Translations under genes and position numbers: made by a program | The notes under the pieces: generated by a model | Database searches by the model: none | Told to the model about the DNA's origin: nothing | The model's input: the letters and a program-made list of their open reading frames with translations, nothing else | Shown here: positions 1 through 64,000 of the stretch, piece by piece | Layout of the letters: the number at the start of each line of letters is the position of its first letter | Numbering within the stretch: the first letter of the stretch is position 1 | From: Solwaraspora sp. WMMD791 | GTDB lineage: Bacteria > Actinomycetota > Actinomycetes > Mycobacteriales > Micromonosporaceae | Length of the DNA: 64,000 nucleotides | Direction: 5' to 3' | Assembly: GCF_029581195.1 (NCBI RefSeq) | Contig: NZ_CP120737.1 | Location: forward strand, 6,425,001-6,489,000

Positions 1-648
1 GCCTCCGCGTTGGCGATCGCCGAGCAGGCCCGGCCCGGCATGACCGAACACGAGGTGGCCCGGATCATCGAGGACAGCTACCTGGCCGACGGTGGGATCA
101 ACGGCATCCACTTCATGGTCGCGACCCAGATGTCCGATCCGCGCGGCGGTGTGCCCTGCCAGCACCAGGCCGACCGTCGACTGCAGGTCGGTGACGCCCT
201 CGTCGCGGAGCTCAGCACGAACTACGCCGGCTACTCCGCCCAGGTCCTGCGCAGCTACACGATCGGCGCGCACCCGACACCGCTGTACGCCCGACTGCAC
301 GACGTCGCGCTCGAGGTCTTCGACGCCGTCTGCGCGGCGATCCGGCCCGGTGCGACGGTGTCGGACATCCTCGACGCGGCGGAGGTCGCCCAACGGCAGG
401 GCTTCACCATCTACGACGACCTGGTGCACGGCTGCGCCCAACTGCCGGCCATCGTCCGTACCCGGCAGACCTACCGGGGCGAACCCGAGGGCTTCGTGTA
501 CCAGGAGGGGATGTGCCTGGTCGTGCAGCCCAACGTGGTGACGCCGGACGGCCTCGCCGGGGTCCAGTACGGCGAGATGTTCCGGGTCACCGCGTCCGGA
601 CTCGAATCGTTGCACGCGGTGCCGCGCGAGTTCTTCCGGTGCGGCTGA
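1..648 (+). CDS. M24 (aminopeptidase P-like) family protein, 5' truncated by window edge
   Basis: The reading frame is open from base 1, so the true start lies upstream. The visible part has the pita-bread fold pattern of M24 metallopeptidases and creatinase-like proteins. Segments that normally carry the five metal ligands are recognisable but altered: the first Asp is Glu (GDALVAEL), the second is Gln (GYSAQVLRSY), the fourth-position Glu is Gln (GMCLVVQP) and the last Glu is Gly. Only the His in VHGCAQ is kept. This suggests a metal-free relative or a changed function rather than an active aminopeptidase. The next gene begins 4 bases after its stop, so it is probably co-transcribed with the MFS exporter. 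Substrate unknown. Confidence 0.7.
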   Translation, partial: ASALAIAEQARPGMTEHEVARIIEDSYLADGGINGIHFMVATQMSDPRGGVPCQHQADRRLQVGDALVAELSTNYAGYSAQVLRSYTIGAHPTPLYARLHDVALEVFDAVCAAIRPGATVSDILDAAEVAQRQGFTIYDDLVHGCAQLPAIVRTRQTYRGEPEGFVYQEGMCLVVQPNVVTPDGLAGVQYGEMFRVTASGLESLHAVPREFFRCG

Positions 649-652
649 CCGC

Positions 653-1951
653 GTGACCACCACCGACAGCCAGGACCGGACGCAGCGCAGGTCCCTGCGC
701 CAGCGTCTGGTCATCGACATCACCCCGCTGCGCGAGTCGCCCGACTTCCGGCGGCTGTGGACCGGACACGCCGTGGCGATCCTCGGCACCCAGATGACCC
801 GGGTCGCCGTGCCGTACCAGGTCTACGTGCTGACCGACTCCACCCTCATGGTGGGTCTGGCCAGCCTGGCCCAGCTCATTCCGCTGATGGTCTGCTCGCT
901 GCTGGGCGGTTCGGTCGCCGACGCCGTCGACCGTCGCCGCCTGCTGGTGGCCACCGAGAGCATGTTGGCAGTCGTCGTCGGCGGCCTGGCCCTGCTGGCC
1001 CTGCTCGACCGGCCACCGATCTGGGCCATCTTCGTCCTGGTGGCGGTCTCGGCCGGCCTGTCGGCGTTGGAGAGCCCGGCGCGCAGCGCCGCAGTGGCCG
1101 GCCTGGTCCGCCGGGAGGTGCTGCCGTCGGCGTTCGCGCTGAACCAGACCCTCACCCAGGTCGGCGCGATCGTCGGGCCGGCCGTCGCCGGCGTGATCAT
1201 CGCCGGGCTCGGGCTGTCCAGCACGTACGCGCTGAACGTCGCCACGTTCCTGGTCTCCATCGCGGTGCTCAGCCGGATGCGGCCGATGCCACCGGCGCAC
1301 GCCGTCACCAAGCCGGGGATCCGCTCGGTGATCGAGGGCCTGACCTACCTGCGGAGCAAGCCCGCGGTGCTGGGCTGCTTCCTCGCCGACCTCAACGCCA
1401 TGTTCTTCGGTATGCCCCGGGCGCTGTTCCCAGCGATCGCCCTCGGCCAGCTCGGCGGCGACGCGGTGACCGTCGGGCTGCTGCACGCCGCCCCGGGCGC
1501 GGGGGCCCTCATCGGTGCCCTCACCTCGGGCTGGGTCGTCGCGGTGACAAGACAGGGCCGGGCGGTGATCGTATCGATCACCGTGTGGGGTCTGGCGATC
1601 GCCGGGTTCGGCCTGTCGCACTGGCTGCCGCTGACCCTGGCCCTGCTCATGGTCGCTGGCGCCGCCGACGTCGTCTCGGCGGTGTTCCGCCAGACCGTCC
1701 TGCAGCTCAGCGTGCCGGACCATCTGCGGGGCCGGCTCTCGTCGGTCCACATCGGCGTGGTGACCGGGGGGCCGTTGCTCGGCGACGCGCGGGCCGGTGC
1801 GACGGCGAGCCTCACCAGTCCGGCGTTCGCGATGGTCTCCGGTGGTCTGGCCTGCGCGGTGATCATGGCGTTCCTCGGTTGGCGGCTGACGGCGCTGCGC
1901 CGGTGGACGCTCGCCGACGCCGAGATCGACCGTCGGGAGAACGGGAGCTGA
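653..1951 (+). CDS. MFS transporter, EntS-like
   Basis: A 432-residue membrane protein with about 12 hydrophobic segments. It has the N-terminal pattern of the MFS_3/EntS group: a cytoplasmic start, then SPDFRRLWTGHAVAILGTQM, and the loop motif GGSVADAVDRRRLL. This group exports siderophores and other small hydrophobic compounds, often under proton exchange. The GTG start lies 4 bases after the stop of the M24-like gene, indicating an operon. The substrate cannot be read from the sequence. Confidence 0.85.
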   Translation: MTTTDSQDRTQRRSLRQRLVIDITPLRESPDFRRLWTGHAVAILGTQMTRVAVPYQVYVLTDSTLMVGLASLAQLIPLMVCSLLGGSVADAVDRRRLLVATESMLAVVVGGLALLALLDRPPIWAIFVLVAVSAGLSALESPARSAAVAGLVRREVLPSAFALNQTLTQVGAIVGPAVAGVIIAGLGLSSTYALNVATFLVSIAVLSRMRPMPPAHAVTKPGIRSVIEGLTYLRSKPAVLGCFLADLNAMFFGMPRALFPAIALGQLGGDAVTVGLLHAAPGAGALIGALTSGWVVAVTRQGRAVIVSITVWGLAIAGFGLSHWLPLTLALLMVAGAADVVSAVFRQTVLQLSVPDHLRGRLSSVHIGVVTGGPLLGDARAGATASLTSPAFAMVSGGLACAVIMAFLGWRLTALRRWTLADAEIDRRENGS

Positions 1952-1995
1952 CGCATGACGACGTACCCGCACGATCGCCACGCCACCCGGTCGCC

Positions 1996-2013
1996 TCGAT
2001 TCTGTAGAATCGA
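1996..2013. promoter_or_regulatory. Palindromic operator candidate upstream of the GntR gene
   Basis: TCGATTCTGTAGAATCGA is a perfect dyad with 8-bp arms and a GT centre, 57 bp before the GntR start. It is much more AT-rich than its surroundings. Size and position fit an autoregulatory site for a FadR-type GntR dimer, but binding is inferred only. Confidence 0.45.
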
Positions 2014-2069
2014 AGCGTTGCCGGGTGTGCCGAGGGGCGCGCTCCAGGGGGAGAATCGAGGGCAGGACC

Positions 2070-2753
2070 GTGTCGTTCGCGGACCACGGGACCACGTCGT
2101 TCGCCGGAATCTCGGGGACCGTGCACGAGCGCGTCCGGGACTGGATGCGCTCGGCGATCGTCGACGGCACCCTCAAACCGGGATCACGGATCGTCCAGAC
2201 CGAGATCGCGCAGCTGCTGGGCGTCAGCCCCACCCCGGTCCGCGAAGCGATGCGCGACCTGGCCGCCGAAGGGCTGATCAAGGTCCATGCCCGGAAGGTG
2301 GCCACCGTCACCGCCATCGACGCCGCCGAGCTGCGCGACATCCGGCTGCTGCGCGAGACCCTCGAAGGGCTGGCGGCCCGGCTCTGCGCCGAACGGATCA
2401 CCGAGGCGGAGCTGAACAAGGCCGAACGGATGCAGGAAGAAATGGAACGCGACCCGGACCTCGGCAAGTACGTCGAGCTCAACCGGGCGTTCCACCTCTA
2501 CCTGTACGACGCCGCCCGGTCACCCCGGCTCACCCAGATGCTGCTGTCGCTGCGGACCGCCACACCGGGGATGCTCTCGGTCGCCTTCATGCGGTCCAAG
2601 GAACGCCGCCTCGACGGCCTCGACGAGCACCGACGTTTCCTCAAAGCCTGCCGCGACCGGGACCTCGACGCCGCCGAGGCCATCTTCCGGACCCACTCGT
2701 CCGCCGCCTTCCACGAAATGGAAGCCTTCCTGGAACACCGACCGATCGACTGA
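2070..2753 (+). CDS. GntR family transcriptional regulator, FadR subfamily (FCD domain)
   Basis: A 227-residue regulator. An N-terminal winged helix (about residues 15-80, with QTEIAQLLGVSPTPVREAMR as the recognition region) is followed by an all-helical FCD ligand-binding domain ending near HSSAAFHEME. FCD proteins of this kind bind carboxylates through a metal site. GTG at 2070 is chosen because AGGGCAGG lies about 5 bases upstream; an in-frame GTG at 2025 has no such site. The gene sits between two MFS transporter genes and probably controls one or both. The palindrome at 1996-2013 is the likely operator. Confidence 0.85.
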   Translation: MSFADHGTTSFAGISGTVHERVRDWMRSAIVDGTLKPGSRIVQTEIAQLLGVSPTPVREAMRDLAAEGLIKVHARKVATVTAIDAAELRDIRLLRETLEGLAARLCAERITEAELNKAERMQEEMERDPDLGKYVELNRAFHLYLYDAARSPRLTQMLLSLRTATPGMLSVAFMRSKERRLDGLDEHRRFLKACRDRDLDAAEAIFRTHSSAAFHEMEAFLEHRPID

Positions 2754-2787
2754 GCCACCGGCGGGCCCACCATCCGGGGGCCGACCG

Positions 2788-4026
2788 GTGAGCGACCCGG
2801 ACCGCCGCCCGGCCCGGACCCGGCTGGCCGGCGCCGTACCCCCGCTGTTGGTCTTCTTCAACCCACTCACCCAGCTCGCGTACATTCCGATCTCGGTCGG
2901 CCTGGGACGCAGCCTCGATCTCAGCCCGGCCCAGATCGGCATCACCATCGGCGCGCACAGCGTCGCCACCGCGGCCGCCGGCGTCTTCACCGGACCGCTG
3001 CTCGACCTCGTCCCGGTACGCCGGATCCTGCTCCCCGGCATGCTCGTCAACGCGGTCGTGTCGATCCTGCTGTGCCTGTACCAGAGCTACGCCGTCCTCA
3101 CCGCCGGCCGGCTGCTCACCGGATTCGCCAGCGGCGCGGTCGCGCTCTGCGGCCAGGCACTCGTCGCCGACCTGACCCAGGGTGACCCGAAGGCCCGCGA
3201 CCGGGGCTACTCACTGCTGCAGACCTTCGTCAGCATGGGCGCCGCCTCGGCGCTCGCGCTCGGCGCGTTCGCCGCCTCCCTGGACCGACCGGTCCTCGTC
3301 TTCGCCGTCGGCGCGGTCTACGCGACCGTCCTGCTCGGCGTGGTGGTGGCAGCCCGACTCGGCCGCGACCGCCCACCCGCCGCCCACGCACCCGACCTGC
3401 CGGTACGCCGCCGGATCGGGCTGACCCTGCGGTCGATCGGCCGGATGCTGGCGCAGCACCGGCGGCGCTGGCTGATCCTGTCCAGCATCGGGATCGGGCT
3501 GGTGATGCAGGGCAGCCACTTCGGTGTCAGCGTGCTGCTCGACCGGCTCGCCGACGATCTGAGCACGCTGGAGCGGGTCGGGGTGTCGATCCTCATTCCC
3601 TGTGGCGTCTTCACCGGCAGCTTCATCAACCGGATGTCGCTGCGGCGGATCACCCGCGAGCAGTTGTTCACCCGCCTCTACCTGGTCATTCCGTTCGCGG
3701 CAGCCGCCTACGCGGCGGTCGCGCTCGCGGCACTGCACGTCGGGGCCGTCGCGCTGACTCTCGTCCTGCTCGGCACCTGCCTGGGTGCCCTGATGCCGCT
3801 GTCCATGGCGATCAGCGTCAACTGGAACCCGGAGCTGCGCGCGACAGCCGCCGCCACCGAAGCCCTCTCCCGCAGCGTCGGGCAGACCACCGGCCCGATC
3901 GCGGTCGGCGCGCTGGTCGCCGTCGGCGGTGTCGGCACCGTCGGCGTGGTGGTCTTCGGCGCGACCCTGCTCGGGCTCGCAGCCTCCCGCTACATCTTCA
4001 CCGCCCGGCCCGCTCCACCCGGCTGA
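2788..4026 (+). CDS. MFS transporter
   Basis: A 412-residue protein with about 12 predicted membrane helices and the usual central cytoplasmic loop near residue 205. Its early segment VFFNPLTQLAYIPISVGLGR and the helix-2/3 loop resemble drug/sugar exporters of the YdhP/AraJ type. The GTG start lies 34 bases after the GntR stop, so the regulator and this exporter are probably one unit. A strong dyad follows the stop. Substrate unknown. Confidence 0.8.
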   Translation: MSDPDRRPARTRLAGAVPPLLVFFNPLTQLAYIPISVGLGRSLDLSPAQIGITIGAHSVATAAAGVFTGPLLDLVPVRRILLPGMLVNAVVSILLCLYQSYAVLTAGRLLTGFASGAVALCGQALVADLTQGDPKARDRGYSLLQTFVSMGAASALALGAFAASLDRPVLVFAVGAVYATVLLGVVVAARLGRDRPPAAHAPDLPVRRRIGLTLRSIGRMLAQHRRRWLILSSIGIGLVMQGSHFGVSVLLDRLADDLSTLERVGVSILIPCGVFTGSFINRMSLRRITREQLFTRLYLVIPFAAAAYAAVALAALHVGAVALTLVLLGTCLGALMPLSMAISVNWNPELRATAAATEALSRSVGQTTGPIAVGALVAVGGVGTVGVVVFGATLLGLAASRYIFTARPAPPG

Positions 4027-4053
4027 TCCAGGCGGACCACTACTGCGGCAGAG

Positions 4054-4095
4054 CAGTGTTCCTCCAGGGAATAGTTATTCCCTGGAGGAACACTG
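4054..4095. terminator. Perfect 20-bp-arm dyad, probable bidirectional terminator
   Basis: Arms 4054-4073 and 4076-4095 are perfect reverse complements with a 2-base GT centre. The element lies 28 bp after the MFS stop and has no T tract. The inner sequence is GGAATA-GT-TATTCC and the outer arm carries TTCCT/AGGAA. The same layout recurs at 59342-59385 with different 4-base connectors. Confidence 0.6.
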
Positions 4096-4237
4096 TCCGG
4101 ACCGGTTCACCGGCCCACCCGACGCTTGACAGATTCTGACCCGTGCGCGCCGAAAAGTTGTTGGTCCACGGCTGACCGCGTCCTCCAGCACACCTCCGGC
4201 CCTTTGGTCGGCAGGTGACGTGAGGCGAGGTGGCGAG

Positions 4238-5071
4238 ATGATCTACACGAGTTCCGGTGTCGGGTCGGCGCGGCGGTGGATCCGGTGGTGGCCGGCGGCG
4301 ACGGCCGTCGCTGCGGTGGCCCTGGGCGGGCTGCTGCTGTTGGCATTGGTTGCCTGCGGCTCCGGCACCGGCCGGCTCAGCGGACATCCGGACGCTGATG
4401 ACGCGGCCGGGTCGGCCGGGCTCGGGGGCGCGCCGGCCGCGACCGGCTCCAGCGGTGCCGGCCCGGCCGACGGCGGTCCGGCCGGCTCCGGCGGCGACCA
4501 TGGCGACGACGGCGGTGCGGAGCACGATCCGGGCGGCAGCGGCGGGAACGGCGGGAACGGGGACGACACCGGAGTCGAGGTGACGGCGGCTGCCGAGGAC
4601 TGCGTCGGCTACGACCCGGCGAACCTCACCATCCAGCAGCAGGGTGACGCCTGGCTGATGCGCGACGGCAACCACGCCATCAAGAACTTCGCCACCAAGG
4701 CCGACGCCGAGGACGGGGTCAAGGTGGCCCGCAACTGGACGCGGATCTGCTACATCGGCCGGGGCAACGACCGCCCCGACCGGCACCGCTACATCGTCAC
4801 CTACTTCCAAGGCCCGTCCGGCCTGCCGTTCGGGCTCGCCCCGCGCTTCGACTGCATCCCGTACGACCCGGTGGAGCTGGCGGTGCACGGACCCGACGGC
4901 GGCGGCTGGGAGCTACGGGCCGCGGCCACCCCGCTGCTGGTCCTGGCGAGCGCGGCCGATGCCGAACGGGCCCGGCTCGTCGCCGGCGGCAACCGCCAGC
5001 TCTGCGTGATCGGGCAGGGCAACGGCATGCCCGACCCGGCCCGCTACCAGCTGGAACATTGGCGACAGTAA
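4238..5071 (+). CDS. Secreted lipoprotein with a duplicated C-terminal domain, function unknown
   Basis: A 277-residue protein. ATG 4238 is preceded by a GAGG-rich stretch; an in-frame GTG at 4220 is possible. A membrane segment at about residues 15-35 ends in the lipobox LVAC, so it is probably lipid-anchored outside the cell. A Gly/Ala/Asp-rich linker (about 45-115) follows. Two related domains come next: DCVGYDPANL...ADAED...CYIGRGNDRPDRHRY, then DCIPYDPVEL...ADAER...CVIGQGNGMPDPARY, each of about 70 residues with two conserved Cys. Both end in an IGxGNxxPDxxRY signature. I do not recognise the family. The sigma factor gene starts 38 bp downstream. Confidence 0.75.
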   Translation: MIYTSSGVGSARRWIRWWPAATAVAAVALGGLLLLALVACGSGTGRLSGHPDADDAAGSAGLGGAPAATGSSGAGPADGGPAGSGGDHGDDGGAEHDPGGSGGNGGNGDDTGVEVTAAAEDCVGYDPANLTIQQQGDAWLMRDGNHAIKNFATKADAEDGVKVARNWTRICYIGRGNDRPDRHRYIVTYFQGPSGLPFGLAPRFDCIPYDPVELAVHGPDGGGWELRAAATPLLVLASAADAERARLVAGGNRQLCVIGQGNGMPDPARYQLEHWRQ

Positions 5072-5109
5072 ACGTCGCCGCCTGGACCGTGCCGCCTAGC
5101 ATCACCGGC

Positions 5110-6630
5110 ATGGACGACCGGGCCGTCGTGGCCGCGCTGGTTGCCGGTGACCCGCGCGGCCTCGACAGCGCGTACCGGGCGTACGCCGACCGGCTGTACA
5201 CGTACTGCCGGTTTCTGCTGCGCGACGCCGACGCGGCGGCCGACGCGGTGCACGACACGTTCGTCCTGGCCGGGCAGCGAGCGGCGCAGCTGCGCGACCC
5301 GGACCGGCTGCGCCCGTGGCTGTACGCCATCGCCCGTAACGAGTGCCTGCGGGTGATGCGTGGCCGGCTACGTCACCTGCCGTTGGAGGAGGCCGGCCAG
5401 CTGCCGGCCGTGTCGGTCGACCCGGTCACCGGGCTGGGTGCCGAGCAGATCCGCGAGCTGGTCTGGGCCGCCGCAGTCGGACTCAACCCCGGCGACCGGC
5501 AGGTGTTCGAGCTGGCCGTGCGGCACGAACTCTCCGCCGCCGAGGTCGGTGCGGTGCTCGGCGTCTCGGACAGTCACGCGCACGCCCGGCTGTCCCGGGT
5601 GCGGGCTCAACTCGAACGGGCCGTCGGCGCACTGTTGGTGGCCCGGACCGGCACCGCCGACTGCGCCGATCTGGCCGGGCTGCTGCGCGGCTGGGACGGC
5701 ACCCTCACGGTGCTGTTGCGCAAACGGGTCAGCCGGCACATCGACGGCTGTACCACCTGTACCGACCGGCGCCGGCAGCAGGTGCACCCGGCGGCGCTGT
5801 TCTCCGCGTACGCGACGCTGCCGCTGCTCGCCGTACCGGCAGATCTCTGGCCCCGGCTGGTGTCGACCCACACCGATCCGGCCGAGGCGGCGGCCCGTGC
5901 CCGGATCGACCGCCGGGCCGCCCGATTCGACCCTTTGACCGGGTTTCCCCGCCGGTCGCCCGGGTCACCTGGCCGGCGGACGACCGCGGTCGCGGCGGCG
6001 GCCGGAGTGCTGGCGTTGCTGCTCGGCGGTGCCGTCATGGTTCCCCGGCTCGGCGCGGTCGACGACACTGCCCGGCCAGCACCTGAGCCGCCACCGACGC
6101 TGGCCGCTCCGGTGTCGGCGGCGCCGACCCGCACCGCCGGGCCGACCAGTTCTTTGCCGCCGACGGCCTCGGTGCCGCCCACCACCCTGCCGCCGGGCGG
6201 CGATGCGCCCCCGTCGGACTCGCCGACACCAGCGCCGCCGTTGACCGTTCAGGCAGAGGCAACGGTCACCTGCACCGGATCCAGTCGGTACCGGCTGCGG
6301 GTGGTCGCCACTGTCACCGGCGGCCTTGCCGAGTCGGCGGTGCTCACCTGGACCGCTGGTGGGGGCCACCCGTCGCCGGACGCCGGCCCGACGACCGCAC
6401 CGACGTCCGGGTCCGGTCCGGGTGGGCCCGGTGGCCTCGTCGCTCCGGGTTCGCAGCCCGCCCGAGGCGGCGAGGTGACGATGACCGTCACGGGCGGCAC
6501 GATGACCGGCCAGGTCGAGCAGGTGGCCGTGGCGACGGTGACCTGGCGGGTCACCGTCGTCGACGCCGATGGGCGACGGGCCGGTGCCGGGCCGTACCCG
6601 GTCACCAACCCGTGCCCTGCGCCGGGCTGA
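5110..6630 (+). CDS. ECF-type RNA polymerase sigma factor with zinc-finger-like, membrane and extracellular C-terminal extension
   Basis: A 506-residue protein, far longer than the usual 170-200 of ECF sigma factors. Region 2 (about 15-85; AVHDTFVLAGQRAAQL, RPWLYAIARNECLRV) and region 4 (about 120-170; ELSAAEVGAVLGVSDSHAHA) bind the promoter elements. After them comes HIDGCTTC (about 210-217), like the zinc-binding anti-sigma motif. A single membrane helix (about 294-313), a Pro/Thr-rich linker and a beta-rich C-terminal domain outside the cell follow. The protein thus joins sigma and an anti-sigma-like sensor. ATG 5110 is the family-like start; an upstream in-frame ATG at 5059 would overlap the lipoprotein gene. 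Confidence 0.8.
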   Translation: MDDRAVVAALVAGDPRGLDSAYRAYADRLYTYCRFLLRDADAAADAVHDTFVLAGQRAAQLRDPDRLRPWLYAIARNECLRVMRGRLRHLPLEEAGQLPAVSVDPVTGLGAEQIRELVWAAAVGLNPGDRQVFELAVRHELSAAEVGAVLGVSDSHAHARLSRVRAQLERAVGALLVARTGTADCADLAGLLRGWDGTLTVLLRKRVSRHIDGCTTCTDRRRQQVHPAALFSAYATLPLLAVPADLWPRLVSTHTDPAEAAARARIDRRAARFDPLTGFPRRSPGSPGRRTTAVAAAAGVLALLLGGAVMVPRLGAVDDTARPAPEPPPTLAAPVSAAPTRTAGPTSSLPPTASVPPTTLPPGGDAPPSDSPTPAPPLTVQAEATVTCTGSSRYRLRVVATVTGGLAESAVLTWTAGGGHPSPDAGPTTAPTSGSGPGGPGGLVAPGSQPARGGEVTMTVTGGTMTGQVEQVAVATVTWRVTVVDADGRRAGAGPYPVTNPCPAPG

Positions 6631-6658
6631 CCGGCCGCTGCGCCGGGCTGACCTCCCG

Positions 6659-8593
6659 TTACGCGGCGGCGAGCGCCAGTGTGCCGATCGCCTTGCCCAA
6701 CGCTTCGGCCCGGTTGTCGTCGACGCCGTCCGCCCGGTTCATCAGCACCGCGACGGTGATGCCGGCGTCCGGATACATCTGCAGGTACGCGGTGGATCCG
6801 TCGGCGCCGCCGTTCTTGCCGATCCGCCGCTGACCGGCCTCGGAGTCGATGCTCCAGCCGTACGCGTAGCCCCAGCCGGTGTCGACCCACATCGCGTCCA
6901 GCGACTCCCCGCTCAGGATCTGCTCGTCGATCAGCTTGTCACCGAACACGGCCAGGTCCGACACCGAGGACTCCATTCCGCCGCCGAGCACCTTCCAGCT
7001 CACCTCGTCCGGGGCGAGTTCGTCGTTGGCCAGGTCGTAGAGGGTGGTCCGGCGTACCGACGTGTCGGAGACGTCCTCGGCGCGCAGCGTGCCCAGCCCG
7101 TACGGGCCGGTGAGCTCGTCGACCAGCAGATCGGCCACCGGCCGACCGGTGGCGCCTTCCAACGCCGCACCGAGGATGGTGTAGCCGTGGGTGCTGTAGT
7201 TGGCCGAGCCGACCGGGCAGACCAGGTCGCTTCCCCAGAACACCGGCGCGGCCGCGGTCGCCGAGGCGTACCAACTGCTGCCCAGGGTGGCGTCCTCGGC
7301 CTGCCACTGGGCCACGTCGGCGGGGTCGGCACCGTCGGCGGCCTCGGTGGCGGAGTAGTGCCGGACACAGCCCCGGTTGCTGACCACCTGCTCGACGCTG
7401 TACGTGTGGTGGGCGGGCAGACCGGCGATGGTGTCGGCGACCGGGTCGTCCCGGTCGATCACACCCTGCTCGTCCAGCCGTATGGTGAGCACTCCGGCGA
7501 TGCCCTTGGCCACCGACGCGATCCGCATGACGTGCCGGGAGTCCAGCCACACGTCCTGGTCGACGTCGGCGTGCCCGAAGCCGCGCAGGTAGCGGACCTC
7601 CCCGTCCTGCATGACCGCGACGCTGATCCCGGGCATGTCGAGGCTGTCCAACTCGTCGGTGATCAGGGCGTCGACCATCCGGCGCGGTTTCCAGTGCGGC
7701 CGATCACTGTTCTGTCGCCAGACGCCGGCGTACCGCACCCCGTCGGCGGTGTCGTAGCGTTCGAAGTTGATCAGGCGGTAGCCCTCGTCGACGTACCGGT
7801 TCCACCAGTTCAGGTACTGCTGCCAGGTGAGGTCGCTGCGCACCCACCAGCCCCGGTGGTCGTTCTGTACCCAGATCCCGGCGTAGCGCTGGCCGTCGTC
7901 GGTCGACGCCGAGTCGACCACCAGGGAGCGCAGCGTCGACCGGTACGTCTCGACCTTGCCCTGGTAGTCGTCCCGGGTCAGCGTCCGGTGCAGCCGCCAG
8001 TCCAGCGACTCGGCGTTGTCGACCCAGATCAGCGCGTACCGGGTGCCGGCACCGGTCCGGTAGATGTCGACGTCGATCGGTAGGCGCAGCTTGCGCTGCT
8101 CCCGGTAGTAGGCGTCGAACTCGGCTTCGGTCAGCCCGTACCGCATCGACCAGCCGTACCACTCCAGGTTCTGCACCCAGACCGCAGCGTAGAAACGGGT
8201 GTCGTCGACGACGTAGGTCTCGAAGTCGACGATCCGCATCCGGTCCCGCTTCGCCTGGGCGAACTCACGGTCGAAGCGGTCGGAGTCCATCGCGACGCGG
8301 ACCCGCCAGTCGCGGCCGTCGGTGTTGTACTGGAACACCGGCGCGAACCGTGCCCCGTTCGCGGTGACGTCGGCATCGATATCGATCACCATGAATCCGC
8401 CGTCGCGGTAGGTGTCGACCACGGCGTCGAAATCGGGTGCGGTCATGTTCTGCAGCGACGCCCACTCGACCTCGACCGGGTCGAAGGCCGCCGACGGCAG
8501 GCCGGGATGGGCGGCGGCTGGCGTACCGGCAAGAGCCGCTGCCGCTGCTGCCGTGACCAGCGCGGCGAGCAGACGTCGGGCGGTCGTACTCAT
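6659..8593 (-). CDS. Secreted serine hydrolase (beta-lactamase/polyglycine hydrolase-like) with N-terminal BTRD1 repeats
   Basis: A 644-residue protein with a signal peptide (1-28, cut after AAAH). About six tandem repeats (about 36-330) follow the pattern RYAxxWxQN...W of bacterial tandem repeat domain 1. The C-terminal domain is of the serine beta-lactamase/DD-peptidase fold: SVAK (SxxK) near residue 360, a Tyr motif in YSTHGY near 466 and KNGG in place of KTG near 592. The same architecture is known from secreted polyglycine hydrolases, so peptide cleavage or esterase activity is likelier than antibiotic resistance. It converges on the sigma factor gene with 28 bp between stops. Confidence 0.85.
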   Translation of the reverse strand: MSTTARRLLAALVTAAAAAALAGTPAAAHPGLPSAAFDPVEVEWASLQNMTAPDFDAVVDTYRDGGFMVIDIDADVTANGARFAPVFQYNTDGRDWRVRVAMDSDRFDREFAQAKRDRMRIVDFETYVVDDTRFYAAVWVQNLEWYGWSMRYGLTEAEFDAYYREQRKLRLPIDVDIYRTGAGTRYALIWVDNAESLDWRLHRTLTRDDYQGKVETYRSTLRSLVVDSASTDDGQRYAGIWVQNDHRGWWVRSDLTWQQYLNWWNRYVDEGYRLINFERYDTADGVRYAGVWRQNSDRPHWKPRRMVDALITDELDSLDMPGISVAVMQDGEVRYLRGFGHADVDQDVWLDSRHVMRIASVAKGIAGVLTIRLDEQGVIDRDDPVADTIAGLPAHHTYSVEQVVSNRGCVRHYSATEAADGADPADVAQWQAEDATLGSSWYASATAAAPVFWGSDLVCPVGSANYSTHGYTILGAALEGATGRPVADLLVDELTGPYGLGTLRAEDVSDTSVRRTTLYDLANDELAPDEVSWKVLGGGMESSVSDLAVFGDKLIDEQILSGESLDAMWVDTGWGYAYGWSIDSEAGQRRIGKNGGADGSTAYLQMYPDAGITVAVLMNRADGVDDNRAEALGKAIGTLALAAA

Positions 8594-8760
8594 CGGAGGG
8601 CTCCTCTCGTCGGCCCGGCGGGATGCCGGACAGGGTCAGGAGTCGGTGACCGCCGCACCGCCAACAACTTTCGCCCGTCGATGTCCGCGGCAGACAAGTG
8701 GCTGTGACCGAGGTCCTGCCCGGTCGACGGCACGTCGGTCGAACCGGCAGGATGTCCGGC

Positions 8761-9333
8761 ATGCAGCGCACCCCCGACGGCGGACCCGACACCTTCGACC
8801 CCGCGTCCGTGTACCACCGGGTCGGCACCGAGACCGACGTGCCGGCGGTCCTCGCCCTGATCGACGGCGCGGTGCGCTGGCTGGCCGAACAGGGCCGTAC
8901 CGGGCAGTGGGGGACCGAGCCGCAGTCGACGAATCCGCGCCGGATCGCCATGGTCACCGGCTGGGCCAGGGAGAGCGGACTGGTGCTGGCCTGCGTGCCC
9001 GGCGACGGCGGCGAGCAGGTCGTCGGGGCGCTCGCCGTCGGCGCGGCGCGGTCCTACGTCCCCCCGGTCAACGAACCCGAGCTGTACGTGAACCTGCTGG
9101 TCACCGACCGGAGCTGGGCCGGTCACGGGATCGGCGGCAGACTGCTGGACGAGGCCCGGCGGATCGCCGTCGACCGGCGGGCGACCCTGCTGCGGGTCGA
9201 CTGCTACGCCGGTGGCGACCGGGCGTTGGTGCGCTACTACGAGCGGGCCGGGTTCACCGCCGCCGAGCCGTTCACCATCGACCAGCCCGGCGGCCCGTGG
9301 CCGGGGCAGATCCTCAGCCAGCGGATCAGCTGA
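8761..9333 (+). CDS. GNAT family N-acetyltransferase
   Basis: A 190-residue protein of the GNAT fold. The central strand reads ELYVNLLVT, followed by the acetyl-CoA-binding loop in RSWAGHGIGGRLLDEA, and the C-terminal GDRALVRYYERAGF motif is typical. The acceptor substrate is unknown. ATG 8761 has GGCAGG 9 bases upstream; ATG 8752 and GTG 8698 are in-frame alternatives. It is divergent from the secreted hydrolase and followed by a small hypothetical gene. Confidence 0.8.
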   Translation: MQRTPDGGPDTFDPASVYHRVGTETDVPAVLALIDGAVRWLAEQGRTGQWGTEPQSTNPRRIAMVTGWARESGLVLACVPGDGGEQVVGALAVGAARSYVPPVNEPELYVNLLVTDRSWAGHGIGGRLLDEARRIAVDRRATLLRVDCYAGGDRALVRYYERAGFTAAEPFTIDQPGGPWPGQILSQRIS

Positions 9334-9389
9334 CGAACCTACCGGTCGCGGTGCCCCCGGTCGGGGCCGCTTCGTGGCATGGTGAGCCG

Positions 9390-9992
9390 ATGGAGACAGC
9401 AGATCCTGCGCGGGCACCCGAGGGTGCGCCGCCCTGGCTGGCCCGTCCGGTGGCTGTGCTCGGCGGTGTCGTCGCCGGGCAGTTGCTGCTGGCCCGCAGC
9501 GACCGGGCGGCGGTGATCCTGACCAGTCTGTTGGCGTACCCGACGGGTTTCGAGTTCGAGATCAGCGCGATCCTGCGGGTCGCGGACCCGGACGGGCACG
9601 CCGGGCCGCCCCGGCCGCGGACCCCGGTCGAGGGGGTCGGCGGCTTGCAGGTGATGGTCCGGTTCGCCGACGGTACGTCGTTGAGCAGCCTGCACCGTGA
9701 TCCGTCGCCGGTCGACCGGGAACCGGCCGGGCCGCTGCTGGTGCCCGTCGTGGCCAGCAGCGACCAGCAGCGGCACGACGCCCGGTTCTGGGTGTGGCCA
9801 CTGCCGCCGGAGGGCCCGGTCACAGTGGAGTGTGCCTGGCCGGCACGCGACGTCGCGCACAGCCGGGTGGAGGTCTCCGGGGCGCTGATCCGGCAGGCGG
9901 CGGCCGGTGCCGTCGAGCTGTGGCCGGCAACGCCGATCCAGGTCTCAGTCCGGCAGCAGGGGAGCGGCGGGGCCGAGGTCGCGGCCGAGTAG
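9390..9992 (+). CDS. Conserved hypothetical protein
   Basis: A 200-residue soluble protein that I do not recognise. It has an early hydrophobic stretch (WLARPVAVLGGVVAGQLLLA), a middle region GFEFEISAILRVADPDG and a beta-rich second half ending in ELWPATPIQVSV. No signal peptide or clear catalytic motif is visible. Its last 48 bases overlap the 3' end of dinB on the other strand. It follows the acetyltransferase by 56 bp, so the two may be co-transcribed. Confidence 0.6.
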   Translation: METADPARAPEGAPPWLARPVAVLGGVVAGQLLLARSDRAAVILTSLLAYPTGFEFEISAILRVADPDGHAGPPRPRTPVEGVGGLQVMVRFADGTSLSSLHRDPSPVDREPAGPLLVPVVASSDQQRHDARFWVWPLPPEGPVTVECAWPARDVAHSRVEVSGALIRQAAAGAVELWPATPIQVSVRQQGSGGAEVAAE

Positions 9993-11174
9993 CACCGCGC
10001 GGTTGACCGCGTGGGAGCCGAAGCGGTCCCGGACCGCGTCGAGTGCGGCGTCCAGGCTCTCCCGCCGGGTCACCCCGGTCGGCGATTCGCCGCCGGACGG
10101 CGTGCCGGCCTGCTCCAGCGGCAGGGCCAGCTGGGTGGCGTGCCCGTCGTCGAGGTTGCCGACCGAGACGCCGACCAGGGTGAGTCCGCGTTCGGCGATC
10201 ATCGGCGCGGCGGCGGCGAGCAGTTGCCGGGCGGCACCGAGGAGAACGTCGGTCTGCGCGGTGGCCCGGGGCAGGGTGTGCGCCCGGGTGGCCCGGGTGA
10301 AGTCGTCGAAGCGCAGCCGCAGGGTCACCGTCCGGCCGGTGCGCCCGGCGGCCCGCATCCGCCGACCGACCCGGTCGACCAGCCCGGCGAGGATCGCGTC
10401 GACGGCGGCCGGTTCCCGACTGGCCCGGCCCAACGCCTGCTGGGAGCCGATGGAGCCGCGTCGGCCGCCGGTCTGCACCCGGCGGGGGTCCTGGTTGTGG
10501 GCGAGGGCGTGCAGATGTCGCCCGGCGGCCGCGCCGACGATGCTGACCAGCGCCGCTTCCCCGAGGCCGGCCACCCGCCCGACCGTGGTGATGCCGCGTT
10601 CGCGCAGCTTGCCGGCGGTGACCGGGCCGACGCCCCAGAGCCGTTCGACCGGCAGCGGATGCAGGAACGCCAGCTCCTCGTCGGGCGGTACGACCAGCAG
10701 CCCGTCCGGTTTGGCGACGCCGCTGGCGACCTTGGCCAGGAACTTGGTGCGGGCCACCCCGACGGTGATCGGCAGTCCGACCTGGTCGCGGACCGCGACC
10801 CGCAGCCGGGCGGCGATGTCGGCGGCTGTGCCGGCGAGCCGGCGCAGCCCGCCGACGTCGAGGAACGCCTCGTCGATGGAGAGCGGTTCGACCAGCGGGG
10901 TGGTCTGCCGGAACACCTCGAACACCGCCCGGCTGGCCGCCGTGTAGGCCGCCATCCGGGGCGGCACCACCACTGCCTCCGGGCAGATCAGCCGGGCCCG
11001 CTGCCCCGGCATCGCGGTCCGTACGCCGCGCGCCTTGGCCTCGTAGCTTGCCGCCAGCACCACGCCGGCGCCGACGATCACCGGCCGCCCACGCAGCCGG
11101 GGGTCGTCACGCTGCTCGACCGAGGCGTAGAAGGCGTCCAGGTCGGCGTGCAGGATGCTGGCCTCACCCGCCAC
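9945..11174 (-). CDS. dinB: DNA polymerase IV (Y-family translesion polymerase)
   Basis: A 409-residue Y-family polymerase that copies damaged templates. ILHADLDAFYASVEQ carries the first catalytic Asp, and SIDEAFLDV carries the second Asp-Glu pair. The helix-hairpin-helix region is LWGVGPVTAGKLRERGI, and the C-terminus has a beta-clamp motif (QLALPL). The start is uncertain. A TTG at 11204 opens the frame, but an SOS-box-like site covers 11185-11200, so a start at GTG 11174 or 11177 inside the frame is preferred. Regulation by LexA is likely. Confidence 0.9.
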   Translation of the reverse strand: MAGEASILHADLDAFYASVEQRDDPRLRGRPVIVGAGVVLAASYEAKARGVRTAMPGQRARLICPEAVVVPPRMAAYTAASRAVFEVFRQTTPLVEPLSIDEAFLDVGGLRRLAGTAADIAARLRVAVRDQVGLPITVGVARTKFLAKVASGVAKPDGLLVVPPDEELAFLHPLPVERLWGVGPVTAGKLRERGITTVGRVAGLGEAALVSIVGAAAGRHLHALAHNQDPRRVQTGGRRGSIGSQQALGRASREPAAVDAILAGLVDRVGRRMRAAGRTGRTVTLRLRFDDFTRATRAHTLPRATAQTDVLLGAARQLLAAAAPMIAERGLTLVGVSVGNLDDGHATQLALPLEQAGTPSGGESPTGVTRRESLDAALDAVRDRFGSHAVNRAVLLGRDLGPAAPLLPD

Positions 11175-11184
11175 CACGCCATCA

Positions 11185-11200
11185 TCGCACAGATGTTCGA
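11185..11200 (-). promoter_or_regulatory. SOS box (LexA site) candidate of dinB
   Basis: On the minus strand the site reads TCGAACATCTGTGCGA. The actinobacterial LexA consensus is TCGAAC-N4-GTTCGA, so only one arm base differs. It lies just upstream of the dinB coding region, as expected for a damage-induced polymerase. Confidence 0.6.
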
Positions 11201-11243
11201 CCAACCCGGTCTGACCTGTCCGTACGGCCGAGGTTCCCGGTGG

Positions 11244-13091
11244 CTACTCGGGGACGAGGCGGTAGGCGCCGTCGCTGGCCGAGGTGGCCATCGAGGCGTA
11301 CGCCCGCAGCGCCGCCGACACCGGCCGGTCCCGGTTGACCGGGGTGTACGGGCGGTCCCGCTTCTCCTGGGCGATCCGGCGGGCCTGCAGGACCTCGTCG
11401 GGCACGTTGAGCTCGAGCTTGCGGGCCGGGATGTCGATGACGATCTCGTCACCGGGCTCGACCAGGGCGATCAGCCCACCGGAGGCGGCCTCGGGGGAGG
11501 CGTGCCCGATGGACAGCCCGGAGGTGCCACCGGAGAACCGGCCGTCGGTGATCAGCGCGCAGGCCCGGCCGAGGCCGCGACCCTTGAGGAACGAGGTCGG
11601 GTAGAGCATCTCCTGCATCCCCGGCCCGCCCTTGGGCCCTTCGTAGCGGACGACGACCACGTCACCGGCGACCACCTCACCGGCGAGGATCGCCGAGACG
11701 GTGTCCTCCTGCGACTCGTACACCTTGGCCGGGCCGCGGAAGGTCAGGCAGTCGTCGGGCACCCCGGCGGTCTTGACCACCGCGCCCTGGGGGGCCAGGT
11801 TGCCGTGCAGGATCGCCAGGCCGCCGTCGGCGGAGTAGGCGTGCGCCACGTCGCGGATGCAGCCCTGCGCCGCGTCGGTGTCCAGGCTGGACCAGCGGTT
11901 CGTGGTGGAGAACGGCTCGGTGGTGCGCACCCCGCCGGGCGCGGCGTGGAACAGCTCGACCGCCTCCGCGGTCGGCGAGCCGCCCCGGATGTCCCAGTCG
12001 GCCAGCCACTTGTCCAGCGACGGCGAGTGCACCGCGTGCACGTCGCGGCGCAGCGCGCCGGCCCGGTCCAGCTCGCCGAGCAGCGCCGGGATGCCGCCGG
12101 CCCGGTGCACGTCCTCCATGTGGTATTTCGGCGTGTTCGGTGCGACCTTGGCCAGGCAGGGCACCCGGCGGGAGATGGCGTCGATGTCGGCGACGCCGAA
12201 GTCGAGCTCCGCCTCCCGGGCGGCGGCCAGCAGGTGCAGCACCGTGTTGGTGGAGCCGCCCATCGCCACGTCCAGGGCGACGGCGTTCTCGAACGCCGCC
12301 CGGCTGGCGATGTTGCGGGGCAGCACCGAGGCGTCGTCGCCGTCGTACCACCGCTTGGCGATCTCCACGACGGTCCGGCCGGCCTCGACGAACAGCGACC
12401 GCCGCGCGGCGTGGGTGGCCAGCACCGACCCGTTGCCCGGCAGGGCCAGCCCGACCGCCTCGGTCAGGCAGTTCATCGAGTTGGCGGTGAACATGCCGGA
12501 GCAGGAGCCGCAGGTCGGGCAGGCAGAGCGCTCGATGGTGTCGAGCTGGGCGTCGGTGACGGCGTCGTTCGACGCGGCGATCATCGCGTCGATCAGGTCG
12601 AGCTTGGCGTGCACCACGCCCTCGACGGCGACGGTCTTGCCGGCCTCCATCGGGCCGCCGGAGACGAAGACGGTCGGGATGTTCAGCCGCAGCGCGGCGA
12701 GCAGCATCCCCGGGGTGATCTTGTCGCAGTTGGAGATGCAGACCAGCGCGTCGGCGCAGTGGGCGTTGACCATGTACTCGACGGCGTCGGCGATCAGCTC
12801 CCGGCTGGGCAGCGAGTAGAGCATGCCGCCGTGGCCCATGGCGATGCCGTCGTCGACGGCGATCGTGTTGAACTCGCGGCCGACCCCGCCGGCCTCGGCG
12901 ACCGCGTCGGCGACCAGGCCGCCGAGGTCCTTGAGGTGTACGTGGCCGGGCACGAACTGGGTGAAGCTGTTGGCGATGGCCACGATCGGCTTACCGAAGT
13001 CGTCGTCGGTCATCCCGGTGGCCCGCCAGAGGGCCCGGGCACCGGCCATCGTCCGACCGTGCGTGGAGGTCTTCGACCGCAGCTCAGGCAT
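11244..13091 (-). CDS. ilvD: Dihydroxy-acid dehydratase
   Basis: A 615-residue enzyme of full family length. It dehydrates 2,3-dihydroxy-isovalerate and 2,3-dihydroxy-3-methylvalerate to the 2-oxo acids in valine, leucine and isoleucine synthesis. Iron-sulfur cluster cysteines are seen in [11 protein letters not shown] and [11 protein letters not shown], and the family signature GRFSGGTSG is near the C-terminus. The N-terminus ([20 protein letters not shown]) matches the family, supporting the ATG at 13091. It stands alone on the minus strand, divergent from the GGDEF-EAL gene. Confidence 0.96.
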
Positions 13092-13222
13092 TCGCCAAGT
13101 GTTACACCACAGTTGCCGCGCCGGCCCGGTCAGCCGTGGCGCGTTTCACGTGTCGGGATGTTTGCTGGCCGGCGGGCCGACCCCGGCACCACGGCGCGAC
13201 ACCGATCCGGCAGAGTTGTGGC

Positions 13223-15592
13223 GTGCACCTCCCCCCGGGCATGCAGGCGCTCGCGTTGGCGAGCGGGGTGGCGGCTGCGTTCGGCACGGTGTGGCTGTTC
13301 CTCGCCGGCCGTCGGCTGACCGGGGCGCTGCGGCGGGCGTACCGGCTCGCCGCGCTCGGCGCCGGCGGGTTCACCGCGAGCGTCCTGGTCGCCCTGGTCG
13401 CGGTGGTGACGCTGGTCGGCGAAGGGGAGCGGTACGAGGCTCCGCGCGCACTGCTCGGCACCGGTGTCGCGGTCGGCGGTGCGGTCAGCGGCCTGCTGCT
13501 GGCCTGGGGGCTGTTGCGGCTGCCGGCGGCCGGGCGTCCCACGCCGACGCTGCGGCATCTGCTGGACTGCCTCGCGGTCGGTGCCGCGCTGTGGTTCACC
13601 GGCTGGGTGCTGGTGGTCGAGCCGACCCGGCTGCTCGGCCCGGCCACCCCGGCCACGCCCGGGGGGCTGCTGCTGAGTCTGGCCACGCTCGCGGCGATCG
13701 GTGGCGTGACGGTGGTGAACGCGCTGCAGGTGACCGGGGCGGGCGACGACGGTCCGGTGCTCAGCGGCGTCGGTGCGCTCGTGGTCGGGTTCGCCGCTAC
13801 CGGCGTGGCCGTCGGGGCGGGTGCGGCCGGGACCGGGCTGGTGCTCGCCTGCGCGGCGGTGCTGCCGGTGGGGCTGCTGTTGCTGCGCTACGGCGCGCAT
13901 CGGGCGGCGCGCGGTGTCGACGCCGGCCCGGCGGCGGTTCGCCGGGGGTCCGGCTACGTGTTCCTGCCGATGGTGGTGATCGCCGCCGCCGGCCTCTACC
14001 ACACGCTGCGCGGCGGGGCGTTCAGCCCGCTGGCCGTGCTGGTCGGCTGCCTGGAGGGCTTCGTCCTGGTCGCCCGGCAGTACGTGGCCCTGCTCGACGT
14101 GCGCCGCTACGCCGACCAGCTGGCCAACCGCGAGGCGCACTACCGCAACCTGGCGTACACCGACCCGCTGACCGGCCTGGCCAACCGTCGGGCGTTGCTG
14201 CGGGAGCTGTACGACTGGGCCGCCGACGCCCGCCCCGGCGGGCTGATCGCGCTGGACCTGGACGGCTTCAAGACGGTCAACGACATGCAGGGCCACGACG
14301 TCGGTGACGCCGTGCTGATCGAGGTCGGCCGTCGGCTCGCGGCCGAGGTGGGCGGTGCCGGGGTCGCCGCCCGCCTCGGCGGCGACGAGTTCGCCGTCCT
14401 GCTGCCGGTGGCGGACGCGGAGGCGGCGCACCGCCTGGGTGCCCGGCTGCTGGCGGTGCTCAACGAGCCGTACCCGCACGACAAGGGGCCGATCTACGTC
14501 TCGGCGAGCATCGGTATGGCGTGCCGGTCGACCGCCCCGGACGTGCCGACGCTGCTGCGCAACGCCGATCTGGCGTTGCGGGCGGCGAAGCAGCGGGGCA
14601 AGAACCGGGTGGAGCAGTACGACGTCTCCTACGACCAGGCCCAGCGGCGGCGGACCCTGCTGGAGCACGAGATGCGGGGGGCGATCGACCGCGACGAACT
14701 GCGGTTGGCCTTCCAGCCGGTGGTGGCGGTGCCGTCGGTGCGTCCGGTCGGCGCCGAGGCGTTGATCCGCTGGCACCATCCCGAGCTGGGTCGGGTGCCG
14801 CCGGACGAGTTCATCCCGCTCGCCGAGGAGTGCGGGATGATCAACCGTCTGGGGGCGTGGGTGCTCGACGAGGCGTGCCGGCAGCTGGCCCGCTGGCTGG
14901 CCGAGGGGCACGACGTGTGGGTGTCGGTGAACGTCTCGCCGCACGAGCTGCACGCGCCGGCCTACGTCCTGCAGGTCGACGAGGCGCTGCGCCGGCATCA
15001 GGTGCCGCCGCAGCGACTGGTGCTGGAGGTGACCGAGCACGCGGTCGCCCGGGACCTGGCCGAGCTGATCCGCCGGTTGACGGCGCTGCGGGCCACCGGC
15101 GTACGGATCGCCCTGGACGATTTCGGTGCCGGCTACTCGTCGCTCGGGCAGCTGCGCAACCTGCCGATCGACATCCTCAAGATCGATCACAGCCTGGTGG
15201 CGGAGCAGGGGCCGCCGGTGGCACCGTCGCCCGGTCGCCGGGCGTTCGCGCCGATGGTCGACGTGGTGATGCGGCTGGGGCACCAGTTGGGCCTGGAGGT
15301 GATCGCCGAGGGGGTGACGAACCAGGCGGAGCTGGCGGTGGTGGTGGAGGCCGGCTGCCGGTTCGGTCAGGGTGCGCTGTTCGGCTGGGGGGTACCGGCC
15401 GAGCATCTGGAGGCGATGCTGGCGGCGGCGACGTCCGCCGGCGTCCGCCGGCGGGAGATGTCACCGTCGCGTACGGAACCGGGATCCGGCAGCCGGTCGG
15501 GCACGTCGTCGCAGCCCACCGGCGTGGACCCGACACCGCCGGTCCAGGATGTGAGATCAGTTGACTCATCGCGTGAGATGCGTCAGGCTTAG
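13223..15592 (+). CDS. Membrane GGDEF-EAL protein (cyclic di-GMP turnover)
   Basis: A 789-residue protein. The N-terminal 280 residues hold about 8 hydrophobic helices. A GGDEF domain (about 315-470) has the intact motif RLGGDEF but no RxxD inhibitory site before it. A full EAL domain (about 490-750) follows, with AEALIRW, DDFGAGYSSLG and DILKID. Both active-site motifs are intact, so it could make and/or degrade cyclic di-GMP at the membrane. GTG 13223 is chosen; the frame is open further upstream. Its last bases overlap the promoter inferred for the ilvB leader. Confidence 0.88.
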   Translation: MHLPPGMQALALASGVAAAFGTVWLFLAGRRLTGALRRAYRLAALGAGGFTASVLVALVAVVTLVGEGERYEAPRALLGTGVAVGGAVSGLLLAWGLLRLPAAGRPTPTLRHLLDCLAVGAALWFTGWVLVVEPTRLLGPATPATPGGLLLSLATLAAIGGVTVVNALQVTGAGDDGPVLSGVGALVVGFAATGVAVGAGAAGTGLVLACAAVLPVGLLLLRYGAHRAARGVDAGPAAVRRGSGYVFLPMVVIAAAGLYHTLRGGAFSPLAVLVGCLEGFVLVARQYVALLDVRRYADQLANREAHYRNLAYTDPLTGLANRRALLRELYDWAADARPGGLIALDLDGFKTVNDMQGHDVGDAVLIEVGRRLAAEVGGAGVAARLGGDEFAVLLPVADAEAAHRLGARLLAVLNEPYPHDKGPIYVSASIGMACRSTAPDVPTLLRNADLALRAAKQRGKNRVEQYDVSYDQAQRRRTLLEHEMRGAIDRDELRLAFQPVVAVPSVRPVGAEALIRWHHPELGRVPPDEFIPLAEECGMINRLGAWVLDEACRQLARWLAEGHDVWVSVNVSPHELHAPAYVLQVDEALRRHQVPPQRLVLEVTEHAVARDLAELIRRLTALRATGVRIALDDFGAGYSSLGQLRNLPIDILKIDHSLVAEQGPPVAPSPGRRAFAPMVDVVMRLGHQLGLEVIAEGVTNQAELAVVVEAGCRFGQGALFGWGVPAEHLEAMLAAATSAGVRRREMSPSRTEPGSGSRSGTSSQPTGVDPTPPVQDVRSVDSSREMRQA
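15561..15589 (+). promoter_or_regulatory. Promoter candidate of the ilvB leader and ilvBNC operon
   Basis: TTGACT at 15561-15566, a 17-bp spacer and CAGGCT at 15584-15589. The start of the leader peptide at 15597 would coincide with the transcript start, giving a leaderless mRNA. It lies inside the 3' end of the GGDEF-EAL gene. Confidence 0.5.
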
Positions 15593-15596
15593 CCCC

Positions 15597-15632
15597 ATGT
15601 CGCTGACTCTGTCGTCTCGAGTACTTACCTGA
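15597..15632 (+). CDS. ilvB leader peptide
   Basis: An 11-residue open frame, MSLTLSSRVLT, with three Leu and one Val codon. It ends at the first base pair of a strong hairpin and is followed by a T-tailed terminator. This is the layout of ribosome-mediated attenuation known for ilvBNC operons of actinobacteria. When charged Leu/Val tRNA is scarce the ribosome should stall here and block terminator formation. Confidence 0.75.
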   Translation: MSLTLSSRVLT

Positions 15633-15692
15633 GCGCACTCTCCCGTCGAGAGTGCGCTGGCCCCGTGCATCTGCACGAGGGCCGTTTTTATT
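15632..15692 (+). terminator. ilvBNC attenuator: upstream hairpin plus intrinsic terminator
   Basis: The first hairpin has perfect 11-bp arms 15632-15642 and 15648-15658. The second, GGCCC-C-GTGCA (15659-15669) paired with TGCAC-GA-GGGCC (15672-15683), is followed by TTTTT at 15685-15689. It lies about 100 bp before the ilvB start and directly after the leader peptide. Confidence 0.8.
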
Positions 15693-15787
15693 GCCGTACC
15701 CCAGCCGGTTCCGGCCGATTGGTCCCATCTGCCGGATTTCCGCCGAGACCCTGTCACGAGACCACTGAGCTGAAGGCCTGAATCGTC

Positions 15788-17683
15788 ATGACGAGACCCA
15801 CGCCCGAGACCCTCGCCCACCGCGCCAACCCGGCCGCGGCGGCCGCGCCGACCCCGGCCACCCTCGCCAACGCCGTAAGCCCGCCGCCGGCCGCGCCGGT
15901 GCAGGTCTCCGGCGCGAGCTCGCTGGTCCGGTCCCTGGAGGCGCTCGGCGTCGACGTCGTGTTCGGTATCCCGGGCGGGGCGATCCTGCCGGCCTACGAC
16001 CCGCTGTACGACTCGACGGTGCGGCACATCCTGGTCCGGCACGAGCAGGGCGCCGGACACGCGGCCACCGGCTACGCCCAGGCCACCGGCCGGGTCGGAG
16101 TCTGCATGGCGACCTCCGGTCCGGGCGCCACCAACCTGGTCACGCCGATCGCCGACGCCTACATGGACTCGGTGCCGATCGTCGCGATCACCGGCCAGGT
16201 GGCCCGGCCCATGATCGGCACCGACGCCTTCCAGGAGGCGGACATCCAGGGCATCACCCTGCCGATCACCAAGCACAACTACCTCGTCCAGTCAGGCGAG
16301 GAGATCCCCCGGGTGCTGGCCGAGGCGTTCCATCTGGCGGCCACCGGCCGCCCCGGACCGGTGCTGGTCGACATCCCGAAGGACGTCCTGCAGGCGCAGA
16401 CCACCTTCACCTGGCCGCCGACGCTGGACCTGCCCGGCTACCGGCCCACCCTGCACCCGCACGGCAAGCAGATCCGCGAGGCCGCCCGGCTGATGGCCGG
16501 TGCCCGCCGGCCGGTGCTCTACGTCGGCGGTGGGGTGCTCAAGGCCCAGGCCACCGAGGGCCTGCTCCGGCTCGCCGAGCTGACCGGCATCCCGGTGGTC
16601 ACCACGCTGATGGCCCGAGGGGCCTTCCCCGACTCGCACCCGCAGCACCTGGGCATGCCCGGAATGCACGGCACCGTGGCCGCCGTGTACGCGCTGCAGA
16701 AGGCGGACCTGATCGTCGCCCTCGGCGCCCGCTTCGACGACCGGGTCACCGGCAAGCTGGACTCGTTCGCCCCCGGCGCGGCGGTGGTGCACGCCGACAT
16801 CGACCCGGCCGAGATCGGCAAGAACCGGACCGCCGACGTGCCGATCGTCGGTGACGCCCGGCACGTCATCGACGAGCTGATCGAGGCGTACCAGGTCGCT
16901 CAGCGGGGCGGACCGCCCGGCAGCCGGCCGGTGGCGGCGCCGCGCGGTGGTGCCGGTGCCGGTGACCGAACCGACTGGTGGGCCACCCTCGACGACCTGC
17001 GGGAGCGCTACCCGCTGGGCTACGACGAGCCCGACGACGGCACGCTGTCGCCGCAGTACGTGATCCAGCGGCTGGGCAAGCTGGCCGGGCCGGACGCGAT
17101 CTACGTCGCCGGCGTCGGACAGCACCAGATGTGGGCCTCGCAGTTCATCTCCTACGAGAAGCCGAACACCTGGCTCAACTCCGGCGGACTGGGCACGATG
17201 GGCTACGCCGTCCCGGCGGCGATGGGCGCCAAGGTCGGCCGGCCGGAGACGACCGTGTGGGCGGTGGACGGCGACGGTTGCTTCCAGATGACCAACCAGG
17301 AGCTGGCCACCTGTGCCCTGGAAGGCATCCCGGTCAAGATCGCGCTGATCAACAACGGCAACCTGGGCATGGTCCGGCAGTGGCAGACCCTCTTCTACAA
17401 CGAGCGCTACTCCAACACCGACCTGGGCACCCACAAGCACCGGATCCCGGATTTCGTGAAGCTGGCCGAGGCGCTCGGCTGCGTCGGCATGCGCTGCGAG
17501 AACGCCGCCGACGTCGACAAGACCATCGCCGCCGCGATGGAGATCAACGACGTGCCGGTCGTGATCGACTTCGTGGTCGGCAAGGACGCGATGGTCTGGC
17601 CGATGGTGGCCGCCGGCACCAGCAACGACGAGATCATGTTCGCCCGCGACGTCCGGCCCGCCTTCGACGACGACGACCTGTGA
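15788..17683 (+). CDS. ilvB: Acetolactate synthase, large (catalytic) subunit
   Basis: A 631-residue thiamine-diphosphate enzyme. It joins pyruvate to pyruvate or 2-oxobutyrate, the first common step of valine/leucine and isoleucine synthesis. The catalytic Glu is in [14 protein letters not shown]. The thiamine/magnesium motif is [11 protein letters not shown]...[12 protein letters not shown], and the FAD-domain segment [11 protein letters not shown] is present. The first 35 or so residues are an Ala/Pro-rich extension usual in actinobacteria. It heads ilvB-ilvN-ilvC and is controlled by the upstream attenuator. Confidence 0.97.
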
Positions 17684-17758
17684 CGCGCGAACTGTGCCGT
17701 GCGACCCACGGCAACGACCTTGTGACCATCCGGCCCATCCGAGCATGACGAGGAAATG

Positions 17759-19409
<1,651 letters not shown>

Positions 19410-19418
19410 GCCAGGCAC

Positions 19419-19476
19419 GGCCAGCGGCGCTGGCCAACCACGGAGCCCGTCACCGAAGGTAGTTGGTGGCGGGCTC
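19419..19476 (+). terminator. ilvC terminator region, two hairpins
   Basis: A short stem GGCCAGC/GCTGGCC (19419-19435) is followed by a 12-bp stem, arms 19443-19454 and 19465-19476, with one G-T pair and a 10-base loop. No T tract is present, which is common in GC-rich actinomycetes. Confidence 0.6.
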
Positions 19477-19610
19477 TGTGGCGATATCGTCGGTGCCTGC
19501 GTTACCGGAAGATTGCGGCTCGGGGTCGATTCCGGGTAGTTGGCCACTGGTACCGGTAATTGACCTACGGTTACAGCTAGTTAATGCGGGGCTCGGGTAA
19601 TGTGCCCCGC

Positions 19611-20846
19611 ATGCGTCTGGAGCAATCGCACCGTACGGAGCGCTTCGGTGCCGTTCGCATCCATGAGCTTCAGCGTGTCATCGAGCTGGACTCGGGGGAT
19701 GCCACGGGTGACCTGGAGCGTGGGCTCGTTTCACAGGACGACATCCGCACGATCGAACGTGATCTGGTGGTGGTCATTCCCTGCATGAACGAGACACGCA
19801 GGGTGATCGAAGGAGTGCTCTCCGGTATTCCGCACGACTGCCTGATCGTGCTGGTGTCCAACAGCGCCCGGCAGCCGGTGGACCGTTACGAAATCGAGGC
19901 CCACACGGTCGAGCAGTTCTGCCGGTCCGCCGACCGCCCGGCCATCACCGTGCATCAGCGCGATCCCGGACTGGCCGCCGCCATGAAGGCGGCCGGCATG
20001 CCGGAGCTGATCGACGACAGCGGGCTGGTCCGTACCGGCAAGGGCGAGGCGATGCTGATCGGCATGGCGGTGGCCGCGCTGACCGGTCGCCGGTACGTCG
20101 GCTACGTCGACGCGGACAACTACGTCCCCGGTGCGGTGCACGAGTACTGCAAGGTCTACGCGGCCGGCCTGCACCTGGCCGACAGCCCGTACGCGATGGT
20201 CCGGATCTCCTGGCACTCCAAGCCCAAGCTGCGTGACGGCCGGTTGTTCTTCAGCCGCCGGGGCCGCAGCTCCGAGATCACCAACAGTTTCCTGAACCGG
20301 CTGATCGCCGAGTACTCCGGATTCGGCACCGAGGTCATCGCCACCGGCAACGCCGGCGAACACGCCCTCAGTCTCGAGCTGGGGCTGCGACTACGGCTGG
20401 CCGGCGGCTTCGCCGTCGAACCCTACGAGTACGTCGACCTGTTCGAGCGCTTCGGCGGGGTCCTGGAGACCGACTGCCCACCGGTGCTGGCCAGCGCGGT
20501 GCCGGTGCTGCAGGTCGAGACCCGCAACCCGCACTTCCACGACAACAAGGGCGAAGACCACGTCCAAGGCATGCGGATGCAGGCGCTGAACGTGCTCTAC
20601 CACTCGCCGGTCTGCCTGCCCGCGGTTCGGGAGGCGATCGTCGAGTTCATGGTCGCCCAGGGCGCGCTGGCCCCCGGTGCCGAGCCGCCGCGCGAGCGGA
20701 TCTATCCGCCGGTCGGTTCCCTCGCGTTCGACCTGCTCTTCGACACGCTGGACGCGGAGGCCGAGACGTTCCGGCAGATCGGCGAGGGGGTCATCGACCG
20801 GGCCCGGATTCCACGCCAACCGGTCGGACCGGTCGCCACGACCTGA
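19611..20846 (+). CDS. mpgS: Mannosyl-3-phosphoglycerate synthase (GT55)
   Basis: A 411-residue glycosyltransferase that moves mannose from GDP-mannose to 3-phosphoglycerate, making the precursor of the compatible solute mannosylglycerate or of related polymers. It has the family N-terminus RLEQSHRTERFGAVRIHELQ, the nucleotide-sugar metal motif YVDADNYVPGAVHEY, and NPHFHDNKGEDHV. An in-frame ATG at 19584 is also possible. No mannosyl-3-phosphoglycerate phosphatase gene is adjacent. The next gene, serA, also uses 3-phosphoglycerate. Confidence 0.85.
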   Translation: MRLEQSHRTERFGAVRIHELQRVIELDSGDATGDLERGLVSQDDIRTIERDLVVVIPCMNETRRVIEGVLSGIPHDCLIVLVSNSARQPVDRYEIEAHTVEQFCRSADRPAITVHQRDPGLAAAMKAAGMPELIDDSGLVRTGKGEAMLIGMAVAALTGRRYVGYVDADNYVPGAVHEYCKVYAAGLHLADSPYAMVRISWHSKPKLRDGRLFFSRRGRSSEITNSFLNRLIAEYSGFGTEVIATGNAGEHALSLELGLRLRLAGGFAVEPYEYVDLFERFGGVLETDCPPVLASAVPVLQVETRNPHFHDNKGEDHVQGMRMQALNVLYHSPVCLPAVREAIVEFMVAQGALAPGAEPPRERIYPPVGSLAFDLLFDTLDAEAETFRQIGEGVIDRARIPRQPVGPVATT

Positions 20847-20972
20847 TTCCGGGCCCCCGGCCCGTGCGGTGATCAGGGGCGGTTCCGGAGAAGGTACGGG
20901 CTACCCGCGCACGCGGGCCTCGTCACATCTGCCGACGGCGCGACCCGGCCGAACGGGTGTTAGGTCTGATTT

Positions 20973-20986
20973 GTGAGGGCCCTCAC
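20973..20986. promoter_or_regulatory. 14-bp perfect palindrome in the 289-bp gap before serA
   Basis: GTGAGGGCCCTCAC is fully self-complementary. The gap between mpgS and serA (20847-21135) holds no convincing gene. The palindrome could be an operator of serA or part of an mpgS terminator. Confidence 0.35.
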
Positions 20987-21135
20987 CCCCGGCCCCGAGT
21001 CCTGCCGTCCACGGGTGCGCCTACGATCGCGGGTAGGCCGCCTCCGTGCCGGCGCGACGCCCGGGCGGGGGAGCGTAGGGCGCAGAGCGGCGCCCCACCG
21101 CCGCAGATACCCGTCCCGGACGACCTTGAGGACCC

Positions 21136-22734
21136 ATGAATCCTGTCGTACTGATCGCCGAAGAGCTCGCGCCCGCCGCTATCGACGTGCTCGCCCACGA
21201 CTTCGATGTCCGTCACGTCGACGGCACGGACCGCCCCGCACTGCTCGCCGCGCTCGCCGACGCCCACGCGGTGATCGTGCGCAGCGCCACCCAGATCGAC
21301 GCCGAGGCGCTGGCCGCCGCCCCCCGACTGAAGGTGGTCGCGCGGGCCGGGGTCGGCCTGGACAACGTCGAGGTGCCGGCCGCCACCGCCCGTGGCGTGA
21401 TGGTCGTCAACGCTCCGACCTCGAACATCGTCTCCGCCGCCGAGCAGGCCATCGCACTGCTGCTGGCGGTGGCCCGAAACACCGCCAGCGCCAGCGCCGC
21501 GCTCAAGGCCGGCGAGTGGAAGCGGTCGAAGTACACCGGCGTGGAGATCCAGGGCAAGACGGTCGGCGTCGTCGGGCTCGGCCGCATCGGGGTGCTGTTC
21601 GCCCAGCGGATCGCGGCCTTCGGGACCCGGCTGATCGCCTACGACCCCTACATCCAGCCGGCCCGGGCCGCGCAGCTCGGGGTCCGCCTGGTCGGGCTGG
21701 AGGAGCTGCTGCGGGAGAGCGACTTCATCTCGATCCACCTGCCGAAGACCCCGGAGACTCTCGGTCTGATCGGCGAGAAGGAGCTGGCGATCGTCAAGCC
21801 CGGGGTCCGTATCGTCAACGCCGCCCGGGGCGGGCTCGTCGACGAGCAGGCGCTGGCCGACGCCCTCGCCGAAGGCCGGGTCGGCGGTGCCGGTGTCGAC
21901 GTGTACGCCAAGGAGCCGTGCACCAGCTCGCCGCTGTTCGCCTTCGACAACGTGGTGGCCACCCCGCACCTGGGTGCCTCCACGGCAGAGGCGCAGGACA
22001 AGGCCGGGCTGGCCGTGGCCCGCAGCGTCAAGCTGGCCCTGCAGGGCGAGTTCGTGCCGGACGCGGTCAACGTCCAGGCCGGCGGCGTGGTCGCCGAGGA
22101 GGTCCGCCCGCTGCTGCCGTTGGCGGAGCGGCTCGGCAAGGTCTTCACCGCGGTCGCCGGGGTGGTCGCGGCCAGCGTCACCGTCGAGGTGCGTGGCGAG
22201 GTCGTCGCCAACGAGGTGTCGGTGCTCAAGCTCGCCGCGACCAAGGGCCTGTTCGCCTCGGTGGTCGAGGAGCAGGTGACCTACGTCAACGCGCCGCACC
22301 TGGCGGCCGAGCGGGGCGTCGAGGTCGAGCTGGTCACCCACCCGGACACCGTCGAGCAGGCCAACCTGGTGACGGTCCGCGGAGTGCTGCCCGACGGCGG
22401 TACGGTCAGCGTCTCGGGCACCGTGGTCTCCACTGCCGGTCGCGACGTCATCCGGCTGACCGAGGTCGACGGGTTCGACCTGGAGCTCACCGCCGATGGC
22501 ATTCTGCTGTTCTTCCGGTACACCGACCGGCCCGGCGTGGTCGGCAGCATCGGGTCGATCCTCGGCGAGGCCGGAGTCAACATCGCGGCGATGCAGGTGG
22601 CCCGACGTTCCGCCGGCGGTGAGGCGCTGATGGCCCTCACCGTCGACTCGGCGGTCGGCGCGGAGTCGCTGAGCACCGCCGCCAGTTCGATCGGGGCGAC
22701 CGCGGCCAGCGTCGTCGACCTGCGCGACGAGTAG
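21136..22734 (+). CDS. serA: D-3-phosphoglycerate dehydrogenase
   Basis: A 532-residue type-1 enzyme that oxidises 3-phosphoglycerate to 3-phosphohydroxypyruvate, the first step of serine synthesis. The NAD-binding motif is GLGRIGVLFAQR. Catalytic-domain segments include RAGVGLDNVE, NAARGGLVDE and TPHLGASTAEA. The C-terminal part holds the allosteric substrate-binding domain and an ACT domain (about 455-532, starting FFRYTDRPGVVGSIG), through which serine inhibits the enzyme. ATG 21136 gives the usual N-terminus. Confidence 0.96.
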   Translation: MNPVVLIAEELAPAAIDVLAHDFDVRHVDGTDRPALLAALADAHAVIVRSATQIDAEALAAAPRLKVVARAGVGLDNVEVPAATARGVMVVNAPTSNIVSAAEQAIALLLAVARNTASASAALKAGEWKRSKYTGVEIQGKTVGVVGLGRIGVLFAQRIAAFGTRLIAYDPYIQPARAAQLGVRLVGLEELLRESDFISIHLPKTPETLGLIGEKELAIVKPGVRIVNAARGGLVDEQALADALAEGRVGGAGVDVYAKEPCTSSPLFAFDNVVATPHLGASTAEAQDKAGLAVARSVKLALQGEFVPDAVNVQAGGVVAEEVRPLLPLAERLGKVFTAVAGVVAASVTVEVRGEVVANEVSVLKLAATKGLFASVVEEQVTYVNAPHLAAERGVEVELVTHPDTVEQANLVTVRGVLPDGGTVSVSGTVVSTAGRDVIRLTEVDGFDLELTADGILLFFRYTDRPGVVGSIGSILGEAGVNIAAMQVARRSAGGEALMALTVDSAVGAESLSTAASSIGATAASVVDLRDE

Positions 22735-22768
22735 TCACCCCGGCGCGGTCGGGGAGCCGTCACCGGTG

Positions 22769-22801
22769 CGGCGGTTCGGGGACACGGTCCCCGAACCGCC
22801 G
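22769..22801. terminator. Strong hairpin between convergent serA and a hypothetical gene
   Basis: Arms 22769-22783 and 22787-22801 are perfectly complementary around an ACG loop. The hairpin lies between two convergent stop codons and probably ends transcripts in both directions. Confidence 0.7.
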
Positions 22802-22806
22802 TCGGC

Positions 22807-23181
22807 TCAGCGGGTCGGCGCGCTGGTCGTCGGCGGGTAGACCGAGCCGTCCTGCGGATCGAGCAGCAGCAGGTCGTGCTCCTGGGCCAGCCGTTCGATG
22901 GCCAGCAGGACCGCGTCGTCGCAGGTGTCGCGGAGATTCATTTCGATGTGATCCGTTGCGGTGTGTAGTGGGACCTTTGCCCACGGGCACTCCTCGCTGG
23001 TGGCGGCGGCGCCCCGGTCCGGGTAGTCAGCGGTCAACGCGGCGTGGAACGACCTGATCCGGCGGTCGGTGTCGCCATCGGCGTGCTCACCCTGCCGGCA
23101 CAGTTCATGCGCGGCGTGTACGTCCGCCGAAGTGGACTGATCGTCCAACGCCCATACGACTAGATCGAATGTCACGCGCAC
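22807..23181 (-). CDS. Small conserved hypothetical protein
   Basis: A 124-residue soluble acidic protein of unknown function. The N-terminus, VTFDLVVWALD, and a later HDLLLLDPQDGSVYPP segment are the clearest features; the latter resembles the ends of immunity-like or DUF proteins common in actinobacteria. GTG 23181 or GTG 23175 could be the start. It converges on serA and stands alone. Confidence 0.6.
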   Translation of the reverse strand: MRVTFDLVVWALDDQSTSADVHAAHELCRQGEHADGDTDRRIRSFHAALTADYPDRGAAATSEECPWAKVPLHTATDHIEMNLRDTCDDAVLLAIERLAQEHDLLLLDPQDGSVYPPTTSAPTR

Positions 23182-23344
23182 AGCGTGCCATCCACCCGGT
23201 CGAGGATTCCAACCAGTGGGGTGGTCGACCGGCCCGGATGGCGAGTTTGGGTCCTTGCGTCCGGTTGTGGGTAATCGATAACGTGTCGATGCGGTCGCTG
23301 GGGAAGTCGTGGTGCGGTCACGTCTTCGGGTGACGTCCGATCGC

Positions 23345-23366
23345 GCCGTCGGCCCCCGCCGACGGC
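23345..23366 (-). terminator. Hairpin downstream of apbE
   Basis: GCCGTCGG (23345-23352) pairs with CCGACGGC (23359-23366) across a 6-base loop, 36 bp past the apbE stop. A second perfect 14-bp stem (23404-23417 with 23427-23440) covers the last apbE codons. The rest of 23182-23402 shows nothing else clear. Confidence 0.45.
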
Positions 23367-23402
23367 ACCCCCGGTGCGCGGGCCGAGCGCGCGTGTCGCC
23401 GG

Positions 23403-24269
23403 TCAGCTCCCGTGGTCACTTGCCGAGACCACGGGAGCTGGCCGGGCCGTCGTCGGACCACCGGTCAGCATCTGGTAGCCGTCGGCGGTGGGAAACCAGT
23501 GCAGACCGGCCGGGCCGGCGGCGAACAGCGCCGTCGCGTAACCGTCGGCCACCGCCAGATCGGGGCCGATCACCGTCGCCGCCGATTCCCGCCGCACCAC
23601 AGTGCCGCGGTGCGGGTCGATCACCGGGCTACGGCGGGTGGTCAGTCCACAGGTGCCGATTGCGCCGTCCACCATGGTCACCACTGTCGGTGGTCGGTCG
23701 GCGGTGCCCGGTGCGGCGGGCGAGGAGAGGGCGATCCGCCACGGCCCACCGTGTGGCGCGTGCCCACGTACCGTCAGGTCGCCGCCGCTGACCACGGCGT
23801 AGTCACTGATTCCGGCCGCGCGCAACCGGCTGGCGGCGCGTTCGATCGCCCAGCCCTTGATCATCCCGGCCGGATCGAACCCGCCGGGGACCGCCCACGG
23901 GTCGAACCAGCCCTCGGTGGCGACCCGCATCGCCAGGCACCGGTCCACGATGTCGGCCAGTGGCGGATAGATCTCCGGGGCCACCTCGCCCCGGCGCAGC
24001 AGGGAGACCAGGCTGTTGGGTCGCAGTGGACTGTAGGTGACGTCGACCGCCCGCAGCTCGGCCACCGCGTCGGCGATCGCCTCGCTCAGCCCACGCCGGC
24101 CGATCCGCTCACCGGCGACCAGGACGAACCGGAACTCGGCGGTCGAGGTGGTGACGGTGTGCCGGGCCACCAGCAGGCCGGGGGAGTGCGCATCAGCGGG
24201 CGGTGCGGCGGCGGCCACGCCGATCCGCAGGTCGGGGGGCTCCGGCTGGGCCGCGCGTCGTGCCAGCAT
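23403..24269 (-). CDS. apbE: FAD:protein FMN transferase (ApbE family)
   Basis: A 288-residue protein that attaches FMN to Thr/Ser of target flavoproteins using FAD. Family motifs are FDPAGMIKGWAIERAA, VVSGGDLTVRG, GTCGLTTRRSPVIDP and a C-terminal DGYATALF with the metal-binding Asp. No lipobox is visible, so it is probably cytoplasmic. AAGGAG lies upstream of ATG 24269. It is divergent from leuB, and no obvious target flavoprotein is next to it. Confidence 0.88.
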   Translation of the reverse strand: MLARRAAQPEPPDLRIGVAAAAPPADAHSPGLLVARHTVTTSTAEFRFVLVAGERIGRRGLSEAIADAVAELRAVDVTYSPLRPNSLVSLLRRGEVAPEIYPPLADIVDRCLAMRVATEGWFDPWAVPGGFDPAGMIKGWAIERAASRLRAAGISDYAVVSGGDLTVRGHAPHGGPWRIALSSPAAPGTADRPPTVVTMVDGAIGTCGLTTRRSPVIDPHRGTVVRRESAATVIGPDLAVADGYATALFAAGPAGLHWFPTADGYQMLTGGPTTARPAPVVSASDHGS

Positions 24270-24488
24270 CGTCGGCGTTCTCCTTCACACCGGCGCCCGG
24301 TGCCGGTCTTCACCTACAGTAGCCGTTCGGCATGGATAAAGTGTTGGGCCCGGCTGTGTGGTGGCTGTGCGCTTCCAGCTGCCCGGCACATCGGCGTGTG
24401 TCCGAATCATGGGACTCGCGTACCGTTTTGCGGGATGATCGCTTAACGTTCGCTAGGCGTTCGATGGTTCTGCGACGAAGGAGTGGAC

Positions 24489-25526
24489 GTGGCGATGGCG
24501 CGGATCGCGGTCGTGGCCGGCGACGGCATCGGGTCCGAGGTGACCGCGCAGGCCCGCAAGGTCATCGACGCGGTGCTGCCCGGCGTCGAGGCCACCGAGT
24601 ACGACCTCGGTGCGGCCCGCTACCACCGCACCGGCGAGGTGCTGCCCGACTCGGTCCTGGCCGAGCTGGCCGAGCACGACGCCATCCTGCTCGGCGCGGT
24701 CGGCGACCCCACCGTGCCGCCGGGCGTGCTGGAGCGCGGCCTGCTGCTCAAACTGCGGTTCGCCTTCGACCAGTACGTCAACCTGCGGCCGTCGCGACTC
24801 TGGCCGGGCACGACCAGCCCGCTCGGCGGGGTCAAGCCCGGTGAGATCGACTTCGTGGTGGTCCGCGAAGGCACCGAAGGGCTCTACACCGGTGCCGGTG
24901 GCACCATGCACCGCGACACCCCGGCCGAGGTCGCCACCGAGGAGAGCCTCAACACCCGCCACGGCGTCGAGCGGGTCATCCGCGACGCCTTCGCCCGCGC
25001 CGCACGCCGCGAGCGTCGCAAGGTCACCCTGGTGCACAAGACCAACGTGCTGACCCACGCCGGCTCGCTGTGGGCCCGCGCGTTCGCCGACGTCAAGGCC
25101 GAGTTCCCGGACATCGAGACCGAGTACCAGCACGTCGACGCGGCGGCCATGTTCATGGTCACCCAGCCGCAGCGCTACGACGTGGTGGTCACCGACAACC
25201 TGTTCGGCGACATCCTCACCGACATCGCCGCCGCGGTCACCGGCGGCATCGGCCTGGCCGCCAGCGGCTGCATCAACCCGCAGCGGCAGTTCCCGTCGAT
25301 GTTCGAACCGGTGCACGGCTCCGCGCCGGACATCGCCGGCAAGGGCGTCGCGGACCCGGTCGCCGCCGTACTGTCCGCGTCGCTGCTGCTCGACCACCTC
25401 GGTCATCCCGAGCAGGCCGAGCGAGTAACCCGGGCGGTCGCGGCCGAGCTGGCCTCCCGTACGCCGGGAGCCGCGCTGCGTACCGCCGAGATCGGTGACC
25501 GGCTCGCCGCCCACGCGGCGGGCTGA
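24489..25526 (+). CDS. leuB: 3-isopropylmalate dehydrogenase
   Basis: A 345-residue enzyme that oxidises and decarboxylates 3-isopropylmalate in leucine synthesis. It has the family N-terminus [15 protein letters not shown], Asp-containing metal motifs DAAAMFMV and [19 protein letters not shown] and [20 protein letters not shown] ends 5 bases before GTG 24489; ATG 24495 is a plausible alternative. It is a single gene with a 219-bp upstream region shared with divergent apbE. Confidence 0.95.
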
Positions 25527-25878
25527 GCCCAGCCGGTCGACCCGCGTACCGCCGTCGACCCCCGCCGGTGCCGCACCGCGCACCGGCCGCGCCGACCGGC
25601 GCCCGCCCTCGCCACGCGCCTCGGCGGTCCAGGTCCGCGCCCGTCAATCCGGCGAGCCGTCCGGTACGGCACCGTCGACCCGCGCGTCGCCGCGTGGACC
25701 GTTCGGTGCCCCGTACCGGTTGGCACGCCGACGTACCGTGGCCGTCGACGGTCGTGCCGACGGCCAATCATCAGATGGCGGCATCGCCGGCCGTCGCGCC
25801 GGTTCCCGCTGAACGAACGTTCGGGGTAAGTTGCATGACACACAGCTTCGTCGTTTTCTCGCCATGGAGGTCAGCCCG

Positions 25879-26976
25879 ATGATCGGCGGTGACAAACTCG
25901 ATTTCGAGATTCGTCCGAATCCGCACCCGGTAGCCGCCGCTGAACGCTCCGCGCTGCTGGCCAATCCCGGATTCGGGCAGATCTTCACCGACCACATGGT
26001 CACCGTCCGGTACGCCGAGGGCAAAGGCTGGTACGACGCCCGCGTCGAGCCGCGTGCCCCGATCCCGATGGATCCGGCGACCGCCGTCCTGCACTACGCC
26101 CAGGAGATCTTCGAAGGGCTCAAGGCCTACCAGGCCGCCGACGGTGGAGTGACGTTGTTCCGTCCCGACGCCAACGCTGCCCGGTTCGTCGCCTCGGCGG
26201 CCCGGATGGCCATGCCCGCCCTGCCGGAGCCGGTCTTCCTCGACTCGTTGCGGCACCTGGTCACGGCCGATCGTGAGTGGATCCCGCAGGGCGAGGAGGG
26301 CAGCCTCTACCTGCGTCCGTTCATGTTCGCCAGTGAGGTGTTCCTCGGCGTGCGGCCGGCCCGCGAGTACCTCTACGCGGTGATCGCCTCGCCGGTCGGC
26401 TCCTACTTCTCCGGCGGCGTCAAACCGGTGACGGTCTGGGCCTCCTCGCTCTACACCCGGGCCGCTCCGGGTGGCACCGGCGCGGCCAAGTGCGGCGGCA
26501 ACTACGCGGCGTCCCTGGTGGCGCAGGCCGAGGCGATCGAGCACGGCTGCGACCAGGTGGTCTTCCTCGACGCGGTGGAGCGCCGCTACGTCGACGAACT
26601 CGGCGGGATGAACGTCTTCTTCGTCTACGACGACGGCTCGATGGTCACCCCGCCGCTGACCGGGGCGATCCTGCCGGGCATCACCCGCGAATCGGTGATC
26701 ACTCTGGCGCGGCGCGCCGGCCACCAGGTCGTCGAGCGGCCGGTCAGCCTGGAACAGTGGCGGGCCGACGCGGCCAGCGGCCGACTGCGGGAGGCGTTCG
26801 CCTGCGGCACCGCTGCGGTGATCACTCCGATCGGCCGGGTCCGGTCGGCCGACGGCGAGTTCGTCGTCGCCGACGGTGGCTCGGGTGAGGTGACCACCTC
26901 GTTGCGTCAGACCCTGGTCGACCTGCAGCGGGGCCGCGCCGCCGACCCGGACGGCTGGGTGCACCGGGTGCTCTGA
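25879..26976 (+). CDS. ilvE: Branched-chain amino acid aminotransferase
   Basis: A 365-residue pyridoxal-phosphate enzyme of fold type IV that makes the last step to valine, leucine and isoleucine from 2-oxo acids. The catalytic Lys is in GAAKCGGNYAASL. Substrate motifs are EIFEGLKAY and LRPFMFASE, and phosphate binding is by FACGTAAVITPIG. GGAGG lies 8 bases before ATG 25879. The 352-bp gap upstream (25527-25878) has no gene; it holds only a weak SOS-like sequence at 25810-25823. Confidence 0.95.
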   Translation: MIGGDKLDFEIRPNPHPVAAAERSALLANPGFGQIFTDHMVTVRYAEGKGWYDARVEPRAPIPMDPATAVLHYAQEIFEGLKAYQAADGGVTLFRPDANAARFVASAARMAMPALPEPVFLDSLRHLVTADREWIPQGEEGSLYLRPFMFASEVFLGVRPAREYLYAVIASPVGSYFSGGVKPVTVWASSLYTRAAPGGTGAAKCGGNYAASLVAQAEAIEHGCDQVVFLDAVERRYVDELGGMNVFFVYDDGSMVTPPLTGAILPGITRESVITLARRAGHQVVERPVSLEQWRADAASGRLREAFACGTAAVITPIGRVRSADGEFVVADGGSGEVTTSLRQTLVDLQRGRAADPDGWVHRVL

Positions 26977-27036
26977 CCCGGTAAGGAGACCACTGTCGGG
27001 CCGGGTGTGGCGGATCTTCCCGTCGCCACCCCGGCC

Positions 27037-27093
27037 CGGTCGACCTTGCCGCCCCCGGTCGACCTTGCCGCCCCCGGTCGACCTTGCCGCCCC
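27037..27093. repeat. Three tandem copies of a 19-bp unit after ilvE
   Basis: CGGTCGACCTTGCCGCCCC is repeated three times with period 19 in the convergent gap between ilvE and the phosphatase gene (26977-27133). No gene is seen there. Confidence 0.8.
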
Positions 27094-27133
27094 GGGTGCG
27101 GCCGTGGCAGGTCGGTCGGTCAGCAGGTGTGCG

Positions 27134-27874
27134 TCAGTCGGTCAGCAGGTGCGCGCGCAGCGCCTCGATCCGGTCGGCGGGCAGGCCGGCGCCGCGCAGG
27201 TAACCCTCGACCGAACCGTGCCGCTGGCGCAGCTCGGTCAGGAACATCTGCATCGCCTCCGCCGGGCAGCAGAAGAACGGCTCGGGCACCAGATGCTCGT
27301 TGCCCCGCTGGGTCCGCAGCCAGGCCAGCAGCTGCGCGCTGCCGGTCGTGCTCAACTCGTAGTCCTCGGCGATCACCGGGTCGGGCACCCCGAGCAGCGA
27401 CAACGTCATCGCGCAGATCAGCCCGGTGCGGTCCTTGCCGGCCATGCAGTGCACCACCGCCGGGGCGGTCTGCTCCTCCGCCAGCAGCGCCATCGCCGTG
27501 ACGATCCCGTCGGCGGCCTGCTCGGTGAGATCGTGGTAGCGGTCGGCCAGGTAGCGGGCCGGGCCCTGCTCCGGCTGGTACGGGATCTCGTCCCAGTCCT
27601 GGTGCACCAGGTGGACGTGACGGTAGTCGAGCCCGTCGGCCGGCCGGATCCGGCCGAAGGTGTCGATCTCGTGGGGGCGACGCAGGTCGATCACCGTACG
27701 CACGCCCAGCGCCGCGAACATCGGCTCGTCGTCGCCGCTGAGCCGGTGCGGCGAGTCCGCCCGGTAGATGCGTTGCCAGCGGACGGTCCGGCCGTCGAGT
27801 CCTTCGTATCCGCCGATGTCGCGGAAGTTGAACATGGTCGCGAAGGCCAGGGAACGCAGCGCAGCGGTCGTCAT
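27134..27874 (-). CDS. Protein tyrosine/serine phosphatase family protein
   Basis: A 246-residue protein of the tyrosine phosphatase superfamily (Y_phosphatase3 type). The active-site loop HCMAGKDRTG carries the CX5R motif with catalytic Cys and Arg, and the N-terminal NFRDIGGY is typical for the group. RRPHEID probably supplies a substrate contact. Members act on phosphotyrosine/serine or phosphoinositides; the substrate here is unknown. It stands alone, convergent with ilvE. Confidence 0.88.
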   Translation of the reverse strand: MTTAALRSLAFATMFNFRDIGGYEGLDGRTVRWQRIYRADSPHRLSGDDEPMFAALGVRTVIDLRRPHEIDTFGRIRPADGLDYRHVHLVHQDWDEIPYQPEQGPARYLADRYHDLTEQAADGIVTAMALLAEEQTAPAVVHCMAGKDRTGLICAMTLSLLGVPDPVIAEDYELSTTGSAQLLAWLRTQRGNEHLVPEPFFCCPAEAMQMFLTELRQRHGSVEGYLRGAGLPADRIEALRAHLLTD

Positions 27875-28018
27875 GTCTCCACGGTAGGGCGGCCCCGGCC
27901 GATCGGAAAGGCCAGCGCCGCCGCCACGACGTGGGTACGTCGCGTCGGCGGCGCTGTCGAACGGTGGAGCCCCGGTGGTGCGACGACCGGGGGCGCGGAT
28001 CTGCGTACCGGACCGGGG

Positions 28019-28492
28019 TCAGATGACCCGGCCGGGTGCGATCGGCGGGACCGGGGCACCGTACGTGCCGCCGTAGTAGCCGCCGAGGGTGTCGCGGTAG
28101 GCCGGATCGGTCCCGGTGGTCTCGTCGTACTCGGGGGAGTCCTTGATCTGGTCCTTGCTGCGGTCGACGTAGACCTTCTCCTCGTCGTGGTCGACGTGAT
28201 CGACCACCCCGGCGGGCAGCATCACCTTCTTGCCGAAGATCCATGGACCGGTGTCGACGATCAGGTAGCTGCTGTCGGTCTCGTCGCTGGCGGAGTCGAT
28301 CTTGCCGATGCTGCCGTCGGTCGCCTCGACCTTGTAGCCGGCCAGGTTGGTGCCCTCGACACCGACGTCGTCGCGGTAGCGCCACGGGTCGAACTCCCCG
28401 GCCGGAGCACCGCCGACGACGGCACCCTGACCGCCGTTCGGCGGCAGACCCGGGGCCTGCGCTGCGGAATGGCGCGGATCGAGCGTGTTCAT
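28019..28492 (-). CDS. PRC-barrel domain protein
   Basis: A 157-residue soluble protein with one PRC-barrel (about 45-115): LAGYKVEATDGSIGKIDSA, then YLIVDTGPWIFGKKVMLPAG and VYVDRSKDQIKDSP. Such proteins are often stress- or RNA-processing-associated, but no role can be stated. The C-terminal tail is Gly/Tyr- and Pro-rich. GAAGGAGTGAGG precedes the ATG. Divergent from cimA. Confidence 0.85.
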   Translation of the reverse strand: MNTLDPRHSAAQAPGLPPNGGQGAVVGGAPAGEFDPWRYRDDVGVEGTNLAGYKVEATDGSIGKIDSASDETDSSYLIVDTGPWIFGKKVMLPAGVVDHVDHDEEKVYVDRSKDQIKDSPEYDETTGTDPAYRDTLGGYYGGTYGAPVPPIAPGRVI

Positions 28493-28714
28493 CGGACCTC
28501 ACTCCTTCGCTGACGTGAACATGCCTGCGCTGTCCGACTCGACATACCCGCGGTGGTCGATCCGCACACCTGACGCCGATAGACGCCGTTCACTTGTCGA
28601 CCCGGGCGAACCACTCGGCGGGACTGGCCAGCCGTGCTGCGACGGGCCGGGTAACCGTCCCGCGATGTGGATTCGACTACCGACCTGGCCGCCTTCGGTG
28701 GCAAAGTACCCTAC

Positions 28715-28747
28715 GTGACTCGCCTCGTACTCATTATTGGCACCTAG
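28715..28747 (+). CDS. cimA leader peptide
   Basis: A 10-residue frame, MTRLVLIIGT, from GTG to TAG. Residues 4-8 are Leu-Val-Leu-Ile-Ile, an unbroken run of branched-chain codons. It is followed at once by a stem (28748-28775) and a terminator with a T tract, and then cimA. This is a ribosome-mediated attenuator sensing charged Leu/Val/Ile tRNA. CAAAGT at 28702-28707 sits at the right distance to be a -10 element for a leaderless start. Confidence 0.75.
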   Translation: MTRLVLIIGT

Positions 28748-28805
28748 CGCGCCGGCAACCCTCCGCCGAGCGCGCAGACCTCTCGCATCCGCGGGGGGTC
28801 TTTTT
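28748..28805 (+). terminator. cimA attenuator: upstream stem plus intrinsic terminator
   Basis: GCGCGCCGGC (28748-28757) pairs with GCCG-A-GCGCGC (28765-28775). A second stem has arms 28777-28786 and 28791-28800, with two G-T pairs and an ATCC loop, followed by TTTTT at 28801-28805. It lies 89 bp before the cimA start. Confidence 0.8.
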
Positions 28806-28893
28806 GTTGGCCGTACGAGGCAGGCCGATCAGCGGGCAGGGGCGGACCCGGCGCGGACGCGGCGGCGCGGGACACCCGGTGAAAGGAACCAGG

Positions 28894-30498
28894 ATGACTT
28901 TCCAGGTCTACGACACGACTCTGCGTGACGGTGCGCAGCGCGAAGGCATCAGCTACTCGGTGGTCGACAAACTCGCGGTCGCGCGACTGCTCGACGACTT
29001 CGGCGTGGGATTCATCGAGGGCGGTTGGCCCGGGGCCATGCCGAAGGACACCGAGTTCTTCCGCAGAGCGCGTACCGAACTCGACCTGCGGCACGCCGTC
29101 CTGGTCGCGTTCGGCGCCACCCGCAAGGCCGGTGTCCGGGTCGCCGACGATCCGCAGGTCCGGGCCCTGCTCGACGCCGAGACCCCGGCGGTCTGCCTGG
29201 TCGCCAAGTCCGACATCCGTCACGTCGAGCGGGCGCTGCGGACCACCGCCGCCGAGAATCTGGCGATGGTCGCCGACACGGTCGCCCACTTCGTCGCCGA
29301 GGGCCGGCGGGTCTTCCTCGACTGCGAACACTTCTTCGACGGCTTCCGCCACGACCCGGCGTACACCGCGTCGGTGGTCGCCACCGCCGCGCAGGCCGGC
29401 GCCGAGGTCGTCGTCATGTGCGACACCAACGGCGGCATGCTGCCGTCGCAGATCGGCACCGCCATCGCCGACCTGGTGGCGCGCACCGGGCTGGGCGCCG
29501 ACCGGCTCGGCATCCACTGCCAGAACGACACCTCCTGCGCGGTGGCCAACACCATCGCCGCCGTCGAAGCCGGGGTCCGGCACTTCCAGGGCACCGCCAA
29601 CGGCTACGGCGAACGACCCGGCAACGCCGACCTGTTCGCCGTCGTCGCCAACCTGCAACTCAAGCTCGGGCTGCCGGTCCTACCGGACGGCTGCCTGGGG
29701 CAGATGGTGCGCGTCTCGCACGCCATCGCCGAGATCGCCAACATCGCCCCCGACACCCACCAGGCCTACGTCGGGGCCGCCGCCTTCGCTCACAAGGCGG
29801 GGCTGCACGCGAGTGCGATCAAAGTGGATCCGCTGATGTACAACCACGTCGACCCGTCGGTTGTCGGCAACGACATGCGGATCCTGGTGACCGAGATGGC
29901 CGGCCGGGCCAGCATCGAGCTGAAGAGTCGTGAGCTCGGTGTGGACCTGGCCGGCCATCCGGACGCCCTGTCGCGGGTCACCCGGCGGGTCAAGGAACTG
30001 GAGGCCGGCGGCTGGTCGTTCGAAGCCGCCGACGCCTCGTTCGAACTGCTGGTCCGCGCCGAACTCGCCGCCGACAGCGGCACGGTCACCGCCCGGCCGT
30101 TCACCCTGGAGTCCTACCGGGTGCTGGTCGAGCACCGCGAGGACGGCGCCGTCGTCTCCGAGGCCACCGTCAAGGTCCGGGTACGCGGCGAGCGGGTGAT
30201 CGCCACCGCCGAGGGCAACGGCCCGGTCAACGCTCTCGACGAGGCACTGCGGGTGGCGCTGCGCAGCCACTACCCGGAGCTGGCCGACTTCCAGCTGGCC
30301 GACTACAAGGTGCGGATCCTCGAAGGCAGCCAGGGCACCGGGGCGATCACCCGGGTGCTGGTGGAGACGGTCGACGGCAACGCCCGGGACTGGACCACCG
30401 TCGGGGTGCACGAGAACGTCGTCGAAGCCAGCTGGCACGCCCTGGTCGACGCGCTGACCTACGGGCTGGCCCGCAGCGCCGCGTCCGCCGGCGTCTGA
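28894..30498 (+). CDS. cimA: (R)-citramalate synthase
   Basis: A 534-residue enzyme that condenses acetyl-CoA and pyruvate to citramalate, opening a threonine-independent route to isoleucine. The metal-binding start VYDTTLRDGAQREG, the HCQNDTSCAVAN motif and GTANGYGERPGNADL are those of citramalate synthase rather than LeuA, and the C-terminal LeuA-type regulatory domain (about 370-534) is present. AAAGGA precedes ATG 28894. Upstream lies a branched-chain leader peptide and terminator. Confidence 0.92.
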   Translation: MTFQVYDTTLRDGAQREGISYSVVDKLAVARLLDDFGVGFIEGGWPGAMPKDTEFFRRARTELDLRHAVLVAFGATRKAGVRVADDPQVRALLDAETPAVCLVAKSDIRHVERALRTTAAENLAMVADTVAHFVAEGRRVFLDCEHFFDGFRHDPAYTASVVATAAQAGAEVVVMCDTNGGMLPSQIGTAIADLVARTGLGADRLGIHCQNDTSCAVANTIAAVEAGVRHFQGTANGYGERPGNADLFAVVANLQLKLGLPVLPDGCLGQMVRVSHAIAEIANIAPDTHQAYVGAAAFAHKAGLHASAIKVDPLMYNHVDPSVVGNDMRILVTEMAGRASIELKSRELGVDLAGHPDALSRVTRRVKELEAGGWSFEAADASFELLVRAELAADSGTVTARPFTLESYRVLVEHREDGAVVSEATVKVRVRGERVIATAEGNGPVNALDEALRVALRSHYPELADFQLADYKVRILEGSQGTGAITRVLVETVDGNARDWTTVGVHENVVEASWHALVDALTYGLARSAASAGV

Positions 30499-30508
30499 GA
30501 CATTCAGT

Positions 30509-30544
30509 GGTACGGCCGCACGGCGTGGGCTGTGCGGCCGTACC
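30509..30544. terminator. cimA terminator hairpin
   Basis: Perfect 13-bp arms 30509-30521 and 30532-30544 around a 10-base loop, between the convergent stops of cimA and the endonuclease-like gene. Confidence 0.7.
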
Positions 30545-30557
30545 GCCGGGCCGCCGG

Positions 30558-31553
30558 TCAGGGCGCCGGCAGCACCAGTGCGGCGACGACCATCCGGTGG
30601 TCGCTGCCCGGCAGGCCGTGCACCGCCACCGACTCCACCGCGATCCGCTGGTCCACCAGCACCCGGTCCAGGGTCACCGGCGGGATCGGCGCCCCGTCGT
30701 ACGGCCAGGTGCCGACCAGCCCCTTGCCGGTGGCGGCGGCCGCGTCGACGTAGCCGGTGGCGATCAACCGGCGTAGCGCCGCGTGGTCCAGCGTCGAGTT
30801 GAAGTCACCGGCCAGCACACGCGGTGGGCCCTGCGGATCCGGCTGCGGCTGCGCGGCCAGATCGGCCCGCCACAACGGGATGGTCCGCAACGCGAACGGT
30901 GCCATCGGATGCGCCGACTCGACCAGCACCGGCCCGCCGGCCGGCGGGCGGACCGTGCCGTAGGACTGGGCGAAGCCACCCTCGTTGCGCCGTACCCCGG
31001 TGTCGACGATCGGCCAGCGGGAGTACACGGCCGAACCGGTCGTGCCGATCTCGGCGTCGGAGCGGCGGTACGGCAGCAGTTCGGTGACGCCGAGCCGGTC
31101 CAGTTCGGCCTCGGCCGCCGGGGTGAACTCCTGCATCGCCAGCACGTCCACCCGCTCCTGGCGCAGCAGCTCCAGCAGCACCGACAGGTCCGCCGCACCG
31201 GCCAACAGGTTCGCCGTCGCGACCCGGACCGGGGTGCCGTCGGCAGGCGCCGTGACCCCGTCGGGCACCACCCGGGGCAGCACCGCGGCGGCCAACGCCG
31301 CCACGACGAGCCCCGCCACGGCCGCCGCCCACCAGCGCCGGGTCAGCGCCGCCACGGCCAACGGCACCACCGCCCAGCCGGCGACGTACGGAGTGAAGGC
31401 GAGCAGTTGCACCAGTGGCCCGCCCTCCCACCCGACCAACCGGAGCACCGCCCACCCCGCCGCCGGCAGCACCAGCGCCCACACCAGCCACCCGCGTCGC
31501 CGTGGTGCACCCCGCGGCGCTGCGGCCGGGGCGTCGTCGGTTCGTGTCTGCAC
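30558..31553 (-). CDS. Membrane-anchored endonuclease/exonuclease/phosphatase family protein
   Basis: A 331-residue protein. Three hydrophobic helices (about 22-95) are followed by an EEP-fold domain outside the membrane: VRVATANLLAGAADLS, MQEFTP, VLAGDFNSTLDH, LDRVLVD and the final GSDHRMV carry the usual Asn, Glu, Asp and His catalytic residues. Such proteins cleave phosphodiesters or phospholipids; the substrate here is unknown. The 223-bp gap to the MoxR gene (31554-31776) holds only a short direct repeat (31584-31597 and 31639-31652). Confidence 0.8.
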   Translation of the reverse strand: MQTRTDDAPAAAPRGAPRRRGWLVWALVLPAAGWAVLRLVGWEGGPLVQLLAFTPYVAGWAVVPLAVAALTRRWWAAAVAGLVVAALAAAVLPRVVPDGVTAPADGTPVRVATANLLAGAADLSVLLELLRQERVDVLAMQEFTPAAEAELDRLGVTELLPYRRSDAEIGTTGSAVYSRWPIVDTGVRRNEGGFAQSYGTVRPPAGGPVLVESAHPMAPFALRTIPLWRADLAAQPQPDPQGPPRVLAGDFNSTLDHAALRRLIATGYVDAAAATGKGLVGTWPYDGAPIPPVTLDRVLVDQRIAVESVAVHGLPGSDHRMVVAALVLPAP

Positions 31554-31776
31554 GCCGGCACGGTATCCGGTGCGCGCCCTGCGCCGGCAATCACCCGCGC
31601 GGCGTCACGCGCCGGCGTCCCCCGGTCGGCGCGGGCCGCCGGCAATCACCCGGTCGGCGACGCATCCCGGCGTTAGACCGTGCCGATCCAGGGCAACCCC
31701 CGGCGGACGCCGGGCACGCCGCATCCGTTGGGGCGGGCCGGACGGCGATTGGTGACCAGCGTCGAGGACGGTGCCG

Positions 31777-32820
31777 ATGACGACCGAGCCACAGCTCAGC
31801 ACGCAACCAGCAACGGGTGCCGACTCTGCCGCCGGAGCCCTGGAACAGACACTGTTCGAGGTCAAACGGGTCATCGTCGGGCAGGACCGGTTGGTCGAAC
31901 GGCTGCTCACCGCGCTGCTCGCCAATGGCCACTGCCTGCTGGAGGGCGTACCCGGGATCGCGAAGACCCTGGCCGCGCAGACGCTCGCCGTCGCCGTCGG
32001 CGGCAGCTTCTCCCGGATCCAGTTCACCCCGGACCTGGTGCCGTCGGACATCGTCGGCACCCGGATCTACCGGGCGTCGACCGAGTCGTTCGACGTCGAA
32101 CTCGGTCCGGTGATGGCCAACCTGGTGCTCGCCGACGAGATCAACCGGGCCCCGGCGAAGGTGCAGTCGGCGTTGCTGGAGGCGATGGCCGAGCGGCAGG
32201 TCTCCATCGGCGGACGCAGCTACCCGGTGCCGGATCCGTTCCTGGTGCTGGCCACCCAGAATCCGATCGAGTCCGAGGGCGTCTACCAGCTGCCCGAGGC
32301 ACAACGCGACCGGTTCCTGATGAAGGTGGTCGTCGACTACCCGACCGACGAGGAGGAGCTGGGCATCCTCTACCGGATGGGGGTCGACCGGCCGCAGTCA
32401 CGGCAGGTGCTCGACGTCGGCCAGCTCAGCGCGATGCAGCAGCAGGCCCGGGACGTGTTCGTCCACCACGCCCTGGCCGAGTACATCGTCCGACTGGTGC
32501 TCGCTACCCGTCGACCGCAGCTGTTCGGCCTGCCGGAGCTGTCCGGGCTGCTGGCGTACGGCGCCAGTCCGCGCGCCACCCTCGGCCTGGTCGCCGCCGC
32601 GCGCGGCCTGGCGTTGCTGCGGGGCCGCGACTACGTGCTGCCCGAGGACGTCCGGGAACTCGCGGTGGACGTGATCGCCCACCGGTTGGTGCTCTCCTTC
32701 GACGCGGTCGCCGACGGGGTCGACGCCGCGTCGATCGTGCGGCGGCTGGTGCAGGTGGTGCCGCCGCCGCAGATCGCCCCGGCACACGACCAGCGGCCCG
32801 GACTGGCGGCGGTGGCGTGA
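31777..32820 (+). CDS. MoxR family AAA+ ATPase
   Basis: A 347-residue ATPase. Walker A is in EGVPGIAKT, Walker B is VLADEINR, sensor 1 is ATQNPIE, and the arginine finger region is EAQRDRF. MoxR proteins act as chaperones that mature partner proteins, often with VWA-domain proteins. Here DUF58 and VWA genes follow with overlapping codons. ATG 31777 has GAGG 9 bases upstream; GTG 31771 is the alternative. Confidence 0.93.
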   Translation: MTTEPQLSTQPATGADSAAGALEQTLFEVKRVIVGQDRLVERLLTALLANGHCLLEGVPGIAKTLAAQTLAVAVGGSFSRIQFTPDLVPSDIVGTRIYRASTESFDVELGPVMANLVLADEINRAPAKVQSALLEAMAERQVSIGGRSYPVPDPFLVLATQNPIESEGVYQLPEAQRDRFLMKVVVDYPTDEEELGILYRMGVDRPQSRQVLDVGQLSAMQQQARDVFVHHALAEYIVRLVLATRRPQLFGLPELSGLLAYGASPRATLGLVAAARGLALLRGRDYVLPEDVRELAVDVIAHRLVLSFDAVADGVDAASIVRRLVQVVPPPQIAPAHDQRPGLAAVA

Positions 32821-33908
32821 CCGGCCGGGGCGTGACCGGCCGGCAGCCGTCCGAGGACACCGGCGTAGCCGGTCGTGGCGTGGCCGGTCGTGGCGTGGAC
32901 GGAGCGGCGACGCTGCCGGAGCTGACCCCGCCGCAGACGCTGCGCCGACTGGAACTGACCGTGACCCGCCGCCTGGACGGCCTGCTGCACGGGCAGCATC
33001 TCGGGCTGCTGCCCGGCGGCGGCAGCGAGCTGGCAGGCAGCCGGGAGTACCGGCCGGGTGAGGACGAGGTCCGCCGGATGGACTGGGCGGTCACCGCCCG
33101 GACCACGGTGCCGCACGTGCGCGAGGTCGACGCCGACCGGGAACTGACCACCTGGGTGCTGATCGACGGCTCGCCCAGCATGGACTTCGGCACCGCCGAG
33201 CTGGAGAAGCGGGAGCTGGCCGTCGCCGCCGTCGCGGCCGTCGGGTTCCTGACGGCCGGCACCGGCAACGCGCTCGGCGCGCACCTGCTGGGTGTCGACG
33301 GGATCCGAAGGTTCCCGACCGGCTCCGGGCGTGACCACCTGCTCTGTCTGCTGCGGGCACTGCTCGCCGCCCCCCGGGGCGAGGCCCGCCCGCAGCCGGG
33401 CGGTACCACGGCCACCTCGACACCCGCCACCTTGGCGCTGGCCGACGGCATCGACGGGCTCCGTCGGGCCGCGACCCGGCGCGGCCTGGCGGTGGTCGTC
33501 TCCGACTTCCTCGACGGGCTGCCGGACGATGCGGCCGGCCGGCCGGACTGGGAACCGGCGCTGCGCCGGCTGGCCAGCGTGCACCAGGTCCTCGCCGTCG
33601 ACATCACCGATCCACGGGAACTCGACCTGCCCGACGTCGGGGTGATCACCGTGCAGGACCCGGAGACCGGGCGGCGGCGCGAGATCAGCACCGCCAGCGC
33701 CGACCTGCGGCGCCGGTACGCCGAGGCCGCCGCCGGACAACGCGACCAGGTGGCCCGGGCGATCCGCCGGGCCCAGGCGGCGCACCTGCGGCTGCGGACC
33801 GACCGGGACTGGGTGGCGGACATCGTGCGCCACGTGCACCGGCAACGGCAGTTGGCCGCCTGCGCCCCGGCCCCGGCGGCCGGCGTACGGGAAGGAACGT
33901 GGCGATGA
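32817..33908 (+). CDS. DUF58 domain protein
   Basis: A 363-residue protein partner of MoxR. Its GTG overlaps the MoxR stop by 4 bases, indicating translational coupling. It has the DUF58 core SREYRPGEDEVRRMDWAVTA and a degenerate VWA-like fold with LIDGSPSMDFG. The first 40 residues are Gly/Arg-rich and repetitive (GVAGRGVAGRGV). No membrane helices are seen, so it probably works at the cytoplasmic side with MoxR. Confidence 0.85.
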   Translation: MTGRGVTGRQPSEDTGVAGRGVAGRGVDGAATLPELTPPQTLRRLELTVTRRLDGLLHGQHLGLLPGGGSELAGSREYRPGEDEVRRMDWAVTARTTVPHVREVDADRELTTWVLIDGSPSMDFGTAELEKRELAVAAVAAVGFLTAGTGNALGAHLLGVDGIRRFPTGSGRDHLLCLLRALLAAPRGEARPQPGGTTATSTPATLALADGIDGLRRAATRRGLAVVVSDFLDGLPDDAAGRPDWEPALRRLASVHQVLAVDITDPRELDLPDVGVITVQDPETGRRREISTASADLRRRYAEAAAGQRDQVARAIRRAQAAHLRLRTDRDWVADIVRHVHRQRQLAACAPAPAAGVREGTWR

Positions 33909-34867
33909 GTTGGCAGTCCCCGGAGCGGCTGTGGTTCCTGGTCGCGGTGGCCGCCCTGGCCGGCGGCTACCTGTGGCGGCAGCGGCGGGCCAGCCGGTAC
34001 GCGGTCCGGTTCACCAACCTGCGGCTGCTCGACCGGGTGGCCCCGGCCCGCCCGGCGTGGCGGCGGCACCTGCCGGCCGGTCTGTTCCTCGCGATGCTGG
34101 CACTGCTGGTGGTCGGGTTCGCCCGGCCGATGGACGAGGTCCGGGTGCCCCGGGAACGGGCCACGGTGATGGTGGCGGTGGACGTCTCCACCTCGATGCT
34201 CGCCAACGACGTACGACCGGACCGGCTGACCGCCGCGAAGCGCTCCGCCCACGAGTTCGTCGACTCGTTGCCCCGCCAGTTCAACGTCGGGCTGGTGGCC
34301 TTCGCCGGCAACGCCTCGGTGCTGGTCGGTCCGGGGACCGACCGGGAGGCGCTCGGTGCCGGCATCGACCGGTTGACCGAAGGGATCACCGGCGCGCAGG
34401 GCACCGCGATCGGTGAGGCGATCAAGACTTCGCTGGAGGCGATCCGGTCGCTGGACGCCCAGGCGGCCCAGGAGACCCCGCCCGCGCGCATCGTGCTGCT
34501 GTCCGACGGCGCGAACACCTCGGGCCGGTCGCCGGAGTCGGCGGCCGCCGAGGCGGTCGAGGCCGGCATCCCGATCGACACCATCTCGGTCGGTACCGAC
34601 GCCGGCTACATCGACTATGGCGGCGGCCGGCCGCTGCGGGTGCCGGTGGACGGCGAGAACCTCAAGGCGGTCGCCGAGCTGACCGGCGGGGCGTACCACG
34701 AGGCGGCCAGCAGCAAGCAGCTCAACGACGTGTACGCCGACATCGGTACCTCGGTCGGCTACCGGCTGGAGCCGACCGACGTGTCGGCCCGGTTCATCGG
34801 CTTCGGCCTGATCCTTGCCCTGGCCGCGGCCGGGACGTCGATGCTGTGGTTCTCCCGGCTGCCGTGA
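33905..34867 (+). CDS. Membrane VWA domain protein (BatA-like)
   Basis: A 320-residue protein. Helices at about 8-25 and 55-75 and one near the C-terminus (about 298-316) flank a von Willebrand A domain with the metal site DVSTSM and a later TAIGEAI and LLSDGANTSG. It completes a MoxR-DUF58-VWA operon, a set linked to stress tolerance and envelope maturation in other bacteria. ATG 33905 is chosen over GTG 33899 by spacing to GAAGGA. Confidence 0.87.
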   Translation: MSWQSPERLWFLVAVAALAGGYLWRQRRASRYAVRFTNLRLLDRVAPARPAWRRHLPAGLFLAMLALLVVGFARPMDEVRVPRERATVMVAVDVSTSMLANDVRPDRLTAAKRSAHEFVDSLPRQFNVGLVAFAGNASVLVGPGTDREALGAGIDRLTEGITGAQGTAIGEAIKTSLEAIRSLDAQAAQETPPARIVLLSDGANTSGRSPESAAAEAVEAGIPIDTISVGTDAGYIDYGGGRPLRVPVDGENLKAVAELTGGAYHEAASSKQLNDVYADIGTSVGYRLEPTDVSARFIGFGLILALAAAGTSMLWFSRLP

Positions 34868-34916
34868 CGGCCGCGTTCCACACACCCGGCGTACCGACCC
34901 CTGTGAGGAGGACGCA

Positions 34917-35819
34917 ATGACTGTTCCCACCGGACTGGGCGAGCCCCGGGGGCCCTGGTTCATCTCGCCGGAGGCCGGCCGCTGGGCGGGACCGGACGGC
35001 TCCGTGGCCCCGCCCGCGCCGGAGTCGCCGCGCGGCTGGCGTCGCCGGCTGCTGGCCGCCGCCGCGGTGCTGGCGGTCTCGGCGGCCTCCGGTGGGCTCG
35101 CCGGTGCGGTCGTGTCCGGCTGGGACGGTGGGCCGGCACGGCTGACGGCGCTGCCGTCACCGTCGCCGTCGTCGTCGGTGGGGCTGCCGGCGGACCTGGT
35201 CGCGGCGGCGGCGCAGGCGTTGCCGGGTGTGGTGTCGGTGCAGGTCAACCGGGGAACGATGGTGTCCGGCGGGTCAGGGTTCGCCATCGACGACCAGCAC
35301 CACATCATCACCAACGACCACATCCTGGACGGTGACAGTGCACCCGGTACACCGTTGAACGGCCACCAGGTGAGCATCGTCGCCCAGGACGGCCGTCGGA
35401 TCCCCGCCGAGGTCGTCGGCCGGGACCCGGGCAGCGACATCGCGGTGCTGCGGGTCCCGCCGTCGGCCGGGTTGCGGCCGTTGGCGCTCGCCGAGCCGAA
35501 CTCCACCGAGGTCGGTGAGGCGGTGCTGGCGGTCGGTTCGCCGCTGGGGCTGTCCGGCACGGTGACCGCCGGGATCGTCAGCGCCCTCGACCGTGAGGTG
35601 ATGCTCGGCAACGGTGGCCGGCAGACCGCCGTACAGACCGACGCCTCCATCAACCCGGGCAACTCGGGCGGCCCGCTGGTCAACGCAGACGGGGAGGTGA
35701 TCGGGGTGAACACCGCGATCGCCACCCTGGAGGGCGCCGGCTCGATCGGCATCGGCTTCGCCATCCCGATCCAGCGGGCGGAGCAGACCGCGGACGCGAT
35801 CATCCGGCGCGGCGGCTGA
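34917..35819 (+). CDS. Trypsin-like serine protease (S1C/HtrA-type, no PDZ domain)
   Basis: A 300-residue protein with a cytoplasmic head, one membrane helix (about 45-67) and an outside protease domain. The triad is His in TNDHILDG, Asp in GSDIAVLRV and Ser in INPGNSGGPLVN. The sequence ends soon after the protease domain, so the PDZ domain usual in HtrA is absent. GAGGAGG lies 6 bases before the ATG. It follows the VWA gene by 49 bp and is probably the last gene of that operon, perhaps processing envelope proteins. Confidence 0.88.
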   Translation: MTVPTGLGEPRGPWFISPEAGRWAGPDGSVAPPAPESPRGWRRRLLAAAAVLAVSAASGGLAGAVVSGWDGGPARLTALPSPSPSSSVGLPADLVAAAAQALPGVVSVQVNRGTMVSGGSGFAIDDQHHIITNDHILDGDSAPGTPLNGHQVSIVAQDGRRIPAEVVGRDPGSDIAVLRVPPSAGLRPLALAEPNSTEVGEAVLAVGSPLGLSGTVTAGIVSALDREVMLGNGGRQTAVQTDASINPGNSGGPLVNADGEVIGVNTAIATLEGAGSIGIGFAIPIQRAEQTADAIIRRGG

Positions 35820-35901
35820 GAGTGCGGACCGTGGCGCGGTTGCCGAGTGTGCAGCGGTTGCTGAGTGTGCAGCGTGGCGCGGCGCCGGTAGTGTCGCGGG
35901 C

Positions 35902-36330
35902 GTGGCGGTAGGCGACGTACGGGTCGACGACTCGGTGGTGATCCCGGCGGGGGAGCTCACCGAGCGGTTCTCCCGTTCGTCCGGGCCCGGCGGTCAGGGA
36001 GTCAACACGGCCGATTCGCGGGTCGAGTTGTCGTTCGACGTCGCCGCCTCGGCCGCGTTGCCCGGGTGGCTGCGGGACCGGGCCCTGCAGCGGTTGGCCG
36101 GCCGGCTGGTCGGCGGGGTGCTGACGATCGCCGCCAGCGAGCACCGGACCCAGCTGGCCAACCGGGCGGCCGCCCGGGAACGGCTCGCCGCGCTGCTGCG
36201 GGAGGCGATCGCGCCACCGGCGCCGCCGCGTCGGCCGACTCGGCCGTCGCGGGCGGCGAAGGAGCGACGGATCACCGACAAGAAGCGCCGGGCGCAGACG
36301 AAACGACTGCGCCGCGGCGACCTCGACTGA
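35902..36330 (+). CDS. arfB: Alternative ribosome-rescue factor / peptidyl-tRNA hydrolase ArfB
   Basis: A 142-residue protein with the release-factor catalytic motif GPGGQGVN (GGQ) and a Lys/Arg-rich C-terminal tail (RRAQTKRLRRGDLD) that enters the empty mRNA channel of stalled ribosomes. It hydrolyses peptidyl-tRNA on non-stop complexes. Length and layout match ArfB/YaeJ. Convergent with the subtilisin gene, 17 bp between stops. Confidence 0.92.
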   Translation: MAVGDVRVDDSVVIPAGELTERFSRSSGPGGQGVNTADSRVELSFDVAASAALPGWLRDRALQRLAGRLVGGVLTIAASEHRTQLANRAAARERLAALLREAIAPPAPPRRPTRPSRAAKERRITDKKRRAQTKRLRRGDLD

Positions 36331-36347
36331 CCGACCGTACGGCCGGT

Positions 36348-37919
36348 TCAGCACCAGCAGGCGCTGGCCCAGTGGTCGGTGGACCAGAAGTGCGAACCCC
36401 AGTCGCCCGGGGCCCACGCCCCGGTCGACCAGAAGTGGCTGGACCAGCCCGGGTCGGCCCAGGACGGCGAGCCGTCCCAGGACGGCGACGTCCAGGTCGC
36501 GCCGCCCCACGTCCGGCTCGCCCACGAGCTGCCGGTCCAGCCGTCGGCGGCCATCCGGTGACCCATCCACACCCCACCGTTCCAGGCGGTGCCGGCCGCC
36601 GCCTGCCCGGCCCAGGCCGAGCTGGTGAACGGGCCGAAGATGCTCTGCTCACCCTGCAGCGCCACCCCGTTGCAGACCACTCGGCTGGTGCCCCGGGAGG
36701 CGTCGATCGGCCCGGTGCCGTTGGAAGGGGTCCACTGCTGCGGCTGCCACACCGGCTGGTAAGTGAGCGCGGCGTGCAGGTTGACCGAGCCGAGCCCCAG
36801 GTTGGCGCCGGCCCCGGTGGGCAGGAACGTGGTGCTGCCGACCAACACCTGCTTGACCTGGTCCGGGGTCAGCCACGGCTTGGCCTGCAACAGCAGCGCG
36901 ACGGTCGCGGCGGTCACCGCCACGGCCTGGGAGGTGCCGGTGCCCCGGAACAGGGTGGTGCCGACCCGTGCTCCCGGGAAGAGGTTGTCCACGTTCGACC
37001 CCGGGTTGCGCAGGGACAGCACCGACTGGCCCGGGGCGAGCAGGTCGACCTGCTTGCCGGCGTTGGCGAGGTTGGTGAACGGCGCGAGTTCGTCGTCGGC
37101 GGTGCTCAACGTGCCCTTGGTGAGGCTGGCGCCGACGGCGATGACGTACGGATTGCTCGCCGGGTTGTCCAACCGGCCGAATCCGTTGCCGTCGTTGCCG
37201 GCGGCCGCCACCACCACGATCCCGGCCTGCCAGGCCCTCTCGACGGCGAAGTGCAGCGGGTCGGTCCAGAACGCCGGGTTGCCGGCGCTGCCGTAGGCGA
37301 GGTTCAGCACCCGGATCGGGTGGGTCGGGTCGTGGTTGCGGTGCGCGACCACCCAGTCGACGGCAGCGATGATCTGCGACACGTCGACGGCCCCGTTCGC
37401 GGTGCCGACCTTGACCGAGGTCAACTTCGCCTTCGGCGCCAGACCCTGGGCACCGGTGGTCGGGTCGTCGCCGATCAGGACTCCGGCGAGGTGGGTGCCG
37501 TGGCCGTACGTGTCGTGCCAGCGCAGATTCGTCGCCTGCGACTCGAACGACAGGTCCGGACCGTTGACCAGCCGGGTCGCCGGCAGACCGGCGACCGGTA
37601 CCACCCCGGTGTCGATCATCGCGATCCCGATGCCGGTGCCGTCCAGCGCCGCCGTGGTCGCGGTGTCAGCCCCGACGATCGTACGGATGTCGGCCAGCGA
37701 GGTGCCCGGGGTGACCCCGGCGGTGCCGTTCCACAGGCTGGCGAACCCACCCCCCGGTACGCGGGTCGACGGCGAGGTGCCGCCGGCGCCCGTTGAGGAC
37801 GGCGCCGGTCCGGCCCCGGTGCCGACGACCGCGATGGCCGACAGCGTCAGCACAGTCGACAGTGCCATCACGCGGATTCGACGGCGATTCGGTCGCCACA
37901 ACGCACTCTTCGTTCGCAC
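36348..37919 (-). CDS. Secreted subtilisin-like serine protease (S8) with Trp-rich C-terminal tail
   Basis: A 523-residue protein with a signal peptide (about 1-38). The S8 domain has catalytic Asp in MIDTG, His in HDTYGHGTHLAG, the oxyanion Asn in AAAGNDGNG and Ser in GTGTSQAVA. The last 120 residues are an unusual tail in which Trp recurs every 4-8 residues with Ser/Gly/Ala between, ending in Cys-Trp-Cys. The tail may bind the cell wall or form a repeat fold. AGGAGG lies 9 bases before the GTG start. Confidence 0.9.
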   Translation of the reverse strand: MRTKSALWRPNRRRIRVMALSTVLTLSAIAVVGTGAGPAPSSTGAGGTSPSTRVPGGGFASLWNGTAGVTPGTSLADIRTIVGADTATTAALDGTGIGIAMIDTGVVPVAGLPATRLVNGPDLSFESQATNLRWHDTYGHGTHLAGVLIGDDPTTGAQGLAPKAKLTSVKVGTANGAVDVSQIIAAVDWVVAHRNHDPTHPIRVLNLAYGSAGNPAFWTDPLHFAVERAWQAGIVVVAAAGNDGNGFGRLDNPASNPYVIAVGASLTKGTLSTADDELAPFTNLANAGKQVDLLAPGQSVLSLRNPGSNVDNLFPGARVGTTLFRGTGTSQAVAVTAATVALLLQAKPWLTPDQVKQVLVGSTTFLPTGAGANLGLGSVNLHAALTYQPVWQPQQWTPSNGTGPIDASRGTSRVVCNGVALQGEQSIFGPFTSSAWAGQAAAGTAWNGGVWMGHRMAADGWTGSSWASRTWGGATWTSPSWDGSPSWADPGWSSHFWSTGAWAPGDWGSHFWSTDHWASACWC

Positions 37920-38213
37920 CGGCGCGATCCTCCTGACGATTGAACAGATCCTGGGCTGGCAACGGGATGTCCGGGTGCGACGTTGTGAAACACCACGATG
38001 GACGTGTTACGTAGCAGAAACCGCCCGGCCGTCGACGAACATCCTCCTATCGTGCAGGACGTGCGTCGGGCCGGTTGACTCCGCGCCCGGTTGTCGACGG
38101 TTAGCATCGATTCTCTTGGCCACCCAGGTACAGGACCGGTAACCACGCCGACACATGCGCCGCGACGGTGACCGGCCCGCTGACCCGACGACGGAAACGG
38201 TGAGAGGTACGAC

Positions 38214-41200
38214 GTGGCGGCGACCGATCCGGTCACGGGTGCCCGGCCGCGCGCAGCCCTGGAACCGTACCTGCGTCGGCAGCTGAACCGACCGGGTCGG
38301 CCCTGTGCCTTGTTTCTGTTCGACGTCGATTTCTTCAAGACCGTCAACGACGTCTACGGACACCTTCGGGGCGACCGGGTGCTACGGCAGTTGGCCGACC
38401 GGGTCCGCTCGCTGTGCCGGCCACAGGACACGTTGTTCCGCTACGGCGGGGACGAGTTCGTCGTGGTGCTGCCGGAGACCGACCGTGCCGAGGCGGTCCG
38501 GCTCGCGCTGCGGCTGACCGAGCAGATCCGGGCCACGGAGTTCCCCGGTGACCCGCCACTGCACCTGACGGTCAGCCTCGGCGTGTCGAGCGCGCCGCAC
38601 GACGGCGACACCCCGGAACACCTGCTGGACCGGGCCGATCAGCGGAACTACCTGGCGAAGGGCCGGGGCCGCGACAGCGCGGTGGCCGACGACGTGGAGA
38701 TCACCGAGCGGGCCGGGTCCCGGCTGTGGGAACGCGACGAACCGCTGCGCCGTACCCACGAGTTCCTGACCCGACTGCAGGTGACCGGACGTGGTGCGCT
38801 GCGGGTGTACGGCCAACGCGGCGCCGGGCACAGCCGGTTCCTCGCCGAGATCGTCCGGCTGGCCGGCCTGCGTGGCTTCGTCGTGGTCGAGGTGCCGACC
38901 GAGCCCGCGCCGCTGCCGTTGCCGGTGCTCGCCGACCAGGTGCTGCTGGTCGCCGATCTGGCGGCGGCCGGGCGGGTGCCGCAGCTGCTGCGGATCTGGT
39001 CGCGGCCCCGGCTGCTGCCGGCGGTGCTCGGGCTGGTGTGGGGCAGCACCGAGGCCGCGAGTGGCAGCCCCGGGTCGGTCCCGGGCGGTGCCCCGGCCAC
39101 CCCGCTCCCGCTCGGGCCGACTCCGTCGGCCGGCGTCGACTCGGCGGTGGCCCGGTTGCCCGAGGTCGACCAGATCGAGCTCGCGCCGTGGTCGCCGACG
39201 ACGCTGCGGATCTGGTTGCGGACCATGCTGCGCGGGGAACCCAGCCGTACCCTGGTGTCCTGGTTCGCCCGGCAGACCGGCGGTCTGCCGGCCGCCGCCG
39301 CGCGGGAGCTGGACCGGGTCCGGGCCCGTCGCGGACTGGTCGGCTCGGGCACCGGAGGCTGGACGCTGAGCCCGCAACTGCTGGGCCGGCCGGACCGCCG
39401 GGTGCGGCTGCCCACTCCGTTGACTCCGCTGCTGGGTCGCGACCGGGACGTCGCCCGGGTAGCCGGCCTGTTGGCCGAGGGCCGGTTGGTGACCCTGGTG
39501 GGGGCGGGCGGCATCGGCAAGACCCGGTTGTCGCTGTCGGTGGCCGCCGACGTGGCGACCCGGTTCGACGACGGGGTCTGCTTCGTCGCGCTGGCCGCCA
39601 CCGGCACCGTCGACGAGGTGCTGACCGCCCTCGCCGCCGCGCTGGACGTGCCGGCCCGGCCCGACGTGTCGACCCTGGACACGCTGATCGACCAGCTGGC
39701 CGACGCCGAGGTGCTGCTGGTGCTGGACAACCTGGAGCAGGTGCTGACCGCCGCCCCGGCGCTGGCGGAGCTGCTGGTGGCGGCGGGACGGGTCCGGGTG
39801 CTGGCCACCAGCCGGGAGCCACTGGGTGTCTACGGCGAGCAGGTCTACCGGGTGGCGCCGCTGCCGGTGCCACCGGTGGCCGACCTGCCACAGGGGGCCG
39901 CCGCGGTGGCCGAGGCGGTGGCGGCACATCCGGCGATCGCGCTGTTCGACCGGCTCGCCCGGGCCGCCGACGCCGATTTCACCCTGACCGCCGGGTCGTT
40001 GCCGGCGGTGGTCGGGCTGTGTCAGCGGTTGGACGGGCTGCCGCTGGCGATCGAGCTGGCCGCGGCCCGGGCCGACCAGCTGAGTCCGGCCGCGCTGCTG
40101 GAGTGTCTCGGGCCGCACCTGGACGCGCTCGGCGCCGGCCCCCGGGACCGGCCGGCCCGCCAGCAGACGCTGCACGGCACGGTGGACTGGAGCTACCGGC
40201 TGCTGAGCCCGGTGCAGCAGGAGGTCTTCGTCGCGACCGCCGTCTTCGCCTGCGCCGCCAGCGTGCCCGCGATCGCCGCCGTGGTCGGTGCCGTGGCGAC
40301 CCCCGAGGTGGTCGCCACCGAGCTGGCGGCACTGGTACGCAAGAGTCTGCTGGTGGCGGTCCCCGGTAGCGGCGGCACCCGCCGGTACACCATGCTCAAC
40401 ACCATCCAGGCCCGGGCGCGGCAGTTGGCCAGCGACCGGCAACGGGCCGGGCAGCTGTCCCGGCACCTGGCGTACTGTGCCGAGCTGGCCGACCGGGCCG
40501 GGGCCGGGATGGCCGGCGCCCAGCAGCGGCACTGGGCCGAGGAGCTGGACCGCGACTACCCGAACCTGCGGGCAGCGCTCGGGGTGGCGCTCGACGTCGG
40601 TGACCTGGCCACCGCCACCCGGCTCTGCCTCGGGCTGTGGCGCTACTGGCGCAACGGCAGTCAGATCCGCGACGGTCGCCAGTGGCTGGACCGGGTGCTC
40701 TCGGCACCGGCAGGGTTGGCGCCGACGCACCGACGGCAGCTGCTCTACCCGGCGGCGGTGCTCGCCGCCACCCAGGACGACACGGCGACCGCGACCCGGC
40801 TCGGCACCGACTGCCTCGCCCTGACTGAGCAGGCTGGCGACGCGGAGGGCACCGCGCAGGCCCGCAACATCCTCGGCGTGGCGGCGATGCTCGCCGGCCG
40901 GTACGCCGAGGCGGGCGACCACTTCCGCTACGGGCTGGAGGTCTGGCGGGAGCTGGGAGCGAAGTCGGGCATGGCGATAGCGTTGGGCAACCTCGCCAAG
41001 GTCTGCCTGCGGATCGGCGACGTCGCCGACGCCGACTGGCACATCAACCAGTGCCTGGCGTTGGAGCGGGAGGCCGGCAACAGCCGGGGGGTCCTGCTCG
41101 GCCTGACCTGTCGGGCGGAGATCCTGTTGGCCCGTCCGGATCCGGCCGGCGCGGCCGAGGTGGCCGGTGAGGCGCTGGACCTCGCCGGCGAGCTGGGTGA

Positions 41201-41633
41201 CCTGTTCGGTGAGGCGGTCGCGCTGCACCAGTTGGGGATGTGCCGGCTCGCCGTCGCCGACCGGCCAGGCGCCCTGCGGTTGTTCGTCGCGGCCCTGGAA
41301 CGCCGGTTCGAGCTCGGTGACCGGGCCGATCTGTCCACCTCGTTGGAGACGGTCGCCGACGTGATCGTCGACGACGACGCCGCGTTGGCGGTGCGGATCC
41401 TCGCGGCGGTCGACTCGCTGCGTCGCCGGCACGGTCTCGTCGCGCCGGTCGCGGTGCAGGCCCGGCGGGACGCCACCCTCGCCGCCGCCCGTACCGGCTG
41501 CGGCGAGTCGGTCTTCGCCGCCGCCTGGGACGCCGGTCTGACCACGCCGCTGGACCTGATCGTGGACCAGGCCCTGGACTGCGCCCCGGACGAACCACGG
41601 GATCTGGCGTCGGTGCTAGGGTCCCGAGGGTGA
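38214..41633 (+). CDS. GGDEF domain fused to a STAND (NB-ARC-like) ATPase and TPR region
   Basis: A 1139-residue protein. The N-terminal GGDEF domain (about 5-155) has the active motif YGGDEF and an RPQD inhibitory site five residues before it, so it probably makes cyclic di-GMP under product control. After a degenerate NTPase-like segment (about 190-380) comes a second ATPase with Walker A VGAGGIGKT, Walker B LLVLDNLEQVL and GLPLAIELAAARA, typical of AfsR/LuxR-type STAND proteins. About 350 C-terminal residues look like TPR repeats. No DNA-binding domain is seen. The fusion is unusual. Confidence 0.85.
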   Translation: MAATDPVTGARPRAALEPYLRRQLNRPGRPCALFLFDVDFFKTVNDVYGHLRGDRVLRQLADRVRSLCRPQDTLFRYGGDEFVVVLPETDRAEAVRLALRLTEQIRATEFPGDPPLHLTVSLGVSSAPHDGDTPEHLLDRADQRNYLAKGRGRDSAVADDVEITERAGSRLWERDEPLRRTHEFLTRLQVTGRGALRVYGQRGAGHSRFLAEIVRLAGLRGFVVVEVPTEPAPLPLPVLADQVLLVADLAAAGRVPQLLRIWSRPRLLPAVLGLVWGSTEAASGSPGSVPGGAPATPLPLGPTPSAGVDSAVARLPEVDQIELAPWSPTTLRIWLRTMLRGEPSRTLVSWFARQTGGLPAAAARELDRVRARRGLVGSGTGGWTLSPQLLGRPDRRVRLPTPLTPLLGRDRDVARVAGLLAEGRLVTLVGAGGIGKTRLSLSVAADVATRFDDGVCFVALAATGTVDEVLTALAAALDVPARPDVSTLDTLIDQLADAEVLLVLDNLEQVLTAAPALAELLVAAGRVRVLATSREPLGVYGEQVYRVAPLPVPPVADLPQGAAAVAEAVAAHPAIALFDRLARAADADFTLTAGSLPAVVGLCQRLDGLPLAIELAAARADQLSPAALLECLGPHLDALGAGPRDRPARQQTLHGTVDWSYRLLSPVQQEVFVATAVFACAASVPAIAAVVGAVATPEVVATELAALVRKSLLVAVPGSGGTRRYTMLNTIQARARQLASDRQRAGQLSRHLAYCAELADRAGAGMAGAQQRHWAEELDRDYPNLRAALGVALDVGDLATATRLCLGLWRYWRNGSQIRDGRQWLDRVLSAPAGLAPTHRRQLLYPAAVLAATQDDTATATRLGTDCLALTEQAGDAEGTAQARNILGVAAMLAGRYAEAGDHFRYGLEVWRELGAKSGMAIALGNLAKVCLRIGDVADADWHINQCLALEREAGNSRGVLLGLTCRAEILLARPDPAGAAEVAGEALDLAGELGDLFGEAVALHQLGMCRLAVADRPGALRLFVAALERRFELGDRADLSTSLETVADVIVDDDAALAVRILAAVDSLRRRHGLVAPVAVQARRDATLAAARTGCGESVFAAAWDAGLTTPLDLIVDQALDCAPDEPRDLASVLGSRG

Positions 41634-42139
41634 TCGAAGCCGCCGTCCATCTCGCCGCCCAGCCCCGTCTCGACACCCTCGTCACCGAGCTGCACACCGA
41701 GTCGCTGCGGCTGCGGACCGACTACGCCGGGACCGCGTGGCTCGGCGACCGCCCGGCACCCGACAGCGGCCTGACCGGCCCCGACTACACCCGTCGGACG
41801 GTGGACGCGCAGCTGTTCCTGCCGGACACCCACTGGTACGACGTCGACGCCCTCGACGACGTGGAGTTCCAGGTGAGCGCCGGGCTGCTGCAGGTCGCGG
41901 CGACCGCCCGGCAGAGCCAGGGACTGGTGGGTGCGCTGGCCGAGCCGACGGTGGACTTCTTCGAGCACCCGCAGGGCGATCCGGGGGTCGGGATCTGTCT
42001 GCACCTGCGGGGCGAGATCTGGTCGAACCTGGGGGTGTCGTACCGGGTGACGGTGCTGTGCCGGCGCGAGGCGCTGCTGCGGGTCGGTCCCGGCGCCGAC
42101 GACGACGGCGCTGTCGACGACGGCGACGAGGCTGCCTGA
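41630..42139 (+). CDS. Conserved hypothetical protein
   Basis: A 169-residue soluble acidic protein. The GTG overlaps the stop of the GGDEF-STAND gene by 4 bases, so it is translationally coupled to it. It has a helical start and then a beta-rich part (YTRRTVDAQLFLPDTHWYDVDALDD, then VDFFEHPQGDPGVGICLHLRGE). No family recognised. Coupling suggests a partner role for the STAND protein. Confidence 0.65.
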   Translation: MIEAAVHLAAQPRLDTLVTELHTESLRLRTDYAGTAWLGDRPAPDSGLTGPDYTRRTVDAQLFLPDTHWYDVDALDDVEFQVSAGLLQVAATARQSQGLVGALAEPTVDFFEHPQGDPGVGICLHLRGEIWSNLGVSYRVTVLCRREALLRVGPGADDDGAVDDGDEAA

Positions 42140-42175
42140 CCGGGTCGTCGACTGACCGGGCCGTACCCTGGTCGG

Positions 42176-43075
42176 GTGACCGACACGGTGCTCGACCGGG
42201 TCAGCTGGACCCGTCGGCGCGACGCGCACGCCGCGCGCGTCGACCAGCTGGTGGGCGGGCATCTGGAGCGCCGCCGCCGGGGCGAGGCGCATCCGGTCGC
42301 CGACTTCCTGTTCACGTACTACGCGTACCGGCCGGCGCAGCTGCGTCGGTGGCACCCCGGCGCGGGTGTGCTGCTCGCCGGGGCCGATCCGGCGCAGTGG
42401 GGGCGTGACTACCGGGCGGTGCCGCTGACCGGCGGTACGGCGGTCACGGTGGACACCGCCGGGCTGCTGGCCCGTCGAGGCGAGCTGGTCGCCCGGGTAC
42501 GGGATCTGCTGGTGCGTACCGCGGGTCGACCGGGGCACTTCGGGTGTTTCGGGCTGCACGAGTGGGCGATGGTCTACCGGCAGCCGGCCGCCGAGGTGCG
42601 TCACCATCGGTGGCCGCTGCGGATGAGCCCGGCCGACATCGCCGCGTTCGTCGACAGCCAGCGGATCCGGTGCAGCCACTTCGACGCGTACCGGTTCTTC
42701 ACCCCGGCGGCCCGGCCGTTGAACCTGCTGGCCCCGCAGCGGTCCACCCAGGCCGACTTCGAGCAGCCCGGCTGTCTGCACGCCAACATGGATCTGTACA
42801 AGTACGCCTTCCAACTGAGCCCGTTGGTCGATGGTGAGCTGGTGGTGGACTGCTTCGAGCTGGCCCGCGACATCCGCGACCTGGACATGCGGGCCAGTCC
42901 GTACGACCTGCGGGAGCTGGGGTACCCGCCGGTGCGCATCGAGACGGCGCAGGGTCGCACCGCGTACGTCACCGCGCAGCGGGAGTTCGCCGCGCGGGCG
43001 GCGGTGCTGCGCCAGCGACTGGTGGAGCGGATCGCCCGATTCGTCGAGGTTGTTACCCCGACTCAGCAGAGCTGA
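42176..43075 (+). CDS. Conserved actinobacterial protein of unknown function
   Basis: A 299-residue soluble protein with the segments HPVADFLFTYYAYRPAQLRRWHPG, FGCFGLHEWAMVYR and LNLLAPQR, well conserved in actinomycetes as I recall. Databases often label such proteins 3-methyladenine DNA glycosylase, but no glycosylase motif is visible, so the label is not used here. It ends 80 bp before the thiopeptide promoter and is probably the left border of the RiPP locus. Confidence 0.65.
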   Translation: MTDTVLDRVSWTRRRDAHAARVDQLVGGHLERRRRGEAHPVADFLFTYYAYRPAQLRRWHPGAGVLLAGADPAQWGRDYRAVPLTGGTAVTVDTAGLLARRGELVARVRDLLVRTAGRPGHFGCFGLHEWAMVYRQPAAEVRHHRWPLRMSPADIAAFVDSQRIRCSHFDAYRFFTPAARPLNLLAPQRSTQADFEQPGCLHANMDLYKYAFQLSPLVDGELVVDCFELARDIRDLDMRASPYDLRELGYPPVRIETAQGRTAYVTAQREFAARAAVLRQRLVERIARFVEVVTPTQQS

Positions 43076-43155
43076 CAATTCCGGCTCTCCACCAATTTTC
43101 TTCGTCAATCGTGTCTGCTCGCTGACGCCTGCCCTGATTCAGTCAGATCCAATGG

Positions 43156-43184
43156 TTGACCGAACCTAGACGTTCAACTAATCT
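43156..43184 (+). promoter_or_regulatory. Promoter of the thiopeptide operon
   Basis: TTGACC (43156-43161), a 17-bp spacer and TAATCT (43179-43184), close to the vegetative consensus. An operator-like GAACGTC core (minus strand, 43169-43175) lies in the spacer and a full copy of the motif lies at 43202-43218 just downstream. The rest of 43076-43269 shows no gene. Confidence 0.7.
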
Positions 43185-43201
43185 CAAGCACAGCAAGAAG
43201 C

Positions 43202-43218
43202 TAGAACGTCAGGTGGAA
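43202..43218 (+). promoter_or_regulatory. Operator candidate (shared 17-bp motif), thiopeptide promoter
   Basis: TAGAACGTCAGGTGGAA fits the motif TNGAACGTCRGKTGRAW shared with sites at 58556-58572 (minus) and 58622-58638 (plus). It lies about 20 bases after the predicted transcript start, a repressor position. Confidence 0.55.
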
Positions 43219-43269
43219 GTCAAGGAGCGGCCCAGCGAACGGCTTCCCGGGCCGACAAGGAGGTGCGCG

Positions 43270-43458
43270 ATGTTGGCGGAACTGTCGACGACCTGGGATT
43301 CCACCCAGGACTACGACCTGGACATCGACGTGGACGGACTGGACCTCGGGCCACTGACCGTCACCGCGATGCGGGACTCGGTGGCACTGCCCGAGACCGG
43401 AGCGTCCTCGGCCGGCGACGGCGGCCGGGCCTCCTGCTCCTGCTGCTACGTCACCTGA
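43270..43458 (+). CDS. Thiopeptide precursor peptide 1 (lactazole-like)
   Basis: A 62-residue precursor with AAGGAGG 6 bases before its ATG. The acidic leader has the motif LDLGPLTVTAMRDSVALPET, nearly the same as the lactazole leader (LRDTVALPENGA as I recall it). Predicted cleavage after LPETGA gives the 17-residue core SSAGDGGRASCSCCYVT. Ser1 and Ser12 could form the pyridine, with thiazoles from Cys11, Cys13 and Cys14. The charged Asp5 and Arg8 are unusual in thiopeptides. First gene of the operon; a hairpin (43464-43486) follows. Confidence 0.82.
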   Translation: MLAELSTTWDSTQDYDLDIDVDGLDLGPLTVTAMRDSVALPETGASSAGDGGRASCSCCYVT

Positions 43459-43463
43459 CCGGC

Positions 43464-43515
43464 GCGGCGTCACCCGTCGACGCCGCCCGCCCGACGACCC
43501 CGCGACCCTGCGGGG
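43464..43515 (+). terminator. Two hairpins between the precursor genes
   Basis: GCGGCGTC/GACGCCGC (43464-43471 with 43479-43486) and CCCCGC/GCGGGG (43498-43503 with 43510-43515). Neither has a T tract, so they more likely protect mRNA or weaken read-through than end it. Confidence 0.5.
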
Positions 43516-43541
43516 CGAACCCCAACCGAAAGGTGAATCAC

Positions 43542-43730
43542 ATGTCCGACGACATCATCGACGTCGAAGACCTCGAGCTCGACGAACTGTCCGTCAGCTC
43601 GATCCGCGACTCGGCCGCCCTGCCGGAGACCGGCGCCTCCTCCGGCTCGTCGAGCTGCAGCTCCAGCTCCTGCTGCGGCGCCAGCTCCTGCTGCTCGTCG
43701 TGCGCCGACGCCGAACTGCAGGCGAACTGA
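43542..43730 (+). CDS. Thiopeptide precursor peptide 2 (Ser/Cys-rich core)
   Basis: A 62-residue precursor with GAAAGG upstream of its ATG. The leader LELDELSVSSIRDSAALPET matches that of precursor 1. After LPETGA comes a 30-residue core with 13 Ser and 6 Cys in the first 22 positions, ending in the unmodifiable tail ADAELQAN. That tail resembles a follower region of the kind removed or retained in lactazole (QPQDM). Ser1 could pair with Ser11, Ser17 or Ser21, each followed by Cys, so ring size is not fixed by the sequence. Same enzymes would act on both precursors. Confidence 0.82.
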   Translation: MSDDIIDVEDLELDELSVSSIRDSAALPETGASSGSSSCSSSSCCGASSCCSSCADAELQAN

Positions 43731-43814
43731 CCCAGCCACCCGCCCACCACCGGGGCACCACCGGCAGTGTCAGGGATTGCCGGTAGCCCGGGTCCGGGCG
43801 AGTCACGCCAGTCA

Positions 43815-43845
43815 CGCGGAGGGGGCGCACCGCGCCCCCTCCGCG
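43815..43845 (+). terminator. Perfect 14-bp hairpin between precursor 2 and the transporter
   Basis: Arms 43815-43828 and 43832-43845 with an ACC loop and no T tract. Placed between short precursor genes and the enzymes, it is likely a partial terminator or mRNA stabiliser giving high precursor and lower enzyme levels. Confidence 0.65.
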
Positions 43846-43867
43846 CGTCGTATCCGAAGGAGTGCTC

Positions 43868-44797
43868 GTGGAAGTCTTCGCCCGTCTCGACACCGTCACC
43901 AAGACGTACGGCGCCGTGGTCGCACTCGACGCCGTCTCCGTCGTGGTGCCGGCCGGGGTCACCGCCGTGCTCGGCCCCAACGGTGCCGGCAAGTCGACAA
44001 TGATCGAAATCCTGGCCGGCCTGCGCCGCCCCACCTCGGGCCGGGTCGAAGTGCTCGGCGCGAGCCCCGCCGACGTACCGGTCAAGGCCCGACTGGGGCT
44101 GACCCCGCAGCGGACCGCCCTGCCCTGGCGACTCACCGTCGCCGAGACCCTCGCCCTCGTAGCCGCCCACTACCCGCACCCGGTGCCCCGCGCGGAGCTG
44201 GTAGACCAGCTCGGACTCGGCCCGTTCCTGAGCAAGCGGTGCGGCACCCTCTCCGGCGGTCAGCGCCGCCGGGTCGCCCTGGCGACCGCCCTCGTCGGCC
44301 GTCCCGACCTGCTCTTCCTCGACGAACCGACCACCGGCCTCGACGCCGACAGCCGCGACGGACTGTGGTCGGCGATCGCCGCCGTCGCCGCCCAGGGCAG
44401 CGCGGTGCTGCTCACCACCCACGACATGGCCGAGGCCGAACACCTCGCCACGCGGGTCGTGGTCGTCGCCGGAGGGCAGATCGCCCGGACCGGTGCGGTC
44501 GACGACGTCGTCGCCGAGGTCGGGCTGCACCTGGTCGACGTCGAGGTTGCCGGCCCGCTGCCGCCGATCGCCGTCTCCGGCCCCGCCGACCGGGTGACCA
44601 CCGTCGGCAACCGTACCCACATCTACACCGCCGACCCGGACGCCACCGTCCGGGCCCTGGTCCGCGCGGACGTGCCGTTCACCGGAATCCGGGTCGAGCG
44701 GGTCGGCCTGGAGGAGGCGATCCGCACGATCAGCCGGACGACCGACCCGGGCGCCGTGGCCCGGCCCGCGATCCGCGTTGCCGAAAAGGTGGCCTGA
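43868..44797 (+). CDS. ABC transporter ATP-binding protein (RiPP export/self-protection)
   Basis: A 309-residue ATPase. Walker A is GPNGAGKST, the signature is LSGGQRRR, Walker B is LLFLDEPTTGLDA and the switch His is in TTHDMAEAEH. It is of the DrrA type with a C-terminal extension. AAGGAG ends 5 bases before GTG 43868; GTG 43862 overlaps that site. Together with the next gene it probably exports or gives immunity to the thiopeptides. Confidence 0.92.
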   Translation: MEVFARLDTVTKTYGAVVALDAVSVVVPAGVTAVLGPNGAGKSTMIEILAGLRRPTSGRVEVLGASPADVPVKARLGLTPQRTALPWRLTVAETLALVAAHYPHPVPRAELVDQLGLGPFLSKRCGTLSGGQRRRVALATALVGRPDLLFLDEPTTGLDADSRDGLWSAIAAVAAQGSAVLLTTHDMAEAEHLATRVVVVAGGQIARTGAVDDVVAEVGLHLVDVEVAGPLPPIAVSGPADRVTTVGNRTHIYTADPDATVRALVRADVPFTGIRVERVGLEEAIRTISRTTDPGAVARPAIRVAEKVA

Positions 44798-44798
44798 C

Positions 44799-45554
44799 AT
44801 GCGCTACGTCCTGCTGCACGCCCGGGCGCACGCCCTCGACACGCTGCGGATGCCCGCCTACTGGGCCCCGGCGTTGGGCTTCCCGCTGGTGTTCTTCCTG
44901 CTCTTCGGCCTGGTCAACGCCAACCGCTACGCCGGTCTCGGCCTGGGCAGTGAGTACGCCATCACCCCGTTCCTGCTCTACACCACCCTCAACGTCACCG
45001 TCGCCTCGCTGGCCGCAGGCGTCGCCGCCGACCGGGAGAACCCGTGGGAGCAGCGGCTCCGGCTGCTGCCGCTGTCACCGCTGACCCGGTTCGTCGGCCG
45101 GCTGGTCTACGTCCTCGGCTTCAACGTGATCAGCTGGATTCCGCTGCTGATCGTCGCCGCCGTCACCACCGACCTGCGGCTGCCCCTGGTGGCCTGGCCG
45201 GTCTGGCTCGGCGCGGTCGTCGTCGGCGCCATCCCGTTCGGCCTGCTCGGCATGGCGATCGGCTACCGCCTCGCCCCGCAGCCGGCGATGATGCTGGCGA
45301 ACCTGCTGTTCATGCTGCTGGCCTTCTTCGGCGGCCTGTTCGTGCCGATCGACTACCTGCCGTCGGCGCTGCACGCCGTGGTGCCGTACGTGCCCACCTA
45401 CCAGTACCAGTACTTCGTGCTGGCGCTGATCGACCGGGCCGACCACCTGATCGGACCGAGCTGGATCGCCTTCCTGCTGCTGGGCTGGACGGCGCTGTTC
45501 GCCCTGCTCGCCCGCGCCGCGTTCCGGCGCGACGAGGGGGTGCGGTACGGATGA
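44799..45554 (+). CDS. ABC-2 type permease
   Basis: A 251-residue membrane protein with six predicted helices, of the ABC-2 family, for example FNVISWIPLLIVAAVTTDLR and the late FFGGLFVPIDYLPSAL loop typical of exporters. It follows the ATPase by one base and overlaps the dehydratase start, so it belongs to the thiopeptide operon. Confidence 0.9.
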   Translation: MRYVLLHARAHALDTLRMPAYWAPALGFPLVFFLLFGLVNANRYAGLGLGSEYAITPFLLYTTLNVTVASLAAGVAADRENPWEQRLRLLPLSPLTRFVGRLVYVLGFNVISWIPLLIVAAVTTDLRLPLVAWPVWLGAVVVGAIPFGLLGMAIGYRLAPQPAMMLANLLFMLLAFFGGLFVPIDYLPSALHAVVPYVPTYQYQYFVLALIDRADHLIGPSWIAFLLLGWTALFALLARAAFRRDEGVRYG

Positions 45555-48280
45555 CCGGGATCGCCGTCGTCCCGGCCACCGCCGACCGGCGGCCGGCGAT
45601 CGACACCACGCTGGCACCGTACGCGCTGGTCCGGCTGGCCGCCCTGCCGTATCCGGCGACCCCGGCCGCCACCCGGCGCTTCCGGGCCGCCCTGCGGCAG
45701 CTGGTCGACCTGCGGGCGCGGATCACCGAGCTGGCCCCGCCGCTGGCCGACGCGCTGTACGCCAGCGCCGACGCCCACCCGGCCGAGTTCCACCGTAGGG
45801 CGGTGCTGCCGCTGCGCCGCGACGTGCACAACGGGCGGTTGCCCCGGCCGGAACGGCTCGCCGCCCTCGGCGACCTGCTGGACCGGGTGCCGGACCTGAC
45901 AGCCTGGCTGGCGATGATGCGCCAGGCCGCGCAGGTGCGGGCGGAGCTGGCCGAGCTGGCCACCGACGCGCTCGGCGCCGAACGCGCCGCGCTGGCCGAG
46001 GTCTGCGCCGCCGAACCGCTGCGCCGGGCGGTCACCCTCACCGGCGCCGACCTGCTGCGCGGCATCGACCGGGCGGCCGCCGCCGGTGCCCACCCGGACA
46101 GCCGGGCCCGCAAGTCGGAACCGAACGCGCTGCGGTACGCGTTGCGGGCCACCGCCAAGACCAGTCCACTGTCCTGGTTCACCTACGTGGGCTGGGGCAA
46201 CTGGGTCGACCCGCCGACGGCGCCGCCGACACCGACGACGGACCCGACGTCGGCACCGACGGTGGCACCGACGGCGTCGGCCGATGCGGCCGTACCGGTC
46301 GACCCGGCGGCGGTCGCCGACCCGCCGGTGGCCGTGGCCCAGGCCAACCGGACCCTGCTGGCCCGCCTGCTCGCCGCGGTGCTGGCCGAACCGGCCCTGC
46401 GCGACACCGTGCCGCACCGGCTCGCCGCCGCGATCACCATCACGGGTGACCAGCTGACGTTCCGCCGGGACCGCCCGGTGCAGGGCGTCGACCGGATCAT
46501 CTCGGTGCTGGAGGAAGAGGTCTCGCTGGCCTGCACCGGACCGCTGCGGCTGCTGATCGACCGGACCCGGGCCGCCGGCCCGGCCGGGGTCACCCCGGGT
46601 GACCTGGTCGCCGAGCTGGCCCGGCGACTGCCCGGCGGCCCGCAGCGTACCGCCGCCGCCGCGACCCGCTACGTCGGACAGGTCCTCGACGCCGGGCTGC
46701 TGCTGGCCGTCGAACCTGTCGACCCGCAGGACCCGCAGGCGCTGCGGCACATCGCCGACTGGCTCGGCCGGCACGGCCGGCCCGACCTGGCCGCGCTGCT
46801 CGCCGACATCGACGCGCGGACCGAACGGTTCGGCACCGTCACGGCCGGCGAGCGGGCCGCCGCGCTGGCGTCGCTGCGCGACGCCTGGCGCAGCGCCTAC
46901 GAGGCGGTCGGACTGTCCTGGTTCGACGCACCGGTGCTGGCCGAGGACGTGGCGGTGCGCACACCGCTGCGGCTGGGCCGGGCCCACGGCCGGGCCGCCG
47001 CCGACGCGCTGCCCGCGCTGGCCGGGCTGGTCGAGCTGTTCGACCAGTACCTGCCGCTGCGTCGGCTGGTCCGGGACCGCTTCGTCGCCCGGTACGGCGT
47101 CGGCGGGCGGTGCCCGCGCGCCGCCGACTTCTCCACCGAGATGAGCCAGGTGTGGCGGGCGTACAACCTGGTCACCCCCTCCGGGGTGATCAGCCCGGCG
47201 GCGGAGTTCGCCGACCTGGTCACCCCGCAACTGCGGGAACTGGCCGAGGCACGGGCCGGGCTGCTGGCCCGGCTGCGGGCGGCGGCACCGGCCGACGCGG
47301 CCGAGTTCACCCTGCCGGACGGGATCGTCCGGGACGCGGCGGCGGCCCTGCCCGCCTGGGTCACCGCCCGCCCCGCCTCGTACGCCTACTTCGTCCAGCC
47401 GGCCCGCACCGCGCGGGCCGACCTGCTGGTGCTCAACCACGTGTACGCCGGTTGGGGCCGGTTCACCAGCCGGTTCCTCGACCTGCTGGCGCCACAGGCG
47501 AAGGCGCAGGTGGCGGCGCAGATCCGGGCGACCCTCGGCCCGCGCGCCCAGGTGGCACAGTTCCGCCCGGTCACCGGGTTCAACGCCAACCTGCATCCGC
47601 TGCTGGTCGACCACGAGGTGGGCGAGGACGGCCGCTGGGCCGACCTGCTCGCCGACCGGGTCGGGCTGCGCCACGACCCGGTGACCGACCAGGTACGGCT
47701 GGTCCGCGACGACACCGGCGCCGACCTGGACGTGCTCTACCTCGGGTTCCTCGTCCCGTTCGTGATGCCGGACCGGACCGTACCGCTGCATTTCGACCTC
47801 AGCAGCGGCCTGGTCGGACCGGGCCTGCTCGCCCCGACCGGCGAGGTGGCCGGTGCCCGGCACCGGACCCGGCTGCGCTACCGCGACCTGGTGCTCAGCC
47901 GGCGTTCCTGGACGCTGCCGACCGAGGCCGCGCAGCGGCTACGGGACGACCTGGAGGCCGACGGCGACGTGCCGTTCGACGCGGTCGGCACCTGGCGGGC
48001 CCGCCTCGGCCTGCCCGCCGAGGTGTTCGTCGCCGCCGCCGGGGTGGACGTGCGCGGCGGCCCGGACGACTACCAGCGCTACCTGTCGCTGCCCAAACCG
48101 CAGTACGTCGACCTCGACAACGCGCTGCACCTGCGGAACCTGCCCCGGCTGCTGGCCCGTCACGACGGGCCGGTGCGGTTCGAGGAGGCCCTGCCGGTGC
48201 CCGGCGTCGGCAACCCGCAGGGGCGGGTCGTCGAGCTGGTCGCCGAGACCTACCGGAAGGGGTGGGGCGGCCATGACTGA
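45551..48280 (+). CDS. Thiopeptide dehydratase, tRNA-Glu-dependent glutamylation subunit (LanB N-terminal type, LazB-like)
   Basis: A 909-residue protein of the LanB N-terminal class. Such proteins move glutamate from glutamyl-tRNA to Ser/Thr of the precursor; elimination then gives dehydroalanine. The N-terminal IDTTLAPYALVRLAALP, the central KTSPLSWFTYVGWG and SWFDAPVLAEDV, and the late LNHVYAGWGRFTSRF and FNANLHPLLVDHEV match lantibiotic dehydratases of thiopeptide clusters. The elimination domain is absent and is supplied by the LazF-like protein. A Pro/Thr/Ala-rich insert lies at about 220-255. ATG overlaps the permease stop. Confidence 0.88.
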   Translation: MTGIAVVPATADRRPAIDTTLAPYALVRLAALPYPATPAATRRFRAALRQLVDLRARITELAPPLADALYASADAHPAEFHRRAVLPLRRDVHNGRLPRPERLAALGDLLDRVPDLTAWLAMMRQAAQVRAELAELATDALGAERAALAEVCAAEPLRRAVTLTGADLLRGIDRAAAAGAHPDSRARKSEPNALRYALRATAKTSPLSWFTYVGWGNWVDPPTAPPTPTTDPTSAPTVAPTASADAAVPVDPAAVADPPVAVAQANRTLLARLLAAVLAEPALRDTVPHRLAAAITITGDQLTFRRDRPVQGVDRIISVLEEEVSLACTGPLRLLIDRTRAAGPAGVTPGDLVAELARRLPGGPQRTAAAATRYVGQVLDAGLLLAVEPVDPQDPQALRHIADWLGRHGRPDLAALLADIDARTERFGTVTAGERAAALASLRDAWRSAYEAVGLSWFDAPVLAEDVAVRTPLRLGRAHGRAAADALPALAGLVELFDQYLPLRRLVRDRFVARYGVGGRCPRAADFSTEMSQVWRAYNLVTPSGVISPAAEFADLVTPQLRELAEARAGLLARLRAAAPADAAEFTLPDGIVRDAAAALPAWVTARPASYAYFVQPARTARADLLVLNHVYAGWGRFTSRFLDLLAPQAKAQVAAQIRATLGPRAQVAQFRPVTGFNANLHPLLVDHEVGEDGRWADLLADRVGLRHDPVTDQVRLVRDDTGADLDVLYLGFLVPFVMPDRTVPLHFDLSSGLVGPGLLAPTGEVAGARHRTRLRYRDLVLSRRSWTLPTEAAQRLRDDLEADGDVPFDAVGTWRARLGLPAEVFVAAAGVDVRGGPDDYQRYLSLPKPQYVDLDNALHLRNLPRLLARHDGPVRFEEALPVPGVGNPQGRVVELVAETYRKGWGGHD

Positions 48281-49439
48281 CGCCCTCGACATCGTCACCT
48301 ACTACCATTCGCCGACCAAGCTGCCGCTGCTGCGCGCGGCGGTGCTGCCGGCCGCCCGCTGGGCCGCCGGGCAGGGGTTCGCCGTACACCTGGAACGGCA
48401 CTGGCGGCACGGACCGCACCTGCGGATCCGGCTGGCCGCCACCGACCCGGCCGGCGCGGCGGAGCTGGCCGTGGTCGCGACCGCGGTCGCCGGCCGGCTG
48501 CGCCGCCACCTCGCCGAGCAGCCCAGCACCGAGCAGATCAGCGTCGCCGAGCTGCTCGCCCAGGCCGAACAGGCCGGCCGGATCGAGCTGGTGCCGCCGC
48601 CGTACGCGCCGATCCACCCGGACAACACCGTCCGCGTCGAACCGGTCGACGACCGCGCGTTGGCGACCCTGTTCGGCTCCGCCGAGGCGGTCGAGTGCCG
48701 GGCCGAGCTGCTGCGCCTGGGGGTGCCGGCGGTCGCTGCCGCCGCCGACCGGTTGGCCACCGCCGGTGACAGCGCCGCCGCCCGGGTACGGACCTGCGTG
48801 ACCGCGATGGCGCTGCACGCCGGCCGCTACCCGCTCGGGCTCGGCAGCGGCCACCAGTCGTTCCTGTCGCATCTGGAGGAGTTCCTCGTCCACCACGACC
48901 CGGACGGTCGGGTACGGGCCGCGTTCGACCGGCAGTGGCAGCGGTCCGCCGACCCGGTGACCGCCCTGGTCGCCCGGCTGGCGACCCCGACGGACGCGCC
49001 GGGGTCGGGGCTGGACCCGGCGGAACGGGAGTGGGAACAGTGGACGGTGCGGGCCGCCGAGGTGAGCGGGGCCGCGTACGCCCGGGGTGAACTGCCTCGG
49101 GTGCCAGGGGAGCGCTACCTGGAGCGGGCCGAGCAGATCGGCGACCCGGACACGGTACGCCGCTGGCACTCGGAGCGCACCGAGTACAGCGAGTACCACC
49201 AGCTGCTGCGGCAGGTCGACTTCGACCGGGTCCCGTACGAGCGGGAGTTCGTCACCTACCGCTTCGCCACCAACGTGCTCTACCTGCTGCTGGGTCTGCT
49301 GGACGTGCAGCCGACCGAGCGCTACCTGGCCGCCTACCTGCTCAGCCGGGCGGCCGAACGGATCACCGGAATCACCTGGCAGGAACGGATCACCGGTTAC
49401 CTGACCAGGTTGGCCGCGACGGCACAGGAGGTGGCGTGA
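48273..49439 (+). CDS. Thiopeptide pyridine synthase ([4+2] cycloaddition enzyme, LazC/TclM-like)
   Basis: A 388-residue protein of the SpaB C-terminal-like fold used by thiopeptide pyridine synthases. It should fuse two dehydroalanines and release the leader, closing the macrocycle. Key segments are YYHSPTKLPLLRAAVLP, ERHWRHGPHLRIRL, the HxSxLSHLEEFL-like GHQSFLSHLEEFLVHH and the C-terminal ITGITWQERITGYL. Length and the neighbours (LanB before, E1-like and YcaO after) match LazC. It overlaps the dehydratase gene by 8 bases. Confidence 0.85.
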   Translation: MTDALDIVTYYHSPTKLPLLRAAVLPAARWAAGQGFAVHLERHWRHGPHLRIRLAATDPAGAAELAVVATAVAGRLRRHLAEQPSTEQISVAELLAQAEQAGRIELVPPPYAPIHPDNTVRVEPVDDRALATLFGSAEAVECRAELLRLGVPAVAAAADRLATAGDSAAARVRTCVTAMALHAGRYPLGLGSGHQSFLSHLEEFLVHHDPDGRVRAAFDRQWQRSADPVTALVARLATPTDAPGSGLDPAEREWEQWTVRAAEVSGAAYARGELPRVPGERYLERAEQIGDPDTVRRWHSERTEYSEYHQLLRQVDFDRVPYEREFVTYRFATNVLYLLLGLLDVQPTERYLAAYLLSRAAERITGITWQERITGYLTRLAATAQEVA

Positions 49440-51394
49440 TGAGCCCGCAGCCATTGACCACGGCCGCGGAGGTCGGGGCAGCCGACGACCCGCAGCCGAC
49501 AGCGGGGACCGTCGTGCGACTGCGACCGGTGGTGTTCGCCACTCCGACCGGCACCGGGGTGCACGTACGGGGCTGGTCGTCGAGCTTCACCGTCAGCGGT
49601 GGCACCGGGGTGTGGACGGTGTGGCAGCTGCTCGCCCGGCAGCTGGCCGGCGGGCTGTCACCGCAGCGGCTGGCCCGACCGGTCGGCCGACCTGAGGTGG
49701 ACCGGGCCGTCCGGCTGCTGCTGGAGCAGCTGCGCGAACACGACATGCTGGTCGAGGTGCCGGCCGGCTGGGGCGACCGGGACGAACCCGGGCTGCCGCC
49801 GGCCGACCTGGCCCGCTGGCTGGAGTCGGTGGCCGCCGACCCGGCGGCGGCCTGGGACCGGCTGCGGTCGACCACGGTCACCGTGGCCGGCACCGGCCCG
49901 GTGGCGGCGGCCGCGACCCGGACGTTGACCGGCACCGGCCTGACCGTCGACGCGCCCGGCGGCACCGGCCCGGACACCGTCGTGCTCGCCGGCGACGCGG
50001 CGGTCGCGGCCCGCTGCCTGGCCGAGACCGGGTACGTGACCCCGGTCGCCGCGCCGGGCGAGGTGAGCGCGCACAGCGCGGCGATCGCCACCCGGCTGAC
50101 CCGCGACACCGACGGCGGGCCGGCCACCGCCGAGCCGGCCGCCGTTGATCGGCCGGCCGCCGCCGGCCGGGTGGCTCCGGCGCTGGCCGCGCTGGTCGGT
50201 GCCGCCGCCGCGCACCGGATCGTCTGCGCCGTCGCCGGGCTGCCGGACCCGGCCGAGGAGGCCGCCACCCTGCCCGGTGGGGAACCCGCCGCACCCGGCC
50301 CGCACTACCCGGCCGCGCTGGTCGCCCGGCTCGACCCGGTCCGGGCCACGTACCACCCGTGGTTGCCGGCGGCCCGTGCCCCGCTGCCCGGCGCCCCGGC
50401 CGACATCGACGCGGTCGGCCTGCGCCTGGCGGCGCTGGGCGACCCGGTGCTCGGCCCGGTACCGGCGGCCCTGCCCGGCGACCTGCCGCAGCTGCCGGCG
50501 ATGCTGGCGCTGGCCGGCCCGGCGCTCGGTGTCGCCGCCACCGCCGACGCCGCCCGCATCGACGCCACCCTGCGCTACGTCGAGACCCACCTGGGCCTCA
50601 CCGGGGCACCACCCGCCGTCGACCAGGCGACGCCGCCGACGCCGGCTCTGACGCCGACGCCGGCTCTGACGCCGACGCCGGCTCTGACGGCGACGCGGTC
50701 GGTGACGGCGGCCGCGGTCGGCGTGGACACGCGGCACGCCACCGGGGTCGCGTTGCGCCGGCTGGTCCACGCCGTCGGCCACCACCTCGACGCCGTCGAG
50801 GTGGCCGAGGCCGAGTGGGCCACCGCACCGGCCGCCCGACGCTGGTGGAAGGCGCTGACCCGGCGGTTCGGCGTACCGGCGCGGGTGGTGGCCCACCGAC
50901 TGCCCGCCGGCGCGGTGCACGCCGAGATCGTCACCGACGACGGGCCGCTGGCCTGGGCGGTGGAGGCCGACGCCGCCGACGCGGTGGCGCTGGCGGCGCT
51001 CGCCGCGACCGGGGTCGCTCAGGCCCGGGCCGCCGGCGTCGAGGTGCCGACCGGCCCGGTGAGCCTGGCCGGCGCGGCACCGACCTGGCTGCCCGGCGAC
51101 CCGCAGCTGGCACCGTGGACCGACGACACCTGGTACTGGCCGGCCGGGGTGATCGACCACGAGGAACGGCTGCAGCAGGCGCTGCGGGCAGCGCTGACCA
51201 CCGGCGGCGCCACCCTGACGGGGCGGCCGGTGGTGCCGGACACCGCCGACACCGATCCCGCCGACGAGGACACCCACACGGTCGTCCACGCGCTGGCCGT
51301 CACCGGTTTCGTGGCGCGGAGCTTCCGGTGGACCGCCGCCGTGTCCGACGACACCACCGCGGGCCCCACCGCCACCCCGAGCCGAGGAGCCTGA
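49439..51394 (+). CDS. RRE-containing E1-like (ocin-ThiF) cyclodehydratase partner, LazD-like
   Basis: A 651-residue protein. Residues about 20-105 look like a RiPP recognition element (winged-helix, PqqD-like; VVRLRPVVFATPTGTGVHVR...AVRLLLEQL), which binds the leader peptide. A Rossmann-like E1/ThiF region follows (TVTVAGTGPVAAAATRTL). An insert with an 18-bp DNA repeat (PTPALTPTPALTPTPALT) precedes the C-terminal domain. It presents precursors to the YcaO enzyme. AGGAGG lies 7 bases before ATG 49439, which shares one base with the previous stop. Confidence 0.82.
   Translation: MSPQPLTTAAEVGAADDPQPTAGTVVRLRPVVFATPTGTGVHVRGWSSSFTVSGGTGVWTVWQLLARQLAGGLSPQRLARPVGRPEVDRAVRLLLEQLREHDMLVEVPAGWGDRDEPGLPPADLARWLESVAADPAAAWDRLRSTTVTVAGTGPVAAAATRTLTGTGLTVDAPGGTGPDTVVLAGDAAVAARCLAETGYVTPVAAPGEVSAHSAAIATRLTRDTDGGPATAEPAAVDRPAAAGRVAPALAALVGAAAAHRIVCAVAGLPDPAEEAATLPGGEPAAPGPHYPAALVARLDPVRATYHPWLPAARAPLPGAPADIDAVGLRLAALGDPVLGPVPAALPGDLPQLPAMLALAGPALGVAATADAARIDATLRYVETHLGLTGAPPAVDQATPPTPALTPTPALTPTPALTATRSVTAAAVGVDTRHATGVALRRLVHAVGHHLDAVEVAEAEWATAPAARRWWKALTRRFGVPARVVAHRLPAGAVHAEIVTDDGPLAWAVEADAADAVALAALAATGVAQARAAGVEVPTGPVSLAGAAPTWLPGDPQLAPWTDDTWYWPAGVIDHEERLQQALRAALTTGGATLTGRPVVPDTADTDPADEDTHTVVHALAVTGFVARSFRWTAAVSDDTTAGPTATPSRGA
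50633..50686 (+). repeat. In-frame 18-bp tandem repeat in the LazD-like gene
   Basis: Three copies of ACGCCGACGCCGGCTCTG encode PTPALT units, a flexible linker between the E1-like domains. Such repeats may vary in number between strains. Confidence 0.8.
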
Positions 51395-51397
51395 ACC

Positions 51398-53326
51398 ATG
51401 TCGACCCGTACCGTTGCCACCCCGGTCACCGCGCTGGCGGAGGCCCTGCGCCTCGCCGGTCACCCGGCACCCGTGCGCGACGCGGCCACGGCCTGCGACA
51501 TCGAGGCCGGTGCGACCATGGTCGTCCTGCTCGACGACTGGACCCCCGCGCTGGCCGCGCGGCTCAGCGACCAGGCCTGGCGGCACGCCGCGACCGTCGT
51601 ACCGGTCCGCCTCGACGGCGGCCTGGTGCTGGTCGGTCCGGTGCTGCGCCCGACGGCGAGCGTCTGCCTGGCCTGCGCCGAGGCGGCCCGGCTGCGGGTG
51701 TTCGGGCCGGGGGTGCCCCGCCGCAACCCGGGGCTGCGGCTGGGCGGCACCGTCCCACCGAGCCTGCTGCCGGTGGTGGCCGGCACCGTCGCCGACGCGC
51801 TGACCGAGCCGGACCGGTTCGACGCGACCGTGGTGGCGATCCGCACCGACCACGCCACCGTCAGCAGCCACCGGGTCCGGCCCCGCCGGCAGGGCTGCCG
51901 GGTCTGCCGGCCGGTGCCGCTGGACACCCCGGACGGCGCCGAAGTGGCCCTCACCGCCACCCCGACCGGTGACCCCTACTCGCTGCGCGGCGACAACCCG
52001 CGCACCACCCGGGAAGCGTTGCGCGCCGAACTGTTCGACTGGCGGCACGGGCCCGTCGCCCACATGATCCGCACCGAGCGGTCACCGATGGCGTTGAGCA
52101 CCAGCGAACTCGCCAGCGACACCCCGGTCCGGGAAGCCGGCTACGGCCGGGCCCGCAGCTTCGCCGAATCCGAGCGGGTCGCCCTGTTCGAAGCCGTCGA
52201 ACGGGCCACCGGGATGCGGCCGTACCGGCGGCGTACCGCCGTCGAAGCGGCCTTCGCCGACCTCGGCCCGGACCGGGCGGTCGACCCGGTCCGGCTCGGG
52301 TTGCACGACCCGGCGCACCACGACCACCCGGCGTTCCGGATGGTGCCCTACACCCCGCAGACCCGGACCCGCTGGGTGTACGGCTGGTCGCTGGGTCGCC
52401 GCCGACCGGTGCTGGTGCCGGAGCACGTCGCCTACTGGGGCCTGCACCGCGGCGCCGGAGCCCGGTTCCTCTACGAAAGCTCCAACGGCTGCGGCCTGGG
52501 CAACAGCGCCGTCGAGGCGGCCCTGTACGGCATGTACGAGGTCGCCGAACGCGACGCGTTCCTGATGGCCTGGTACGCGCGGACCCCGCTGCGCCCGGTC
52601 GCCGTCCCCGACGACGACCCGGTGCTGCCGCACCTGGTGGACCGGCTCGACACGATCGGCTACGACCTGCTGTTCTTCGACGCCACCAACGATCTCGAGG
52701 TGCCGACGGTGCTGGCCCTGGTGCTGCACCGTGACCCGACCAGCGGCGCGCCGCAGGCGTTCTTCGCCGCCGGTGCCCACCCGGACCCCCGGGCGGCGCT
52801 GCGGTCGGCGGCGGCCGAGGCGGTGGTCGACGTGTTCAGCCTGCCCGAGGTGGCCCGCAACAAGCCCGGCCACCTCGACCCTGGCCGGCTACAGGCGATG
52901 TTCGACGATTCCCGGCTGGTCACCGGCCTGGAGGAACACGTCGCGGTGAACACCTTGCCGCAGGCCCGGCAGCGGTACGAGTTCCTGCTCACCGGTGAGC
53001 AGCCGGCCCACTGGCGGGACGTGTGGCCGGGCCGCCCGGCCCCGGTCACCGACCTGGCGGCGCTGCTCGGCGAGACCGTCGACCGCTGGGCCGCGCGCGG
53101 CCTGGAGACGATCGTGGTCGACCAGACCGATCCGTCGACCCGCGACCGGCTGGGGCTGCACTCGGCGAAGGTGATCGTCCCCGGCACGTTGCCGATGACG
53201 TTCGGCCACGTACACCACCGCACCCGTGGTCTGGACCGGCTGTTGCGGGTCCCGGCCGAGCTGGGCCGGCTGCCGGCACCGCTGCGCTACGCCGATCTGC
53301 CCCTGTACCCGCACCCGTTCCCGTGA
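51398..53326 (+). CDS. YcaO cyclodehydratase (azoline-forming), LazE-like
   Basis: A 642-residue enzyme that uses ATP to cyclise Cys/Ser of the precursor into azolines. The N-terminal part has a four-Cys zinc site (VCLACAE near residue 88 and GCRVCRP near 168). YcaO ATP-binding motifs are SFAESERVALFEAVERA, ESSNGCGLGNSAVEAAL with EVAERDAF, and RSAAAEAVVDV. The Pro-rich C-terminus PLYPHPFP is the PxPxP motif needed for catalysis in azoline-forming YcaOs. It begins 3 bases after the LazD-like gene. Confidence 0.93.
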   Translation: MSTRTVATPVTALAEALRLAGHPAPVRDAATACDIEAGATMVVLLDDWTPALAARLSDQAWRHAATVVPVRLDGGLVLVGPVLRPTASVCLACAEAARLRVFGPGVPRRNPGLRLGGTVPPSLLPVVAGTVADALTEPDRFDATVVAIRTDHATVSSHRVRPRRQGCRVCRPVPLDTPDGAEVALTATPTGDPYSLRGDNPRTTREALRAELFDWRHGPVAHMIRTERSPMALSTSELASDTPVREAGYGRARSFAESERVALFEAVERATGMRPYRRRTAVEAAFADLGPDRAVDPVRLGLHDPAHHDHPAFRMVPYTPQTRTRWVYGWSLGRRRPVLVPEHVAYWGLHRGAGARFLYESSNGCGLGNSAVEAALYGMYEVAERDAFLMAWYARTPLRPVAVPDDDPVLPHLVDRLDTIGYDLLFFDATNDLEVPTVLALVLHRDPTSGAPQAFFAAGAHPDPRAALRSAAAEAVVDVFSLPEVARNKPGHLDPGRLQAMFDDSRLVTGLEEHVAVNTLPQARQRYEFLLTGEQPAHWRDVWPGRPAPVTDLAALLGETVDRWAARGLETIVVDQTDPSTRDRLGLHSAKVIVPGTLPMTFGHVHHRTRGLDRLLRVPAELGRLPAPLRYADLPLYPHPFP

Positions 53327-53333
53327 GGTCGCC

Positions 53334-54599
53334 ATGTCGTCCCGTCAGCTCGTCGAAGTGCTCGCCGACGTCTACGCGCACGGACCCGGCAAGGACGTCC
53401 GGCCCGGCCCGGCACCGCCGTACCGCGCCCCGGCCGCGCCCGGCGGCGTCGCGCTGACCGCGCTGGCCGCCGCCGGCGAGGTCGGCGACCGACTGGTCAA
53501 GGTGCTGACCGCCGCGTTGGCGCCGCGCCGCTACGAGCCGTGGAACGGGTTCAACGAGCATCGTGCGTACCCGTCGCCACGGGCGGCGTACCTGGTCGAC
53601 GTGGCGGTGCGGTGCGGTGCCGCCGACTGGCTGGTCGACCCGGTCCGGGGGTGGCTGCACCCGGTGCGGCCCAGTTCGGTGCCGTCGGCGGTGCCGGCCG
53701 GGTCGGCTGGGCCGACGTCGCTGGCGGTGCCGACCGGGTTGGTGCTGCTGGAACGCCCCGGCCGGCTACCGGCCGGCTACGGCCGGCTCGCCGACGCGTT
53801 GGCCGCGCTGGAGGCCGGGCACGTCGCCGGGGCACTGGTCGAGGCGGCCGCCGGGCACGGGCTGCAGGTCACCGTACGGACGCAGGGCCGGCAGCTGACC
53901 GTCGAGCTCGGGCCGACGAGCGCCGCCGCCGGGCCGCGGCCCCGGCTCCGGGCGGTACGCAGCTCCGGGCTGAGCCCACGCGGGCTCGGCGCGGACCCGA
54001 GACCGCTGCCGGCGGCGGTGTTCGACCGGCTGGTCGCCGCCGCGTACCGGCCGCCGACCGGGTCCCCGGCCGCCTGGCCGGGCCTGCGGCACACCGTCGC
54101 CGTCGGCAACGTCACCGACCGACCGGCCGGCTGGTACGACCTGCCGCCTCCGGCGGGCACGCCGGAGGCGTCCGCAGCCGGAGCAGCCACATCGGCGGCA
54201 TCGCCACCGGTGGCGCCGCCACCGGTGGCGCCGACCCGGGCGGGTGACGCGATCGGGCAGGTGCAGCAGGCGTACACCTATCCGCGTACCGAGGTCGACG
54301 TCGCCGGCATGCCGCTGGCCTGGCTGGTCAGCGCGGACGTCGGCGCGGTGGTCCGGGCCGACGGCCCGGCCGGCTACCGGCGGCTGCTGCACACCGTCGG
54401 CGCCCTGGCCCAGCACGTCGGCACCGCAGCGGCCGAGGCGGGGCTGTTCTGCCGCCCGGTCCGCGCGGTCCGTGAGGCCGCCGCCGAGGCCGCCGCCGCG
54501 CTGCCCGCCGGGCACGACCTGATCTACCTGTTGTTGATCGGCCGGTCGCGGGTGCGTGACTTCGCCTACGACCTGAGCGACCCGGAGGTGCCGCTGTGA
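53334..54599 (+). CDS. Nitroreductase-like (SagB-type) protein, second dehydrogenase-like protein of the cluster
   Basis: A 421-residue protein. Segments NEHRAYPSPRAAYLVDVAVR, then HTVGALAQHVGTAAAEAGLFCRPV and DLIYLLLIGRS follow the pattern of FMN-dependent SagB-type azoline dehydrogenases, but the middle is divergent and rich in Ala/Pro. It is not part of the lactazole gene set as I know it. It might help the LazF-like enzyme, act on a different azoline, or be a non-catalytic partner. Seven bases separate it from the YcaO gene. Confidence 0.65.
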   Translation: MSSRQLVEVLADVYAHGPGKDVRPGPAPPYRAPAAPGGVALTALAAAGEVGDRLVKVLTAALAPRRYEPWNGFNEHRAYPSPRAAYLVDVAVRCGAADWLVDPVRGWLHPVRPSSVPSAVPAGSAGPTSLAVPTGLVLLERPGRLPAGYGRLADALAALEAGHVAGALVEAAAGHGLQVTVRTQGRQLTVELGPTSAAAGPRPRLRAVRSSGLSPRGLGADPRPLPAAVFDRLVAAAYRPPTGSPAAWPGLRHTVAVGNVTDRPAGWYDLPPPAGTPEASAAGAATSAASPPVAPPPVAPTRAGDAIGQVQQAYTYPRTEVDVAGMPLAWLVSADVGAVVRADGPAGYRRLLHTVGALAQHVGTAAAEAGLFCRPVRAVREAAAEAAAALPAGHDLIYLLLIGRSRVRDFAYDLSDPEVPL

Positions 54600-56356
54600 C
54601 CGCTGCGACCATGACCGCCACCGTCCGCCGTACCTGGGTGGGACTGCACTGTTTCGTCTACTGGTCACCGGCCGACCTGGACACCTTCCTGTCGGCGACG
54701 GTGGCGCCGCTGCTGGACCGGTTGCGCGCCGACGGTGGAATCGCCGACTGGTTCTACATCCGCTACTGGGAGGGCGGTCCGCATCTGCGGATCCGGATCC
54801 GGGATCCGTTGCCAGGCGTCGGCGAGCAGCTGCGCGAGCAGCTGTCGGCGCTGGTCGCGCAGGCACCGTACGAGGTGTTCGCGCTCGACGGGGACAGCTA
54901 CTACCAGCGGCTCGGCGGCGACGCCGCCCGGTCCGCCGCCGGCTGGCACGCCCACGGCGAGGTCCGCGAGATCGCCTACCAGCCGGAGACCGCCCGGTAC
55001 GGCGGCCCACCGGCGGTGCCGGTCGCCGAGGACGTCTTCTGCCGGTCCAGCCAGGTGACCGCCCGGATCGTCGGCGCGGTGCCGCCCGGCCCGGCCCGGC
55101 TGTCGGTCGCGGCCGAACTGGCCACCGCCACCGCCGCCGCGCTGGGCCTCGACGAGCTGGGCGCGGCCCGCTGGCTGCGCGGTCACGCCGCCGGTTGGCG
55201 GTGGCAGAACGAGGTGGCGATGCTGCCGGCCGCCGCCGTCCAGGGCCAGGCCGCCCGGGTGCTCGCCAGCCAGGGCCGGGCGTTGCGCCGCCGCTGGGAC
55301 CGCACCGTCGCCCTGGTGGGCGGCGAACCGGACCGGTCGCCGGCGGCGTACTGGGCACAGGTGGTCCGGTCGGCGCGCCGGGAGCTGGAAGGGGCGGCCG
55401 CCGACGGACCGGCCGACCAGCGGTGGCGCTGGGTGTGGGGCTCCCAGCTGCACATGTTGTTCAACCGGCTGGGCATCCTGCCCGACGAGGAGCGCTCGGT
55501 GTGCTGGCTGGTGGCCGGTACGGCGTTGGCCCCGGCCGGGCCGGTGGACTTCTTCGCCGACGGCGCGGCGGCGGCCGACCGCCGCTATCAGGAGGCCAGC
55601 AAGTTCCTGCCGGGGCTGTTGCAGACGCAGAGGCCGCGTGAGTCCGCCACGGAACGGAGCGGGACCCCGTTCCGGTTCGGCGGTCGGCCGGTTCCTCTGC
55701 CCGCCGGGGACCCGCCGCGTGCCGCACTCGCAGACGTGCTGCGCCGGCGGGTCTCCGGTCGGGGGCGGCTGACCGGCCCGGTCGACGCCGCCGACCTGGG
55801 GGCTCTGGTGTGGAGCGCGCACGGGGTCACCCACCGGACGCAGGTGCCGCTGCCCAGCGGGGACCGCTACGACTACGCCCACCGCCCGTACCCGAGCGCC
55901 GGCGGCACGTACGTGGCCCGGATGCGACTGATCGCCCGCGACGTCGCCGGCATCGGCGCCGGCGTCTACCACGTCGACGACACCGACCGGCAGCTGTGGC
56001 GGCTCGGACCGGCACCGACGGTGCCGGAGCTGACGGCGTCGTCGATGTGGTTCGGCGCCGACGCCCTCGACGTCGGTGGGATCGACCTGGCCGAGGTGCC
56101 GGCCCTGCTCGGGCTCTACGTGCAGGTCGGCGAGCTGCGGGACCGGTACGGCATGCGGGCGCTGCGGTTCGCCGTGGCCGAGGCCGGCCACCTGGCGCAG
56201 ACCCTGGCGATGGTGGCGGCGGCGTCCGGGTTGGCGCTCGGCATGATCGGCGGCTTCTACGACGACGTCGCCCACGAGCTGCTCGGCCTGGACGGCATCG
56301 ACGACGTGCTGGTCTACCTGCTGCCGGTGGGGCGCTTCCCGGCGGGTGCGGCGTGA
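54596..56356 (+). CDS. Fused glutamate-elimination domain and azoline dehydrogenase, LazF-like
   Basis: A 586-residue bifunctional protein. The N-terminal half (about 10-330) is of the SpaB_C type that removes glutamate to give dehydroalanine: FVYWSPADLDTFL, WFYIRYWEGGPHLRIRIRD and LHMLFNRLGI. The C-terminal half (about 360-580) is a SagB-type FMN dehydrogenase that oxidises azolines to azoles: RPYPSAGGTYVARM, AEAGHLAQTLAMVAAASGL and the final VLVYLLPVGR. The GTG overlaps the previous stop by 4 bases. The fusion is as in LazF. Confidence 0.88.
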   Translation: MTAATMTATVRRTWVGLHCFVYWSPADLDTFLSATVAPLLDRLRADGGIADWFYIRYWEGGPHLRIRIRDPLPGVGEQLREQLSALVAQAPYEVFALDGDSYYQRLGGDAARSAAGWHAHGEVREIAYQPETARYGGPPAVPVAEDVFCRSSQVTARIVGAVPPGPARLSVAAELATATAAALGLDELGAARWLRGHAAGWRWQNEVAMLPAAAVQGQAARVLASQGRALRRRWDRTVALVGGEPDRSPAAYWAQVVRSARRELEGAAADGPADQRWRWVWGSQLHMLFNRLGILPDEERSVCWLVAGTALAPAGPVDFFADGAAAADRRYQEASKFLPGLLQTQRPRESATERSGTPFRFGGRPVPLPAGDPPRAALADVLRRRVSGRGRLTGPVDAADLGALVWSAHGVTHRTQVPLPSGDRYDYAHRPYPSAGGTYVARMRLIARDVAGIGAGVYHVDDTDRQLWRLGPAPTVPELTASSMWFGADALDVGGIDLAEVPALLGLYVQVGELRDRYGMRALRFAVAEAGHLAQTLAMVAAASGLALGMIGGFYDDVAHELLGLDGIDDVLVYLLPVGRFPAGAA

Positions 56357-56841
56357 CCGCCACCGCGCGACGGAGCGCTGGCGACGGAGCCTCCGACCGG
56401 TGGGGCGATGGCGATGGAGCCCGCTGGCGGGGCAATGGCGAAGCCCCCGACCGTCAGGGAACGTCGGGGGCCGACTCCAGTGTGCCACGACAGCCCGGTG
56501 TGGCGCACCAGTGCGGGGAGTCGGCCGCGGCGGCCGCCGCCGTACGGGTGCTGGACGGGGTGAGCGCGTTGCGTGCGGTGGCCGACCCGATCCGACTGCA
56601 GGTGCTCGGTGTGCTGACCGCCGAACCGCAGCAGGCCTACTCGGCGCGCCAGCTCGCCCACCGGCTGGGTATCACCTTCAGCCTGATGCACTACCACCTG
56701 CGGGTGCTCACCGAGGAGGGGATGGTCCGGGTGGTCAACCAGCGGACCGGGCACGGGCGGGCGGAGCGCTGCTTCCAGACCGCGCAGTTGGCGCTGCGCT
56801 GGGAGTTTCCGCCGGCCTCAGGCGGGGATCAGCCCGGATGA
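56353..56841 (+). CDS. ArsR-type winged-helix regulator of the thiopeptide operon
   Basis: A 162-residue protein. The first 65 residues are low-complexity; the ArsR-type helix-turn-helix follows: LRAVADPIRLQVLGVL, YSARQLAHRLGITFSLMHYHLRVL and a wing with VNQRTGHGRAERCF. No metal-binding Cys pair is visible. The GTG overlaps the LazF-like stop by 4 bases; later in-frame GTGs are possible. Its 3' end overlaps the radical SAM gene on the other strand by 24 bp. It ends the operon and may control it. Confidence 0.75.
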   Translation: MTATARRSAGDGASDRWGDGDGARWRGNGEAPDRQGTSGADSSVPRQPGVAHQCGESAAAAAAVRVLDGVSALRAVADPIRLQVLGVLTAEPQQAYSARQLAHRLGITFSLMHYHLRVLTEEGMVRVVNQRTGHGRAERCFQTAQLALRWEFPPASGGDQPG

Positions 56842-58176
56842 GCGCACCTGCAGGTCGATCCGGGCGGCCAGGTTCTCCTTCAGCGGCGGGCAGGGCGGTT
56901 TGTCCTCCCGCCACAGCTTCGGGCAGGCGCCGCCGCAGACCGGCAGGATCGGGCAGGACCGACAACCGGTCTCACCGGCGCGCAGCCCGGCGTACCAGTC
57001 GTCGTAGCGGCCTTCCGGGCGCAGCTGCCCGGCCGGCACACTGTCCACGGTGCCGAGGTGTTCCCCGGTGAAGCCGGGCACCAGCGGCTGTTCGGTGCAG
57101 GAGTAGAGATGCCCGTCGGGGGCGACGACCTCGCTGTGCCGCGACGCGGCGGTGCACACCACCCGTACCGGCTGGCTGGGCAGCACCCGGCAGTGCAGTC
57201 CGGCGGCGAGGTAGGCGGCGTACCAGCGCACCTCGGTGTCGGCGGCGTGCCGCTGGCGCAGCCGTACGTCGCTGACGTCGTTGCCCCAGGAGTGCACCGG
57301 CGCCGGGTAGAACCGGATGCGGGGGTCGGCGAGTCCGGCGTCGCGCATCGCGGTGGCGAAGGCGTCCGCCTGGTCGGCGTTGTGGGTGCCGACGTTGGTC
57401 CGGACGGTGATCCGCAATCCGGCCAGGTCCGGGTCGGTGAGGACGCCGCGCAGCGCGGCGGTGATCCGGTCGTAGGAGCCCTGTCCACTGTTGAGCGGTC
57501 GGGACGCCTCGTGCACCGGGGCCGGGCCGTCGATGGTGACCTCGATCTGCGCCACCCGGCAGTCACGGTGCAGGGTCCGCAGCTTGCGGGCGTCGAGCAG
57601 GGCGCCGTTGGTGACCAGCAGCGCCGAGTACGCGACGCCGTGCCGGTCGGCGTCGGCGGTGAACCGGGCGGACAACGCGCGCAGGACGGCGTACCCCATG
57701 AGGGGTTCGCCGCCGAACCAGCGCACCACGACGCGGTCGTAGTCGCCGCTGGCCATGGCCTGCTCGACGCGGGCCGCGATGGTCTCGCGGTGCCGGGCGG
57801 GTCGGCCCGCCGGGGTGTCCCGCCGGTGTTCCTGCCCGCAGTAGCCGCAGCCCATGTTGCAGTAGGCGGTCGGCATCACCACGAACTGACGGGTGCGGGT
57901 GGTGGCGGCTTCCTGCTCGCCGGCGGCGATGACGGCGGCGGCCTCGTCGGTGCCGGCCGGCACGAGTACGCCGAGCGTGGCGAGCCGCCGCTGTTCGTCG
58001 GCGGGCAGGCCGGCCGGGTCGCCGACGGTCAGGGTCCGCACGGTGTCGGTGTCGAGCAGCAGGGTACGAGCCCGTCCGGTGTGGAACACCGCGCGTAGCT
58101 GCCGGCCGCTGGGGTGCCGGTAGATGGTCGGGCTGAACACGAGGTAGCGGCTGGGCACGAGGTCGGGCAGGACCAT
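56818..58176 (-). CDS. Radical SAM-SPASM peptide-modifying enzyme
   Basis: A 452-residue enzyme. Residues about 8-75 look like an N-terminal leader-binding (RRE-like) region. The radical SAM motif CX3CX2C is Cys106, Cys110, Cys113 in YCNMGCGYC, with GGEPLMGY following. The C-terminal SPASM part has Cys in VCTAASRH, LYSCTEQP, GCRSCPILPVCGGAC and PPCPPL, enough for auxiliary iron-sulfur clusters. Such enzymes cross-link RiPP side chains. The small peptide gene just upstream (58302-58502) is the likely substrate. ATG 58176 is chosen because the open frame further upstream covers that peptide gene in another frame. Confidence 0.88.
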   Translation of the reverse strand: MVLPDLVPSRYLVFSPTIYRHPSGRQLRAVFHTGRARTLLLDTDTVRTLTVGDPAGLPADEQRRLATLGVLVPAGTDEAAAVIAAGEQEAATTRTRQFVVMPTAYCNMGCGYCGQEHRRDTPAGRPARHRETIAARVEQAMASGDYDRVVVRWFGGEPLMGYAVLRALSARFTADADRHGVAYSALLVTNGALLDARKLRTLHRDCRVAQIEVTIDGPAPVHEASRPLNSGQGSYDRITAALRGVLTDPDLAGLRITVRTNVGTHNADQADAFATAMRDAGLADPRIRFYPAPVHSWGNDVSDVRLRQRHAADTEVRWYAAYLAAGLHCRVLPSQPVRVVCTAASRHSEVVAPDGHLYSCTEQPLVPGFTGEHLGTVDSVPAGQLRPEGRYDDWYAGLRAGETGCRSCPILPVCGGACPKLWREDKPPCPPLKENLAARIDLQVRSSGLIPA

Positions 58177-58248
58177 GGTGGGCCTTTCGGGGTCTCGACG
58201 GGTGGCGTCCCGGGCTGCGGCGGGTGGGCGGGCGGCGGCGGTAACGCC

Positions 58249-58281
58249 AGCGGACCCGGAGCGGGCGGCTCCGGGTCCGCT
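58249..58281 (-). terminator. Perfect 14-bp hairpin between the peptide gene and the radical SAM gene
   Basis: Arms 58249-58262 and 58268-58281 with a GGGCG loop. It parts a 201-bp peptide gene from its enzyme gene on the same strand, so partial termination would give more peptide than enzyme mRNA. Confidence 0.65.
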
Positions 58282-58301
58282 GCGGGGGCGGGTCCTTCGG
58301 T

Positions 58302-58502
58302 TCAGTTGAAGGCGCAGGCGAAGTTGATGCTGTCGGCCTCGCCGGTGTCGTCGCCGGCCGGCAGTTCGATGGCGATCAGGCTCTGCTCGGCGGCGACCTC
58401 GGCGGCCACGTCGGCGGCGGTCTGGGCGTCGGCGGCGGCCGCGGCGGCGGGGGTGGCGAGGGCGACGGCGGCGATGACGGCGAAGAACGGGTTGGTGGGC
58501 AC
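58302..58502 (-). CDS. Candidate RiPP precursor peptide for the radical SAM enzyme
   Basis: A 66-residue peptide with GGAGG 6 bases before its GTG. The N-terminus is hydrophobic (NPFFAVIAAVALATPAAAAA), followed by an Ala/Glu-rich helical stretch and an acidic part (LPAGDDTGEADS), and ends INFACAFN. The only Cys and both late Phe/Asn pairs are within the last 8 residues, a likely core. Known radical SAM peptides carry their modified residues in a short C-terminal core like this. I know no family with this ending. A small secreted protein is the alternative. Confidence 0.65.
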   Translation of the reverse strand: MPTNPFFAVIAAVALATPAAAAAADAQTAADVAAEVAAEQSLIAIELPAGDDTGEADSINFACAFN

Positions 58503-58555
58503 AGGAAACCTCCGATGAGGGGGATGAGGAGTCGCGAAGGTGAGGCGGTGCTAAG

Positions 58556-58572
58556 ATCCAACTGACGTTCAA
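58556..58572 (-). promoter_or_regulatory. Operator candidate over the -10 of the peptide/radical SAM promoter
   Basis: On the minus strand TTGAACGTCAGTTGGAT, a copy of the shared motif. It overlaps the -10 element TATTTT (58571-58576), so binding should repress the unit. Confidence 0.6.
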
Positions 58573-58600
58573 AATATCCTGAGCGAAGGACAGAAGTCAA
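58571..58600 (-). promoter_or_regulatory. Promoter of the peptide/radical SAM unit
   Basis: On the minus strand TTGACT (58595-58600), an 18-bp spacer and TATTTT (58571-58576). The region is AT-rich against its surroundings. A weaker copy of the operator motif (58597-58613, 13 of 17 positions) overlaps the -35. Confidence 0.65.
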
Positions 58601-58621
58601 TCGTCGGGTTAGAATCAACCG

Positions 58622-58638
58622 TGGAACGTCGGTTGAAT
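58622..58638 (+). promoter_or_regulatory. Operator candidate ahead of the ArsR gene
   Basis: TGGAACGTCGGTTGAAT fits the shared motif and ends 11 bases before the ArsR GTG start. It also forms the inverted repeat TCAACCG-N8-CGGTTGA (58615-58636). Confidence 0.6.
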
Positions 58639-58649
58639 GGAGGTTTGCC

Positions 58650-59234
58650 GTGACTGAGCTGATGGGCAGCCGGATGATCGAGGACGTGGCCACGCTCAAG
58701 GCGCTGGCGGACCCCATCCGGATGCGGGTCCTGGAGCTGGCCATGTCCGAGCCGGAGCGGACCTGGACGGCGAAGGAGCTGGCCGGGATCGTCGGCGTCC
58801 CGCCGACGAAGATCTACTACCACCTCAACCAGCTGGAGCAGCATCAGTTGCTGCACATTCGGGACACCCGGGTGGTCAACGGCATCATCGAGAAGCAGTA
58901 CGGCGCGGGCCAGCTCAACCTCACCTTCCATCGCCGCTCCGGTGACGAACCCGGCTCGGCCCAGGAGGTCGTCGCCCTGCTGCTCGATCAGACCCGGGAC
59001 GAGATCGAGGCCGGACTCACCGCCGGCACGATCTCCGGTAGCAGCGACGCGCCGGACCCGCTGCGGATGGTGCTCAGCCGGGGCGTCGCCGAGATCCCGC
59101 AGCACCGGATCGCCGAGTTCCGCCAGGAGCTGCAGAGTCTGATGCGCCGGTTCGAGGAGGCCAGCGCCACCCGCGAGGGCACCGCCGGCGGACACCGGTT
59201 CGCCATGCTGGTGGCGATGCACCCGGTCGGCTGA
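58650..59234 (+). CDS. ArsR-type winged-helix regulator
   Basis: A 194-residue regulator. The helix-turn-helix (about 12-90) reads LKALADPIRMRVLELAM, TAKELAGIVGVPPTKIYYHLNQL and a wing around RVVNGIIEKQYG. The helical C-terminal part (about 105-190) resembles those of ArsR/HTH_20 proteins that sense small organic ligands; no metal site is visible. GGAGG lies 6 bases before GTG 58650. It is divergent from the peptide/radical SAM unit and probably binds the motif copies in the shared gap. Confidence 0.85.
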   Translation: MTELMGSRMIEDVATLKALADPIRMRVLELAMSEPERTWTAKELAGIVGVPPTKIYYHLNQLEQHQLLHIRDTRVVNGIIEKQYGAGQLNLTFHRRSGDEPGSAQEVVALLLDQTRDEIEAGLTAGTISGSSDAPDPLRMVLSRGVAEIPQHRIAEFRQELQSLMRRFEEASATREGTAGGHRFAMLVAMHPVG

Positions 59235-59235
59235 C

Positions 59236-59280
59236 CGCCCTGCCCCGCTACGCGACGCGACGCGTCGCGGGACAGGGCGG
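59236..59280 (+). terminator. Hairpin after the ArsR gene
   Basis: Arms 59236-59249 and 59267-59280 pair with one mismatch, and the inner CGCGACGCG part can fold further. It starts right after the stop codon. Confidence 0.55.
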
Positions 59281-59341
59281 GGCGTCGCGATTCGGAACAT
59301 ATGCCGCGAATCTATGCTGTCCCCGGCATCTCCTCGATGCG

Positions 59342-59385
59342 ACGGTATTCCTGTGTGGAATATTTATTCCACACAGGAATACCGT
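59342..59385. terminator. Perfect 21-bp-arm dyad, sister of the element at 4054-4095
   Basis: Arms 59342-59362 and 59365-59385 are perfect reverse complements with a TT centre. Like the 4054 element it has GGAATA-NT-TATTCC in the middle and TTCCT/AGGAA outside, but the 4-base connectors differ in a compensating way (GTGT/ACAC against CCAG/CTGG). It lies in a convergent gap and may end both transcripts. Confidence 0.6.
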
Positions 59386-59436
59386 GCCGTGCCGATGGTT
59401 CTGCCCGCAGGCAGGCGGCGTTGCGTAGCCGTGCGG

Positions 59437-60621
59437 TCAGCGGACCGCCACTCCGGCGGAGAAGGCGCCGCTGCGCAACTCCAGATGCTCCGGCATCAGC
59501 TCGCCGCTGACCGTGAACGCCAACGGCACCAGCAGTCGGGCACCGGCCGGAATCGGCGCGGCGAAGATGTCCCGACCGCCGTTTTCCTGTCGGGTCGCCG
59601 CCTCGTCCACCGCCACCCAGTCACCGGTCGGCAGGTACGCCCGCTGCAGCGGCGCGTACCAGTACTGCTCCTCGTCGCTGCGGTTGCGCAGGCCGACCGT
59701 CGCCAGGCACCGCCGGTCCTGCCCACCGGCAGGTACGCAGGCCATCCGGAAGACGGTGAACTCGAAGGCGGTCTCGGTCAGCAGGACCCCGAACCCACCC
59801 GACTCGGTGCTGCCGATCCAGCCACTGGGCACCTGGTTGGCCTGGTCCAGCACCTCCGAGCCGTACGTGGCCCCCCGGACCGCCGCCACCGCGAGTCCGG
59901 TGAACATCGCGATCAGCAGCCCGAACACCATCGGCGTCGACGGCCGCCAGCGGCGCGACGGCGGTGGGGCCGGTGGTGGCGCGGAGGGCAACCGGACCCG
60001 TCGACGGCCGGTGGTGACGACCCGGCGCCGGTCCACCCGGTGCTCCTGCAGCCGTCGACGCCAGCCGTACCCGACCATGGTGACGACGACCAGCGCGCCC
60101 AGCCCGGCCAGCAGCGGCAGCGACGGTCGCTGCCACCACGCCCGGTCGGCGGCGGCGATACCGGCCGACGACGTCCAGCGGGCCACCGCGCAGTCGTACG
60201 GACGCGCGGTGTCCCGCTGGTAGACGCAGACCGGGAAGTTCTGGGTCGCCCCGGTGCCACCGGGCCGGAACGACGCGTTGACCGTCTCGCCGCCGCTGGC
60301 CGGCAGACTCAGCTGCCAGGTGATCTCCGTACCGTCGGCGTGCCCGCCGGAGCCGACGGTGGCCACCGAGGTGCCGTCCGGCACCCCCAGGCGCACCGTG
60401 ACGTCGACCGGGGCCACCGTACGGTTGATCGCCTCGACCTGGTAGGTCGGCGCGCTCTGGCCGACCTCGTTGATGGTCACCGCGACCAGCTCCGGACCCG
60501 GCTCCTGCGGGGTCGGCTGGGCCCACCCGTCGCTCGTCGGACCGAGCACCACCCCACCGAGGGCGAGTGCGGCGGTCAACGTACCGCCGGCGACGCCCCG
60601 TTGCCACCACGACATCAGCAT
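59437..60621 (-). CDS. Membrane protein with two conserved extracytoplasmic domains, function unknown
   Basis: A 394-residue protein. A signal-like helix (about 8-30) is followed by an Ig-like domain (LVAVTINEVGQSAPTYQVEAINRT...), two membrane helices (about 165-185 and 235-255) flanking a basic Pro-rich cytoplasmic loop, and a C-terminal beta-rich domain like that of DUF4352-type proteins (FTVFRMACVP, ATVGLRNRSDEEQ). No enzyme motif is seen. ATG 60621 or GTG 60624 are likely starts, with AGGGA upstream. Confidence 0.65.
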   Translation of the reverse strand: MLMSWWQRGVAGGTLTAALALGGVVLGPTSDGWAQPTPQEPGPELVAVTINEVGQSAPTYQVEAINRTVAPVDVTVRLGVPDGTSVATVGSGGHADGTEITWQLSLPASGGETVNASFRPGGTGATQNFPVCVYQRDTARPYDCAVARWTSSAGIAAADRAWWQRPSLPLLAGLGALVVVTMVGYGWRRRLQEHRVDRRRVVTTGRRRVRLPSAPPPAPPPSRRWRPSTPMVFGLLIAMFTGLAVAAVRGATYGSEVLDQANQVPSGWIGSTESGGFGVLLTETAFEFTVFRMACVPAGGQDRRCLATVGLRNRSDEEQYWYAPLQRAYLPTGDWVAVDEAATRQENGGRDIFAAPIPAGARLLVPLAFTVSGELMPEHLELRSGAFSAGVAVR

Positions 60622-60778
60622 CACGATCCCTGCCCCCGACCCGAACGGTAGGCGGCCGCCGGCCACCCGGCCGAGAGAAGGGCGGATCTGCCACCGGATC
60701 CGGTGACCTGTGCTACGTTCGCGCCCCGCCGTGGTGACCGACCGTGGCGTTACGCCGGACGGGCGATAGATTGACCGG

Positions 60779-61582
60779 GTGCGTATCGCTCGTTTCGCTC
60801 ATGACAAGGGCATGTCGTTCGGGGTCGTCGAGGGTGAGCCGGGGGCCGGCCCGCAGGCACTGACGGTCGCCGAGGTCGAAGGCCACCCGTTCGGCAAGCT
60901 GACCTTCACGTCGCAACGGTGGGCGCTGGCCGACGTACGGCTGCTGTCGCCGATCCTGCCGAGCAAGGTGGTGTGTGTCGGGCGCAACTACGCCGACCAC
61001 GCCGCCGAGCACGGCGCCGAGGTGCCGGCCGAGCCGCTGCTGTTCCTCAAGCCGTCGACGTCGGTGATCGGTCCGCGCGACGCGGTCCGGCTGCCGGCGC
61101 AGTCCCGGCAGGTGGAGCACGAGGCCGAGCTGGCGGTGGTGATCGGTGCGCCGGGGGCCCGCCGTGCGGACCGGGCGGCGGCCGAGCGGGCGATCTTCGG
61201 CTACACCTGCGCCAACGACGTCACGGCGCGCGACCTGCAACGGTCGGACGGGCAGTGGACCCGGGCCAAGGGCTTCGACTCGTTCTGCCCGCTCGGGCCG
61301 TGGATCGTCACCGGTCTGGACGTCAGCGACCTGGAGGTCCGCTGCGAGGTGGGCCGCGACCCGGAGCAACTGGAGGTACGCCAGCTCGGCCGGACCAAGC
61401 AGATGGTCTTCGACGTGCCGGCCCTGGTGTCGTACGTGTCACACGTGATGACGCTGCTGCCCGGCGACGTGATCCTGACCGGCACGCCGGCCGGGGTGAG
61501 CGAGCTGACCGCCGGTGACACCGTCTCGGTGCGTATCGAGGGGATCGGCGAGCTGGCCAACCCGGTCGTCGCCAGCGACTGA
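60779..61582 (+). CDS. Fumarylacetoacetate hydrolase family protein
   Basis: A 267-residue protein with an N-terminal small domain and the FAH-family domain from VVCVGRNYADHAAEHG. Metal ligands lie in EHEAELAVVIG and CANDVTARDLQ, with KGFDSFCPLGPW and LTGTPAGVSELTAGD completing the active site. Members hydrolyse or decarboxylate acylpyruvates, for example in aromatic breakdown. The specific substrate is not evident. It is followed by two tRNA genes. Confidence 0.9.
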   Translation: MRIARFAHDKGMSFGVVEGEPGAGPQALTVAEVEGHPFGKLTFTSQRWALADVRLLSPILPSKVVCVGRNYADHAAEHGAEVPAEPLLFLKPSTSVIGPRDAVRLPAQSRQVEHEAELAVVIGAPGARRADRAAAERAIFGYTCANDVTARDLQRSDGQWTRAKGFDSFCPLGPWIVTGLDVSDLEVRCEVGRDPEQLEVRQLGRTKQMVFDVPALVSYVSHVMTLLPGDVILTGTPAGVSELTAGDTVSVRIEGIGELANPVVASD

Positions 61583-61660
61583 GGCAAACCGCTGCGGTAA
61601 CCCGATTTGGCGCGCACCATGGGGTCAGGTAGAGTTCTGTCCCGGTGCGGCAAGCACCGA

Positions 61661-61732
61661 TGGGGTATGGGGTAATTGGCAGCCCGACTGATTCTGGTTC
61701 AGTTAGTCTAGGTTCGAGTCCTGGTACCCCAG
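61661..61732 (+). tRNA. tRNA-Gln (CTG)
   Basis: A 72-nt cloverleaf. The acceptor stem is TGGGGTA/TACCCCA, the anticodon loop in CTGATTCTGGTTCAG has anticodon CTG, the T loop is TTCGAGT and the discriminator base is G. CCA is not encoded. Confidence 0.95.
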
Positions 61733-61873
61733 CAACCGTTGCCGGACAACCCGGATGGCATCGGAACGCTGGTCTCTGTTAGAGTTCGGCACCACGTCCG
61801 AAAGGGCGAGGCGGCAGGAAACGGAAGTTTCCCACCGCCAGGCAGTATCGGCAGTTTGCACCACCATGGTTCT

Positions 61874-61946
61874 GGCCCCGTCGTCTAGCGGCCCAGGACG
61901 CCGCCCTCTCAAGGCGGTAGCGCCGGTTCGAATCCGGTCGGGGCTA
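61874..61946 (+). tRNA. tRNA-Glu (CTC)
   Basis: A 73-nt cloverleaf. The acceptor stem is GGCCCCG/CGGGGCT with a terminal G-T pair, the anticodon stem-loop is CCGCCCTCTCAAGGCGG with anticodon CTC, and the T loop is TTCGAAT. CCA is not encoded. Glutamyl-tRNA is also the co-substrate of the thiopeptide dehydratase 14 kb upstream. Confidence 0.95.
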
Positions 61947-61955
61947 CAGTGCGCA

Positions 61956-61984
61956 GGCACCCTCACTCGCTGAGGGTGCCTTTT
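61956..61984 (+). terminator. Intrinsic terminator after tRNA-Glu
   Basis: Perfect 10-bp arms 61956-61965 and 61971-61980 with a CTCGC loop and TTTT at 61981-61984. Confidence 0.9.
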
Positions 61985-62014
61985 GCATGCTGTGGCGCTC
62001 TCCCTCACACTCTA

Positions 62015-62080
62015 CCGACGATCTTGCAGTTATCGAGAGTATTTGCCCGAATTGTCCCTCGATATGTGCAAGATCGTCGG
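62015..62080. repeat. Large imperfect palindrome between tRNA-Glu and the IclR gene
   Basis: CCGACGATCTTGCA (62015-62028) and TATCGAG (62031-62037) pair with CTCGATA (62058-62064) and TGCAAGATCGTCGG (62067-62080). Only 2 bases fail to pair in the 23-base arms, around a 20-base AT-rich loop. It could be a terminator of the IclR gene or a REP-like mobile palindrome. Confidence 0.7.
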
Positions 62081-62100
62081 CGGTTTCGGGAAACGGGTCG

Positions 62101-62787
62101 TCAGAGGCCGGAGAGTCGCTGCCCGGCGCGGACGACGGCCATGGCGTGCCGTTCACCCGGTCGGCGGCCGAGCCGCTCGATCGGCCCGGAGACGCTCACC
62201 GAGGCGATCACCCGGCCGGTCCGGTCCCGGATCGGGGCGGAGACGCTGGCCACGCCGGCCTCGCGCTCGGCGACGCTCTGCGCCCAGCCACGTCGGCGCA
62301 CCTCGGCCAGCGTACGGCCGGTGAACTTGCAGCGGGGCAGCAGCGGCATGACTGCCTCGGGTGGCTCCCAGGCGAGCAGGATCTGGGCGGCCGACCCGGC
62401 CGTCATCGGCAGCACCGAGCCGACCGGCACGGTGTCCCGCAGCCCGCTGGCCCGTTCGGCCGCAGCCACGCAGATCCGCTCGTCGGCGCGGCGCAGGTAG
62501 AGCTGGGCGCTCTCGCCGGTGGCGTCGCGCAGCGCGGCCAGCAACGGCTCGGCGGCGGTCAGCAGCACGTCGGGTGCGGCATTGGCCAGCTCACCCAGTC
62601 GCGGGCCGGGCCGCCAGCGCCCCTGGGTGTCCCGAACCAGCATCCGGTGGATCTCCAACGCCTGGGCCAGCCGGTGCGCGGTGGCCCGGGGCAGCTTGGT
62701 CCGCTCGACGAGTTCGGCCAGGCTGGCGCCGTCCACGCAGGCCGCGAGGATGACCACCGCCTTGTCGAGAACGCCGACACCGCTCAT
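62101..62787 (-). CDS. ndgR: IclR family regulator, NdgR-like
   Basis: A 228-residue regulator. The N-terminal winged helix (about 5-65: VLDKAVVILAAC, SLAELVERTKLPRATAHRLAQAL) is followed by the IclR ligand domain (about 80-225; ERICVAAAERASGLRDTVPVG, GVASVSAPIRDRTGRVIASVSVSG). In Streptomyces and relatives NdgR lies divergent from leuCD and controls leucine and sulfur/nitrogen genes; the same layout is seen here. ATG 62787 gives the usual start; an in-frame codon at 62811 exists. It should bind the 49-bp gap before leuC. Confidence 0.88.
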   Translation of the reverse strand: MSGVGVLDKAVVILAACVDGASLAELVERTKLPRATAHRLAQALEIHRMLVRDTQGRWRPGPRLGELANAAPDVLLTAAEPLLAALRDATGESAQLYLRRADERICVAAAERASGLRDTVPVGSVLPMTAGSAAQILLAWEPPEAVMPLLPRCKFTGRTLAEVRRRGWAQSVAEREAGVASVSAPIRDRTGRVIASVSVSGPIERLGRRPGERHAMAVVRAGQRLSGL

Positions 62788-62836
62788 ACTGTGTCCCACA
62801 AGCCGAAACATACCTCCCAGAATTTAGGATGTCCAG

Positions 62837-64000
62837 ATGGTGGGAGCCACTTCGAAGCCGACATCGCCCAGGACCCTGGCCGAGAAGGTCTGGGACGCGC
62901 ACGTGGTGCGATCCGCCGCGGGCGAGCCGGATCTGCTGTACATCGACCTGCACCTGCTGCACGAGGTCACCAGCCCGCAGGCCTTCGACGGGCTACGGAT
63001 GGCCGGCCGGCCGGTACGCCGTACCGACCTGACCCTGGCCACCGAGGACCACAACACCCCGACCGGGTACGCCGATCCGGCGTTCAACAGCCGACGCGGG
63101 GACCTGCTGACCATCAGCGACCCGACCTCGCGTACCCAGATCGAGACGCTGCGCCGCAACTGCGCCGAGTTCGGCGTCAAGCTGCACGCCCTCGGCGACG
63201 ACAACCAGGGCATCGTGCACGTCATCGGCCCGCAGCTGGGCCTGACCCAGCCCGGCATGACGATCGTCTGTGGCGACTCGCACACCGCCACCCACGGCGC
63301 GTTCGGGGCGCTCGCCTTCGGCATCGGCACCAGTGAGGTCGAGCACGTGCTCGCCACCCAGACGCTGCCGCAGGCCCGGCCGAAGACGATGGCGGTCACC
63401 GTGACCGGCGAACTCGGCCCCGGCGTCACCGCCAAGGACCTGGTGCTGGCGCTGATCACCCAGGTCGGCACCGGCGGTGGCCGTGGTCACATCGTCGAGT
63501 ACCGCGGCGAGGCGATCCGCAAGCTCTCCATGGAGGGCCGCATGACGGTGGCCAACATGTCGATCGAGTGGGGTGCCAAGGCCGGCATGGTCGCGCCGGA
63601 CGAGACCACCTTCGCCTACCTCAAGGGTCGGCCGAACGCGCCGCAGGGAGCCGACTGGGACGCCGCGGTGGCGTACTGGTCCAGTCTGGCCACCGACGAG
63701 GGGGCGACGTTCGACGCCGAGGTGGTCCTCGACGCCGCCGCGATCACCCCGTTCGTGACCTGGGGCACCAACCCGGGGCAGGGTGCCGCGCTGAGCGCCG
63801 CCGTACCGGACCCGGAGCAGTTCGACACCGACGCCGAGCGGGTCGCCGCCCGCCGCGCCCTGGAGTACATGGACCTGCGGCCCGGTACGGCGCTGCGCGA
63901 CGTCGCCGTCGACGTGGTCTTCGTCGGTTCCTGCACCAACGGCCGGCTGGAGGACCTGCGGGCCGCCGCCGACGTGCTGCGCGGGCGCAAGGTCGCCGAC
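62837..64000 (+). CDS. leuC: 3-isopropylmalate dehydratase large subunit, 3' end cut by window edge
   Basis: The first 388 residues of LeuC, an aconitase-family iron-sulfur enzyme that isomerises 2- to 3-isopropylmalate in leucine synthesis. Family motifs are [10 protein letters not shown]-like [47 protein letters not shown] and the cluster Cys in [13 protein letters not shown] lies 8 bases before ATG 62837. The frame is open to the last base; leuD is expected to follow. Divergent from the NdgR-like gene. Confidence 0.95.

Follow-up and report, generated by a model that had tools for sequence, protein, structure and literature searches.

A lactazole-type thiopeptide operon predicted to make two products from unlike precursor cores with one enzyme set

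In this study, we analysed a window of DNA, meaning the whole 64-kb stretch, that holds a lactazole-type thiopeptide operon, and the sequence suggests, with a probability of roughly 0.72, that two products arise from this operon through a single enzyme set. The genes, their families, their order and their conservation are observed, and from these we infer the two products. The genes form one tight operon, in which the precursor genes A1 and A2 are followed by an ABC exporter, by B, C, D, E, N and F, and by the regulator gene R. A sequence-only reading of this DNA had already given this gene order and the two precursors, and both are borne out by the gene calls and the precursor sequences. From the ABC genes through R the junctions measure −8 to +7 bp; A1 and A2 are 83 bp apart, and A2 and the ABC genes 131 bp. 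Both ends of the proposed stretch had to be revised. The proposed start at 43156, a TTG lying 114 bp ahead of A1 on a conserved TTGACC hexamer, is ruled out as the start of A1, since the conserved coding frame starts at 43270 with an ATG preceded by AGGAGG. The proposed end at 56841 is too short, as the conserved unit reaches approximately 59234 and takes in an adjoining radical-SAM module; this module, an operator-like site and two hairpins had all been absent from that reading.

Both precursors are 62 aa long and encoded on the forward strand, A1 (43270..43458) with the core SSAGDGGRASCSCCYVT and A2 (43542..43730) with the core SSGSSSCSSSSCCGASSCCSSC followed by a variable tail. They score above the 30-bit cut-off of the NCBIfam model NF033400 for thiazolylpeptide-type bacteriocins (E 9.2e-8 for A1 and 2.3e-10 for A2), and their translations confirm that both leaders end in the RDSxALPETGA motif. 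The A1 core is in the lactazole register, with Ser1, Ser10, an azole residue at 11, Ser12 and Cys13, which implies a 32-membered ring and equals the register of LazA as the consulted part of PMC7210931 gives it. The combination of Ser1 with Ser-azole-Ser-Cys at 10–13 is not found in A2 in that register, and the A2 core is of a different Ser/Cys-rich type. The A1 core is unchanged across 6 of 6 species of the window genus, and purifying selection acts on both cores, where dN lies far below dS; according to dN/dS within this genus, the C-terminal tail of A2 evolves freely. Among 354 family genomes, 9 carry the A1/A2 pair. Because order, spacing and purifying selection are kept in these genomes, which belong to three genera, the pair is in our judgement more than chance.

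The enzyme, exporter and R genes are all encoded on the forward strand. The exporter consists of a DrrA-like ABC transporter ATPase (43862..44797; ABC_tran 2.5e-26; drrA model 3.7e-56, below its cut-off) and an ABC-2 permease (44799..45554; ABC2_membrane 1.1e-10). The LanB-type glutamylation protein B (45551..48280; Lant_dehydr_N 2.3e-22), for which a search of PDB gave nothing useful, and F (54596..56356), an elimination domain fused to an azoline dehydrogenase (Lant_dehydr_C 2.7e-39; Nitroreductase 1.1e-10), together make up a split LanB. The pyridine synthase C (48273..49439) matches NF045556 (1.5e-51) with 175.7 bits, below the model cut-off of 325, and TbtD by profile (2.5e-18). D (49436..51394) matches D of Streptomyces lactazole-type loci by tblastn and occupies the LazD position, where an RRE/E1-like protein is expected; profile searches of PDB, NCBIfam and Pfam gave no domain match, and the best scores, ribosomal S11 in PDB (0.0014) and, for one member, Hpt in Pfam (0.00027), were read as chance. 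E (51398..53326) is a YcaO cyclodehydratase (YcaO 3.2e-77; TOMM_cyclo_SagD 1.4e-81, above cut-off). N (53334..54599) is a diverged nitroreductase/SagB-like protein (Nitroreductase 2.4e-5); the SagB model matches 4 of 18 homologues of N, and L093, which has an internal stop, was left out of the N alignment. R (56353..56841) had been called ArsR-like, and an HTH_20/ArsR match does exist, although it is weak (HTH_20 1.6e-6). The pyridine synthase, the YcaO protein and the split LanB with its elimination–dehydrogenase fusion are lactazole-like features, and the lactazole-like order B-C-D-E-F after the precursor is kept, with N placed between E and F and the ABC genes before B. Sequence, gene order and conservation support the earlier assignment to the lactazole-like family as well as the claim that two unlike cores share one enzyme set.

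According to the mechanism we propose, D and E, with F and perhaps N, would turn Cys and some Ser residues of both cores into azoles, the shared leader end guiding the azole enzymes to either core, and B and F would make the dehydroalanines. C would join Ser1 and a downstream Ser into a pyridine, so that the ring is closed and the leader dropped, and the ABC pair would export the products. For A1, this would give a 32-membered ring (Ser1–Ser12) with thiazoles at Cys11, 13 and 14. Carrying these thiazoles, the pyridine and one additional Dha, the A1 product would have a calculated [M+H]+ of 1474.472, or of 1456.462 if a second Dha is formed. For A2, a Ser/Cys-rich ring would be closed via Ser17 (47-membered) or Ser11 (29-membered), the tail being dispensable. 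The A2 ring may have 47 members, more than natural thiopeptide rings are known to have (up to 35).

Several findings count against this overall reading. Position 15 of A2, two places ahead of Ser17, is Ala in six species of the window genus, which is equivalent to the S10A exchange that abolished the product of LazA according to the part of PMC7210931 consulted, and residue 1 is Thr instead of Ser in 2 of the 9 A2-type cores; the lack of a domain match for D and the weakness of the operator-like site in some loci also count against it. This Ala, together with the freely evolving tail that closes A2, would be expected if only A1 became a macrocyclic thiopeptide and A2 gave a linear azole/dehydroalanine peptide or acted as a helper. 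We regard this as unlikely, as the second motif of A2, at Ser11, stays intact, and A2-type cores are accompanied by their own pyridine synthase in Streptosporangiaceae and in the Hamadaea cluster L044. The second precursor might also be a spare copy without a role, and precursors are indeed often duplicated in this family, at 17 of 45 loci; however, the two cores belong to unlike types and each is kept across genera with core dN far below dS, which makes a spare copy highly improbable.

The laz cluster of Streptomyces lactacystinaeus, described with five enzymes in the part of PMC7210931 consulted, resembles the window in its split YcaO D/E, split LanB B/F, pyridine synthase C, F-type elimination–dehydrogenase fusion and A1 core register. 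The window differs from it, as far as that text goes, in the two unlike precursors, the extra nitroreductase-like N, the ABC exporter and regulator within the operon, and the radical-SAM module alongside. A pyritide cluster of Micromonospora rosaria also has two precursors, one dehydratase and one pyridine synthase, but in the portion of PMC9247985 seen its precursors contain no Cys and azole genes are absent, and the YcaO protein and Cys-rich cores of the window rule out this type. Goadsporin-type linear azole peptides, made without a pyridine synthase according to the consulted part of PMC4603692, are ruled out by C.

Multiple precursors are not new in themselves, because at least two, with differing cores, are found in those 17 of the 45 related loci. 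The single lactazole precursor, which had been held up as a contrast, therefore does not make the window special, and the idea that two precursors make the cluster unique was discarded. In five Streptomyces/Kitasatospora loci, the first core begins SWGSCSCQ and a second precursor is also present. The multi-precursor lactazole-type loci of Streptomycetaceae and Saccharothrix have, like the window, several precursors and then one B-C-D-E-F set, in the order that the window shares with Streptomyces loci, but the cores listed for them include zero of the A2 type, and they show no ABC match between the precursors and B. The two-arm loci of Streptosporangiaceae (L052, L053, L071) have both core kinds per locus and one nearby B, as in the window, but in 3 of 3 of them a C and a D of its own accompany the A2-type core, as do a separate E and F in both loci read far enough, N being in the other arm in both. 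The single enzyme set of the window is closest to this other, non-A2 arm. Matches covering less than half of the query were excluded from the trees, as were loci duplicating a named one and the distant L045–L048, and 5 of 6 precursors were taken into the arm-1 precursor comparison. We conclude that the unusual part is the one enzyme set that appears to serve both cores, in contrast to the separate C-D-E-F arm for the A2-type core in Streptosporangiaceae. A literature search of titles and abstract openings recognised no multi-precursor lactazole-like cluster, which does not prove absence from print.

Of the 508 thiopeptide clusters predicted in the part of PMC7210931 consulted, 251 are lactazole-like; a single member of this group is described there as characterised, and no function is known for it. 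With two conserved unlike cores and one set, the locus would be a natural test of enzyme promiscuity, for which the relatives whose A2-type core has its own enzyme set provide the contrast. A1 is also nearly a naturally occurring equivalent of the engineered minimal lactazole.

Two hairpins lie on the forward strand behind A2. The 19-nt hairpin GGCAGYGTCAGGGAYTGCC (43763..43781), 20–32 nt after A2, occurs once each in 9 of 354 family genomes, exactly those with the A1/A2 pair, and a reversed-pattern control gave zero matches. A long GC-rich hairpin with a stem of about 14 bp (43815..43846) folds in 9 of 9 loci; an Rfam search of 42900–44000 gave nothing useful. These hairpins probably hold the precursor mRNA above the enzyme mRNA. 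Upstream of A1, an element conserved in 9 loci (43156..43193, forward strand) consists of TTGACC (43156–43161), 17 nt and TAATCT (43179–43184), and a strict sigma-70 scan found no promoter there. In a matrix scan, an operator-like site (43169–43193) overlaps this element, and the second-best match in 64 kb to the matrix, which was built from A1-side sites, lies at the radical-SAM promoter (58564..58588, forward strand). With the reverse matrix, the A1 site is only 2.2 bits apart from an unrelated site. The operator-like site is common to the operon and radical-SAM promoters in the window and most relatives; in L032–L034, L049 and L133 the match is weak or was not selected by the scan.

The radical-SAM/SPASM peptide maturase (56818..58176, reverse strand) has TIGR04463 as its best NCBIfam match (1.5e-51), but with 175.5 bits against a curated cut-off of 525 it is not a member by cut-off. 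Beside it lie a third short precursor of 66 aa with a GTG start and the ending SINFACAFN (58302..58502, reverse strand), which has homologues in the other loci of the same genus, and an HTH_20 regulator (58650..59234, forward strand; 8.7e-10), which adjoins the radical-SAM gene both where the thiopeptide operon is present and in three stand-alone loci. In each of the 9 genomes that contain the module and the thiopeptide operon, the two adjoin, and this fixed adjacency and the operator-like site at both promoters might indicate that the enzyme adds a crosslink to A1 or A2 within one thiopeptide pathway. However, it has its own precursor and regulator, the enzyme–regulator pair occurs without a thiopeptide operon in three genomes (G045, G035, G066), and one genome (G016) has the operon without a radical-SAM match; we have therefore set aside a tailoring role as the main reading and consider it improbable. 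The module would rather make a separate RiPP, probably switched together with the two-product operon. Taken further, and only tentatively, the locus could be a co-regulated, conserved RiPP supercluster, in which one operator serves three unlike cores, two cyclised by the lactazole-type set and the third matured by the radical-SAM enzyme, an A2-type core has moved under an accepted leader and the hairpin sets precursor dosage. If a switch common to the operon and the radical-SAM peptide is real, it would suggest that the two have a joint role. At the place of the third precursor, Catellatospora and Hamadaea have peptides that are unlike it but end in Cys.

The operon comprises eleven genes on the plus strand, from the first precursor gene A1 (43270) to the ArsR-like regulator gene R (56841), within a window that represents positions 6425001–6489000 of a 6.93 Mb genome in one contig. 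The second precursor gene, A2, is flanked by intergenic distances of 83 and 131 bp, and from the ABC genes to R the distances are −8 to +7 bp. The start at 43156 proposed in the sequence-only reading has to be moved, as no gene begins there and the position falls on a conserved TTGACC hexamer. Both precursors match NF033400 (NCBIfam) with scores above the model cut-off. In Pfam, the split LanB proteins B and F matched Lant_dehydr_N (2.3e-22) and Lant_dehydr_C (2.7e-39) plus Nitroreductase (1.1e-10), respectively, the pyridine synthase C matched Lant_dehydr_C (3.2e-9), E matched YcaO (3.2e-77) and the SagB-like protein N matched Nitroreductase (2.4e-5); the SagB model was matched by 4 of 18 N homologues. 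The TbtD/PbtD pyridine synthase model of NCBIfam matched C at 1.5e-51, which is below the model cut-off, and a PDB search with a C profile returned TbtD (2.5e-18) and PbtD (3.6e-17). D, in the LazD position, gave no domain match in Pfam, NCBIfam or a profile search against the PDB, and is homologous by tblastn to D from Streptomyces lactazole-type loci. Judged by sequence, gene order and conservation, this is a lactazole-type operon in which a fixed pair of unlike cores is predicted to be processed by one enzyme set into the corresponding products.

C-like genes were found in 25 of 201 relatives (E <= 0.001), with ten strong matches (E <= 1e-100), six of them within the seven genomes of the window genus, the window counted. 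Among 18 fetched loci and the window, the A1/A2 pair is present in the window, five same-genus loci and L037–L039. A precursor profile run over 354 family genomes matched 22 at E <= 1e-4, and nine of the 354 carry the pair, namely the window, the five same-genus genomes, two Catellatospora and a Hamadaea. The same profile revealed, in G016, an A2-type precursor and, at a distance of 3.4 kb and in the opposite orientation, a variant, and at least two precursors each, of kinds other than A1/A2, in G017, G367 and G027. Over six species of the window genus, the A1 core has a dN of 0.000 and a dS of 0.150, and residues 1–22 of the A2 core have values of 0.011 and 0.210, while dN is 0.352 and dS 0.248 for the last eight A2 residues. 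Both cores are thus maintained, and the A2 tail is free.

A wider scan gave 45 related loci, in which the precursor profile (E < 1e-6) found at least two precursors in 17, one in 22 and none in six. The 17 include three loci of the window's own type (L049–L051) and L052, with one precursor in each of its two arms, and in all 17 the cores within a locus differ from one another. The precursor-less loci are short contigs ending at B or C (L076, L084 and L089) or belong to Glycomyces/Streptomonospora (L090, L091 and L093); in two Glycomyces genomes (G017 and G088) precursors were later found beyond the fetched stretch. At least two precursors are present in 6 of the 14 precursor-bearing Streptomyces/Kitasatospora-type loci, and Saccharothrix obliqua (L059) has five in series (6257–7422) with differing cores. 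Lactazole-type loci with several precursors are common, and the contrast drawn earlier with a one-precursor lactazole cluster is therefore weak. Several Streptomyces/Kitasatospora loci (L065, L067, L068, L070 and L074; about 6100–7040) combine an SWGSCSCQ-type core with a second precursor, in which the Ser-Ser-Ser-Cys motif is displaced by one residue.

Streptosporangiaceae have two-arm loci (L052, L053 and L071, extended as L104–L107). One arm (arm 2), encoded on the opposite strand in Microtetraspora and Streptosporangium, consists of an A2-type precursor and a dedicated set of C, D, E and F, and the other arm (arm 1) contains the remaining precursors with B, C, D, E and N; F was not found in the stretch read of this arm. 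In Nonomuraea the A2-type precursor is followed by C, D and the contig end. Each of the three loci yielded a single B, and Microtetraspora has an additional distant B-like gene (33%) elsewhere. Quick trees comprised 57 rows for C, 44 for D and 51 for E, and their key forks are not starred; in these trees the window groups with arm 1 and Saccharothrix (SH-aLRT 82, 89 and 93, respectively). Arm 2 groups with Streptomyces for C (83) and D (94), but for E it falls in a wider, unresolved group including the window (87). The A2 core resembles arm-2 cores (z 4.6–6.0) and not arm-1 cores (z 0.2–1.3). We read A2 as an arm-2-type core that is probably served by arm-1-type enzymes. The A2 leader scores 11.9–13.9 against arm-1 leaders and 7.9–11.6 against arm-2 leaders, which would only suggest a leader swap; it also scores 14.3 against a Kitasatospora lactazole-type leader, and the leader signal is therefore unspecific. 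In the window clade, L036–L039, L044 and the two-arm loci, an ABC ATPase match lies next to the precursor of A2 type, and the precursor-to-B interval of the Streptomyces and Saccharothrix loci gave no ABC match. Since ATPase identity is merely about 35% in the outer cases, the apparent link between exporter and A2-type precursor is one of association only.

In a published account of lactazole (PMC7210931), Ser1, Ser10, Ser11 and Ser12 of LazA are essential, thiazoles are formed at positions 5, 7 and 13 and an oxazole at 11, Ser1 and Ser12 form a 32-membered ring, and charged residues in thiopeptide cores are described as rare. The equivalent places in A1 are Ser1, Ser10, Cys11, Ser12 and Cys13; within ring positions 2–9 Ser2 is the sole Ser/Thr/Cys, and Asp5 and Arg8 are also present. 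All nine A2-type cores compared have ring candidates at both Ser11 and Ser17, giving a predicted ring of 29 or 47 atoms, respectively (3n−4, a formula fitted to lactazole's 32), and two of these cores begin with Thr at residue 1. By analogy, we infer a Ser1–Ser12 ring for A1, which shares the LazA register, and a ring through either Ser11 or Ser17 for A2; Ala at A2 residue 15 in the window genus counts against Ser17, provided that the lactazole rule applies.

A hairpin, GGCAGYGTCAGGGAYTGCC (43763–43781), is located 20–32 nt 3′ of A2, has an invariant loop and occurs once per genome in nine of the 354 family genomes, which are exactly the pair carriers. As the pattern was derived from the pair loci, its presence there is expected and the result is its absence from the other 345; a reversed-pattern control had zero matches among the genomes listed. 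A second, longer hairpin (43815–43846) folds in all nine loci. RNAalifold gave 24 pairs for the whole stretch, seven changed on both sides, with a covariation term of only −0.39, and Rfam gave no match for 42900–44000.

Convergent with R lies a radical-SAM module (56818–59234) consisting of a maturase, a third short precursor and an HTH_20 regulator. The best NCBIfam match of the radical-SAM/SPASM maturase, TIGR04463, is below cut-off. The third precursor (58302–58502; 66 aa) ends in SINFACAFN, kept as [SIV]NF[AG]CAF in the remaining same-genus loci; the ending is PNFGCGVC in Catellatospora and different in a Hamadaea candidate read by eye. The N-terminus of the third precursor is signal-peptide-like. 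Of the 201 relatives, 22 carry maturase homologues at E <= 1e-20, 12 of them at E <= 1e-145, and nine genomes have both this strong match and one of the ten strong C matches. By genus, three have both, one C only, two the maturase only and 78 neither (Fisher p 4e-4, uncorrected for kinship). The module adjoins R in all nine genomes with both, with inverted orientation in Catellatospora, and in this arrangement the operon and the putative radical-SAM RiPP module form one conserved unit. The maturase–regulator pair also occurs without the thiopeptide operon in three genomes, which makes it a module in its own right.

An operator-like site upstream of A1 (43169–43193) has a counterpart in the module promoter. 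A matrix built from six A1-side sites scored its own site at 48.1 in the 64-kb window, the module promoter (58564) second at 15.5 and a third site at 2.4. The module site also ranked second in L031 and L035 (15.5), L050 (13.4) and, at only −1.7, L032 and L034; it ranked fourth in L033 (−1.7), and ranks two and three of L049 fell within the module promoter region (4.8 and −0.6). In Catellatospora coxensis (L133) the matrix does not single out the module site (−5.5 and −6.8). With the reverse matrix, built from the module-side sites, the A1 site came second in the window (9.6), and an unrelated site at 22926 scored 7.4. In the three stand-alone loci, the first or second match lies within the maturase–regulator gap (−1.9 to 8.7). 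A pattern drawn up after viewing both sites, and hence not independent, matched these two alone in the window and 0 of 100 shuffles. From these matches it is fair to infer that the operon and the module may be co-regulated. A long, perfect-looking inverted repeat (59343–59385) in the gap that follows the HTH gene is probably a terminator. Upstream of the operon, trypsin-like (34815–35819) and subtilisin-like (36348–37919) proteases are encoded, as is a protein that combines a GGDEF domain, a STAND-like AAA/NB-ARC ATPase and TPR repeats (38214–41633).
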